This document shows positions 1-64,000 of a DNA stretch of 64,000 bases, one piece after another; positions within the stretch are counted from its first letter, which is position 1, and each line of letters begins with the position of its first letter. The notes under the pieces are model-generated. The model did no database searches and was not told the origin of the DNA. It saw only the letters and a program-made list of their open reading frames with translations. The stretch lies in assembly GCA_030068145.1 (NCBI GenBank), contig JAPJBO010000309.1, forward strand, positions 124,001 to 188,000. The letters are read 5' to 3'. Position numbers and translations under genes: made by a program. This DNA is from Diplonema papillatum (lineage: Eukaryota > Euglenozoa > Diplonemea > Diplonemida > Diplonemidae).

Positions 1-67
1 AGCTGCACTGCTGCTGCCGCAGATAATATAGTAGCAGCACGATACCATAAAGAGACCCTTCGACGAA

Positions 68-118
68 TGTCATCCGGAGACGTAAACCCCCGGATCCTTA
101 AGCGAGCTTTCGCTCTAA
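68..118 (-). repeat. Dispersed repeat R1, minus-strand copy
   Basis: Read on the minus strand this gives the core of the commonest dispersed repeat in the window: an AGAG start, a CGCTT-AAGGATCCGGGGG middle and a GTCTCCGG-GTGAC end. It is the only clear R1 copy in this orientation. Confidence 0.6.
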
Positions 119-591
119 AAACGACGGATTTTGAAAAACACAATTCCCGCTTCGCTGCTTCCGTCCTCGTCCTTTATTCTCGACCGGCCGGTGATCCCAG
201 ATGGTGCTAGAGCCGGGTTTGCCGAGTGGAAGTCGAGAGAACAAGACGGAAACAAAGGTAAAAAAGGGAGGAAGCGGGACGGGGGATTGCAAGAACGTGC
301 TTGAATGGATATGTGCTCAACACCGCAGTGGTCCCGTCTGCGCCGTGTTTCGGAGACACATAAGGCGGACCATCATCAGCGCGGTACCTGAGTGTCTGCA
401 GACAGGACAGCGGTGTGAGTCTGGTTTGTCAAGCGGCTGTTCGTAGACCCGTGCTACTAGAGCACAGGCGAATCCGTCACGGGGAGAAGGCCCCTACAAA
501 CGTGTCTGGGGGGGGAGCGGGACGGAGGAGGGGCGTGCAAAGCGAGAGACAGCGTGGATAGAACGAGCGATTGTTTTATTTTCACTATTTT

Positions 592-629
<38 letters not shown>

Positions 630-1050
630 TGGCCCGGATCGGATCGGCGGTCGGCTTTCATCGTAACTGCTATAAAAATCATTGCTATTGACTCGTTTGG
701 AGCAGCGCGCGACTACGAGTGGGAAGGTGCTTTCTTCAGTAACTCAGGGCAGTAGTCTTCTGGCAAATGCTTGCGACTGCTGATACATGGTTTGTGAGCA
801 TGACTAGACAAATGAGTCGTTTGACTGTGACTACAATCGCACGTGAGCTCGTTGTAACCACCGCGTAATCGACCCATAGTACGCTCGCTGGACTTCAGGG
901 ATAGCAGCGATCCATAGCAGTGTGGAATTCAACACGGAGTCCACACAAAGGACCACCCTTGGATTCCAATGCGAAGTCAAGAACGCCCCCACCGTGCCTT
1001 TGCAGATTGCGGCCAACGACCTAGGATACCGTCAATAGCCGCAGACTGAT
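119..1050. other. Region without a supported gene
   Basis: No convincing gene is seen. It holds a T-only tract of about 33 bp near 594-626 and short ORFs without family resemblance. It lies downstream of the 3' end of the RNF10-like gene. Confidence 0.5.
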
Positions 1051-1054
1051 CAAA

Positions 1055-1345
1055 AATACTCGACGTAGCTGTTTTGCCTCCGAATGGAAGGAGATATATG
1101 TTGCATATTGGGGTAGAGGGGGAAATCCAATTCAAACGCAAACTGATTTGTTCTGCACTTGCGCCAGTGTGTTGTTGTTTTTTCACTCAAGGACTTTCCC
1201 TCTGTTGTGTTTTTTGTCGTAGGGGTAGACCCACGTCCGTTCAACACGTGTTTGGTGGCTACAGCACTATTCCTTCGGTTTTTTTGTCTGGCAGTTTTGT
1301 CGAGCATTTCCCTCCAAGCTGGCGCTTATGTAGAGAAATGCGCGA
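1055..1345 (+). repeat. Dispersed repeat, paralogue of 6880-7370
   Basis: The segment matches 6880-7370 over stretches such as CTCGACGTAGCTG, CTCCGAATGGAAGG, TGATTTGTTCT and GTCCGTTCAAC. The copy at 7 kb is interrupted by a MITE, so this one serves as the approximate empty-site version. No coding role is visible. Confidence 0.7.
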
Positions 1346-1499
1346 AGGATGGATCCACCCAATGTTGTCCCTGGGTCTTGAGCCTGAGTGAAGCACGGGT
1401 TACGCACTGGAATCTACGCCCCTGCCCCGCCACAACGGTCAACAGAGACTCAAGAATACCGGCTGACGAGAGGAACAGAGCTCCAGGTGTGTGCCTGTG

Positions 1500-1690
1500 A
1501 GCCGGTCCATCCCCTCTTGATAGACCGTGATAGACCGAAGAATACAGCACCGGGCAATTCGATGCAGCTCTAGGGACTAGGGATGGACCTGATAGACCGT
1601 GGTGGACCGTGATTCACTGTGATTAACAGCGGCAGGCACTTCGATGCAGTTTCAAGAGATAGGGACGGACCGGCTCAGCGCCTGCGACTC
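1500..1690 (+). repeat. Dispersed repeat R2 (GATGCAG...GGATAGGGATGGAC)
   Basis: Two to three short direct repeats of a motif combining GATAGACCGTG, ATTCGATGCAG and a GGGATAGGGATGGACC-like string. Related copies are at 3715-3775, 16835-17165, 18330-18410, 30290-30470 and 53110-53460, with a reversed copy near 13050-13100. Confidence 0.65.
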
Positions 1691-1861
1691 TTGTGCTTGC
1701 GCCATTCGCTCTCGCCAAGGGACACGCCAGGCAAGGAACTGGAAGCCGACTCGTGGAATCGGACCACGCAGACGTCGTATGGTGTGATCCACAGTAGAAA
1801 ACTTAACTTCCCATGAACTTAAAGGGAGGGGGGGCCGAATAATAATTTTGACACACGTCGG

Positions 1862-2145
1862 CAGGGCTTACGCTCCGTTTTCGGTCTCAGAGAAAATACG
1901 TGTGGTCCACGTGTGGGCGCTTAAGGTTCGAGGGGAAAAAAAACCTTTCCCCTTATGTTCGACGGCAAAAAAAAATAGCGTCGCTACTGGACTTGCCGAC
2001 ACCTGTGGGCCTAGACTCCCCTGCATGTGGACCAATAAATCAAAATCCACATGTGGTACCTGTGGATCCACACGTGGGGGAACAAAATCCAAAAAGAATT
2101 AACGTGTGGAAATCCACACGTTCCACACGTGGAGCGTAAGCCCTG
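1862..2145. mobile_element. hAT-type MITE, 284 bp, 8-bp target duplication
   Basis: The element starts with CAGGGCTTACGCTCC and ends with the exact reverse complement. It is flanked on both sides by the 8-bp direct repeat CACGTCGG (1854-1861 and 2146-2153). An 8-bp target duplication and CAGGG ends are typical of hAT transposons. The interior has several CCACACGTGTGG-like palindromes and no transposase frame, so this is a non-autonomous element. Confidence 0.85.
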
Positions 2146-2153
2146 CACGTCGG

Positions 2154-2640
2154 CTTGTCTAAACCACTATTTGCTACTGCTACTGTTCGGCTACCCGGAA
2201 CTTTTTTTCGTATTCGACCAATCGAATAATAACACAGGTGTTATAATTCGACCTCCCCCTTTACTAAAGAATTTCCTGAGTACTGCCCGTGAACTTCCCA
2301 AGTACTTCCCGAGTACACGCCTAGTACACCCAAGTAAGGCCACCGGATCACACCATCGTACAACGGAGACACGGAACGGTCGGATTGCAGGCGAGAGATG
2401 GAAGGGTGGTACATGTTAATGAGTGACAATGCCGAGGACAAGGCAACCCAGCGAGTCCTTCCCTTCAGAATACCCCTTTCGAGATGCGCGCCGCCGCCCC
2501 GTGGACGAAGACTCCCGAGTCACATCTTCTCCGCTCCCGACGCCTACAGTCAGACTGCCAACGGACGTTCTTAAGACTCGAAAGGCTAGAATATGACGAA
2601 TCAGAACCTCCCCCGGTTCCAGAGGGCGTGTCGCGACGAA
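2154..2640. other. Region without a supported gene
   Basis: No gene or clear repeat was recognised. The ORF crossing it on the minus strand runs on into the repeat at 2641-2940 and has no family resemblance. Confidence 0.4.
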
Positions 2641-2940
2641 GTCAAGAGATAGAGAGAGAGAGAAAGACGAGTTGGAGTGCAGGGACCATCTCTCCGAGGA
2701 GTTTCCGGTCGCCTCACTACAACCACGTACTTCTAAGACGGGCGTAGGTCGTTCCGTCGGAGGCGCGGTGCGGCCCGCGGCCCCGTCACTGAGGGTGACG
2801 GCGTCGGTGTCGACACAACCGGGGCCGATCTGGCTGGCGGGCGAGCCCGTTTCGCGGGGGAGCACCGTCTTGACGCGTCGCGGGCTCTCCTCTTCTTGGC
2901 AATTGCACGGCCTGCGGCGGCGGCTAGCGTCTAGTCGATA
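2641..2940 (+). repeat. Dispersed GC-rich repeat shared with 50 kb
   Basis: A GAGA-rich start followed by GACCATCTCTCCGAGGAG-like sequence recurs at 42820-42880 and 50070-50120. The GC-rich second half (GGCGGGCGAGCCCGT, GGGGGAGCACCGTCTTGAC, CGGGCTCTC) is the unit of the tandem array at 50565-51240. This is a single, diverged copy. Confidence 0.65.
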
Positions 2941-3058
2941 GATGCGTCGATCGATTCCACGGCACCGGTTGGTGGGGCGTGTCAGAACAAGGGTCGGGGG
3001 AGCGCCGAGGAGGTGCGCTTTTGCCGAGAGTTCCAGCGCACCTCTGCTTCCGACTCGC

Positions 3059-3232
3059 TCACTTGACCATGCCGGTGGTCAGCGAGATCGTGACGCCTTT
3101 CTTCTTGCCGCGCTTGCCTCCGCGCTGAGACGACTGGTTGCAGGATCCGCCAGCGATCTTGCTCTCGATCAGCTCAGCGACGATGGACGACCCGGGCGAC
3201 GACGACGCTTTCGCTGCATTCTGCGCCGATGC
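3059..3232 (-). CDS. RNF10: RNF10-like gene, exon 3 (C-terminus)
   Basis: 57 codons plus TGA, after an acceptor preceded by a CA repeat (AAGCAG|GCATCG). It encodes an Ala/Ser linker, IVAELIESKIAGG, then GGKRGKKKGVTISLTT and the final residues. The Gly-Lys-rich run before a hydrophobic Ser/Thr tail resembles the C-terminus of RNF10 proteins. A (GT)n run on the plus strand lies at the acceptor. Confidence 0.75.
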   Translation of the reverse strand, partial: ASAQNAAKASSSPGSSIVAELIESKIAGGSCNQSSQRGGKRGKKKGVTISLTTGMVK

Positions 3233-6200
3233 CTGCTTGTGTGTGTGTGTGTGGTGTTCGTGGTGGCGTGTGGCGCCGGTTCACTCCCCTGCAGATAGAC
3301 TAGAGTTGAGGTCGGTTTGGGTTAGAAAGCAAAGAATCTGCGGTGACAATCTGCATCGCCGGTTAGAATGCAGAAATATCTGTGGCGATGGTCTGCATTG
3401 GTCACTAGGTGTTTGCCTCTTCGATCGTACCGTGTCGTGCTTCAGGCGTTTGCACGCATTCGCATCGTCTTCGCTAGTTTGGGTTAGAATGCGGAATCTG
3501 CGGCGACAATCTGCATCGCCAGTGAGAATGCAGAATATCTGTGGTCTGCATTGGTCACTAGGTGACTGCCTCTTCGATCGTGCCGTGTCGTGCTTCAGGC
3601 GTTTGCACTCATTCGAATCATCGTCTTCGCTAGTTTGAGTTAGCATGCGAAAGACTTGTGGCGAGAATCCGCATCGCTGGCTTCGCGGTCATCTCTGCTA
3701 GCCATTGATAGGCTGTGATGGACGCCAGCACGCAATTCGATGCAGTTCCAGGGGATAGGGTGGACCGGCTCAGTGAGGCCGCCGTTGTCCCGCACGGGGG
3801 AGGCGCGAAGCACCGTCCAAATAACAAATCATTGTCGTTCGTCTCCGTTTCGCAAAACGTGACTCGTTTGAGTTCGAGAATGCTTTCGAGTCGTCGAGAA
3901 GTCCACGGTGTTTCGACTTTCTTCTTGCATTCCGAGATTTGCTGAGTCGAATACGTGTTGCGCCTGATCCGGTGCATTTATCGTGAAAGTGCGAATACCT
4001 TGATTGAGGAGGTGACAACGACCGGCTTCGACGGTGAAGATGATGATGCCTGTTTAGGAGGTGGAAGTAAACCGGACCCGTGAGATACCTATCGGTTCGT
4101 ACTGGCGACTGCAGTCACGGGGCAGTACTGTACACCGACAATCTTCCCACAATATGGTCAGAATAGCCACAACAATTAAACTTTCCCACAATACACTGTG
4201 GTTATAATGTGGCCAAATAGTTTTCCTGTATGGCTCCTTGAAAGGGCAACAATCAATACCCAGGGTGGCAAACAATTCCGTTGACGCACGAACTTTTTCC
4301 CGCGTATCATGCGACATTGGCCCCAATTCCCCTGGGTCACGGGGGGGAAAGATTCTAGCCTCATTGGCGGCAATGCATTGAGGGTAAATGGTGTGGCTAT
4401 TCTGACCACGTTGTGGGAAAGTTGGGCGCACTGCACGGGGGGAACTGAAACCACCCAGCGGTGCTCGACTCTGATGCGACATGAGGCGTATAAGATCAGG
4501 GCACAGCTTGCGTTGCGTTTTGCGTAGGTTAACGTTCAGGTTACTTCAACGTCAACGCTCATTTTAGCTGTACCAAGTATGCCGTATCACGAAAATATAC
4601 TATAACTCTGAAAAAACGGGTCTAAACTGTATTTGTCCAGGCGGATCCGCTGTTCTATGGAAGCAGTCGCTGGTTTCGTGTTCCTGGTATGAATCCACGG
4701 CCAGCTTTTTTTAACACGATGCGTTCAACACGATACGCTGACCGTCTCTTCTTAATAATGACAAACACGTCTGTTAGGGTAGGCGGTTTTTTTTTTTTGG
4801 CCCATGTCCGCGCGCGCGTAAATTTTTGGAACCCCCCGGAAAAAAAAAACTTTTGCAAAAAAAAAACTTTTGGGATCTGTGCATTGGAACCGGTCGTGAG
4901 AGCGACTGCAGGCGTAGTCACGAGCGTGTCCGGCTCGGGAAAAGTCGAAAACCTGTTCCTCACACCGATACTTCACGGCGATGCAAATCGCGTAGACGTT
5001 GTTTACCTCAGTGTGTATTGACTTTGAAGCCGACTATGCCCGGTGCTGGGTTGGTGCGCTGGGCAAGCAATATCGTGATACTTTGACGTTGGTGCCAATC
5101 TAAACAGCAAGATTTGCGTAGCTTTAGCCAGCTCCTGCTGGACGCAGTCGAAGCACGCGGGATACAAGCACAGCCTCAGCCTCGAAACCGTGCGCGGTTT
5201 TACCGGCAAGGCATGTCGGGGGGTTTTTTTGCCGCTGTGGTGCGATTATCACACAGAACCAGTCCGCGGGCAGTGCACGCGTCTATGCCTTCCGACGCCT
5301 GGAGCAGCTACTAGTAGGGACGTATCTGAGACTCGACTGAGGAGGCATTAAAAGGACGCAGGGCAAGCGATGCGTTCGCGGTGCTTGCGACATAGTGCTT
5401 TGCACTTGACCGGCGGCAATGCTTGTGCCGAGGTATATTTGCGAAGAAAACGGCACTCGGACCGTGACATCGCAATGGGGCATGTCAGAAGAGAGATACA
5501 AGATTGACGGACACCCGCACAATCGACAGTCCTCTGGTTCACTGCTTTATCGTTCGCGGCGTACCCGGCGAACCGCGATCTCGAGTTTAAACCCGAGTGT
5601 TTTTTCTCCTGTGGCATCGTCTATCCTCTGCAGCCTTCGACTATGGAACTGTTGAACTCTAGACTGCCACCGCAACCCCTCGGACACATCAAGCTCACCA
5701 CATTCATCTTTGAGCTCATCGTCCAGGAATTCCACCAACAACGGGCACAAAAGTGCCAACAGCGGACCGGCCAGTAGTATAGCCGGTACATACGGTGTGA
5801 AGCGGTAGGTAGAGCCGGTACATACGGTGTGAAGCGGTAGGTAGAGCCGGTACATACGGTGTGAAGCGGTAGGTAGAGCCGGTACATACGGTGTGAAGCG
5901 GTAGGTAGAGCCGGTACATACGGTGTGAAGCGGTAGGTAGAGCCGGTACATACGGTGTGAAGCGGTTGGTAGAGCCGGTACATACGGTGTGAAGCGGTAG
6001 GTAGAGCCGGTACATACGGTGTGAAGCGGTAGGTAGAGCCGGTACATACGGTGTGAAGCGGTAGGTAGAGCCGGTTCATACGGTGTGAAGCGGTAGGTAG
6101 AGCCGGTACATACGGTGTGAAGCGGTAGGTAGAGCCGGTACATTCATACGGTGTGAAGCGGTAGGTAGAGCCGGTACATACGGTGTGAAGCGGTGTGTAG

Positions 6201-9200
6201 CCGGCATACGGTGTGAAGCGGTGTGTAGCCGGTACATACGGTGTGAAGCGGTGTGTAGCCGGTACATACGGTATGAAGCGGTGTGTAGCCGGTACATACG
6301 GTATGAAGCGGTGTGTAGCCGGTACATACGGTGTGACATCCAGTAGCAGAAAGTCTTGTGGCAAAAGTTTTTTTTTTTCTGAAAAGTTTTTTTTTTGCGC
6401 GCGCGCGCGTAAATTTCTGTGGGCCGACGGACATGGGCCAAAAAAAAAAAACCGCCTACCCTTACCATAAAAAAACACGGATGCTCAAAAGAACTATCAC
6501 TCTAAAAAAAACGGACACTTTTCCTTTTCGTTTTGCTCGGCAAGTCTGATTGAGTCGAAAAAAAAAACAAGACGCGGCGGGATTCTGCCCGTCTGGCAAC
6601 CTTTCGCGGCAACGCCGATTCTTCCTCCTCCGGTTTTAGGGTTGAAGTTCGCTTGAGAACGCTGATTCTTCTTTCTCCGTTTCTGCCATATCTACGGAGG
6701 AAAAGCGGCATACCTGTGAGTTCAGCTGTGGCTTCTTGCCCCAGATGTTGCCACCGGCGGCACGCGCCTCTTTAGCAGCCTGCTTCTGGGCACGCTGCGT
6801 GGGTTAGTGGTTTCTGTGCTCAAACCCCACGTGATCACATGGTATGCACAAAATAATAGGGTTTGTTGTCCGAGAGAAAAATACTCGACGTAGCTGCTTC
6901 GACTCCGAATGGAAGGGAGGAAATATAGAGGTACCTAGCCCCCCCCGTGCATAAGATGGATAAAAAACTCGGGTTTTGGCGGTATCCATCTTAATCAAGG
7001 GGGGTATCCATCTTAAACACGGGGGCACTGTAGACTACCGTGTAGTCACTTTGCACAGGGGTACCTCACCCCCGTGTTTAAGATGGATTGGCATTCTCGC
7101 CCGTTATCCATCTTAATCAAGGTGGTGTGGCTATCCATCTTATGCACGGGGGGGGCTAGGTAAGGGGCAAATACAATACAAACACAATTTGATTTGTTCT
7201 TCGCTTACACCACCGTGTGTTGCTTTCTCACTCAGGACTTTGACCTGTTGTGTTTGTGTAGACCCGCATGACCTCACGTCCGTTCAACGCGTGGTTCGGT
7301 AGTTACAGCACTTCTTTGTCGGGCAGCATCGTCGAGCATTTCCTTTCAAACTGGCGCATATGTAAAAGTTGTTTTGTTGCGAGAGTTTTCGGGTTGCCCC
7401 GAGGGGACCCCAGGCCCCGAGTGGCAATCCGGAAAACCTAAGTGCGCGAAAACAACAACTTCGGGGCAAGAAGATGGCGTTTCCACCTGCCAGACGACTT
7501 GGGGACGCTGCGAGAGGCTACTTACACGGACAGAAATCGTGGAGAGCCCTTGAGGCTCGATTCTCTGCTTGGAAGCGCCTGAACTGGTGCGGAATCCCAA
7601 AGGTGTCTGCCTACAGTGTCGCACACAACGTGGTTTTGGCCAGCCACACTATTGCCCATCTGCGTGCAGCTGTAAGTGCGACCGTTCAAAAAGCTTCCGC
7701 GCCTGCGCAGGTATAGTTGGCATGCCAGCCAACATAGTTGTGGCCAGCCACACTATTGCCCATCTGTCTTCAAACCGCGTGAGGTTTGGTGGACGCTGTG
7801 GTGTTGTGGAGCAGTCCTTCTTCCTTCATGCCGGAAACAGGGAAAACAGAGCAGTAAGTACCTGGCTTCGCAAGCGTTCCTCTTGCTGGATCTCAGCGAA
7901 CGATTTGGTCAGAACAAGAGGTGCCGCCTGAGTAAGTGGGCGTTTTGTCGTTGCCAAATAGATGGTCAGGATATAAGGGCACTTGTTTGTTTTGATTTTG
8001 ACAACCGGGATATAAGGGCACAAAATTTGTTTTGAACCGGGATATAAGGGCACGTATTTGTTAGGGGCGGGAGATAAGGTAAACTTACCTTGCTTGATTG
8101 TTTCGCGTTGAAGTACCGGAGCTTGTGAGTCTCCGGCTGGCCCTTCGGCTCTCTGGTACGGTGGGTAAAAAAGGCAGGTGCCTCGCGTGTTGGTGAAAGC
8201 CGGTTGATCGTTTTTATTTTTCTTTTCTCGCCTGCGTTAAACGCAGGCGTTTACCAGGCTATTAGCTTCATTTTTCCTCAGTTTTCCAAATTCCGTCTCA
8301 ATAGCCGATTCTGCTTTTCCCGCTCTGAAATCGAGAAGCCTTTGTTTAGGCCACCCGAACCTTCGAAAAAGGGGGGGTCCGGGGGTCTCCGCCCCCCGGC
8401 AAACGGTACGGTACATTCAGGTGGAGAAACAGTTTGCACTTCTCCAGTCCATTTGTCGCGTTAAACATACGACCAACGTACTGGTGGCACGGAGAGGATC
8501 TGTCAAGAATTCCGGACTGCTTCTGTGCCTCGACTCTCTCACTCGGCTCAGCACCCGCAGCAGCCCCAAACTTCTGCCAGCCAGCCCACCATGCCCAGCG
8601 GCGACCCACCGATGGCCAGCCCTTGACCGCCAGCCAGCTTCCTGGCACAGCTGGCCTAACCCACGCCTCCCCACCGAACCCCCACGACTTTTTTCATCGA
8701 AGGTCGTTTTTTGCACTTTTTTATTTTATTTTTTGAGCCGCCCGGATTTCCAAATTCCGTCAGCTGACGGAATTTGGAATGGGAAGCTAATGCCCTGCGT
8801 TTACCCAGTTTCATTTCCGCAGCTAGGAATTCTCGCTGGCTACGTCCTTTTAACCTTCACGATACATTGTAGAGCAACCCACAGGATTCTTAGTGTAGGA
8901 GAAAGGAGCGTAGGTTCGTTCTACTTTTCTGAGAAAAGGGAAACTAGAGCTCGTTGACCTCACTACCTGAGCTCGTTGTGATTCAACTACTGTGGAGGAA
9001 AGAGTAGTGTTGGTACTTGGTACTTTTTAGAGTTATAATTCGCTTGAGAATCCTTTTTCTGTTAAGTTATCTCGTAGCTCGTCGGGAAAGGGCCCGACGA
9101 GTGAAACTGCCGTTTCGGGCAAAAAAAAAACGCGTAGTTGGGTATCATTTTAGCGCTATACGTGGGTCAGGACAGACTTGTTAGATGTCGGCAACATGGT

Positions 9201-10994
9201 TGCGTTGTGAAAAGAAGGAAACAACGCCACCTCGATCGCGTCGTGCCAGTCCTCGCACCCGATGCCGTAGAAGTCGTCGAACTGCTCGCGCGTGTACGGC
9301 TTCCCGTCCGAAGGGTCGATGCGCCGGGGGACCACCTTCGCGTCGGGCGGCGGCTCTTCGCCGCCGCCCGACGAGACCTCGTCGGCTTCGGCGTCCAGGT
9401 CGAGGGCGTTCGGGTCCGCGTAGTCCGCCTGCGGCGCGGCCGCCGGCGGCGTCGCCAGCGCCGGGTATTGCGCCAAGTCGTCGAAGCCGAGGCTCACCGC
9501 CGCCGCCGCCTCGCCGCCGTTGACGCCGTCGGCCTCCGCCGGATCCCAGAAGTCCTGGTACCGCAGCTTCCGCGCCCGGTCAGCCGCTTTCTGCGCCCGC
9601 CGAAGCTCCGCGTCCTCCGCCAAGCGCTGCTGCTCGCGCTTCTTCCGGTACCCGACGACTTGGTGCGCGAAGGCGGCCGACGTCTCGGCCGAGACCACGT
9701 CCTTCAAATCGACGTGAACCGTTGCGAACGGCGTGCCGAAGGGGAGGTTCGAGAGGTATCGGTAGCGCGCGTGGGTTTGCGCGTCCTGCGAGAGAAACGT
9801 CAAATCGTCGTCCAGCACGACTTCGAGTTGCTGAGGCAGCGTGTGCCAAGGGGCGAGCCGCGTCTGCAGGTCGGCTTCCGACCACTCCAACGCGACGCCC
9901 GCCGTGTGGTGGAGCATCCGGAGGCACAGCGGCGATAAGTAGACGTGCTGGCCGTCGGCCGACTGGTAGAAGCTGTAGCAGTCGTCGGCAGCGGAGCCGT
10001 GTCCGTCAGCTTGCTTCGCCTTCGCGAAGGCGTTGCGGGGCCTCGCGGCGCCGCTGGGGGCGGGACGTTCCCAGGGCTGTGTGCCCTCTTCGGAGTCAGG
10101 TGGGTCTGCTAACGACTGGGTCACGATCGCGTCCTTCTGCTGTTGGACGATGTCGACCGACTGCAGAAGCACGCCTTGCTCGGCTTCGAGCTCTTCGAGC
10201 TCGAAGCCGCTTGCCGATTCGGACACTTTGAACAGGTCCTCCAGCGCCATGAGCACCTCCTTCTCGTCCCTATCCAACAGCTCCACTGCAGCCCGCACCG
10301 GCAACCCGTAGTACCTGCTGTGCCGGCTGGACCCTGTGCCGTACCGCGGTGCCTCGTTGTATGCGAACTCCGCGCCGCCGTCTGCGTAGCCTTTGGCAGC
10401 GTCCTCCGCCGTGAAGCAGAGGACGCTGTTTTTCGGCCGGCGCACGAGCGTGAACTGCACGGTGTCACCCTTCTTGAACCCGCGGACGGGCACCATGCAC
10501 ACGCTCTTCAGCGCGTTCAGGTACATGGGCAGTTTACAGATGGGACACAGCGTCTTCTTCGCGGGGGCCCCGCTCGTCAATGGGGAACCGACCGCCGGAG
10601 AAGAGCAGTGCCGCCTGTGTTCGAGGAGGCAGGGCAGACAGAAAATGTGGCCGCACTGCGTGAGGCGGGCGCAGCGGGGCGGCGAGAGGCAGATCGGGCA
10701 CTGGAAGTCTTCGAAGCTGCCCCAGCTGGTCACTTGGAGGACCTTCGCCCAGGAGATGAGGGAGGAGGCCTCGGCGGAGCAGGCGGAGAGCTCCGGCTCG
10801 TTCTCGATGACGCCGAGGCGGAAGTTCGACAGCACGAAGCCCTGCTTCGTGCTCGTGCTGTTGCCCGGGCCCCGGTGCGGGCGCCGCGTGGCGCCGCCGC
10901 CGCCGCCGCCGCCCGACGGCGGCTGCCGCTGCTGGCTGCCCACCGAGAAGTTGAGCAGCGCATCGTGTTTCTTGTACTTTCTCGAGCCGGACAT
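3059..10994 (-). CDS. RNF10: RNF10-like RING-finger E3 ubiquitin ligase, three exons
   Basis: Spliced minus-strand gene: exons 10994-9231, 6794-6714 and 3232-3059 give 588, 27 and 57 codons of protein, 672 aa. Introns are 2436 and 3481 bp, all junctions are phase 0, donors are GTGGCG and GTATGC, and acceptors GCAG. A C3HC4 RING finger is at residues 99-153 (C99, C102, C114, H116, C119, C122, C150, C153). It is preceded by the conserved W-A-K-V-x-Q-V segment and followed by ALKSV, as in RNF10. A second conserved block near residues 370-480 includes SFYQSADGQHVYL and RYRYLSNLPFG. Exon 1 ends in a DGKPYTREQF...W motif (557-588), and the last exon ends in a Gly/Lys-rich stretch and a hydrophobic tail, as in plant RNF10-like proteins. 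The family are RING ubiquitin ligases; human RNF10 is longer (about 811 aa). The start at 10994 was chosen because MSGSRKYKKHDALLNF looks like the conserved beginning and the upstream frame is low-complexity. Confidence 0.82.
3305..3650 (+). repeat. Tandem repeat, two units of about 165 bp
   Basis: Two direct copies (about 3316-3480 and 3484-3640), each with ATCTGC-x-GCGACAATCTGCATCGCC, GCATTGGTCACTAGGTG and TCTTCGATCGT. Related single copies are at 16880-17010 and 63200-63340. It lies in intron 2 of the RNF10-like gene. Confidence 0.7.
4777..6461. mobile_element. 1.7-kb TIR element TE1, copy 1
   Basis: The ends are inverted repeats: GGGTAGGCGG, a T tract, GGCCCATGTCCG and a CG-repeat with AAATTT, mirrored at 6400-6461. 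TTA flanks both ends (4774-4776 and 6462-6464), a possible 3-bp target duplication. Copy 2 is at 35843-37592; the two match over about 4860-5340, 5460-5790 and 6345-6461. This copy lacks the middle of copy 2 and carries an internal 32-bp minisatellite. Frames are broken. It sits in intron 2 of the RNF10-like gene. Confidence 0.75.
5781..6336. repeat. 32-bp minisatellite inside TE1
   Basis: About 17 tandem units built on AGCCGGTACATACGGTGTGA plus AGCGGTAGGTAG. The last units are 30 bp with GTGTGTAGCC. Copy 2 of TE1 has only one unit at this place, so the array expanded in this copy. The long minus-strand frames through it are by-products of the repeat. Confidence 0.9.
6714..6794 (-). CDS. RNF10: RNF10-like gene, exon 2 (27 codons)
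   Basis: A short coding island between CCCACGCAG| and |GTATGCCGC. It reads a Lys/Ala/Arg-rich helix then GGNIWGKKPQ. Both junctions are phase 0, so it links exon 1 (ending WHDAIE) to exon 3 without a frame change. Too short to be found by ORF length; supported by splice signals and composition. Confidence 0.75.
6875..7370 (+). repeat. Dispersed repeat interrupted by a MITE
   Basis: Paralogue of 1055-1345 (CTCGACGTAGCTG, TCCGAATGGAAGG, TTTGATTTGTTCTTCGC, GTCCGTTCAACGCG) split by the insertion at 6926-7163. It lies in intron 1 of the RNF10-like gene. Confidence 0.7.
6926..7163. mobile_element. MITE with about 31-bp inverted ends
   Basis: Ends are TACCTAGCCCCCCCCGTGCA followed by TAAGATGGATA, mirrored at the other end. 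The interior carries further ATCCATCTTAA/TTAAGATGGAT copies in both orientations, so the element can fold into a long hairpin. No coding capacity. The matching unfilled segment near 1100 supports insertion. Confidence 0.8.
7371..9150. other. Rest of RNF10-like intron 1
   Basis: No gene seen. Notable parts: an imperfect hairpin with a TTTTCGGGTTGCC stem near 7385-7440; two and a half units of GGGATATAAGGGCAC at about 7968-8055; and inverted related segments at 8230-8300 and 8748-8810. Confidence 0.5.
8748..8779. repeat. Perfect 32-bp palindrome
   Basis: Both halves of the sequence centred on CAGCTG are exact reverse complements over 32 bp (TTCCAAATTCCGTCAG and its mirror). A related half-site is at 8286-8300. 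It may be the junction of two inverted repeats. Confidence 0.8.
9231..10994 (-). CDS. RNF10: RNF10-like gene, exon 1 (RING domain)
   Basis: 588 codons holding the RING finger and most of the conserved body. Unspliced reading continues past the proposed donor (GAG|GTGGCG at 9230) to a stop at 9156 with no family-like sequence. A Gly run at residues 28-34 sits in the variable N-terminus. Confidence 0.9.
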
Positions 10995-11244
10995 GATCTT
11001 ATCCGTGGGGTAGGGAGGGTGGGTGGCGGGAGAGAGCGAGGGAAGGACGACGGGGAAGGAGACCTCTTTTGTATCTCTTCCTGGCTCCCTTGTTCCTTTT
11101 TGTCTCCCCCCTTTTCCCGCCCCCCGGCGTTTGTTTCCTTTCTGTCCCAAAGCGCACACCCCACGCCCCCCTCGGTCCACTCCTGTGTGTTTTTCAGAGT
11201 AAAGGTTCGCTTGAGAACCCGGGATTTTAGAGTCTCCTCTTTCG

Positions 11245-11345
11245 TTCGAGAGTCAAGTAGAACAGCGGGCGCGAATGTTTGCTCGTGACGAGCCGGGGGA
11301 AGTTTGCTTGTCAGTGAGTAGTGAGTGATCGTTGGGCCGGTCTCC
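11245..11345 (+). repeat. Duplicated segment, first copy
   Basis: CAGAGTCAAGTAGA, GGCGCGA and GTGATCGTTGGGC strings here recur at about 11880-11960, so the region upstream of the RNF10-like gene has been tandemly duplicated. An R1 repeat core lies just before, at 11192-11245. Confidence 0.55.
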
Positions 11346-11348
11346 TCT

Positions 11349-11590
11349 ATAAGTTGCCCCAGTTGGTCACTTGGAGGACCTTCGCCCAGGAGATGGGGGA
11401 GGAGGCCTCGGCGGAGCAGGCGGAGAGCTCCGGCTCGTTCTCGATGACGCCGAGGCGGAAGTTCGACAGCACGAAGCCCTGCTTCGTGCTCGTGTTGTTG
11501 CCCGGGCCCCGGTGCGGGCGCCGCGTGACGGCGGCAGCCGCTGCTGGCTGCCCACCGAGAAGTTGAGCAGCGCGTCGTGAGTCTTGTATC
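11349..11590 (-). pseudogene. Partial duplicate of RNF10-like exon 1
   Basis: Near-identical to exon 1 over 10717-10975 (residues about 10 to 92, ending just before the RING). The Gly-run codons are missing, which shifts the frame relative to the start, and the frame stops at once after WAKVLQVTNWGNL. It has no RING and no stable start. It is a head-to-tail fragment about 350 bp upstream of the gene's ATG. Few differences suggest a recent event. Confidence 0.85.
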
Positions 11591-11639
11591 CACTCCTGCG
11601 TGGTTTTGCGATTCATCGAGGTAATTCCACGGAACGAAC

Positions 11640-11850
11640 TTCAGGTTCCTTTGGGCTGGCTGGCGGGGGAAATCTTTTTCCTCCCATCCTCCCTGCTGTT
11701 TGTATTCGAGGGTCTGGTGGAGTGACCTCCTGGGATAGCCTATTCTCTCACACATGGTGGCTATTTCGGAGCTACCCCATCGTACGTTGGACCCTTGGTT
11801 TCCCCCATTTCTGTATTTCAGTGAAACTTGCAGTAGCATTCTCCTAATGC
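11640..11850 (+). repeat. Dispersed repeat, pair with 29705-29880
   Basis: Shared strings include TCAGGTTCCTTTGGG, GGTCTGGTGGAGTGAC, CTCTCTCACACAT and CAGTGAAACTTGCAGT. The 29.7-kb copy follows an SSU rRNA fragment. No coding role seen. Confidence 0.65.
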
Positions 11851-13256
11851 AGGAGTGAGTAGCCGACGGAGATTTCTTCGTCAGAGAGTCAAGTAGACCA
11901 GGCGCGATCGTGGGTGAATGTGATCGTTGGGCGGGCGAATCTCCTTCCAAAAAGCCCCTTCGTACTCGTGCTGTTGCCCTATTGTGTTCAGTACTAACCG
12001 GGAGTTCTTGCGACCGACACAGAGTTCATCGTCGTCTGTTGCGAAAACCGTAGCAAGGTGGGTAATGAGTGCTGTTGCGCGAAACTCTGCCAGTGGCCAC
12101 ACACTTGAAGACCGAAGTCGTTGAAGAAGTTGTACAGTTTTCTCCAGCCTCACTTCCGCTCAGCATCTCATTCGTTAGAAAAGTGGTCTCGGGACCCCCT
12201 GTTTAGAGTTAAGGTTTGCTTGAGATTCCGGTATAGCAGGTCTCCTCCGGGTGCCCGTTGTTGTACACAGCCCACAGGGGGAGCTCGTGCTGGCCTGTGC
12301 ACCAGCAGAAGTGGCAAGCTGGACTATACTGCGTCCCTATTTACCAGCACAAAAACAGCACCTTCTCAGGGTGTTGCGAAGTGCACTTGTGGGTCCCGAG
12401 AAGGAGCAAGGCATCTCTTTGTCGGGACACGCACCCGTGCCAGCGACACTGCCCAGGTGCTGGTGGTTTCTGGGAGACTAAATGAGAGAGAAAAGGTGGC
12501 AGTTTGAGAGCAGAACATATTTCGGCGGCCCAAGCAGGTGCCCTCTCCTTTTCCCTGGCTGGCGCGTCGCTGGAAACGGATGATCTATGTCGGATCTGGA
12601 GACCCTGGCCGGCTCATGGGCGTTCCTCAACGGTGTGAGGATCTCCACCAACGGCGGTCAAAACGGCATTATTGTTGCTACCGCGAGTGCCACTCGTGGA
12701 CATACTTCGCGAGCATTTGAAGTGGGAGTGGCGGTAGCCGGGGGGCGCAGAAAAAGGTGGTGGTCCCACATTCAGATCCCGTCCAGTGTTCGATTGACAG
12801 GTACTAGACTAGGGCGGAAGGATCACCGCATCTCCCGATTGGTCAAGCACTCAGGCAATGGAATCAAAGACTGGCAAATGAAAGAGATGTTGAAGTATGG
12901 CTAAAGATAAAGTGGTGTCACCTGAGGGGGGTAATCTCAGGGCCGCCCACGTGATAAAGCCTGGAAAGACTGGAAGCCGGTACATTTCTGTCTTCTGGAA
13001 CTGCATCGACTTGTGTGTGTCGCTGTATATCACGGTGAGCACGGGTGCGCAACGGTCCATCCCTATTTCCTGGAGTTGCATGGGATTGCCTGGAGCTGCA
13101 TTCGTCGGTCTGTGGTCTATGCCAATGCCTACTCCCGCACACACTCATCCATAGATTCTGTACTCTTGCGCTGCGGCAAGCCAGGGGGTGTCGGCGCTCA
13201 TTTCGATATGGAAAGGGCCGTCCTTCCGCCTGTCTGTGCCCTCCCCCGCATCGTGC
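11851..13256. other. Region without a supported gene
   Basis: An R1 core is at 12207-12255. ORFs of 75-130 codons near 12121-12507 and 12587-12904 have no recognisable domain. Further exons of the minus-strand Cys-gene (14977) could lie here but none was found. Confidence 0.4.
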
Positions 13257-13511
13257 AGGACGACAACGTAGAAAGTGCGATATGTTGACAGGGTCGCCCT
13301 TCCACCTGGCGTGCCCCTCCCGCAAGGGACACCCATCATGCAGGACGACAACGTAGAAAGTGCGATATGTTGACAGGGTCGCCCTTCCACCTGGCGTGCC
13401 CCTCCCGTAAGGGACACCCATCATGCAGGACGACAACGTAGAAAGTGCGATATGTTGACAGCGTCGCCCTTCCACCTGGCGTGCCCCTCCCGTAAGGGAC
13501 ACCCATCATGC
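13257..13511. repeat. 85-bp tandem repeat, three units
   Basis: Units start at 13257, 13342 and 13427 (AGGACGACAACGTAGAAAG) and are nearly identical over 85 bp. A diverged partial unit precedes them. The flanking CATTTCGATATGG motif is shared with the exon-derived array to the right. Confidence 0.85.
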
Positions 13512-13551
13512 AGAACCGGTCGGGCAATACGACAAGGCAGGAAGTGTCGGA

Positions 13552-14551
13552 GTTCATTTCGATACCATGGATGGGCCGTATTCCGCAAGATGCGTAATGC
13601 GCCGACACGCCACTTGGTCTGCGCCTCGCGGGCGAGGCACTGAAAGGTGCATATACGGTCGCCCCGCCGCGTACGTCACTCTTGACGTACGCGTTTGCCG
13701 CCAAGAGCAACTCGCCGCTGTATTCCGCAAGTGCCGGCGCTCATTTCGATATGCGGAATGCGCCGTCCTGCCACTTGGTCTGCGCTTCGCGAGCGAGGCA
13801 CTGGAACGTGCGTATACGGTTGTCCTACAAGGAGCACCGCATGTCGTTCTCGACGTACGCGTTTGCCGCCAAGAGCCACTGCCGTGTTCCGCAAGTGTCG
13901 GCCCTCATTTTGATATGCGGAATGCGCCGTCCTGCCACTTGGTCTGCGCTTCGCGTTCGAGACCCTGAAAGGTGCCCGTACGGTCGCCCACCGCGTACAG
14001 GGAGCGCATGTCACTCTCGACGCACGCATTTTTCGCCAAGGGCCACTCACCGCCGTTTTCCGCAAGTGAGTGTCGGCGCTCATTTCGATATGCGGAATGC
14101 GCCGTCCTGCCACTGGGTCTGCGCTTCGCAGGCGAGGCACGGAAACGTGCATGCCCATACGTACAGGAAGCGCATGTCACTCTCGACGCACGCGTTTTTC
14201 GAGGAGAGTCACTCGCCTCGCTTATGTCGATATGCGGAATGCGCCGTCCTGCCACTTGGTCTACGCTTCGCGGGCGAGGCACTGGAACGTGCATATGCGG
14301 TCGCCCATCGCGTACAGGGAACACCGCATGTCGTTCTCGACGTATGCGTTCATCGACAAGGGCCACTCGCCGCAGTATTCCGCAAGTGAGTGTCGGCGCT
14401 CATTTCGATATGCGTAATGCGCCGTCCCGCCACCGGGTCTGCGCTTCAGGCGAGGCACTGAAAGGTGCAGATCCGGTCGCCCACTGCGTACAGGGAGCAC
14501 GGCATGTCGTTCTCGACGTACGCGTTTTTTGAGAAGAGTCACTTGCCGCGC
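13552..14551 (-). pseudogene. Degenerate tandem array of the Cys-gene 3' coding segment
   Basis: At least six units of 140-180 bp (phase marks near 13739, 13902, 14079, 14219, 14399 and 14551) repeat the last 50 codons of the gene at 14977-14552. Read on the minus strand the units keep pieces such as NAYVENDMRCSLYA, GDRICTFQCLAREA and QTKWQDGAFRI with scattered frameshifts, lost Cys codons and stops. Each unit keeps the CAA|GTGGCA string, which could be a splice donor. The copies are therefore exon-derived, not random satellite. Confidence 0.75.
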
Positions 14552-14977
14552 TTATGTCGATATGCGGAATGTGCCGTCCTGCCACTTGGTCTGCGCTTCG
14601 CGGGCGAGGCACTGAAAGGTGCAGATCCGGTCGCCCACTGCGTACAGGGAGCACCGCATGTCGTTCTCGACGTACGCGTTTTTCGAAAAGAGCCACTCGC
14701 CGGCAGATTCAGCCCGCGGCGGATTCACACGCACGCCCGGGGGAGCTGGCAGCTTGTAGGTCGACGACCGTTGGCCTCCGAGGCACATGGCGTAGTACTC
14801 CGTCTTGCACGGCTTCGTGCACTTGTCGGCCGCGCCCAGAAACTGCATGAAGTCCTCGTAGTTCCCCGCCTGCGCGCTGACGACTTCCTGCGCGTTTCGG
14901 TACGCGTCCGCGGGCACCGCATGCGGCCCGAACGGTCGCAGGAGGGTCCCCCGGTCCACGTCTTGCTCGTCACCCAT
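14552..14977 (-). CDS. Unrecognised Cys-containing protein, 141 aa
   Basis: I do not recognise the family. The frame starts at ATG 14977 and ends with TAA at 14552. Codon use is GC-rich and ordered, like the exons of the three assembled genes. The first Cys group is C-x3-C-x7-C (KCTKPCKTEYYAMC); the second, near the end, is C-x9-C-x3-C (RCSLYAVGDRICTFQC). Spaced Cys pairs of this kind occur in small disulfide-relay or CHCH-like proteins, but the spacing does not fit the standard twin C-x9-C pattern, so that stays a guess. The true 3' end is uncertain: splicing could start at CAA|GTGGCA about 25 bases before the stop, leading to exons not found. Its 3' third has been amplified just downstream. 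Confidence 0.6.
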   Translation of the reverse strand: MGDEQDVDRGTLLRPFGPHAVPADAYRNAQEVVSAQAGNYEDFMQFLGAADKCTKPCKTEYYAMCLGGQRSSTYKLPAPPGVRVNPPRAESAGEWLFSKNAYVENDMRCSLYAVGDRICTFQCLAREAQTKWQDGTFRIST

Positions 14978-15014
14978 CCGGGGCTTCGCGGCACCCCCAA
15001 TGTTGGCACCCTAC

Positions 15015-15080
15015 CTGTTTTTTAGAGTTAAAGTTCGCTTGAGGTTCCGGGGTGTTAGGGTCTCCGTGTGACCGTTGATA
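15015..15080 (+). repeat. Dispersed repeat R1 core
   Basis: TTTTTAGAGTTAAAGTTCGC then TTGAGGTTCCGGGG, GTTAGGGTCTCCGTGTGACC. It lies just upstream of the Cys-gene start, antisense to it. Confidence 0.85.
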
Positions 15081-15420
15081 ATTCTTTTTTGTGTTTCCGG
15101 CGAATATCGCGCAGTCAGTTGCCTGTGAAGGCGTTCTTTTTTTGATTGCTGTTAAATAGTCAAAAGGTTGCTTAGATTCGCTGCTGATCTGCTGCTTGGC
15201 TCTGTATGTAGACTGCAGTGATGACGGAGCTGGCGGTTGATAAAGTGGTGATGGTAGGGTGTCGCAGGGATCGGGAGGTTTGACGCCATTTTATTTTTTT
15301 TTGCTCCAGGTCAGGGCAGGGATTTATAAGGGGATTTCGGCCTAGAGCAATAGTCCATGTAGATGGACGGGTACCCGTCTTTTGCACCGGGGTGCCGAGC
15401 ACGTGTTTGTCGACCCCCCA

Positions 15421-15650
15421 GACCCCCCCCCCCCCCCCCCCCAGTGGTGGTCCAGCCTGTCCAGCCACCCCAGCCAGCCCTGCAAAGTCGTTGAGGGCCC
15501 GAAAATTAGTGCCACCACTGTCATCCACTGTGGATCACTATGCACCACCATGCGCTATCGTGTCACTGTGCACACCGCACTAGCGTGGATCACTGCGGTA
15601 GCCTACCCACACCCGCCAGCCCGTGGGTTTTTTTTTTTTTTTTTTTTTTG
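15421..15650. repeat. Homopolymer tracts
   Basis: A C tract of about 19 bases interrupted once (15424-15442) and a T tract of about 22 bases (15628-15649) bracket about 190 bp without a gene. Confidence 0.8.
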
Positions 15651-15757
15651 AGGATGGACGGGTGACCCGCCCATCTAGACCGGCGTATAAATCCCTGGGT
15701 CAGGGGTTATTCTAATCCCCGAAATTCAGGAAAATCCCGGTTAAAAAGTCAACATGG

Positions 15758-16466
15758 TATCCCACCCTCTAGATGGCGCCTTTTGCGATTTCCTGAGCTA
15801 TCCCACCCTCTAGATGGCGCCTTTTGCGATTTCCCGAGCTATCCCACCCTCTGCAACGCGCTTATCACAATTTCCTGAGCTATCCCACCCTCTAGATGGC
15901 GCCTTTTGCGATTTCCCGAGCTATCCCACCCTCTGCAACGCGCTTATCACAATTTCCTGAGCTATCCCACCCTCTAGATGGCGCCTTTTGCGATTTCCTG
16001 AGCTATCCCACCCTCTGCAACGCGCTTATCACAATTTCCTGAGCTATCCCACCCTCCAGATGGCGCGGTTTGCAATTTCCTGAGCTATCCCACCCGCTAC
16101 AACGCGTTTTTTTGCGAGTTTCCCGAGCTATCCCACGCTCTAGATGACATTTTTTGCAATTTCCTGAGCTCTCCCACCCTCTTGAACGCGCTTATCACAA
16201 TTACCTGAGCTATCCCACCCTCTAGATGGCGCCTTTTGCGATTTCCCGAGCTATCCCACCCTCTGCAACGCGCTTATCACAATTTCCTGAGCTATCCCAC
16301 CCTCCAGATGGCGCGGTTTGCAATTTCCTGAGCTATCCCACCCGCTACAACGCGTTTTTTTGCGAGTTTCCCGAGCTATCCCACCCTCTAGATGACATTT
16401 TTTGCAATTTCCTGAGCTCTCCCACCCTCTTGAACGCGCTTATCACAATTACCTGAGCTATCCCAG
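15758..16466. repeat. 41-bp minisatellite with alternating unit types
   Basis: About 17 units of 41 bp starting TATCCCACCCTC. Two main types alternate: one with TAGATGGCGCCTTTTGCGAT, one with TGCAACGCGCTTATCACAAT. A longer block (from about 16050 and again from about 16285) is itself repeated, giving higher-order structure. Confidence 0.92.
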
Positions 16467-18050
16467 GCTGCTAGTGGTTACTGGCGGGCCAGCATAGGAA
16501 GTTTGCAACACCATTCCGCGGAATTGAATTCGACAGAGGTTCTGCTTTCCGCGCCCTGGACGACCTCCGTCCCCCTATGTTTAGGAACAACTGTGCATGC
16601 ATGTTCGATGCTAGGGAGAAGATGGGGGAGGGGTCCCTCAGGCTAGACCTCACCGTGTAGAGGAAGCGCTTTTCTCATATTTGGTGGTTCGTTTTTCATG
16701 ATCATCAGACAAGTTCCGGAAGCGTTCCCTGCAGTGCACCTGTGCTACAAACAAACGGAGCGGTTGGAAAAGACGCCCGTTCGGGAGACGAGGGCTGGAA
16801 GGGCATCGCAAACGGCGTGGGCTAGACGATTTTCAACGGGGGGTTATTAAGCCAGTCCATCTCCTCCTGATAAACTGTGATAGTTTGGGTTAGTTGAGGT
16901 TAGAATGCAGAATACCTGTAGCGATGGCCTGCATTAGCCACTGGATGACTACCTCTTCGATCGCTTTGGGGTAGAATGCAAAGAGTCTGTGGCGATAATC
17001 TGCGTCACTGTGATAGATAGAAGAATGCAGCTCCAGGCAATTCTATGCAGCTTTAGGGGATAGGGATGGACCTGACTGACTGTGGTGGACCTCGATTCGC
17101 TACAATGAACAGCGGCAGGCAATTCGATGCAGTTCCAGGAGATAGGGATGAACCGGCTTAGTTATATGCAACATAGAAGTTAAGTCGTATTGAATGAGGG
17201 CGGATGGGTGAGGGGGCCGCGTGTGAGTGTGGGTGCGTACGTGGATGGAAACGTCTCGGTTTCAGCGGAACGCGACGCTGGAGGGTGCTGCCCGTGGATA
17301 GGAGCGGGTGGGCGTGCGAGGTGGGTGTGAGAGATGGAAACCGTTGTAACGAAACGGCCCCCTCTAAACCAAAGGGACTCTAAAATATTCGGACCTGTGC
17401 CAATAATACATCCTCCTCGCGTGTGTTTGTCACAAACGTTGACGCCTCAGGACGCGGCTTCAGAAAAGGAGCAAAGGTTGGTGGGCAAGCGAGGGGTGAA
17501 GTTACGATGTTTTCGGGATAGCGACGGGGTTAACCTTGTACAACTGTTAGGTATTCGTCGGATTAATTAATCTTCTAAGATCTGCGATCGTATACGAGTA
17601 GTGGTATGTACATATGTCGTCCTAATCCAGGAACAAGTCAGGGAGAAGAACCGAGCAACCTTTACAGGCAAACGAGTGACATAAGGTGGCCGCTTGAGCG
17701 GCGCCAATCCGAGCGCACACAGCAGCAGTGACGCGTCGGCAGTATTTGCGCTTCAGGATGGGGCTGCCGTCATGATTCCCCCCGGTTTGAGCCGCACTCT
17801 CGGTTTGGTTATGCTGGAGTGCCTCACACCCGCATGCGGTTCTGCACTACAACAGTCACCTTTCTGCGGGCAGAGTTTTTTCACGCTCCGCAGGGTTTAT
17901 TTTTGAGGGGCCCGCTGGGCCCCGTTGGGCCCCTCGTCCGAGCCTGATCTTCCAGCTAGCTGACCAGTAGTAGTTTACGTGTACTGCCCGTGCTAGTGTA
18001 CAATACGTGTTTGCTTCCCTGTCGAGTGATGCCATATTTCGGAATTGCTA
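16467..18050. other. No gene; R2 copies at 16835-17165
   Basis: R2-type and AATCTGC-type repeats occupy 16835-17165. The rest shows no gene. An ORF at 17694-17906 has no recognisable domain. Confidence 0.45.
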
Positions 18051-18051
18051 C

Positions 18052-18300
18052 TTTTTTAGAGTTAAAGTTCGCTTGAGATTCCGGGGGTTTAGGGTCTCAG
18101 TGTGACCGTTGATAAATGGGTTCTCTTAGAGCAAGAACATGGCTACATGGTTACCGGTTGTATATTTGGTGCACGCTTTCGTTATGGGTTATGGCTAGCC
18201 ATGTCCGGGACTGTTTGTGACCGACACCAAGTACATTCCTTCGAGGGGTGTACTTTTCTGACGGATTCGTGGACGTTTCAAGTAGTACCCTCATAATATA
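18052..18300 (+). repeat. Dispersed repeat R1, long form
   Basis: R1 core followed by TGGGTTCTCTTAGAGCAAGA, GTTATGGCTAGCCATGTCCG and GACCGACACCAAGTACATTCC. The same extended sequence is at 23630-23790, 46301-46465 and 54934-55110. Confidence 0.85.
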
Positions 18301-18889
18301 CTGCGATACAACCGTGAGATGCGCCTCCAGGTGATGCTGCACAGGAGATAGAGGTAGACCTTATTATAGACAGGCAACGCGATGCTGTTTCGGGGGATAG
18401 AGGTGGGCCAGCATGTTTCGCCTGCATTTTGGGAAGTTTGCAACGCTAACATTTATCATGTCGGAAGCACGAAGGTAGAGGTCTATCAGTGCAAGCCCCG
18501 ACTCGGAAAAACGTTTCTTCTTCTTTTCACCGTTTCAAGTTTTTTGAGAAGACTTTTGTTTCTTCTTTTTTGTTTTACCGACCTCGTTCGGGCATCGCTC
18601 GTGGAAGCCGACCAAACTGTTGGAGCTCATCCGGGAAGGAGAAAGGGGATAAGAATTGGAACCAGGGCTAGATAGGGGCAAGTACGATGAGACCGCATGT
18701 CGAATGAAACAATGAACACAATGTTTTGGTAGAAGTATTATTCATAACAGCTGGCCGTGCAACGACCAGCCAATCCCCAGGGGGGGGAAGAAGAAGAAAT
18801 GCGTAGTTTTGTTTTGTTCTTTTACTTGTTAGTTGTCGACAACTTCTTTTGTATTGAGGTGTCATTCAGATGTAAATCCAAAGCCGCCC

Positions 18890-19010
18890 ACGTCAAATTT
18901 TGTTGAGCATTGAGTTCTTTTAAGTACATGAACCACATGGATTAGCATGCACTGATGAGCAGCGGCTGCCAAAACTTGCCGTGACACCTATGATCAAAGT
19001 AAAGGAGGAA
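18890..19010 (+). repeat. Dispersed repeat, pair with 42490-42735
   Basis: Shared: TTGTCGACAACTT, GAGGTGTCATTCAGATGTAA, CATTGAGTTCTTTTAAGTAC, CAGCGGCTGCCAAAACTT. The 42-kb copy holds an extra 130-bp segment in the middle, which is itself related to 52500-52740. Confidence 0.75.
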
Positions 19011-19214
19011 AGAAGAAATGTGAAAACGGGAAAGAATAGTTGAGTAGCTCTTGACAAAGATAGATGGAAAAAAGAGGGTGTTTATTCTTCGCTTTTTCTC
19101 ACGAACGGGGGGGTCGGTCCTGCTTTTTGGCTTTGTAGGTTCTCCCGACTCCCCAATTCGTGGTTAGCACAAACTCAAGAGGTCTAGTCAACTATTCCCT
19201 GCAGTATTGGCATA

Positions 19215-19480
19215 CTTTCAAAAAGAAAAAGGCCGCTCCTGGTCCAGGAACGTGACAGTCAACCACAGCTTGCAAAGCTTGAGTCGGAGGCCACAACCCC
19301 TGCGGCTGACCGTCTCGACGAATTTGTGTTCAGCAAGAGCGCCAAGCCCCAAGGAGCCTTGATGCTTTACTTGGGAAATCAGTAGCCACTTGACCCGTAG
19401 GCCCGTGGCTCTGCAGTACCGCCGCCGACATGTGAAACTTGGCTCCCGTGTAGCAGGCTTTCGTTCCAGGGGGAAAAAAA
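19215..19480 (-). repeat. Dispersed repeat, inverted pair with 54065-54335
   Basis: Matches 54065-54335 in opposite orientation over GCCTGCTACACGGGAGCCAA-like sequence, GTCAAGTGGCTAC, AGCATCAAGGC and GGTCCAGGA. Both copies have open but different frames (AxHKxVETVS in one frame), so an old coding element is possible. No family recognised. Confidence 0.6.
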
Positions 19481-20237
19481 TGCTGTTTCGCGTGTGTACC
19501 GACCCAGTGGTCGTAAGTTTGCGAACCCGCAAAACTCGGAACGCCGGCGTCGGTACGCATTTTCCGCAGCAACAACGAATTGCAACCCCGAGAGAGAACA
19601 CTGGCAGCGTGCTTGGCCTACTATCCACACTCGCCATCCTCCCGGCATGTAAGAAAAAGACAGGTGCTTCGTTTTGTTTGTGCAGGCCGGTCGTCTGGGG
19701 GCCGGTCGTCTGGGGGCCGGTCGTCCGGAAATACGGTCGATGCTCGTTTAGGCTCAAAGTATGGTGTACGACCGCGTCTCGGTCTTCACGATGACAACGC
19801 TGGTGAGGCGATGCCTTCTCTATACTGCTTCGACGAATGTGAAGGATAGCGTGAGCTCCTTGTTGCGGCCAGGCAAGTCACCCGCGTCCCCAGACGTATG
19901 TCTCTAGTGTTGAGACACAGAAGAAACTCCATGTCCTGCAAGATCTTACTCACCCTCGGGCACGTTGTACGGCCCGTTGACTTGCGTCGTTCCTCAGGCC
20001 CAGCTTGGAACGGGAGCAAGATGATACCGTATCAGGTACGCGCGGGTTCCTTGGTGAGGTTGAGATCCATCACAGCGGAACCTGCGGAGACTTTCCGATT
20101 ATCCGCTGTTGATACGACCCCTCTCGCCACCGCTTCACGATGGTGCCCTTTCCGACAGCACTATCCGAGCCTCTCTATTCTCACTCCAGCAGCTGGGTTC
20201 GTAAACGCGGCCGGTTGCCTCCGTCCCCGCGTTCTCG

Positions 20238-24401
<4,164 letters not shown>

Positions 24402-24652
24402 GCTTTCTCTTTCTCTTTCTTTTGATTGTTGTTTCGGGTGTCTTGTTTTTTTCCCTCTTGAATGGCGGCCCCAGGTACCAGTCTGCACCCGTGGTGTTCT
24501 TTGTTCAAGAGGTCGGTTGGCAGTTCTCTCGCATGGGGAGTAGCCGTTTCCTTTCGAGCGAAGGTGTGTCTCTCTTGGGGGGGAAGTTTGGTTCTTGCGG
24601 TTGCTGCGTCCGTTCCGCGTCACGATCCCTCCCTTGGCAATTCTTACTGTGC

Positions 24653-26178
24653 GGGTATATGGTACGATGCCAAACCCCCCCCCCCCCCCCTTGCACTAAT
24701 AAAAAAATTTGATGTCACCCCATACTGGCCCCGAAACCCCATCTGTGTGGCCCAAAACGGGTCCCAAACGGTTTTTGACGGGCTGAGTCGAGGTAAAGGG
24801 GTCTCCGAAGGCCCACGAATGGGCCCAGGTGGGCCCAGGTGGGCCCCGGAGCGGGCTCTCAGTGCGAGGGGGAGAGCCCCCAAAATGGGGTCATTTTCGG
24901 GCCTCGCCACTACTCAAGCTAGTCAAACACTTTTCTGGCCTCCAGCGGAAAACCCAGACTTCAAAACGACAAGATCGGCTGTGTTCCGCTGTAGATAGCC
25001 ACCAGCGGGTTCTCTTGAAGCCGAAGAATGCTCTCGGGGGTCACAGTTAGCCCCATGTGTGCAGCGCCAGCAGTGGGCAGGCACACGCTTAGAATGTGTG
25101 GTATGCAAGTGCACCCTGCCTAGAATCTGGCTTCACCCGCTTTTGAGAACACAGTGCTTACCAGGAAAACGCAGAATATATAGGGTGGAAAAATGCAAAA
25201 GAGCCAAGATGACGACTGTGGGCCTCCCGCCAACGCCAATCTCGGCAGCCTTTCCCCGGTTCTTCCTGAGATTGTCACCCACGACCATTCCAACAGCCCT
25301 GTACCGGGCACGTGCCCAGTCCAAACCACTCACGATGCGTCACCGGCTCGCCTCGTCGTCAAGGCTGTTGAAGGCTTCTGAAAGCCTACCAAAAAGGCGC
25401 TTCCAGATGTCAACCTTCTCCCTCTCTGTCATTAGGGCGAAGAAGAAATAAACCGATCAGGTCCTCACCAGAGACCTTTTCGCAAAAGGTCCTGCTGGCT
25501 ACGAGTCGTCTCTGCATGGACTGACCACGTCTCGTTTCCTCATGAAACGGCGACAACTTCTGCATTGCTCTCACCGATGACTCCACGAACTCCAGACCCG
25601 TGATCTTTGGCATTTTCCCCTCTCTTAGTTTCCGTTTCCCTGGGTCAATCTGTTTTCTTAATTAGTATTGCTGGTAAAGCCGGATTCTAGGCAGGGTGCA
25701 CCTGCTGCACCCACTCTATTTACAAGGTGTGCCTGCCCACCGCAGGCGCTGCAGGCGGGGTGGCCAAGTAGGGCTATCTGTGACCCCTGAGAACACTCTT
25801 CGGCTTCAAGAGGACCCGCTGGTGGCTATCTACAGCGGAACACAGCCGATCTTGTCGTTGTGTAGTCTGGGTTTCCCGCTGGAGGCCAGAAGGTGTTTGA
25901 CTAGCTTGAGAAGTGGCGAGGCTTTGAAAATGACCCCAGTTTGGGGGCACCCCCCCTCGCACTGAGTGCCCGCTCCGGGGCCCACCTGGGCCCACCTGGG
26001 CCCATTCGTGGGCCTTCGGAGACCCCTTTACCTCGACTCAGCCCGTCAAAACCCGTTTGGGACCCGTTTTGGGCCACACAGATGGGGGTTCGGGGCCAGT
26101 ATAGGGTGACGTCAAAAAAAGATTTATTAGTGCAAAGGGGGGGGGGGGGGGGGGGGTTTGGCATCGTCTCATATTCTG
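24653..26178. mobile_element. 1.5-kb inverted-repeat (foldback) element
   Basis: Arms of about 480-500 bp (24653-25130 and 25682-26178) are imperfect reverse complements. Landmarks are GATGCCAAAC then a C tract, GGGCCCAGGTGGGCCCAGGT, CTAGTCAAACAC and CACCCTGCCTAGAATC. The spacer is about 550 bp with broken coding-like sequence. No target duplication was found. It lies between the two YPEL first exons. Confidence 0.8.
25133..25613 (-). pseudogene. Coding-like remnant in the inverted-repeat spacer
   Basis: Read on the minus strand, three pieces follow one another with a frame change and a stop: MPKITGLEFVESSVRAMQKL (from 25613), EKVDIWKRLFGRLSEAFNSL and GLDWARARYRAVGMVVGD. Alternating polar and hydrophobic residues look protein-like. 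I do not recognise the family. It may be a decayed ORF carried by the element, or a gene with tiny introns. Confidence 0.35.
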
Positions 26179-26179
26179 G

Positions 26180-27061
26180 CTTCACCGCTTACAGTTCGCG
26201 CACGGCGTTCAACAAAGAAAAGACAGGCGCTTCGGTGGCTTGTGCGACTTGGCTTTGCCCTTTTTCAGTTTTTCAGCCTACAAACGCAGAACAGCCACCT
26301 AAACACGTTGCCAACGACTTGCAAGCCTTCACAGCTGCGCAATGCATTGCGGCCCGCAAGATTTATAGTACTAGTAAAAGAACGGACCCATTTTCTTGTA
26401 GCTCTACGTGTGTGTTCCCTGTCCCCCATGCTGGCCTCCCGCCGAAATAAGCACCGGGCGGTGAGCACCGAACAGTGCCCTTCGAGACCTTCTTCTGTTT
26501 GCGTTTGCCTTGGTCAATCGGACCGAGGCTGTTTGGTGCGTGTAGCACATTTTCACCTCGCAATAGATAATTTGTGACAGTGCATGCGATCACAATTGTG
26601 ATATGTGTGTTTTTGGTACCCCCCGAAACCCCGAAACCCCCATTGCGTAGTTCCGCGCAGTTCGTGCGTATAAGTCGATCTTTGAGTTCGTGCGGGGTTT
26701 GTGAAACGGCGAGGGCTACGTTTTATGAGTGTGCTGGACTTTTTCGTCGCAGTGGCAAGTTATATAACCCCTGTCAGGACCGTTTAGACACTCAGTTAGC
26801 CAACAGCTGCATAATAATATGATGGAGTACAAGATAAGCCCTACCCCGTACTGCGGAGTTCCTGCGTAGTATTGTGCGGAGTTCTTGCGTACTTCGTTAC
26901 TTCGATTTTCGGGCGTACCATGTATTGTACTGTATGTACTTGTTATCGCATGTTCTGTCTTTTCACGCAGGTATGCCACACGTTCTAAAACGTAGAACCT
27001 CGCAGGAATTGGGTCGTGTATTCAAGAAAAGAGAGGAGGGTGGGGTGGGGAGGAGGCGCAC
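26180..27061. other. Region between YPEL first exons
   Basis: Searched on the minus strand for a second YPEL exon 2 or 3 and none was seen. Short repeats such as ACAGGCGCTTCG (also near 19660 and 42225) are present. Confidence 0.5.
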
Positions 27062-27238
27062 CCGTTCTTCCGTCGGGCCCAGAGTTATGTTCACGACGTT
27101 TTCGAAGAGGTACGCCTTGCCGTGATGACCGACGAATTGCTTCGAGACCACGCCATCAACGTCGACGATGTGTGTAAGGCACTCGCAGCACGCGTAGACC
27201 TCTGGCACGTGCAGGTACGTCTTGAATACCCGTCCCAT
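27062..27238 (-). CDS. YPEL: YPEL exon 1B, alternative or paralogous first exon
   Basis: 177 bp, the same length, start context (ATGGGACG) and donor (GAAGAACGG|GTGCGC) as exon 1A. It encodes 59 aa with 43 identical to exon 1A, including C17, C20, SKQF, HGKAYL, VVNI and LGPTEER. Differences are spread across the exon and keep the frame open, so it is not a fresh or dead copy. No separate exons 2 and 3 were found between it and exon 1A, so it may splice to the shared exons 23180-23106 and 20342-20238. The alternative is a second gene whose other exons are lost or unseen. Confidence 0.85.
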
Positions 27239-28189
27239 TCCCGCCGGGGGGCCGCCGCGTTTCGCTCAGTTTCGAGGCTGATGTGCGCTTGTTTTCTTCT
27301 TTGTTTCTTCCCTCCCCCTCCCAACGACAGCAAGTGTCAGACTCGCCCACCCCAGGGAGGGTGGTTGTCTTTTTTTCTTTGTCGTGGCAGGGTTTCTCTA
27401 TAAGCGGGCGTTACTGTTGGGATAGGTGTTGGACTGGTTGTTGCTGAGTTGCTGGAGTTCCGCCGCCCCCTGCTCAACACAGCACCCGTCCCGTGTTTCA
27501 AGACGGGCAGTAGAAGATCGCTGTGTCTGACATGAGCCTGCGAGCGTTTAACCACGTCAGGCCAGCGGGAGCAAGGACGTTGTCCGAAGACGCCGACACT
27601 TCCCCTTTGCTGACGATGCCGCGGGTCTAGCTGGTAGTTCGATAGCTTTACACCACAGCCCGAACTCGACTAACAGGAAAGGGATGCGAAGTCAAGCACA
27701 CGGAGACACAGGACAACCTCCAGGGAGGACATGTTACGAAAAACCCCGAACCGAATGAGGACGAAACCGAACTCTCCGAAGCCGAACGCACCTGCAGGAC
27801 TTATCCCGAATTAGAACCCAAAACGCTGTCCGGGAACGTCCCAGAACAACTCGGCGACAACGACACGATGACGCCCCCGACCAGCCTGGAAAAGCACGAG
27901 GGACAAACGACCGAAGAAGTCTGCACGCCATTGACAGATTGAGAGCTCTTTCTCGATGAATTGTGTGGTGGTGCATGGCCGCTCCTGGTTGGTGGAGTGA
28001 GTTGTCGGGTTGATTCCGTTAACGAACCAGATCTCGACCCTTAAATAGGTGGGCGTGTCGTTGTATGGGGTGTCTTTTGGCATCGGCGGCTTGCTGCTTA
28101 CCCGAGACGCGCACTACTTCTTAAGGGGACTGCGCGCGACTTATAGCGCGCGGAAGAGCGGCGAAGGCGAGCGCGAAACGGTGTCCAAG
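27239..28189. other. Region upstream of YPEL exon 1B
   Basis: No supported gene. Direct YPEL-B upstream sequence is GC-rich (CCCGCCGGGGGGCC on the plus strand). ORFs here lack family resemblance. Confidence 0.4.
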
Positions 28190-28332
28190 AACAACACTGG
28201 CCTAGCCTGCACCACAACCAAACTGCCAAACAACTGGTTAATTAAACCACAGCATTTAGCTTCATCACAGCGGTGGCGAGTGGAATGTGACTTCTGCCCA
28301 GTGCCCTGAGTGTCAACGCTGAGAGATCAGGT

Positions 28333-28363
<31 letters not shown>

Positions 28364-28505
28364 TCTCTCTTAAGGTAGCCGAATGCCTCGTCTACTTAAA
28401 GACGCGCATGAATGGACCAATGAGATTCCTTCTGTCCCTACCTCTATCTGGCGAAACAGCAGTCAAGGGAACGGACTTGAAACTGTCAGCGGGGAATGCT
28501 TTTTC
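28190..28505 (+). rRNA. LSU (28S-type) rRNA fragment, probable pseudogene
   Basis: Contains TGTGACTTCTGCCCAGTGC, GCGCGGGTAAACGGCGGGAG, CTCTTAAGGTAGCC, GACGCGCATGAATGGA and AAGGGAACGGACTTG. This is the conserved domain V region in normal order, plus strand. It breaks off after CAGCGGGGA, where unrelated sequence starts. Several normally fixed positions are changed, so a functional gene is unlikely. Confidence 0.88.
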
Positions 28506-29339
28506 CCGGCACTCTAACAACTGTGCCACAACCAGCCAAACATGCTTTTCCCGGCAAGTAAGCTTTTTCTTCGACTTTCTCCAACAGCCCACCAATCGAG
28601 AACAGAACGAGATTACAGTCTTGACAGGGCAACTTTCCACCCAGTTGGCGCACAGAGCTAAGCGGCAAGGCAAGCGCACAACGAGGGATAAGAATAGCAG
28701 AGCAGCGGCGCGTACGGGAGAAGTATGAAACTGGCAACGGATGAGATATAAAGTTGAGAAAAACGGAAGGAAAGAAACGTCACGTAGCAAAAAGAAGAAA
28801 AAGAGGCGGTGGGTGAAAACACCACGTAAACCGTGCCGCGACCAATACACGTCTGTCTATGACAATGAGGCGTGCTTGACACACGCGAAACGGGTGCATG
28901 CTTATCAAGGTGCCACTCCCCTGAACAACTCCTCTGCTCTTGCCCACTCCTACGAAAGGAGGTGCGTATTCAGAAAAGAAAAAAACAAAGAAGGCAGAAG
29001 AGGGAAAACGAAGCGGCAAGGACACCCCGTGGAGACATATTATTCATTTTTTGTTCTTTTTTTTCTTGGAATCGACAAGCAACGAGACCGGGCGCCGGTA
29101 AAAGACGCGTTCTCCCTTGGCCAGTGTAGGTATGGTAGACAGAAACATTCCAACGAGACCGTTCCACGGCGCAAAGGAGGCTGTGATAACTTGGCACTAG
29201 CCTAGCCCTAAGCCTGTCACGGTCCCGTCCCCCCGACGAGAGTAGCGCTCAACTCTGCCCTTTCACGACTGCCGCTCGTCGGCGCGCGGCCCGGCGGAAA
29301 CGTGAAAATCGAGCGGGTGGATTCTGTGAATTCGACCAA
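28506..29339. other. Spacer between LSU and SSU fragments
   Basis: AG-rich plus-strand sequence with short ORFs of no known family. No gene is supported. The 29221-29339 part might be diverged rRNA 5' sequence but could not be aligned by eye. Confidence 0.35.
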
Positions 29340-29650
29340 GCCAATCGAGGCCCAGTTGGATAACAATGGTAACTCCATTGCTCATACATGTCCGAAGAAT
29401 TCAACACCATTCAACCCCGCGGCCTTAAAACCGCGGGGTCGAGGTGGATACAATTGACCGAGATAAGAACCAACGCTAGCAATAGCAGCGGTGTGTGGAT
29501 GAAACAGGTCAATCGAGTGATAGCACACGACTTCAAGTCGGTGCAAGCCCGCAAGAGCTTCTGTCCTATCAGCTTTTGACGGTAGTGTAGTGGACTACCG
29601 TGGCTGTAACGGGTAACGGGGAACTAGGGTTCGATTCCGGAGAGCAAGCC
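29340..29650 (+). rRNA. SSU (18S-type) rRNA fragment, 5' domain, probable pseudogene
   Basis: Recognisable in order: GGATAACAATGGTAACTCC, GCTCATACATG, GATAAGAACCAACGC, TCCTATCAGC-TTTGACGG, GTAACGGGTAACGGGGAA and AGGGTTCGATTCCGGAGAG. It ends after GGAGAG. The intervening variable parts are diverged. Confidence 0.82.
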
Positions 29651-29704
29651 GGCACATCCCCCCCTCGTGTGATGCACCGAGGGATTCCACCAGGCATCAC
29701 GAAC

Positions 29705-29880
29705 GCCCATCAGGTTCCTTTGGGTGGCTGGGAAAAATCGTTGGGTCTGGTGGAGTGACTCGCTCCTGGGACAGCCTACTCTCTCACACATCGAGGGGCT
29801 ACCCCCCCATTTAGACCTTGTTTTCCCCTTTTCTACTCCAGTGAAACTTGCAGTTGCATTCTCTTAATGCAGGCCAGACC
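29705..29880 (+). repeat. Dispersed repeat, pair with 11640-11850
   Basis: Same strings as the 11.6-kb copy (TCAGGTTCCTTTGGG, GTCTGGTGGAGTGACT, CAGTGAAACTTGCAGTTGCA). Confidence 0.65.
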
Positions 29881-30284
29881 CGACTGATGTCCGTCGGTAG
29901 TTTGACTTCAGCTGGCATGTGCCCGAGCTTTCGGACGGCTCAGTCGTTGATGCAGCCTTCTAACCGCGGAACGTCTGCATCCAGGACCGGAAAACAGCGC
30001 ACCATCGGCACCACACGTCTACGGGAGACGCAGGACAATCCGTCTCAGAGAGAAGACCTCTTCCCAACTGTTTATCTATCTGACGACCGCGACTCGCCAG
30101 AATGCGCCGACCAACCTCCCCTTTTACGGCGGCGATCTGCGAAGTAAACTCCGCAGAGCACCGACCACGCCAACAACAGGGGGGGGAGAAGCGCGGAATC
30201 GAGCATTCTGATTCCGATTCTGAATACGACCACGCCACTCGCTCCCAGGCGGGGGGGGGGGGTATAGTCGGGAGTACCCGATAG

Positions 30285-30475
30285 ACGTGTCAAACTGTGA
30301 TGAACAGCACCAGGCAGGGATGGACCTTGTAGACCATGGTGGACCGTGTTCAACTGTGATGAATAGGCTGGACCTCACAGACTATGGATGAATAGCACCA
30401 GGCAGGGATGGACCTCAGAGACTATGGACCGTGTCAAACTGTGATGAATGGACCTCATAGTCTGTGGTCGCTATC
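30285..30475 (+). repeat. R2-related tandem repeats
   Basis: Three to four imperfect copies of AACTGTGATGAA, GCACCAGGCAGGGATGGACC and AGACTATGGACCGTG. Confidence 0.65.
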
Positions 30476-30804
30476 TTGGGCGCTTCAATCCCGACGAAGC
30501 AGTTGCATGCCAGGACCCCATTACCACCATTCATATAACACCTGGTCTTGATGCGAGGGTTGTATCCCAGCCTTCTCCCATGACCGCTCGAGACACTCAA
30601 AAAAGCGGGTGTGGACACGCCTTCGCATTTTAACTTTCAGCTTCCCCGCTCCTGAAGCTGGACTCCACCGTGTGGTACACGGGTCACACCCTCCACCCCT
30701 GGGGCTGATTTTCTTAGCGTTATTTGTGGATTAGAAGGTCGGTATTTTAAAGTCTCCGGTTGACCGTAGAGGCTTGAGTATGGCGGGGGGTTGAGAAAAG
30801 TGAG

Positions 30805-31025
30805 AGGGTGCAGCTCGTTTCGGGTGTTGTGTCACTCCGTTGTGAAACCTTGTGAAGTCCCCTAACGCGTTTAGGGGGTGCTTGGGATTGGGTAGGGTGT
30901 GGTCGTTCTGCTACGGCGTGAAAAGCCAGGAAGTTTCGACGCTAATCTTCGACCCTTGATGAAGTTCACCGGGTTGCGTGCTCGTCAGTCGGAAGATCCC
31001 GGTGCCTGGCTTTTCTTCTGATTTC
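30805..31025 (+). repeat. Dispersed repeat R3, pair with 56335-56535
   Basis: Shared: GTGTCACTCCGT-GTGAAACC, ACTTGGGATT, TTCGGCGTGAAA-like and CACCGGGTTGCGC. The inner CCCCTAACGCGTTTAGGGGG palindrome recurs at 45247-45267. Confidence 0.6.
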
Positions 31026-31442
31026 TTTCTGTTTTCTTTTCTTATTGTTTCGTTTTCGCGGGGCCGGGGGGGTCGACGAGGAAACGTCGTTGTGATGTCC
31101 TTTTTATTTTAGAGTGAAAGTTCGCTTTTCTTTAGCGTTCGGCGAGTACCTTCTTGTTGCTTACATATTTCGCGGATCGGTCGATCGAGGTTCGCGTTTT
31201 GGAGACCAGAAAGAAATGTGAAAACGGGGGGCTTGCCTAAAGGATTTTCCTGTTTTTCTGCAGATGCTTTGAGATATCCTTGTGACTATGCTTTCAGTCG
31301 TCTTCTTAACCATGGTTAAGTGCGCAAATGGTGTCACGCGAAGCTGGTGAAGCTTCGGCGCCGCCCACGAAATAATCGAGGGGCTGCCTTGTGCTTATTT
31401 CGACGGGTTGTTGAGCCCTTACGCCCGCCACTATACCATGCA

Positions 31443-31647
31443 GGGGGTCAAAACCTTGTGTCTTTTTGGAAATGGCCAAAAAAAAAAAATCCGGAAAAAT
31501 TTTTGGGTTTTTGAATTTTAAAATTTTGGAACAAAAACTGCGGTAATTTTTGAGGAAGTTGAGCAACTTTTTTTTTTCCAAAATTTTTTTTTGGGGGGCA
31601 TCGGCCCCGCGGGAGCGTTTTAAAAAGACACAAGGTTTTGACCCTTC
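31443..31647. mobile_element. MITE, about 205 bp, with inverted ends
   Basis: Ends GGGTCAAAACCTTGTGTCTT and its mirror (AAGACACAAGGTTTTGACCC). The interior is A/T-rich with mirror-like TTTTTGG and CCAAAATTTT runs. No coding capacity. A related locus at 33078-33130 lacks it. Confidence 0.75.
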
Positions 31648-32479
31648 ATGATACCCAGGGTTGCCGGTGGTTCGTGTGGGCTACAGCCCATTTACCTCCT
31701 TTGAGATCGGACTCCTGGTGGAGAGTCATCGGCATGCTGATGAGTATCCACACTATGAGAGTTCGCCCTTTGAGAGTTTGAAACTGGCAGTCTCCTCGAA
31801 TACTTCCTACAAAGCAGGAGCTTTGTTTGTGTGTGCCGGGTGATCGTTTTCCCACTTGTATTTACCCTGTGTATATTCAGGTAAGGAATTCTGATCAACC
31901 ACCAAAACACGCTGCCTACAAGGGCAACCCGCAAGATTGTTAGTACTAAAAAATTAGTATGGCGCTTCCGTTTGTTTGTGCGCACTAGCGGCTTTTCACC
32001 TGATTTGGTGAGTTGCTTTTAGTACGCTGCCAACTACTAATTTTTAGTACCAACAGTGCATTGTTAACACAAAAAAAGAGGGAAAAGGGTCTGAACGGAA
32101 TGAATGACGCCGGGCCGAAGACTGGCGCCAAATGGTTCCGACACAATGCATTCTGGCAGGTCTGGCAGAGCAGAAAGTCGTGGAACTGGCAGCGTGCTTC
32201 CCCTGGCGTCATCGCACCCCGGGTTTGGCTTGGATCTTCGGCTGGACCTGGCACGACGTTGGAACCCGGACTAGCCTGTGCGGCTACAGCAGCGCATTTC
32301 AAGTTCCTCCTTTGATTTGCCACCAAGCAATGTGCCGTATGTAACAAGAGAAGCATCGTGCGCTGCGCTAGTAATTGTGCTAGGTGCTCGGAATCGAGTT
32401 TTGAGTGACACTGTCCGGGAATATACAAGGTCGCCTTGATCGTGTGTCTCGTTGGTGATGAGGTAAGATATTGGCATAC

Positions 32480-32780
32480 AGCCGCGCGTGCGTAGCCTTT
32501 TACCTGTTGTCAACGCCGCAACTCCGGGCCAGCACCCCCGCCCGACGAACGCCGCCCAATGCGCAGCCCCCGGCTGCGTTCCATCCGGCGCGCGAACCGA
32601 CGCAAACGCGAAGAAACGAGCGAGGGGTCATCCAACGATGGCTCCGGCCGGGAGGCCACAACGTCACCCACTCGTAGGCCGCCCCCGCGGCGGCGCAACA
32701 AACGCGTTCCATCTGCTGTGACGTAGACACGGAGTGTGCATAGTGCGTTGCTCAGGGTAGTCGAAGGCCTGACAATCACA
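32480..32780. other. GC-rich island with open frames
   Basis: About 300 bp is clearly richer in GC than its surroundings and open in frames of both strands (about 77 codons plus, 89 codons minus). GC content resembles the host exons, but no motif or splice pair settles the strand. Possible undetected exon. Confidence 0.25.
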
Positions 32781-33959
32781 CTAATGCAACAAAATTACTA
32801 CCTGTTGCGATCCCACCACGTAAGGGATGCGCGCCGTTCTACGAACGGCACGGCAAAATAGATACTCGAGGGGCTGCCTTGTGCTTATTTCGAAGGCGGC
32901 TCGGGGGTGCCTCCTTGTGAGATTTCGCAACCGGCAGCCTCCTCAGATGTTTCCTACAAAGCAGGTGCCTATACGAAAACTCTAAAAATACTCGAGGGAC
33001 TGTCTTGTGCTCACTTCGAAGGAGGCTAGAGGGGGAGAAACAACACAACTACAACGCGGGTCTTTTTTGTTGAACGTTTACGCCCGCCACTAAACCCAGA
33101 TGTACCTGTGTTTCGTGTGGGCTACAGCACAATTACCTCCTTTGATCTTGGAATATTGTTGCGACAGTGGGGTTATGTTTTATTTCCCTTCGCTGGGATG
33201 GCTGCCGTGACGAACCTAGCTTCTTCGTATCACATGCGGAGAGAGAGAGAGAGTGTGTGTGTGGACGACAGAGAGGGTTTGGAGGAGGACGCGGCGTGCG
33301 TCGGGGCTCGTGAGGAAGCACCGGCCACCTTGCTAGATAAAACCTAGGCACCATATTACTCGCGGGGGAAGGCACCCCTGCGGAGGCCCTCTTCTGTGTG
33401 CCTCCACGCGGAAGGCACACTAGGACTTTTCAAAGGCCGCGGAGGTTAGCGGACCGGCGCTACCGGAGAGGGTGTGTGTGCGTTGTGTGGTAGTGTGTGT
33501 GCGATGATGTGGGTTTGCGTGGCAGCCTGATACGTGTGCGCTGTCTGTTACACGAGCTTGATGCTCCGCATGGATGCCTGGTGCCGTGTGCCGTGGGCAC
33601 CGCCCGCTGCACACGGGGGATTCGTTTGCGACAATAAAACCTCGGAGGGAAAAAGACTGCGAGTAGATCCTTGGCAGGTGTTGCCCAGGTGGGCGGGAGG
33701 GCCCGCTCCTTTTCCGAAAACATAGGAACTCCTACTCCTCAGAAAGAGAGATAAAAGAGATGCTTTTGGACAGAGACTCAGCACGCACATCGCCAAGGTG
33801 TGTGCGCTGGTCTCCGGCGTTTCAAGGGGATGGGAGGGGGAGGAGGGTGATTAACACAACGCGCCAGGAAATGGAACAACAGGTGCGTTTACTAGTAAAG
33901 AGACACTTGCTAGTAGTGTTCAGGTTTTGTACGTTTTCACTTGGCAATTCACCGAAAAG

Positions 33960-34130
33960 TTCACGATCCAAACTTGGAACCCATTACGGATGGTTAAACT
34001 TTTGACGATTTTCCAAACTTTGAACGAATTACGGTATGGTTCCAAACTTTGGACCCATTACGGTACGGGGTTTCAAACATTGAACCCATTACGGCATGGT
34101 CCGAAACTTTGAACCCACTACGGTATCTTA
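33960..34130. repeat. Tandem repeat of about 32-35 bp, five units
   Basis: Imperfect units built on CCAAACTTTGAACCCATTAC and GGTATGG. Located about 260 bp downstream of the DHH gene stop. Confidence 0.75.
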
Positions 34131-34385
34131 CGGAGATCTTGAGGAGGCGAACCACGTCGAAGCAAACAAGGCATCCATGAAGGGCTTGAGTTAGGGATCT
34201 CCATGTCAAGCACGGACATGTGAAAGCTTGAACTTGAGTATGGTGTTTGTTCGCTCAATGCTCAGGTTTGCACTTTTGGAACACACACACATGCAATGTT
34301 CCAGAAAGGGGTATACCCTTCATTCTGAGAATGGGCTCGGGGTTGCGACCCCTTCTTTGTCGGGCGCTGCCGGAGCCGGCGGGTG

Positions 34386-34683
34386 CTACTCCGACACGAA
34401 CAGCTCGTTGCAGTCGTAGTCGTCCTCGATCTGGAAGGCGGCCGCGGTCGTGTGCCCGCCGCCGCCGTGCATGGTCGCCAGCTGGCTCACGTCCTTGCCG
34501 GCGTCGCACCTGAGCATGACGGCACGCCCTGCCACCACGCAGCCGAAGTCGACGCCGGGCAACCGGGCCAGCCTGTGTCCCAGCTCGTTCCGCGCGAACC
34601 TGAAGGGCAGAAGCTTCCCGCCCCGGTTGAGGTCCTGCTCCAGCACCACAACAGCAACCTTGAACTCCGGCGCCTTGATGAAC
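34386..34683 (-). CDS. DHH gene, exon 4 (DHHA1 domain and stop)
   Basis: After CCCAACACGCAG|. Its first base completes Arg869. Encodes FKVAVVVLEQ, FARNELGHRLARLPGVDF, MLRCDAGKDVSQLA and GGGGHTTAAAF, the DHHA1 hallmarks, then an acidic tail and stop. Confidence 0.9.
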
Positions 34684-37600
34684 CTGCGTGTTGGGCGGGG
34701 ATTCAATTTGTTTACCTGTTTGGGGCAGCAGGACACCTCGTCCAGGTGAGTAGCGTCACCTCCGCGATGCGAGCTGATTGCCGGCTGTATGCGGGCAACT
34801 GCACCTCCAGTACCACCGACACCCTCTGGGTGCTGCCAGGTAACGCGCAATCGGGGATTTTTAACTTTGAATTCGATATCCAAAGCCCGCACCCACGCGG
34901 CGTTGACTAGTTACCCCAAACCCACCGTCATCTAGATCCTTCCGAAATCCATCCAGCATCATTATAATGGGCTCAAGCAAGAACAAACGACCGCATTCCT
35001 TCCAAATTGTTGCAGATTAGTCTGAGTTTAATCAACGTACTGTCACGGCAGCCCTTTCAAAGACCAGCCACAGTAGATGGCAGTGGGATAGCCGCAACAA
35101 CTAGGTAAGTGCTGCCCCTGTGGGGAGGCCACCAGCGTCCGAGAAGGGGTGAAACAGGGAGTGCCTGCAGCCCTCGGCATCTCAGATGCGTCACCCCCAC
35201 TCAACACATCTAGAACTTTCCGCAGTTCATTCGTCACCAGCTTCAGAACCGTTCTGTGTGCCTCGCGAGCCAAACGGCCTTTGCTCCCGGAGCTCGTCCA
35301 ACAAGGTGGCCAGCACTCTCATTCTCTGGATGGTGTGAGGGTGGGGAGTGGTCGGGGAGGGGCCTGGATGGCTATTGCGTGATTGCGTGAGGTTTCTTGC
35401 CTATTGTCGCTTGTTCGCCATACTCCTAGCTGTTTGGTTCTCGAAACTGCAGTTGTGAGAGGCTTGGGCTTCCTCGGCAGCGTTGCGGGTCTTTCAGAAA
35501 CTTGCCGTTTGCGTTTTAGCATCCATTCCGTGCATATTGGCTCGTTCTAGGGCGTACAGGGCTCCATTTTCAGCCTCATTCTGGCTGCCTCTGGCAGTTT
35601 CTGCACATCTCCAGCAGTGGAAGCTTACGTCTGCAGGACCTTGACACGTGCAGGCCAGGCCAGGTTGACTCAAAAAAAACGGGTTTTATCTGCTACCACA
35701 TCATTCTAGCTGCACTCACAGGTGTCTGGGCAAGCAACTACCTCGGACCTGGAACATGGTTGTGGGGGGGTTCTGGCTAGTTGATCCAGTGGGCGGGGAC
35801 TGGTTGGTGATATTTTCAAAAAAAGCCTAAATTATCAGAAAAGGGTAGGCGGTTTTTTTTTTTTTTTTGGTCCATGTCCGCGCGCGCGTAATTTTTTGAA
35901 AACTCCCGGAAAGAACATTTCCGGAGTTGGGGCTTGCACTGATAAACGAAGCAACGGACGATCAGCATCAACTGACCAAAGGTGATGGAAATGATAAGGC
36001 AAAAGTTTCTTGTTCTTCGCGTGTACAGGGTATAAACCTCTCTGGGGGGGGTTTTCCTGTATTAGCACTTTTTCGTTGGCTTCGTTTTCTCTTTCATGTG
36101 CAACCGTTGTTCCGGTAATGTTCCCGTCAGTACAGATGTACTATTAAAAAAAAAACTTTTGCCAAAAAAAAACTTTTGGGATCTGTGTATTGGAACCGGT
36201 CGTGAGAGCGACTGCAGGCGTAGTCACGAGCGTGTCCGGCTCGGGAAAAGTCGAAAACCTGGACATCACACCGATACTTCACGGCGATGCATATCGCGTA
36301 GACGTTGTTTACCTCAGTGTGTATTGACTTTGAAGCCGACTATGCCCGGTGCTGGGTTGGTGCGCTGGGCAAGCAATATCGTGCTACTTTGACGTTGGTG
36401 TCAATCTAAACAGCAAGAGTTGCGTAGCTTTCGCCAGCTACTGCTGGACGCAGTCGAAGCACGCGGGATACAAGCACAGCCTCAGCCTCGAAAGTGTGCG
36501 CGGTTTTACCGGCAAGGCATGTCGGGAGGTTTTGCCGCTGTGGTGCGATTATCACACAGAACCAGTCCGGGGCAGTGCACGCGTCTATGCCGTCCGACGC
36601 CTGAAGCAGCTACTAGTAGGGACGTATCTGAGACTCGACTGAGGCGTTAAAACCAATTACCGTGTGCTAGAAGCATCTGCCCTCCGTGCGGATGTCGAGA
36701 CATCACTGGTCTCTTTCGATGGGGGTGAGGTACATCTTGTGAGTCCGGCGCTGTTCGTTACGCATGAGAAGGTGGCCAACTGGCTAAAGCTTGCTGACAG
36801 GAGGGTCGGCAGAGTACCGACAAACTTCGTTTACACCAAGCAGGGCATCTTTGTGTACTCGGGTAATATCGACAAAGCCACTACACCCGAAGTGACGGTG
36901 TCGACGTCCGCCTTTGGGGGTTTCAACAGCAGACCGCCGCAGAAGCCGCGAGAGCAACCATCTTTGCACAAGGTGGAGGAAAGCAGAAGTTGAAGTTCAC
37001 CATACTATCTGCGGGTAGCTGGCGCTTAATCTCGCCGATGGAAATGCCACCGACCAGCTGTCAGTAGGCTCTCGCACGGTGGTTCGGTAGGACCGTGACA
37101 TCGCAATGGGGCATGTCAGAAGAGAGATACCCGCACAATCGACAGTCCTCTGGGTCACTACTTTCTCGTTCGCGGCGTACCCAGCGAACCGCGATCTCGA
37201 GTTCAGACCCGAGTGTTTTTTCTCCCATGGCATCATCTATCCTCTGCAGCCTTCGACTATGGAAGGTTTTGTCGAAACACACCCCGTACGACTCCCCGCG
37301 CGTTCAGGACCGTTGAACTCTAGACTGCCACCGCAACCCCTCGGACACATCAAGTTCATCATCACACTCATCTTTGAGCTCATCGTCCAGGAATTCCACC
37401 AACAACGGGCACAAAAGTGCCAACAGCGGACCGGCCAGTAGTATAGCCGGCACATATGGTGTGACATCCAGTAGCAGAAAGTCTTGTGGCAAAAAAACTT
37501 TTTTTCCTGAAAAGTTTTTTTTTTTGCGCGCGCGCGCGTAAATTTCTCAGGGCCGACGGACATGGGCCAAAAAAAAAAAAACCGCCTACCACCTGGTCCA

Positions 37601-40600
37601 GACAAAAATATCGGGGAGTTTCGGGGAGTTTCGGGGAATTTCGGGGAATTTCGGGGAGTTTCGGGGAGTTTCGGGGAAATTCGGGGTATTTCCTTTGTGG
37701 CGACCACTTTCCCTGCAGCCGGCCTTGGCGAAGACGGGGAGGGGGCTACGCTATTATGGCCCTACCTTGCGCAGAGCGGTCCCGTGTTTGGCTATGCCCC
37801 GAAGACGAAGATAGAGGCTGAGAAGGAAGGACAGACTGGGAGGTACAGGTTGGCACGGTTTGACACAGGTAGCGACAGGATCCGCTGCGGCAAGGAGAGC
37901 AGGAACTGTTCCACCAGAGGTCGTGCGGGTACAGAGACAATGCTCGTGCTCGAGTCGCAGCTGGGGACGAACAGGCACGCCTTCAATGATGAGGTCTGGG
38001 GGATGGACGTATTTTCCACGTATGGGCGGACGTGCTGGTGGGACGCCTTCGAAGACGGCACCTCCGGCAAGAAGGGGCAGAAGAGGGTAAATTTAGTGGG
38101 CGGCGGAGACCCAGTGCGACGAGAGAGTGTGCACGAGACATCACAAAGCGAAATGCGAAGAGTGCAAGCATCGGCAAGCGTCGGTAGCGCGCTGCTGCCG
38201 AGGCACACCACGCGACAGGGGACGGCCTCGCCGTGAAGTAATGCGAGAAGCACAGGATGACGCAGTGCGGGACGTGCAAGACGATCGCGGAATGCTGCAC
38301 ACCGCGGATGCCTGCCTGCAGCACGATATGCCGATGTGCGGAGTCGGCGGCAAAGAGACGGAAGCGCGGGCCTTCGCCCCTGGGGACGCCCGAAGCGACA
38401 CCGAAGTCGAGACGCAGGCTGCGACCATCGGCCCAAAGCGCCACAAGGGAAGCGGCGGATGCCGGCGCCAACACCGCCATCGAGAACGCCGAAGACAAGG
38501 CGACGACACTAGGACGGCCGCTGCAACGAAGCGGCGGCGTAAGGACTCGCCATCATCGAAGACAGAGACGTGCACTCCGCGGCGGGCAGAGGTCAAGATA
38601 AGGTACCAGTGACGAAGAGAGGTAGCACGAAGAGGTAGTCACGAAAGAGAGCAGATGCAGATTATCGCCACAGGCTCTTTGCATGCTAACCCTAACCACC
38701 AGGACCAGGGGCAGCTACGGTCGAAGACGGCAATTCGAGCGAGGAGTAAGGTTGATAACCAAAATGAGAGGCACGATGGCCATCCGAAAGCAGGGTTGCA
38801 GGATGATGCTTGGCCAAGGATACGGTTGCTATGGCGACTGGGACAGAGAGATAACGCAAGATAGAGAGTCCTCCTTATGGGGTGGTCACACCTTCGCAGT
38901 CCCAGGGCCTCCACCCACCTGCATACGGTCGTCGACTGACCATTCCCGAGACGAGTTGGAATGCGGGTACCATCTTTCCGGAGATTTCCGGTTCCTCCCG
39001 TACTCTACAACTCCCCACATAAGTGAACGTGGACTCCGAAGTGGACACTCCTTTCAACCGGGTGCACGAATTCAGAATTCCGGGATGGGTTGACCCACTG
39101 TTTCCGATGCGGCTTCCAATCATCGAAGGCTAAACTCGGGTGCAGGAGCGGTGCTCGTCGTTCGGGACCAGATGGGGGACGACTGGGTCTGCCCGGTTTA
39201 CACGTGACTGCTGCAGCGTGGGCAGAAGTGGGAAGGTCATCGGGAGATGGCGGGCGCGAATACTTTTTGCCCAAACCAAAACCCAAGAGGGGATTGGAGA
39301 GTTTGACATAAGAATGGCAAACTCGTGGTACCGAAGGTTGCAACCGCAAACAGAAGAGTCAGATGATGGTTGAACCTGCGCACATGCACACGACGCGTCC
39401 TGTTCAGACGCCTCCCTGTGTCCAAGGACTCAAAGGCAGGTCCTGCAGGTTTTCCAGCAACTGCTGGTTCGCCTTGAGGCCCTCCGAATCCGCAGGCTGA
39501 AGGGTGTGCCTCAACAACTGCCCAGGAGTCCAAGCTACAGTTGGTAGATGCATCCGGTTTGTAGAGGAAGAGGATCGGAGGAGGAGGAACACGGACGGCT
39601 CAAGAGAGCCGCGTCCGAAGCACACTAGCACACCTACCTGCACACCTCACCCACTTGCCCGCACCCGTCACCTGTTCACCCATCCACCGACCTGCCCACC
39701 ACCCATCTGTCCACTCAACTACCAACCTGTACACCTGCCCACCCACCGGCAGCCCCACTTTTTCCACAAAAATCGGGCTGAGTATCGGGGAGTTTCGGGG
39801 AGTTTCGGGGAAGTGTCGGGGAGTTTCGGGGAACTTACCAGGAGCCCGGACCAGGTGGGCCTACCCTAATAAAAAGACTCGCACATGTGCAGTTAAGCTG
39901 CAGGGCCTACAATTTAACCCCATACGGACGCGGGGAACGCTGGGCACTAAGTCATCGACTGAGGGGATGATCTCTCAGGTTCACAACGGGGCAATAGCCT
40001 CGTACAAGTGTTCGTCGTCGTCAGTCACTAGCGTTGGTCTTCGAAACGATCTCGATATTTTGTGTCGCACGCTGCCCGACTACTCGCTCTTGGTCCCTAA
40101 CAATGCATGAAACTCTTTTCTCCGCTTCTTATTTCCATTTCTCCTCTGTACAGTTCCGGGAGTCGGGGAGGGCGGGCAAAGTAAAAAGCTCACTGAACCC
40201 CCCCCCACAACGTGAGACCGTAAAAACAAGAGCAATTTACCTTATAGCCAGCAGGTACAATTGAAATTCCCTAACAGCCAGCAAAAACAAATTTATTTCC
40301 CTTCGAGCCAGCAAAACAAATTTAATTCCCTTCGAGCCATCAGAACAAATTTAATTCCCTTACAGCCAGCAAAAACAAATTTAATTCGAAAAAAAACAAA
40401 TTTAATTCCCTTCGAGCCAGCAAAAACAAATTTAATTCCCTTATAGCCAGCAACAGCACTTTTTCTTGGAATTTTCACATTTTCCGGATGTAGGCCTATT
40501 TTGGCCATTTTTTGCCATTTTGGCCGATTTGCCCATAGTTTCGCCTATTTTGGCCTCTGTTGCCGGGTTTAGACTTTGGCCATTGCCTCCAGATTTTGCT

Positions 40601-43600
40601 CATAATTTGCAAAGTGCATTTCCCTGACAACATTGAAGAAAACAATTTCCGACATTGCCGTTGACAGGCACTGGTCCCCTACAGCACTGATCACTCCCCA
40701 GGAGCAATCAGTATTCTTACTTCATCAATTCCAGCACCATAATCAAACTCACTGTACATCAATTCCAGCACCATAATCAAACTCACTGTATAATCAAGGC
40801 GCTTCCTTTTGATTCAGAAAGGATTCATGTCCGCGCGAACCCCCTACGGCACTGTAAAATGTAGGGGGGCCTAATCCTATTGCATGTTCGCGTGTTTCAC
40901 AATAACCCGGTCGGTTCCTCCATATGTACAGGCTTGCTTTTGCACGCATGTGTATCCTTTTTCAGGGTGTGCTTATCCCTTCCATCCCTTTGCTTAGTTC
41001 GTGAGCCATGATTGTTTCGTCAAAGGCATGCATCCTGGCAGGTATCCCCTTTTTTTTTTGGGAGGACAAAGCGGGAAGGGGGGGGTTAATATTGCATCAT
41101 CCTGCGTAAAGTCATCTGCTCTACGATCAACAGAATTCGCTCTCTAAGTACGGAGTCAAGTCTCGTCTGTATACGCGATGCGGTTTACCGAAGCCATCGA
41201 GCGCCACGGCCAGGGATGGATACGTTTACTCGCTGATCGATGCTACGGCAGTACAGCAAACCCACTATGCAGCCTGAGTTCAGCCCCGCGCACCTAGCGC
41301 TCACAAGGCAACCCATGATCACTTCAGTGTGAGGGATCAGTCCTGACCGAGCCTAATGCCTGCCGGGCGCCTGCTCCGTTGCGGTGTTTTGAAAACTAGG
41401 TAACTTTGTGCTCAGCGGTCCTACGAATCATGTTCCACGTCCTGTGATTCGTACTTTCAAACTTAATGCCATGAATCATGTTCTACCTCCTGTGATTCGT
41501 GTGACTTTTAACAATCTTGTCATTTCGCCCCCACTCCTTCCTACAGCAGGACAGGTCCTGCTCTGTGGGCAACCAATGTTTTCTCACCCAGGCTGGTAGA
41601 ACTGGTCATCCTGTCCAGGCGTCCAGACTGGTGGGACTGGTGTGGTCAAGCTGTCCAGGCTGGTGGACTGTTCTATAAGGGAATTAAATTTGTTTTGCTG
41701 CTGGCTATAAGGGAATTAAATTTGTTTTGCTGGCTGTAAGGGAATGCAATTGTTTTTGCTGGCTGTTAGGGATTTAAATTTGTTTTTGCTGGCTGTTGGG
41801 GAATTAAATTTGTTTTGCTGGCTGTTAGGGAATTAAATTTGTTTTGATGGCTCGAAGGGAAATACCCCTAAAAACAAAGAACGAACCCGAACACGAAAAC
41901 AAACAACGCGCCAAAGGATGGCGACGGGGAGGCACAAGGAACCACCTCACCTGTTCTCAAGAACTAACCCGAGACAGGTATCCACCGTACCGATAACCGA
42001 TGAAAAAGGTCAATACCGGCGGGTGGTGACGAGGGACATCCATTCGTGCACTTGTTCTTCGAGGTCAATCTCGGCCAGCTCGCCGGCCTTCAGAATTCGG
42101 CCCACGACGTCGTCTCCCTGTGAAAATGTGTGTACGGCTGTGAGCAAACGGCTGCTGCGAAGTGCGCCTGGAAGTGCGGAATGCAGGAGTCGGCTCCGTT
42201 TTCGTTTCCATGTTTTGAAAAAAAGACAGGCGCTTCGTTTTGTTTGTGCGTGCCGGTTGATATTTTTTCTGAAGTGAAGGGCAACCCGCAAGATTGTTAG
42301 TACTAAAAAAACAGATGGAAAAACGTTCACTTGCCGTCATAGCCCCAAGCTAGGTTAATGTACTGCTTCTGCTACGCCTCTCGGTGAAGAAGCAGAAAAA
42401 GATGCGTAGGTTTGTTGTATTCTTTTACTTGTTAGTTGTCGACAACTTGTTTTGTGTTGAGGTGTCATTCAGATGTAAATCTAAAGCCGACCACGTCAAA
42501 TTTTGTTAAGCATTGAGTTCTTTTAAGTACATGAACCACATGGATTAGCATGCACTTTATTGTTAAGCATTGAGTTCTGTGAAGTGCAAGTGCCATCAAG
42601 GCAGGCGAGCACTGTTCACGGGCTAGTGTTACTTTACGATTTCGTCCGTCGGGAGAATCAACGACGATGAGGATGAACTGTTCATGTGTTAAGCAGCGGC
42701 TGCCAAAACTTACCGTGACACCTATGATCAAAGTAAGTAGGACCTCGTAGCTCGCTGGGTTAGGCGCGCCAGGTAGGTGCTATGTACAGCTTCTGCTGCG
42801 CCTTCCTCGGTGAAGAAGCAGAAAGAGAGAAAGAGAGACGAGTTGGATGGCAGGACCATCTCTCCGCCCAGGAAAGACACTGACGCCAGCCTTCGACGCT
42901 GAGCACATTGTCTGTGTGTCTGCGTGGTCGACACGGCAGTTTTTCTTTCGGCTGCACCCTTGGTCACTTGCTTCATCGACATCGGGATCTGTCTCTGGGT
43001 GTTCTTAACCAGCACCCCTCCCCGGAGTGTCAGGCTTACTCTGAAAAAAGAGAAAACGCAGAGTATCGTAGCGGAGCAGCAGCTCCTCTAAGCAACCTAA
43101 ATTGTAATACTTTGAGTTCCAGTCCTGCAGGCAACCGCCGAAACTGTTTGTACACAGCCGACATGTTTTTCAGAGTTAAAGTTCGCTTGAGATTCCGGAA
43201 TGTTAGGGTCACCCGGGGACCTCTGTTAACTTGTTTGTGTCTGTGTGGTCACCTGGTTTGGTAATTAAAAAAACAGTATGCTGCCAACCGTCACTTTTTG
43301 ATGAATGACAACCGCGTTTGTTACTATAAAACAGTACACCCTCCGTTAAGTGGCTGGAGCATACCCGCGAGATAAGCGTGTGGACCTTCTTCAAACAGCT
43401 GTGCACGAACTTAAACGTCGCTGGGCCGGCACACGTGTGGCGAGGCAGTGCGAAGCCTCCCTCGTCGAACTCTTCCGAAAACGGGAAAACCTGAGCGGGT
43501 GTGTCGGTTCACGCTAGGTAAAGCGAATGATTGGAGGCATCGGGGAAATCGCTTCCTCGACCCATTCTCAAACTTTAAATGGGCGTGAGCTCGGGGTTAC

Positions 43601-46600
43601 TCGACTCTAAGTGGGACACTTCTGGTAAGCAGGACTGGCGACGTGGGATGAGCCGAGAGCTGACTTAAGGTGTCCGAGTGATCGCTCTACCTACTATCTG
43701 GCGAAACAGCAGTCAAGGGAACGGACTTGAAACTGTCAGCGGGGAAAGAAGACCCTGTTGAGTTTGACTCTAGTCTGACTTTGTGCAGTGACACGAGAGG
43801 TGTAGGATAGGTGAGGCCGCAACAATGAAATACCACTACTCTTGTTGTCGCTTTAATTTTCCAATGATGGGAAGACGGCAGCTGCTCCCTTGTGGGCATC
43901 AGATCCCACAAAGGGTGTCGGTTCATCTTGACAGCAGGACGGTGGCCACGGAAGTCGGCATCAGACCATCCGATAATGAGTGTGTAACAACTCACCTGCC
44001 GAATGCACCGGTCCCGAAAATGGATGATGCTCAAGCGATCCACTGTAGCTGGTTTCACAAAACAAAGCCAGGCATGGAGTGTGTGGTCAACGCCGCGAAG
44101 TCGTTGGCGTGACCCTCGATGGAGCGTGGATGAGCGCAAATCTTGGTCGTAGTAGCGAATAATCAACGGAGAACATTTTGAAGGCCGAAGGGGCGATTCA
44201 ACCCTTCCTTTACCTGCACGGGGAACCCTCTGAGCGTGGTGCGGGTAATCGGGGGTCCTTTCCCCGGTGGGAAACGGGAAACACGGAGTGCAAGACTCCG
44301 CGGGTAGAGTATGAACCCTTGAGGGACTCGTCCTCTTCTCATTTTTTTCCACCGCGGTGGTGTTGTGTGCACCTCGTGTCATCGTCTCGGATTTCGCTCG
44401 TCGAATGCAAACCAATCCAACGTTGAAGCTCATCAGCGGGTCCTTTGGACGGGGGGACTTTCGGTCCTTTTCTGGTATCAATGTTTTTCGCATCCTTCCT
44501 TCGTCGAATGCAAAAAGGGGGGTTAGATTCCGACAGCCTGGTTGCTGGCATTCGCAACTTTCCTGTGCTCCTTTTGGTCTTTCTGAGCCCAAAACGCCTC
44601 AAAAAAAATTTCGCGCCTGCGGCGCGCTCTACTCAGTCTACCTGGCAGTACCAGTAGGTCAGGTGAAAAACCGCGCCGTGCGCGGCAAACTATGCCGTGC
44701 GGCCAAGAGGGGGGGGGGGGGTCGGTAAACAATGTTTACCAAAATGTTTTTTACACCTTCCCTTCGTCGAATGCAAAAAGGGGGGGTTAGATTCCGACAG
44801 CCTGGTTGCTGGCATTCGATTTCGATCTCGGAGGACCCGAGCTGTGCACAAGGTGAAGATGCATCTGACTCCTCGTGGGCACGGCACTGTCGCTTCTCAC
44901 CAGCAGTCGCGCCTCTGCTGAGGAAAGAGCTAGGTAAACATACGTCGATGCCGATAGCCCATCGTCGCGGGATAGGGTACTCGATTCCGAACCGGCCGAG
45001 GTCGACTTCGCTAATCAGCGAGAGGAACATCGGGATTTTGTCGTGTTTGACCTGTTTTATAAAGGGAACGTTCGCTTGAGATCCGGGGGTTTTACAGCCG
45101 GGTGACCATCGTCGGGTGACCGTCGCAAGGGTTCCTTTAAGGTATCGTGAATTAGCATGCTCGTCTTTTTTACATGAGAGGAATTCAGTTCAGTACACTC
45201 ATAAAGCCGTAGATTCAGTTCTACCACTTTTAAAGCCATGAATTCACCCCCTAACGCGTTTAGGGGGTGTTTGGGATTGGGTAGGGTGTGTTCGGTCTGC
45301 TTCGGCATGCAAGCTTTTTAGGGAGCGCTCCTTTTCCTATTGTAACTACACGGTGAGGTCCAGCCGCAGAAGCTGGAGTGAAAGCTGCAGTTGAAAAAGC
45401 GGGTGTCACACCCGCTCTTCTGGTGTGGATTGACACGCGTTTTGGTTGTAGCACACCCGCTTTTCGGGTGTGACTCGAGCACCTTCTTTAACTCCAGCTT
45501 CTGAGACTGGACCTCGCCGTGTAGTCACATCCTCGGTTCTTGCGACGATTACACATTCGTTAAGAATGTGGTCGCGGACCCCTATTTTCAGAGTTAAAGT
45601 TCGCTTGAGAACCCGGAGTTTAGAGTCTCCGGGTGACTTTCGTCGAATGGACTCTTTTTAGAGTTATAGTTCGCTTGAGAATCCGGGATTTTAGAGTCTC
45701 CGGGTGACTTTCGTCGAATGGGTTCTTTTAAAGCTATTACGGGTGGGTTTGGGGGGGCGTGCATGGCTTCTTTCGTGTACACCTTACTTGGTCGCTTTGG
45801 CGAGTCAGGTTCGAAACAATTTGTGACCGACACCAAGTTCTCGCCAGGTTAGGTGAGTGTTCTTGGGCTCCCCACGTCTTACAAGTTGAGCAGGAGTTGC
45901 CCTGTAAACCGTATCGGTCCATTGTTCGCACCATGGCTCTAAGTAGAGTAGAGTGTTTTTAGCCAGACTTGTCTACCAATTGTGTTCATTGACAGGTTTA
46001 CATATCATCCATTGCTTCTAACGTACTAAGTACGTGTCGAGGCTATTTCTCTTCGCTGCCTCAGCAGTGTTGCTATTGGGCAATTTGCGTACCTGCTGCC
46101 ATCCTTAGATGTGGTAGTCGTTTCTCAGGCTCCCTCTCCGGAATATCGAACCCTAATTCCCCGTTACCCGTGCCGCGTTAGCTAGCACGTACTGGGGGTT
46201 TTTGAGGGGGCATACATGGCTTCTTTCGTGTACACTTTATTGGCTTGCGTTGGCAAGCCCGGTTCGTAACAACGTGTGACCGACACCAAGATCACCAGGT
46301 TTTTAGAGTTAAAGTTCGCTTGAAATTCCGGGGGTTTAGGGTCTCCGTGTGACCGTTCATGAATGGGTTCTCTTAGAGCAAGAAAGGGCTATGTGGTTAC
46401 GGGTTGTATATTTAGTGCACGCTTTCGTTATGGGTTGTGGCTAGCCATGTCCGGGACTGTTTGTTTTTGTGGTATGACTTCCTCCTTTCTGGGCTCTAGA
46501 GGTTCTGTGAGCACTGTGTTTCGGTCCTTGAAACAGAAGGCGGACCATCATCAGCAGAGCCTGAGTCCGGTTGGTCAGGCGGCTATTCCCCGGGCACCAT

Positions 46601-49600
46601 TGCTAACCATAGCCTGTAAACCACGGTATGTTCACGGAGCATGCAAGTTAGCTAAAAGCTCCGTTGGAGTCTTCATCCTTCAAAGTTAAAGTTAGAGTAA
46701 ATTTGCTACCCTGGTTTATCTTGTTTTCAGAGTTAAAGTTCGCTTGAGATTCCAGGAATTTAGGATCCGTGTGACCTTTGTTAAATGGAAGTAAGGGCTA
46801 CATGGGTGTGGGTTGTTTCTTTGGTTGTGCACACTTTCATTGTGAGTTATGGCTAGCCACGTCCGGGACTGATTGTGACCGACACCACCGTTTTTGTTTT
46901 CAACCTACTTTTTCTAGGTGCCGTGGAGGAGTCTCGCAGGTGACTACCTGTGACACCCACCCTGGGTGTCCCAGGTTTTACCCAGTCTGTCAAATACCCG
47001 TTCCAGCTTTAGTCCAGTTCAACATGATTCCAACTACGGTGTATGTAGTAGATTATTATGAATAAGGATTCCAACTACGGTGTATGTAGTAGATTATTAT
47101 GAATAAGGATTCCAACTACGGTGTATGTAGTAGATTATTATGAATAAGGATTCCAACTACGGTGTATGTAGTAGATTATTATGAATAAGGATTCCAACTA
47201 CGGTGTATGTAGTAGAGTATTATGAATAAGGATTCCAACTACGGTGTATGTAGTAGATTATTATGAATAAGGATTCCAACTCCGGTGTATGTAGTAGATT
47301 ATTATGAATAAGGATTCCAACTACGGTGTATGTAGTAGATTGTTGTGAATAAGAAAAGGCCACACGTTCAGCCAGGACGGCCCGTTGAGGACGGCGGTGC
47401 GGCAGAACTCCCAGGCGAGGGTCGCGGCGCTGAAGTCGAGGTCGAAGCGGACCACGTCGGCGTTGCCCTCGCAGTTGATGCGCGAGCTGCTGGCGTGGTG
47501 GTCGATGATGAGGAGCGACGCGGTGGCCTTGAGCACCTCCCGCATTTTGGCTTCGCCGTACGCGACGTCCACCAACGCCACGTTTTTGCCGGTCAAATCG
47601 GGAATCGCGCCTTCCTCCGCGGAGCTGTTCACGGGGACGAACACGATCTCATCGCGATGCGCCCCCGCCGCGTTGTATATCGCGTACGCGGCACCGATCC
47701 CGTCCCAGCACGAAGAGTGGAAGAGCACGACGTCGAGCTCCCACGGGTTCTGGCCCGGGTTGGGCGGCGCCACCGTCGGGACCTTGAAGTTTTTCGGGTA
47801 CTCCGCCAAGGGAAGCTCTTCGAGGGACTTGGGGAGGATGATGAGGTCGGTTGCGAGGTTGGGAGTCGGGTCTTCGACGGGCGCTGCCGGCGGGGACTTT
47901 AACTTGAACGACACGCGCGCGCCGAGGCTGATGTTGTGGGTGGTGGAGCCGTGGCTGAATTCGACCTGGGCCGGCAGGTCGTGTTGCGGCTTCCGTATGT
48001 CGTCCCGGGGTGTGATGACCCCGCTCTTCTTGTCGGCGTGCAGGTCGGACACGACGCCGATATACCGCTTGTCGTCCGCCTCAGGCGGGGTAATCGACAC
48101 CGCCGTGCAGTACCGCTGCATGGACAGCTTGAACTGCACTTTGATCCCCGTCCGCATCTTCAGCCCCCGGCACTGCGAGCCGTACCACGACACGACGGAG
48201 TCGAGCGTCTCGCGCACCTCCTTCGACTCGATCGTGCCGGCGTTTTTTTCGCGGTCGTAGGTCTGCACGATGCCGGTCAGCACGCGGTCCGCAAATTTTT
48301 CAATCGCGTCGGGCTTCATCTCCGACGGGCGGGTCTTCGGCGGGGCGTAGCGCGCAGCCCGCGGCTTCGCGCTGCCGGCGGGGGGTGCGGTGGCGGCCTT
48401 CGGGAAAAAGGACGGCGCGGTCGCATCGAGGGAACTGATGCTGCCGTCCGGGTTGCGGAGGGTCGTTTTCGACGAGGTGAAGGAGGGCGCGGAGGCGTCC
48501 AGGGCGCTGGAGGTGACGAACGCGGGGGCCGCGGCGTCCAGGGCGGGCATGCTCCCGTCCGGGTTGCGCAGCGTCGTTTTCGACGCGACGAACGACGGCG
48601 CCGCAGCGTCCAGGGCGGGTATGCTCCCGTCCGGGTTGCGCAGCGTCGTTTTCGACGCGACGAACGACGGCGCCGCAGCGTCCAGAGAGCTTGCGCTTCC
48701 GTCCGGATTGCGGAGAGTCGGCTTCGCCGCCGACGTGAACGACGGCGCCGATGCGTCGAGCGAGCCACCGCCCCCGTTTGGGTTGCGGTGAGCCTGCTTC
48801 GACGCGACGAACGACGGCGCCGACGCATCCAACGCACTGGACGTGCCGACGCTCCCGTCCGAGCTGCGGTGGGTAGGATACGATGGTGCTCCGCCACCGT
48901 CCGCGCTCTGAAGAACGGGGTTCGTAGCGGAGAAGGCGGGGGCCGTCACGTCGAGCGTGCTGACGCTCCCGTCCGGGTTGCGCGGGGGGTGCTTGCCCGC
49001 GGCGAACGCGGGTGACGCGGCGGACAGCGGGGCGGGCGTCCCGTCCGGGTTGCGAGCCGCGTCCGCCGGCACGGAAGAAGAGGTGGGATGCGCCGGGTAC
49101 GGGCCCCTGCCGTCGGCCGGCAGCGGGCCGGTCGGCGAGTAGGCCGGGTGCTGCTGCGGCGCGTACGCCGCGGCGCCGCCGTACCCCCCCCCTTGCTCGG
49201 ACCGCATCCAGCCCCCCCCCCGCTGGCCCTGGCCCTGGCCTTGGTACTGGGAGCTGTACCCGTTCGCCCCGTCCCCGTAGCCGGCGCCCCCGTACGGGTA
49301 CCCGCTGCCCGCCGGCGCGTACGGTTGGTGGTACGTCGGCTGCTGCTGGTGGGGCTGCGCCGCCGCACCGGGGTACTGCTGGCGGCCGTGCTGCGGCGGC
49401 GGCGGCGGCGGCTGCTGCTGCATGCCCATCTGCGGGTACGCCCGGTCGAACTGGCTGTGAGGCGCCGGAGAGTAGCCGTTGTGGGCGGGCGGCTGCGAGT
49501 AGCCGTTCTGGTGGGGAGGGGCTGAGGCGGGGAAGGCGGCGTTCGGGGACGGGCCGCCGTAGGCCCCCGGGGGCTGGGAATAGCTGGAGTCGCTCAGGTC

Positions 49601-49762
49601 ATACGGAGACCACTGCGGGTTGGCTGGGGTTTGATGTGGTTGATGAGCTTGGTTGTAGGCGGGTTGGAACGCCGCGGGGCCCTGCTGCGGCTGACCGTAG
49701 TGCATCATGCAGGGGCCCTGGAAAGGCGCCTTACTATGCCCTGGTCCTCGTCCGTCCCTCAC
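34386..49762 (-). CDS. DHH-DHHA1 phosphoesterase-like protein, four exons over 15.4 kb
   Basis: Exons 49762-47366, 45051-44944, 42117-42017 and 34683-34386 (2397, 108, 101 and 298 bp) join in frame to 967 aa. Introns are 2314, 2826 and 7333 bp; donors GTGTGG, GTATGT, GTATTG; acceptors ACAG, ACAG, GCAG. Residues 1-230 are Pro/Gln/Gly/Tyr-rich. Residues 235-455 are tandem RNPDGS-x4-LDA-x-APSF repeats. About 495-625 holds two cold-shock-like starts (GIVQTYDREKNAGTI, GVVSDLHADKKSGVI). The DHH domain has H682-SSC-W-D687-G, D732, DHH at 754-756 and FD-LDFSAA; exon 2 supplies the EVDLGRF block; exon 4 the DHHA1 end with GGGGH (942-946). DHH-DHHA1 enzymes are metal-dependent phosphodiesterases acting on small nucleic acids or nucleotides; substrate unknown. 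The start may lie at a later Met (19 or 20). Confidence 0.87.
35043..35330 (-). pseudogene. Decayed coding-like segment in DHH intron 3
   Basis: Minus-strand frames read MRVLATLLDELREQRPFG and, one frame shift later, LAREAHRTVLKLVTNELRKV. Both look protein-like and adjoin, suggesting a frameshifted ORF from a mobile element. Family unknown. Confidence 0.3.
35843..37592. mobile_element. 1.75-kb TIR element TE1, copy 2
   Basis: Starts GGGTAGGCGG plus T tract, TCCATGTCCGCGCGCGCG, and ends with the mirror (CATGGGCC, A tract, CCGCCTACC). It keeps about 430 bp in the middle that copy 1 lacks and has one unit of the 32-bp repeat. Its left part (35935-36130) matches 59500-59690. No target duplication is obvious. 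Located in DHH intron 3. Confidence 0.75.
36349..36993 (+). pseudogene. Broken ORF inside TE1 copy 2
   Basis: One frame runs from 36349 to 36993, with in-frame stop(s) just after 36640. Pieces: FDVGVNLNSKSCVAFASYCW, EVLPLWCDYHTEPVRGS, LVSFDGGEVHLVSPALFVTH and VPTNFVYTKQGIFVYSGN. A preceding frame has KVENLDITPILHGDAYRVDV. No transposase motif is recognised; it could be an element protein or captured host sequence. Confidence 0.4.
37610..37695. repeat. GTTTCGGGGA tandem repeat
   Basis: About eight 10-bp units directly right of TE1 copy 2. The same repeat is at 39782-39835 in the same orientation, followed by a CCGGACCAGGTGGG segment that mirrors CCACCTGGTCC at 37590-37600. Confidence 0.8.
37700..38612 (+). 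pseudogene. Frameshifted ORF with C-x2-H-x4-C-x2-C repeats
   Basis: A frame from about 37700 to 38236 (DVFSTYGRTCWWDAFEDG region) is followed, in other frames, by zinc-like motifs: CTRHHKAKCEEC (38127), CEKHRMTQCGTC (38246) and a damaged third, CLQHDMPMCGVG. The spacing C-x2-H-x4-C-x2-C is the same in the first two, but they are in different frames. Looks like a decaying repeat-zinc protein. No family named. Confidence 0.35.
38640..40246. other. Part of DHH intron 3 without recognised gene
   Basis: Pro/Thr-type simple sequence at 39630-39760 (CACCTGCCCACC-like repeats) and the GTTTCGGGGA repeat at 39782-39835. ORFs here do not show motifs. Confidence 0.4.
40247..41867. mobile_element. Foldback-like element with tandem-repeat inverted ends
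   Basis: Left end: about seven imperfect 30-bp direct units (CCAGCAAAAACAAATTTAAT plus TCCCTTCGAG). Right end (41680-41867): the same unit in reverse, about six copies (AAGGGAATTAAATTTGTTTT). The 1.2-kb middle has TTTTGGCC runs and no clear ORF. Ends made of tandem repeats are typical of Drosophila FB elements. It stops about 150 bp from DHH exon 3. Confidence 0.75.
42017..42117 (-). CDS. DHH gene, exon 3 (101 bp)
   Basis: Between CATTTTCACAG| and |GTATTG. Starts in phase 0 (GDDVVGRILKAGELAEIDLE) and ends in phase 2 inside an Arg codon that exon 4 completes. It matches the helical linker between DHH and DHHA1. Confidence 0.82.
42490..42735 (+). repeat. Dispersed repeat with nested insertion
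   Basis: Same as 18890-19010 but with an extra segment about 42555-42690, which is related in reverse to the unit at 52500-52740 (AGTGCAAGTGCCATCAAGGC, GAGCACTGTTCACGGGCTAG). Confidence 0.75.
43160..43240 (+). repeat. Dispersed repeat R1 core
   Basis: TTTTTCAGAGTTAAAGTTCG, TTGAGATTCCGGAATGTTAG. In DHH intron 2. Confidence 0.8.
43500..44205 (+). rRNA. LSU rRNA fragment with segments out of order, probable pseudogene
   Basis: Three parts. 43500-43688: AAAGCGAATGATTGGAGG, TTCTCAAACTTTAAATGGG, GGTAAGCAGGACTGGCG. 43689-43897: CGAAACAGCAGTCAAGGGAA, AAAGAAGACCCTGTTGAG, GAAATACCACTACTC, which normally lies far downstream. 43898-44205: GACAGCAGGACGGTGGCCAC, GTGTGTAACAACTCACCTGC, GAAAATGGATGATGC, TTGAAGGCCGAAG, which continues the first part. 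Plus strand, inside DHH intron 2, antisense to the host gene. Confidence 0.85.
44206..44943. other. Rest of DHH intron 2 (left of exon 2)
   Basis: TTCCTTCGTCGAATGCAAAA followed by a G tract and TTAGATTCCGACAGCCTGG occurs twice (about 44498-44556 and 44759-44818), a direct repeat about 260 bp apart. No gene seen. Confidence 0.55.
44944..45051 (-). CDS. DHH gene, exon 2 (36 codons)
   Basis: Between TAAAACAG| and |GTATGTTTAC, phase 0 at both ends. Encodes KIPMFLSLISEVDLGRFG and a segment ending AIGID. It corresponds to the conserved region after the DHH core that usually reads Y-I-x-D-R-D-L-W. Confidence 0.85.
45346..45531. mobile_element. Palindromic MITE-like element
   Basis: Inverted arms: ACACGGTGAGGTCCAG with AGAAGCTGGAGT, mirrored as ACTCCAGCTTCTGAG and CTGGACCTCGCCGTGT. 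The centre has two AAGCGGGTGT/ACACCCGCTT pairs. Related pieces are at 30603-30690 and 16643-16660. No ORF. In DHH intron 1. Confidence 0.75.
45584..45960 (+). repeat. Two R1 copies in tandem, long second form
   Basis: Cores at 45588 and 45652 (TTAGAGTTATAGTTCGCTTG, GAATCCGGGATTTTAGAGTC). The second extends through TTTCGTGTACACCTTACTTG, GAGTCAGGTTCGAAACAAT and GTGACCGACACCAAG, the same extension as at 55438-55660 and 46210-46290. Confidence 0.85.
45961..46180 (-). rRNA. SSU rRNA fragment, minus strand, probable pseudogene
   Basis: Read on the minus strand: GTAACGGGGAATTAGGGTTC, GGAGAGGGAGCCTGAGAAAC, TACCACATCTAAGGATGGCA, GCAGG-ACGCAAATTGCCCAAT and ACAATTGGTAGACAAGTCTGG. It overlaps the 3' end of the 29.3-kb fragment by about 40 bp of the gene and continues towards the 530 region. 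It lies in DHH intron 1. Confidence 0.85.
46297..46470 (+). repeat. Dispersed repeat R1, long form
   Basis: Core plus TGGGTTCTCTTAGAGCAAGA, GTTACGGGTTGTATATTTAG and GGCTAGCCATGTCCGGGACT. A further core with a similar tail is at 46725-46890. Confidence 0.85.
47026..47353. repeat. 41-bp minisatellite, exactly eight units
   Basis: Units GATTCCAACTACGGTGTATG plus TAGTAGATTATTATGAATAAG, nearly identical. The array ends 11 bases from the DHH exon 1 donor. Confidence 0.95.
47366..49762 (-). CDS. DHH gene, exon 1 (799 codons)
   Basis: Low-complexity N-terminus, repeat region, cold-shock-like part and most of the DHH domain. It ends GGCTGAAC|GTGTGG in phase 0. Only 11 bases of intron separate the donor from a 41-bp minisatellite. 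Without splicing the frame runs into that repeat. Confidence 0.93.
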
Positions 49763-50564
49763 GCTTTTTCTTTCTTTTTAGTCGGCGTTTTGTTTATTTA
49801 TTTTGTTGGTTCCTCTCTCTTTTTCTTTTTAATGATGGATGGCGCCGATGATTTCGTTTCTGCTTCGTACTTCTTTATTTGGGTGGTTCCGCCTCTTTCT
49901 TTTGCTGTGGCCCCCGCCTTCCTCTGACCCCTGCAGAGTTGTTGAGCTTCGCGAAGCGGGCGTACCGAGTTTGCATAGGATGGTATCTATTTTTACGTCG
50001 GCACATAAACCCGATAGTGGACAGTGCGGTTTCGCTCGGAACGTTCCCGGGATACCCGTGTGAACAGAAAGAGGGAGAGAGACGGGTCGGAGTGCAGGGA
50101 CCATCTCTGCGAGGAGTCTCCGGTCGCCTCACTGCTTCCCCGTACCCAAGAAAAATCTCGCGGCGCGAAAGCGCAACATTCCGAGAATGGAGCTGGATAA
50201 CACCAGCCCCACCACCACACCATCTTCGTCATCGTCTTCGTCCACATCGAGATCGTCTTCGGACGACGGTATCAAGTGATCCCAGCCTTTGACAATGCAA
50301 GCCTATCCCTTGTGGTACCTGCATTTCAAGTTCACACTGCTACCCCGTACTGCTAGTGGGCGTAGGTCGGTGCTCCCCCCCGCGAGACGGGCTCGCCCAC
50401 CAGCCAGAACGGCCCCGGCTGTGCCAACTGAGGAAGAACTGACCTGTACAGGATCCAGGCCTGGCTCCTGGCTCCACATGCTTGCACAGCAAGCCTGTGG
50501 AAACGCCACAAGGGAGGAAGTGCCCATCCCGCCGTCCTAGCCCGCACCGCGCCTCCGACGGAAC
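49763..50564. other. Upstream region of the DHH gene
   Basis: Pyrimidine-rich on the plus strand just before the start (TTTTTCTTTCTTTTTAG). A copy of the GAGA/GACCATCTCT repeat is at 50070-50120. No core promoter could be assigned. Confidence 0.4.
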
Positions 50565-51240
50565 ACGTCGCGGGCTCTCTTGGCAACTGCGCGGCATACG
50601 GCCGCGGCTGGCGGTTCATAGGCGCGTCACCGAGTGTGACATCGACGTTAGCACAGCCGGGGACCGTTCTGGCGGCTGGCGGCTCTTCAAAGGCGCGCCA
50701 CCGAGTAAGACATCGACGTTAGCACAGCCGGGGACCGTTCTGGCGGGCGAGCCCGGAGCACCGTCTTGACACGTCACGGGCTCTCTTGGCAACTGCGCGG
50801 CATACGGCCGCGGCTGGCGGTTCTTCAAAGGCGCGCCACCGAGTAAGACATCGACGTTAGCACAGCCGGGGGCCATTCTGGCGGGCGAGCCCGTCTCGTG
50901 GGGGAGCACCGTCTTGACACGTCACGGGCTCTCTTGGCAACTGCGCGGCATACGGCGGCGGCTGGCGGCTCTTCAAAGGCACGCCACCGAGTAAGACATC
51001 GACGTTAGCACAGCCGGGGGCCATTCTGGCGGGCGAGCCCGTCTCGTGGGGGAGCACCGTCTTGACACGTCACGGGCTCTCTTGGCAACTGCGCGGCATA
51101 CGGCGGCGGCTGGCGGCTCTTCAAAGGCGCGCCACCGAGTAAGACATCGACGTTAGCACAGCCGGGGGCCGTTCTGGCGGGCGAGCCTGTCTCGCGGTCG
51201 CGGGGGAGCACCGTCTTGACACGCCACGGGCTCTTTAAAC
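50565..51240. repeat. GC-rich tandem repeat, about 148-bp unit, four to five copies
   Basis: Units share CACGGGCTCTCTTGGCAACT, GCGCGGCATACGGC, GCGCGCCACCGAGTAAGACA and CGACGTTAGCACAGCCGGGG. The second unit is shortened. Related single copy at 2760-2940. Confidence 0.9.
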
Positions 51241-52490
51241 TTCAACTTCAGCTTCCATTGAAAGCCCGAAAGAAAAAACGCCCAGTTTGTACCTCTCTTG
51301 TGAAGGTGTCCTGAAGGCTCGGTGCAGGGGTCACGAGTCGTCAGAATGATGTGTGTGTCTTGCGTTGCATGGACAATACAGCCTGCCCCTACGAGTTGAT
51401 CCTACTTGTTTGTGCGCACTTCCTTCCTGTTTTGTTCATCTAACGGGAGTGAGGATAGTACGCTGCCATCGATCTGTTTTTGTTCTTGGCAAATTGCATT
51501 TGTTAGACACAACCACAGCAGATACAGATTCGGGAAGCACCTAATTGACCGCCTCCCTATGGTTTCCTGTGGGTATTGGAGCAAAGCGCATGGCACGATG
51601 AGCACCTACCCGAACCAACACCAGAAGAGTTTGGGATGAGGCGGGGTTGCAAGTAGACAGGCACTCCGGCGTTACGAATAGACCAAACCCAGCAGGATCA
51701 AAGAATGTCAGTCTCACCTTCCTCAATCTTCCTCCTCTACGAGAACGTGTCGTACACGACAAAACGATAGCCCACAAACCTCTGAGTTGAGGTTGTTTGT
51801 GAAGAACCCCTGCAAGGTCGCCGCATGTCAACTACAAACCCGTCGGTCGCAGGAACTCCGGAAATGGCGACGCATTGGAAATAATAGCGCGCTAAAATAA
51901 GTCGGATAGTCGGCAATAGGCAACAAGACACACGCACAAGTACACGTACTGTCACTACAGCAGATACGATACGCACACTAACATACTATACCTTAAAGGA
52001 ACCTTTATGACAATGGTCGCCCGCTCCTTCCCCTGCGACGCATCTTTCATTGATCCAGTTGTCGAAGATTGATGAAACTGCGGCAGCAGGCTCTGTTGGG
52101 TTGCGAAAGCGGGTGCTGTTGCGAAACAGCAGAGAGCCGACGGATTGCGATCGGTCGCCGCGCGGCGACACACAGCGTCTTCACCGGGATCCTGACTGCA
52201 GACTGCGGCCCGGTCCTGCTGGACTGCCGATTACAGCCTCTATTTTTTTAATAGTGAAAGCTTTGACTGTTCGTGTCTCCCAGACCAGCTTTCCGGAAGA
52301 AGCTGGTCCAAAGATCAGCGTTACCTCCTCCCAACTAGTCCCTAGTCTTGCTAACAGCGTTGGTTCACTGAAATGGTGAGTTCATCGAGGCGCCTTTTAT
52401 TTTGTCTTAGCAGCACCGAGCAGGGATCTGAAGTCGAGAAGCATATTCCCTGGGCCATTCTGAGGTGTGTTTCAGCTCGTTCACGGCATC
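51241..52490. other. Region without a supported gene
   Basis: 51890-52000 is the inverted counterpart of 20470-20580. Nothing else recognised. Confidence 0.4.
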
Positions 52491-52494
52491 GGAG

Positions 52495-52740
52495 CCGGAA
52501 CGGGACACTGCGCAGCGAGGCGCAGTGTCTCTCCCGACGGACGACGTCATAAAGTAACACTAGCCAGTGAACAGTGCTCGCCTGCCTTGATGGCACTTGC
52601 ACTTTACAGAACTCAATGCGCAGCGAGGCGCAGTGTCTCTCCCGACGGACGACGTCATAAAGTAACACTAGCCCGTGAACAGTGCTCGCCTGCCTTGATG
52701 GCACTTGCACTTTACAGAACTCAATGCGCAGCGAGGCGGA
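52495..52740 (+). repeat. 108-bp tandem repeat, two units
   Basis: Units share GCGCAGCGAGGCGCAGTGTC, CGACGGACGACGTCATAAAG, GAACAGTGCTCGCCTGCCTT and CACTTTACAGAACTCAATGC. A reversed single copy is nested in 42555-42690. Confidence 0.85.
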
Positions 52741-53109
52741 AATTGTGGTGAGTTGGCGGAATCTGTGTTGCGCATGATTTCGTGTATGAAGACGGACGTT
52801 TGTCCGGCTGACCTGCAGTGTCCTTTGGGTTGCTTACTTCCGCCTCGTATCTAGAGACCACGGGATTCCCCAGGAAGAGTGCGGTTCTTGTGAGTACCAG
52901 TACACACTGTTTTTGGGAAGGAAAACTCGCTTTTGTGAAGTCTCCGGCGAAAGGGGTTCTTGATTCATCGAAATACTGGCCTGGCGGCCCAGCGACCGGT
53001 TCAGGCTTCAGCACTCAGCCGACCTCCCGGGCACGCCCTGCACTCCCTCAGACTGGCTTACGCCTGACCTGCCTGTAAGCCGGTCCCCGTGTTGGACAGC
53101 TCCGAGTAA

Positions 53110-53460
53110 TTCGTGCCAATGAAGCAGGGGATAGGGATGGACGCCGTGATAGACAGTGGAATTCGATGGCAGCATGTGATTCCGTCATCACTGACCCAGC
53201 TACGACCTCGGCAACGTCCCGCGCGGCCGTCAGCGTTGTCGACGCCTTCAGCCCGTAGGCATTCGTCGCGTTGTAGTCGATACCTGCCCGTATCCCTCCG
53301 AAGTTTGTGCGCCTCTTCTCAAGCTCCCCTAGTCGCCAGCCGTGAATCGCCTTTCTCAGGGTGTGCCCTCAGCAGCTCCAGGGGATAGGGATGGACGCCG
53401 TGATAGACAGTGGAATTCGATGCATTTCCAGGGGGCAGCCGCGGACCGGCTCCACTGCCT
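53110..53460 (+). repeat. R2 repeats
   Basis: GGGATAGGGATGGACGCCGT and GATAGACAGTGGAATTCGAT occur twice, about 250 bp apart. Confidence 0.75.
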
Positions 53461-54064
53461 GTTTGTCTATGATGCTCGGTCGCTCGTTGAAGATGTCAGA
53501 CTAGTCGCAGGTTTCTTGCTTCGCCCCAACATCGCTGATGACGTTCTCCACGTTCGTCTTTCGACGTTCTTTCGGTTCTACGCGCGCGTGGGTGGGTTCA
53601 TAGGGTACTCGATAATGCCTCTGTCAAGTATTGAACGAGTACAGAATGCATGACGCACTTCGAAGCGCGCGCGGGAGGTCCATTCTCGGAAGCCGGAGTT
53701 AAAGTGCCCGGGTGCGAAACAAGCCGCGACTACGCTGTAGCATTTTGCCGCGGTTGTTGGCGCTGGACTATCGGAGCCCCATTGTATATTTGTATGCCAT
53801 TGCAAATGGCCAATGATTTTACATTTCACAGTTTTCGTTGGAGGAGTTGATGATCCACGAATGAATTAGAAAAGCGTCGCGGTTGGTTAAAGTAGGTTTA
53901 GCTCGTTCCCCCCGAAATGAGGCAGCCACTCAACATTCCCTAGTGATGTCGGCTACGTTTCCTGGCTGCATTTCTCGGCCGTTCTCAGCCGGGGCACAGT
54001 CGGCTGTCGTCTCGCGCAGCCCAGCCATTTTGGGTGCTTTGAATTTTCGCTTTTTTCCAGCCTT

Positions 54065-54335
54065 CGGTGCGAGGGAAAGCCTGCTACACGGGAGCCAAGC
54101 TTCACGTGTTCGGCGGTACTGCAGAGCCCCGGGCCTACGGGTCAAGTGGCTACCGATTTCCCAAACTAAAGCATCAAGGCGTGGCGGGCTTGGCGCTTGC
54201 GCTGAGCACAAGCTCGTCGAGACGGTCAGCCACAGGGCAGAGCGGACGGGGTTGACAACTGGCACTGTGCTGCCTCCGACTCACGCCTTGCAAGCTGTGG
54301 TTGACCGTCACCTTCCTGGACCAGGAGCGGTCTTT
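54065..54335 (+). repeat. Dispersed repeat, inverted pair with 19215-19480
   Basis: See shared strings under 19215-19480. Here the order is GCCTGCTACACGGGAGCCAA to CCTGGACCAGGAGCGG on the plus strand. Confidence 0.6.
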
Positions 54336-54853
54336 TTATTTTTCTTCTTCTTCTTTCTTCCGGCCTTCGCGGTACAGTGTGGGGGGCAACCCCGCAAAAT
54401 TTAGGCACGATTGGGTACACTTCGGTGCACAAGCTTGGAATTGACACCGCCTGCACCACAACGGTTCCAGGAGCACTGTAACGTTGTGGAAGCGCTCTCA
54501 CACCTAGTTCCGTAGAAACGCTTGTCACCGAAACAGTGCTTCGAAGCTCCACGTTGCTTCCCGTCCCAGATGCGGTGTGGCGCAATCTTTCAGAAGCCGA
54601 CGACAAGTGCTTTGTCCACTAACTCCGCGCCAAAGGCGATGAGTGTCGTTCCTATGCACCGCGGTCGACGCTGACGCTGCGACAAAAAGGAAGCATAAGT
54701 TCCGCGCGGGGGCAACAACCGAACAACGCGCGTCTCCTGTGCAATTGGTCTTTCTTTTCATCTTTTTCTTGCTCTCTCTCTATCTCTTTCTCTTGTTTTC
54801 TTTGTTTTTCAGAGTGAAATTCTTCCCGGGCGCGGGTAGTCCGCGCCATAATT

Positions 54854-54856
<3 letters not shown>

Positions 54857-54896
<40 letters not shown>
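54857..54896. repeat. T homopolymer, about 39 bp
   Basis: Uninterrupted T run. Assembly length may be unreliable here. Confidence 0.9.
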
Positions 54897-54898
<2 letters not shown>

Positions 54899-54929
54899 CG
54901 GTCGTTTTTTTAGCGTTTTGGGGGGTAAG

Positions 54930-55260
54930 GTCTTTTTTAGAGTTAAAGTTCGCTTGAAATTCCGGGGGTTTAGGGTCTCCGTGTGACCGTTCATGATTGG
55001 GTTCTCTTAGAGCAAGAAAGGGCTATGTGGTTACGGGTTGTATATTTAGTGCACGCTTTCGTTATGGGTTATGGCTAGCCATGTCCGGGACTGTTTGTGA
55101 CCGACACCAAGTACATTCCTTCGTGGAGTGTAGTCTTGGGCCCCCCACGTTCTACAAGTTGAGCAGGGGTTGCCTTGTAGCCCGTACCCTTTTAGTTTTC
55201 AGGGCGCGAGTCCACCTAGAGATCCGGGGGTTTATAGTCTCCGGCTGACCAATGTCGAAA
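54930..55260 (+). repeat. Dispersed repeat R1, long form with a second core
   Basis: Core and full extension as at 46297, then a second, diverged core at about 55195-55255 (CCTAGAGATCCGGGGGTTTA, TAGTCTCCGGCTGACC). Confidence 0.85.
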
Positions 55261-55435
55261 AGGTTCCTTTGAGGTATTTTCTTTCTGGTTTGGAGTCAGG
55301 ACCGTGGGCCAGATTTCTCCCCTTCAGAATAGACAATAAGGCTGCTGTTTTGGAGCGATTTGATCCCTGCATTTCCACCCGACAACCCCATCCGAGGCAG
55401 TGTACATTAAGCTCCCACCCGATTTTTTTCGACTG

Positions 55436-55660
55436 TTGGTTTTAGAGTAATAGTTCGCTTGAGAATCCGGGATTTTAGGGTCTCCGGGTGACCTTCGTCG
55501 AATGGGTTCTTTTAAAGCTAATACGTCCTGGGTGGGTTTGGGGGGGCATGCACGCTTCTTTCGTGTACACTTTACTTGCTTGCTTTGGCAAGTCAGGTTC
55601 GAAACGATTTGTGGTCGACACCAAGTCACCAGGTTAGGGGTGCGTTCTTGTTGGTTTTCT
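55436..55660 (+). repeat. Dispersed repeat R1, second long form
   Basis: Core with TAATAGTTCGCTTGAGAATC, then CTTTCGTGTACACTTTACTT, AAGTCAGGTTCGAAACGATT and GTCGACACCAAG, matching 45652-45840. Confidence 0.85.
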
Positions 55661-58140
55661 CGGTATACTCCCTCACACACAACCGCCTTGATGGCTGGTA
55701 TTGGACTTCGTTTTTTGCAGACGACCGGTTTTTCAGCGACAGTGATAGAAATAAGACGACTCATAGAATATGCCTATTCCGAAGAAGGGTCGCTCAGGCA
55801 TTCCGGAAGTCAGGCCTGCTGAGACGGATTTTTAGAAGGGACAACGAATCGAACTCCGCTCCCTTCAGACGAATACACCTGCTCACACCACAGGCAGCCG
55901 GCTGCATGGGGAAGCATGAGCTGCCGTCGCTACGGGTATTGTTGTCAGCCGGCTTGCAGCTTGATGGCTTTGCCCGGCACTGATGGAAACCATCAGCGCG
56001 ACTTCCGTGTCCGTCGTCCTGTTGCAGAGATGAACCGACACGGTGATGACTGAGCGACACGTTCAATCAACTAGCATGCAGCTGTGGATCCACGCTTGCG
56101 CGCACTTTTCTGGTGGAAATTGTGGTTTACAAGGCCTGTTTTTGTGTTACTGTCGATCCCCTTTTTTTTCAAAAAAGGTCGCCCGTTGACCCGCAACGGC
56201 TCTGGGCTGAGAAAGAAGAGGAACGGGGCAAAATCTTAGTTTAATGTTTAGGCAGAGCACTGCCTCTCATGCATGGTTGATGATGGGGGGGGGGTGTGAA
56301 ACTTTTGGTTTAGCGTTCAGGCAGAATCTTGCCTCTCAGAGGGGGAGAGATATTGCACGGCTCGGGTGATGTGTCACTCCGTCGTGAAACCGTTTTCGGC
56401 GTCTCCCAATGCGACACGGGTACTTGGGATTAGGCCTCTACTTCGGCGTGAAAGCTCGCTGTGGGTGTACACCAGATCCCGACGCGATGCTCACCGGGTT
56501 GCGCACTCGTCAAGAGGAAACCGAAGTATCTGATGTCCTTCGTGCTCGGAATCGTGCGAGATCAAGGCAACTACTAACTACTTGTGTTGTGTAGGCCGGA
56601 CAGGTATTGGCGCCAGGAAGCACGGCCGCGGGGAGGGCCAATGCCCTTTCTGGAACACAAAACGAACGGGTGTGGATCAGACCTTGCCGCACACGGGTCC
56701 AAGCCTCTTGATTCATCCGAATCGCCCGTCTTGCTTCCCAGAGGCCGCTACCCGTCGATATTCCGCAAATTCCGCGACTACGGATTCCTACCACTGCGCA
56801 CCTGCCAGACACCCTTTCGTTCCCCGCTAGATTCCCTCGCGCCAGACGGCGCGTGGTGATGTTTGTCAAAAAAAAAAAAAAAAAGAACTAGAAAAAGCAC
56901 AGAAGGAGGGGCGAATAGGGCCACGTTGGACGAGCGGGGACAAGAAACAAAAAGAAAGAGTGAGAGAGAGAGAGAGAGAGTGTGAGTGAGAGAAAGAGAG
57001 ACTTTCGAACGTCAGAGACCTTCCCCCCTCTTCAAAAAGGAAAAGGGTGAGAACCTCCGTTTCTCGGGGCGGGGGTTCTTTTCTTTTCGGTTTTGTTTTT
57101 TCGGCAATTTTTCGCTCGGTCGTGGACATTTTTTTGGCTTCGACGGCCGGCAATCATTTTCTTCGCTGCGTTGAAACAGAGCTTCTTGCTACGGCTGTAG
57201 ACACGTGTGAACCCGCGAGCCCGCGGCCCTGTCCGTGAACCACGGGTGCATTGCGAGCAGTAGCTGCCGATAGACTACGCGTAAACTTCGCCCGTTCGGC
57301 TCAGTAACACAACTCGGGCATCCGGCAACCTTGCCGGGGGCCGCCTTGCTCTCTTTCGTCAGCCGAGCATCAGGCTACTTCGTTACTTCGTAGGCAGTGT
57401 TCGCGCTAAGGAAAAAAGCGGCTGATTTCGGCCGGAATAAAATTTCTTGGAAAACTGACCTGCTGATAATCAGCCGGCTGATTTTTGGAAGGTCTGCCGA
57501 TCAGAAGGGGTTTGCGACAACACCTTGATTCACTTCTTGCCCGGTTTGTGGGTCAAGCTGATTCTGCCCCATGGGTGGCACCAAAGCTTACACTGTTGAA
57601 AATCGGCTGATTTCGTGCGAGTCTGCCGGTATAAAAAAGGCTCGAAGTTTAATCAGCCGACAAGCCGGCTGATCGCGCGCACACTGTTCGTAGGTAACAA
57701 TAATTTCTAAGCTCGAGCGAGAACGCCGGTGGTGGGTGCCTACCGATCATGCTCTTTCTTCAGTGTGAAAGTTCGCTTGAGGATCCGGGGGGTTTAAAAG
57801 TATCCGGGTGACCACCGCCGAAAGCGATACTTAACGGTATCGTATATTGTTTTGCATATCTTATATATGGTAGTAGCGGTGCAAGTGCGTGTGTCGTTGT
57901 TGCCTGTTTTCAGAGTGCAAGTTTTCTAGCGTTATTTTCGTAATAACTCGTTGTAAACTCGGGCAAGAACCCCGGTAGCGTGTTTGGGAGGAGGCTAGCC
58001 TAAACGACCATGTTCGCTCGCTGACTTCCCCCGGTACGTATGAACAAAAGCTGCAGACGACGGAGCCAACGAGCGAGCGTGCCACAACCACCGCCCCGCT
58101 TCGCTCCCGTGTCGCTAGCAGCTTCGGTTGGGAATACGTA
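55661..58140. other. Repeat-bearing region without a supported gene
   Basis: R3 copy at 56335-56535, an A tract at 56868-56884, a GA microsatellite at 56955-57002, AATCGGCTGATTTCG-type short repeats at 57420-57670, and R1 cores at 57761-57815 and near 57905. Confidence 0.5.
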
Positions 58141-58144
58141 GCCG

Positions 58145-58282
58145 ATGTCGGCCCTCAGGAGGTGTCCGGAGTGTAAGGAGTGGAACGGGATGGCATTCGA
58201 CAACACGCCTCTCTCTTCGCGATGCTGCGAGAGGGCCCTGGGCTTTGCTTTTCAGGGCTTGGAGGTCGAATATAATCAATAA
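58145..58282 (+). CDS. Small ORF, 45 aa, Cys pairs
   Basis: ATG at 58145 to TAA at 58280. Starts MSALRRCPECKEWNGMAFDN and has a later CC pair (C-x2-C then C-C after 19 residues), so a small zinc-ribbon-like unit or an exon end is conceivable. No family recognised, and no supporting splice or start context. Confidence 0.25.
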   Translation: MSALRRCPECKEWNGMAFDNTPLSSRCCERALGFAFQGLEVEYNQ

Positions 58283-60630
58283 ACAACCTGCCGCACACGC
58301 GGCTGCATCTTTTCTAGCGACGGTTCTCAAAATGGGAGGTTTCGCCTTGCACGAGCAGGTGTGCGCCAGAACTGGTGCCTCGGCCAGAAAGCTGTTTCAG
58401 AAGGTGCGATCCTGACCTCCTCCGTCAGCAGTTGCGGGTGTTCTTTACACATGAGCCTTACTCCGGCGCACAGTGATGAGGTGATGTTGAGCGTTTTTCC
58501 CCTTCATTGGGGGTTTTCGAAGGAAGCCCCCCTTGCCGGGCCACCCTCTGTTCCAGCGTTTGCTTTTAAAGACTGAAAGTCCGCTTGATCCCCCAGAGGT
58601 TTACCCGGGGCAACTAGATTAGGTTTCATTCGCAACGCGTTGTCAAAGGTAGTGCGCCGTTTGATGTTGATCGTTTGTAGCGCGGTTGTCCTCATGCTTC
58701 GGGCTTGGCGCCTTGCGACCACAAAGCCCGCAGAAACGATAGCCGCGCAGCGATAGAGCAGCGTGGGTGCGGCATTGTGCTCATTCCGACCCAGGCGCTG
58801 TATGCTGTTGACCTCTCTCACCCCCAGAGAGGAGCTTCTTCTTCGCAGCCACGGGTGCGAACAATGGAAGAAGCGCTCGGGGGTATGCAAGACCGTGCTT
58901 GGAATGGTTTGGACACCGTGTTTCGGTCTTCGAAGCCACGGGCACATGCCGAGAGCGATGTGAGGCGGCTGTACGCAGTTCACCACAGCCAGGACCACCC
59001 AGCTGCTACGAGAGATCAGGTAGATCCGTCTCGGGGAGATCTAACTTGATAACAGCGATGGCTCGATCCCTTCTTGCACGAGCCGCCTTGGTTGGTGGTG
59101 GCTGGTGTGTAGAAAATGTTGATGCGATCAACATAGTGTGCGCTGCGGGTGTCCATCAAGCTCTCACAGTTCCTTTGTATTTTCTCCTGCTTCACCGGGA
59201 AGTCGTCCATCGAAACAACTTGCACTGGTAGGGAAGGCCCCCTCTCTAGCGCTCATGGTGGATCTCTCTACAAAGGTATCCCGGAAGCCAACCCCAGCAA
59301 AAACATTCGGATGCAGAACTGCCCCGGTGCGGGCTCGTGCCCCTCCGTTCCAGGCTGTGGACCGCGAGAGCGTGGGGTGTGGAACTGTTGAAGCCGTACA
59401 AACACGATACGCTGCCAAAACGTCCCGTTTCGTACAACGATGAACGCGTCTGCTAGCACCGAAAGCGGGGCTGGCGATGCTGAACGAAGTGGCGGACGAG
59501 TAGCATTGACTGATCAATCCATGATGATGAGAATGATAAGGTCAAAAAGATTCTTGTTCTTCGCGTGTGTGTTATAAACCTCTCCCTGGGGGGGGGGGCG
59601 GGGATATTTTTGTGCGCTTGAAGCACTGTAATTTTCGTTTACCGTTTCTGTATGTGCAACCGGTCCCTTCAGTTCAGTACAAAACGTACTAGTAAATGAA
59701 AACAGTTTTGCTCAACCTCGTCGTCTCGCCTTGAATCCGCCTCCAGTCGCGGTCTTTTTCCGACGTCAACGCCGCAGTTTCTTCCGGCAGCCACAAGCGC
59801 GAGGCGTACATCATGAGACATCCCGTACTCAGAAGCTGCTCTCCTCAAAAGTCTACTCGCCACAATTTCCGCGCCAGCACGAGCTGTGGGTGGAGGGGGG
59901 AATGCTTAGTCTTCCCGTACACATGCACCTGAATAAGAGGCTAAGAGGCTATTGTGTTGCCGTCGACTCCGAGCGGCAATCAGTTTGGTGTCTTGCGACC
60001 TTCGTATGGAAAGAAATGCATAGTTTTGTTTAACTATTTTACTTGTTGTTGAAACTATTCATTCGTTCGTGGAGTAGGGTTCCGGTACTTTTTTACAGTA
60101 ACCCCTTTAGGATACCGGTATCGTTATTCCTTATTCCTCCTCCTAACGATACCCCCGAATTGCGTAGTTCCTACGTAGTTTTCTGCGTACTTCTTACGGG
60201 GTCGTGGATGGGCTATAAGTGGGATAAGGACTATACTATACGTGTGCCGGACTTTTCCACCGCTGTGGCAAGTTTCGACGGTTGTGCTGCACGGCCGCCG
60301 CGCTTCTGACACGCGGCTACCGAGCGAGGTGGCAGCAGCTGCGCAGGCCCCGCGCGGAACAAGCGCCTGTCGAAACTGTTGGAAGGGTGAAGCGCTCGGC
60401 TGCGTACGCTCCAGAGCGTACCTTCATATCTGTCGGGGGCTTGAGGGCATCGGTGCCACTTTCGGGCAGCTTTCCTCGGGAACTGCCTAACATGCTCTAA
60501 CATGTGCCTCCATTTTAGCATTGGCGTCTGTAAACTCCGTTTGGGCAGCACGAGTAGGACGACCATCCCGCACTCACGCACAACCTGGTCTGGTTCGACG
60601 TCCGATCCTTCAAGTTTTTTTATTGCTGCT
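58283..60630. other. Region without a supported gene
   Basis: R1-like core near 58565. 59500-59690 matches the left part of TE1 copy 2. CGTAGTTCCTACGTAGTTTT-type sequence at 60165-60190 resembles 26640-26900 and 63040-63080. ORFs show no domain. Confidence 0.45.
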
Positions 60631-60633
60631 TAC

Positions 60634-60810
60634 TTCCTCCAACCCCAGCAGTTCGTAAACTCTCGTGGTATACGAAACATCTCTTCGACTCTGCGTTGGT
60701 CGTGTTGGCAGAGGAAGAGTGGTTGAGATAGACCCACAGAACGTAGTACACCAGCTCGTCGTCTTCAATTTGAACTGGACGGCGAAGCGGTCCAACTATC
60801 GTTTGTCCGT
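60634..60810 (-). CDS. Possible internal exon of an unknown minus-strand gene
   Basis: A 177-bp open segment between a pyrimidine-rich acceptor (CCCGCCCGCATGAG|) and a good donor (GGAGGAA|GTAAGC). It reads QTIVGPLRRPVQIEDDELVY and YVLWVYLNHSSSANTT. Composition is protein-like, but no partner exons or family were found. The acceptor lies about 30 bp from the 41-bp array. Confidence 0.25.
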
Positions 60811-60839
60811 CTCATGCGGGCGGCAGGGCAGAAGTCGGG

Positions 60840-62885
60840 CAGTAATAGTGGCGTCGAGTTCCCCAGATGGCTCGTAGCCGCAGAAATAGTGGCGTCGAGT
60901 TCCCCAGATGGCTCGTGGCCGCAGAAATAGTGGCGTCATGTTCTCCAGATGACTCGTGGCCGCAGAAATGGTGGCGTCGAGTTCCCCAGATGACTCGTGG
61001 CCGCAGAAATAGTGGCGTCATGTTCTCCAGATGACTCGTGGCCGCAGAAATAGTGGCGTCGAGTTCCCCAGATGACTCGTGGCCGCAGAAATAGTGGCGT
61101 CGAGTTCCCCAGATGACTCGTGGCCGCAGAAATAGTGGCGTCGAGTTCCCCAGATGACTCGTGGCCGCAGAAATAGTGGCGTCGAGTTCCCCAGATGACT
61201 CGTGGCCGCAGAAATAGTGGCGTCGAGTTCCCCAGATGACTCGTGGCCGCAGAAATAGTGGCGTCGAGTTCCCCAGATGACTCGTGGCCGCAGAAATAGT
61301 GGCGTCGAGTTCCCCAGATGACTCGTGGCCGCAGAAATAGTGGCGTCGAGTTCCCCAGATGACTCGTGGCCGCAGAAATAGTGGCGTCGAGTTCCCCAGA
61401 TGACTCGTGGCCGCAGAAATAGTGGCGTCGAGTTCCCCAGATGACTCGTGGCCGCAGAAATAGTGGCGTCGAGTTCCCCAGATGACTCGTGGCCGCAGAA
61501 ATAGTGGCGTCGAGTTCCCCAGATGACTCGTGGCCGCAGAAATAGTGGCGTCAGTTCCCCAGATGACTCGTGGCCGCAGAAATAGTGGCGTCGAGTTCCC
61601 CAGATGACTCGTGGCCGCAGAAATAGTGGCGTCGAGTTCCCCAGATGACTCGTGGCCGCAGAAATAGTGGCGTCGAGTTCCCCAGATGACTCGTGGCCGC
61701 AGAAATAGTGGCGTCGAGTTCCCCAGATGACTCGTGGCCGCAGAAATAGTGGCGTCGAGTTCCCCAGATGACTCGTGGCCGCAGAAATAGTGGCGTCGAG
61801 TTCCCCAGATGACTCGTGGCCGCAGAAATAGTGGCGTCGAGTTCCCCAGATGACTCGTGGCCGCAGAAATAGTGGCGTCGAGTTCCCCAGATGACTCGTG
61901 GCCGCAGAAATAGTGGCGTCGAGTTCCCCAGATGACTCGTGGCCGCAGAAATAGTGGCGTCGAGTTCCCCAGATGACTCGTGGCCGCAGAAATAGTGGCG
62001 TCGAGTTCCCCAGATGACTCGTGGCCGCAGAAATAGTGGCGTCGAGTTCCCCAGATGACTCGTGGCCGCAGAAATAGTGGCGTCGAGTTCCCCAGATGAC
62101 TCGTGGCCGCAGAAATAGTGGCGTCGAGTTCCCCAGATGACTCGTGGCCGCAGAAATAGTGGCGTCGAGTTCCCCAGATGACTCGTGGCCGCAGAAATAG
62201 TGGCGTCATGTTCTCCAGATGACTCGTGGCCGCAGAAATAGTGGCGTCGAGTTCCCCAGATGACTCGTGGCCGCAGAAATAGTGGCGTCGAGTTCCCCAG
62301 ATGACTCGTGGCCGCAGAAATAGTGGCGTCGAGTTCCCCAGATGACTCGTGGCCGCAGAAATAGTGGCGTCGAGTTCCCCAGATGACTCGTGGCCGCAGA
62401 AATAGTGGCGTCGAGTTCCCCAGATGACTCGTGGCCGCAGAAATGGTGGCGTCGAGTTCCCCAGATGACTCGTGGCCGCAGAAATAGTGGCGTCGAGTTC
62501 TCCAGATGACTCGTGGCCGCAGAAATAGTGGCGTCGAGTTCCCCAGATGACTCGTGGCCGCAGAAATAGTGGCGTCGAGTTCCCCAGATGACTCGTGGCC
62601 GCAGAAATAGTGGCGTCGAGTTCCCCAGATGACTCGTGGCCGCAGAAATGGTGGCGTCGAGTTCCCCAGATGACTCGTGGCCGCAGAAATAGTGGCGTCG
62701 AGTTCTCCAGATGACTCGTGGCCGCAGAAATGGTGGCGTCGAGTTCCCCAGATGACTCGTGGCCGCAGAAATAGTGGCGTCGAGTTCCCCAGATGACTCG
62801 TGGCCGCAGAAATAGTGGCGTCATGTTCTCCAGATGACTCGTGGCCGCAGAAATGGTGGCGTCGAGTTCCCCAGATGACTCGCGG
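60840..62885. repeat. 41-bp minisatellite, about 50 units
   Basis: Units GCCGCAGAAATAGTGGCGTC plus GAGTTCCCCAGATGACTCGTG, very homogeneous, with sparse variants (TCATGTTCTCC, AATGGTGGC). No stop occurs in the minus-strand frames, so ORFs of up to 670 codons result with a 123-bp (three-unit) period. No sign of a gene. Confidence 0.95.
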
Positions 62886-63340
62886 CCGCGCGCAAGGCAA
62901 TGTCATAAAGGCGGAGACACTGCCGCCAAGCCAATTCCACGCTCCCATCAACTTTTGCCGGCCACAATGAGGGGGACCCTGCTCCTTTCACCCGCCCCAG
63001 CGGATACGCGTCAGCCACATCGAGGATACAAATGTAGCCCTACCCCGTATTGCGTAGTTCTTGCGTACGTCGTTCTTTTTCGTTTTTCGAGGGTACCACG
63101 AGTCCTCTTTATTCTTTCGGCTGGCAATTGCCGAGTGGTATCATTTTTTTGGCCCTAGCTTGCACGCTGGGAGTAGGAGTGGTGGTTAGGCAATAATTTG
63201 AACTTGGAATGTAGCAGCAATCGATGGCGATGGTTTGGGTTTGAATGCAAAGAATCTGGTGGTGATACTCTGCATCGCCGACGGCGCGGTTGTCTCTTCG
63301 CACGTGATGTGTCATGCTTTCGCCTCTTAAGCTCGTCTTG
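62886..63340. other. Region between minisatellite and LINE
   Basis: 63200-63340 is a copy of the 3305-3650 type repeat (AATCTG-x-GATACTCTGCATCGCC, CTCTTCGCACGTG). No gene seen. Confidence 0.5.
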
Positions 63341-63341
63341 A

Positions 63342-64000
63342 TCGTCGCGCGCAGGCGCGCGTTTGATGCCGCGCTTCCCCTTCGATTGCTCGTTCATGGT
63401 GATGGACTGCACACGACCGAGTCGGAACCGACTGGTGGCCGACGGGTTTGACCTCGGCACCATGAAAGTGCAAGGGCGGGTCCTGCTGGACATGCGACGG
63501 GCCGAGCGGCACCATGTGTTGCGGGGGCAGCTGCGACAGTCCGCCTGGACGCAGCTTGCTGCGGAGCGCCCGTCCTTTGACGGGGTGCAGCACGGTGTAG
63601 ACTACGTTCGCACCAACGAGGAACGCCGCCGAGCGACGGCGAGTGCTGCGCTGCGGAAGGCCCTCACGACCATCCTGGCCGGCGGCGTCTACTACGCAAC
63701 GCGCTGGGGGCGCGGCGCCGGCAACGGAGACCGCCGGGGCGACTCCGGCGACGGCGGTGACGGTTCGGCCGCGTCCCCCGCCGCCTCCTCCTCCTCTGCT
63801 GAAGGGTCCTCCGGGCCCTCCTCCGGCGGCGAAGACGATCGGACCGCATCAGCTGATGCTTTCGACGAGGTGACCTCGAGCAGCGAAAGCGCTCCCCGGG
63901 CCCGTGGCCGTGACTGCCCCGACTGCGAGCTGCGGGTCCCCGACACCGCGGAGCACCTGTGGTGGGCATGCCCCGCGTACGACAACATCCGGAGTATGGA
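63342..64000 (+). mobile_element. Non-LTR retrotransposon (LINE) C-terminal ORF fragment, cut by the window edge
   Basis: One frame is open from 63342 (first ATG 63366) to the right edge. It ends in a zinc motif of the type found after LINE reverse transcriptase domains: C-P-D-C-x8 then TAEHLWWACPAYDNIR. Before it is ALTTILAGGVYYATRWGRG, which fits the conserved segment usually just upstream of that motif. Between them lies about 60 residues of Gly/Ser/Asp-rich sequence not usual for the family. The polymerase core is missing on the left, where a different repeat starts, so this is a 5'-truncated copy or a separate C-terminal piece. Confidence 0.7.

Follow-up and report, generated by a model that had tools for sequence, protein, structure and literature searches.

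The window analysed here, a 64,000-nt stretch of the genome of the marine flagellate Diplonema papillatum, carries a DHH core and a DHHA1 end in open reading frames that lie far apart on the minus strand, which raises the question whether these are two halves of one gene or separate pieces. We consider it highly likely that they belong to one intact, single-copy diplonemid nuclear gene, stretched by repeats in its introns, for a putative NrnB-like DHH-DHHA1 nuclease from a family already known to clear RNA. The features of the locus are collected in Table 1.

Exons, introns and start codon

The first-pass annotation had assigned four blocks on the minus strand to this gene (49762-47366, 45051-44944, 42117-42017 and 34683-34386, i.e. 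2397, 108, 101 and 298 nt), and a check of the sequence found all of them in place. GT and AG are present at all three introns, the reading frame is kept across the joins, and the last intron splits an Arg codon between exons 3 and 4 as CG/G. The length of 967 aa given for the product had to be corrected: joining from 49762 does yield 967 aa and a stop, but the first ATG lies at 49708, and the four-exon product is then 949 aa long. The open frame of exon 1 begins after a stop at 49778-49780 and holds no ATG before 49708, so that the GTG at 49762 is no credible eukaryotic start. An AG at 49719-49718 lies shortly upstream of the ATG, where a trans-spliced leader would probably be added.

Counted from ATG 49708, the gene extends over 15,323 nt, and its introns measure 2,314, 2,826 and 7,333 nt in the four-exon model. 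The earlier description of about 81% of the gene as intron made of repeats was accurate for the non-coding share (81.4% under the four-exon model), but repeat content was sized for part of the introns only. Likewise, the distance of more than 7 kb given for the two domains matches the largest intron, whereas the stretches matched by Pfam DHH and DHHA1 are ~12.9 kb apart. With one further candidate exon (43490-43365, see below) the product would reach 991 aa. Altogether, the gene model needs the ATG start and probably one more exon; by conventional cis-splicing, four exons or, with a slight preference, five would yield a protein of 949 or 991 aa.

Table 1. Features of the DHH-DHHA1 gene and associated repeats (positions in the window)
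Feature	Position	Strand	Description
Exon 1 from first ATG	47366..49708	-	781 codons; low-complexity N-terminus, repeats and DHH core; open frame, GT donor
Two weakly cold-shock-like segments	48298-47885	-	within exon 1, before DHH core
Intron 1	45052..47365	-	2,314 nt; donor GTGTGG off-consensus, acceptor CAG
Tandem array	47026-47353		intron 1; 41-bp x 8
18S rRNA piece	45933-46272	-	intron 1
302-bp high-copy repeat	45655-45956		intron 1; begins where an 18S piece ends
Exon 2	44944..45051	-	36 codons; CAG..GTATGT
Candidate exon	43365..43490	-	126 nt, 42 codons, phase 0-0; CAG..GTATGC; GC3 0.74
Exon 3	42017..42117	-	33 codons and two bases; CAG..GTATTG
Intron 3	34684..42016	-	7,333 nt
Tandem arrays	40240-40453 and 41676-41861		intron 3
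2.27-kb mobile-element-like repeat	37589..39858		intron 3; high copy
Exon 4	34386..34683	-	DHHA1 end with LRC..DVSQLATMHGGGGHTTAAAF; stop codon 34388-34386
rRNA pieces	27929-28190, 28231-28423, 29312-29639, 43471-44136	+	

Homology and copy number of the two halves

When compared with Pfam, exon 1 matched DHH (E 2.1e-4, 22.0 bits; core at about 47734-47366) and exon 4 alone matched DHHA1 (E 7e-4, 20.4 bits; weaker in the joined 967-aa protein, E 0.013), but both scores stay under the curated cut-offs of 28.1 and 25.9 bits, respectively. An NrnA-type model of NCBIfam gave 13.5 bits against a cut-off of 350.

Relatives were sought by pattern-matched stretches in IMG/VR and GTDB, of which 428/480 and 353/445, respectively, encode relatives, and the best 80 were kept from each. 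The match ran from residue 5 or earlier to residue 275 or later in 79 of the 80 kept viral loci and in 77 of the 80 kept GTDB loci. A first profile, built from the viral relatives (77 of the 80 after length selection), scored the joined protein at 121.2 bits, exon 1 at 89.2, exon 4 at 33.1 and exons 1 and 4 together at 119.7; exons 2 and 3, neither of which matches a Pfam family, thus add 1.5 bits to the full profile score. With a larger profile, to which the 80 GTDB loci were added, the joined four-exon protein reached 129.4 bits. Exons 1 and 4 are collinear with prokaryotic and viral relatives (129 bits), and the family order of the blocks was recognised correctly from the start.

A protein search of the 271-Mb genome (271,365,524 bases, 2910 contigs) returned four matching places only, which are the four exons themselves (4/4 candidates scored), and the region before the DHH core matched only itself. 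The Pfam DHH search of the whole genome gave no match although the gene is present; family searches of this kind therefore miss divergent genes. Alignment scans recovered distant prokaryotic and viral relatives only, and two single-protein viral scans for close relatives found none. Using tblastn, 41 phage and 2 plasmid records were obtained, none of them covering 80% of the query, and a sequence search of the PDB found one DHH family chain (E 6.7e-4).

The motifs HSSCWDG, LVDVAY, DHH and GGGGH are all present. In the five-exon protein the DHH signature stands at residue 736 and GGGGH, the GGGH signature of the DHHA1 domain, at residue 966, and both align with the relatives. The DHH part was predicted at a pLDDT of 71-94 per 10-residue block. 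Since each half occurs as a single copy, on the same strand and in the same order, and is collinear with the relatives, the assignment to one split DHH-DHHA1 gene is well supported at the sequence level.

That exon 1 instead ends one gene while exon 4 represents a second gene or its remnant seems improbable. The slight gain in score from exons 2 and 3 and their lack of a Pfam match would fit such an arrangement, as would the co-transcription presumed for gene clusters of D. papillatum (PMC10161547). However, the halves complement each other within one family and follow in the correct order on the correct strand, no other copy of either was found in the genome, and the codon usage of exon 4 is strongly coding (rank 1). 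Disruption by insertion of a mobile element, leaving a pseudogene, is very unlikely: high-copy repeats do lie within the gene, but they are intronic, all exon frames are open with coding-like codon usage, the catalytic motifs are preserved, and the genome search turned up no intact copy at another place. We give still less credit to an assembly error that put unrelated pieces on one contig, since the pieces, though embedded in a repeat-rich stretch, share one contig of 237,021 bases and fit one family in order and frame.

Support for the small internal exons

In the favoured model of a single intact gene, exons 2 and 3 are supported by codon usage and by lineage splice signals, and hardly by homology. 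Codon usage was scored with a table trained on the RING-finger gene (9156-11252) and with a second training to which exon 1 was added; among the 142 non-overlapping AG..GT segments, exons 3 and 2 took ranks 4 and 5 with the former, and ranks 3 and 4 with the latter. The segments ranked above them were 38508-38212 and 39496-39430, which both lie within the 2.27-kb high-copy repeat; the first table also placed above them the candidate exon, as a segment that ends at 43365. The introns contain 35 CAG..GTAT open segments in 41 frames (shuffled mean 34.65, i.e. no excess over chance) and one CAG..GTATGT open segment (shuffled mean 2.26). When these 41 frames were ordered by codon usage, the top three were exon 2, exon 3 and the candidate exon in both trainings, and segments overlapping none of the three scored at most 0.2. 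The GC3 of exons 2 and 3 (0.75 and 0.76) is lower than that of exons 1 and 4 (0.91 and 0.93).

All acceptors are CAG. Among the donors, GTATGT and GTATGC fit the diplonemid intron consensus as given in the cited part of the source, (G)/GTATG..CAG (PMC12621601), GTATTG does so nearly, and GTGTGG of exon 1 does not. For comparison, 4/5 introns modelled in two Hsp90 paralogues end in CAG and 1/5 starts with GTAT.

In the family profiles, exon 2 came 2nd to 54th among 764 candidate segments, and the rank of exon 3 lay between 37th and 169th of 617-707, varying with profile and test; the profile ranking was not decisive as proof of either exon. Flat GT/AG spliced alignment was too permissive as an exon test: it kept the acceptor of exon 2 in 3/3 settings, took a donor lying 27 nt ahead of the exon 1 donor, did not choose exon 3 in any setting and used other acceptors for exon 4. 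In one alignment with relatives (A3), exon 2 carries a P and a D that are invariant in all 11 rows, and the joint of exons 3 and 4, VTTR/RFI, falls in the linker, where close relatives show TRR..I; other alignments place the linker differently. The proposed bridge of two small exons is supported by frame, GT/AG, codon usage and lineage splice signals, but homology hardly tests exons 2 and 3, and one exon was probably missed. Exons of ~100 nt in repeat-filled introns appear to be recoverable by codon usage and lineage splice signals where homology is too weak.

For the missed exon we lean towards the candidate at 43490-43365. Its rank among all CAG..GT segments was 3rd of 86 with one codon table; the other table put it 6th of 87, behind 36600-36556. 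The latter lies in intron 3 and is a short open CAG..GT segment whose codons are coding-like (8.1 and 7.2 in the two trainings).

A gene of four exons only, with the candidate segment as part of an intron and a 949-aa protein, has in our estimation somewhat less than an even chance. Including the segment makes no difference to the full profile score (129.2 bits, vs 129.4 without it), and the best single domain was clearly higher without it in 3/5 profiles (117.0 vs 89.6, 110.4 vs 85.7 and 109.3 vs 82.2); its sixth rank in one of the two trainings also favours leaving it out. On the other hand, the segment has consensus CAG..GTATG sites, phase 0-0 and coding-like codons, and no second copy of it was found among 40 scored of 448 candidates in the genome, though it directly adjoins a high-copy repeat that occupies its flank down to 43506. 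The NrnB clades moreover differ in linker length, according to the cited section on these enzymes (PMC12709177). A profile search for an extra exon was set aside; the best of its 228 candidates, 43409-43365, is the tail of the candidate exon, and its 128.7 bits fall within the range of 20 shuffles (127.4-132.6).

Intron repeats, predicted function and neighbouring features

Tandem arrays, pieces of rRNA and a copy resembling a mobile element would have enlarged the introns and left the exons untouched. For the 2.27-kb repeat, 39 other places were found among the 40 scored of 7,957 candidates, the best pieces being 92-99% identical, and two of its ORFs gave no match when tested against Pfam. 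Runs of a TTTCGGGGA-like 10-mer lie near both ends of this element. The 302-bp repeat was 98-100% identical at 37/39 other scored places (17,097 candidates), which points to recent spread. The window holds five rRNA pieces, three of 18S and two of 28S, and two of the five lie inside introns of the DHH-DHHA1 gene. Over 231 nt, 39 other scored places (of 840 candidates) share 98-99% identity with one of the 18S pieces; two contigs contain pairs of 18S-piece matches 7,630 bases apart, and the rDNA unit published for D. papillatum is ~7.6 kb long (PMC10161547).

The cited passages of the same genome paper describe GT-AG introns with a median below 1 kb and a longest validated length of 72 kb, transposable elements within long introns, ~3600 dispersed 28S pieces, and repeats next to genes which disturb automated annotation (PMC10161547). 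The present gene resembles the long-intron genes described there in its GT-AG introns with mobile-element-like sequence, its scattered rRNA pieces and the repeats beside it. Its introns are longer than the five modelled in the Hsp90 paralogues (379-1,620 nt), but 7.3 kb against 72 kb is nothing out of the range given in those passages. Because long introns with transposable elements were already published for D. papillatum (PMC10161547), the repeat-stretched anatomy is ordinary and expected in this organism.

From its intact motifs and homology the product is predicted to be an NrnB-like nuclease. As in NrnB (COG2404; PMC12709177), DHH is followed by the GGGH signature with a linker between them, and identity to the relatives, which are NrnB-type DHH-DHHA1 nucleases, was 25-33% in A3 (ten viral relatives) and 23-32% in the IMG/VR and GTDB scans; the protein reads SAA where relatives mostly have SGA. 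It differs in ~650 extra N-terminal residues encoded by the same exon, whereas NrnB is described in the cited section as a standalone DHH-DHHA1 protein, in the sense of 'widespread examples' and not necessarily the only ones (PMC12709177). Since this standalone architecture is not what was found here, we call the protein NrnB-like and not NrnB. With RecJ/Cdc45-type proteins it shares the DHH domain, and structural comparison ranked archaeal RecJ-Cdc45 chains as best matches to the exon 1 model, a Helicobacter protein also being one of the nearest solved folds, but 0/461 structural matches fell below E 0.001 and Pfam found no RecJ-specific domain. In such an enzyme, metal would be bound at the DHH motifs, the DHHA1 lobe with GGGGH would close over short RNA, and mononucleotides would be released from it as by NrnB enzymes.

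Apart from this anatomy, the locus stands for a divergent NrnB-like protein of a eukaryote, whose N-terminus is long and of low complexity, and the gene model of this diplonemid NrnB-like nuclease is now corrected. Should the enzyme clear short RNA, it would give access to this step in organisms noted for extensive RNA processing. A literature search for diplonemids and nanoRNases gave no paper joining both among the matches listed, and term counts found no mention of DHH in the main text of either the genome paper on D. papillatum (PMC10161547) or the diplonemid mitochondrial proteome paper.

The N-terminus encoded by exon 1 is of low complexity, rich in P, Q, Y and G, and is followed by 24-aa NPDGS..LDA.APSF repeats. 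A cold-shock-like reading of part of this region is weak. Each of the two segments aligned to a two-sequence cold-shock profile over 51-52 columns with 31% and 37% identity, at a probability of only 16-17%. Pfam CSD gave 14.5 bits (E 0.033) for both segments together, below its cut-off of 27; the first segment alone had E 0.24, behind two unrelated families, and the second alone gave no match. No alignment between the two segments was obtained, and a PDB search found no chain matching the region. Structure prediction lent no clear support to the five-stranded beta barrel of a cold-shock fold: the first segment was modelled as helical at a pLDDT of 59-74 by block, the second reached 27-40, and a run without alignment also began with helices (mean pLDDT 34.8). 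We regard it as rather doubtful that a eukaryotic NrnB-type nanoRNase gained an N-terminus with repeats and prion-like character, plus two RNA-binding segments of the OB/cold-shock type, and became an RNA-granule enzyme capturing and clearing short RNA; if true, this would place an RNA-granule nanoRNase in an organism with extreme RNA processing. A literature search for DHH, DHHA1 and cold shock domain together found no paper.

Elsewhere in the genome, Hsp90 genes are clustered, with five places on contig C1095 (49057-62338) and two on C1381 (37234-41881). Among PDB chains, the Hsp90 N-terminus comes closest to three that bear the name heat shock protein 83 or 83-1, which we take to be from Trypanosoma and Leishmania. 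A search of the genome for light-harvesting families gave no match, which is weak evidence of absence since the family search there also missed the divergent DHH gene. Within the window, a 41-bp minisatellite at 60839-62889 consists of 50 copies at 97% and is open in several frames. The RING-finger gene extends over 9156-11541 (PF00097, E 1.6e-6), and ~190 bp of its 5' part are repeated upstream at 96% (10714-10903 and 11351-11541), which resembles the repeats of gene 5' regions in the cited passages on D. papillatum (PMC10161547).
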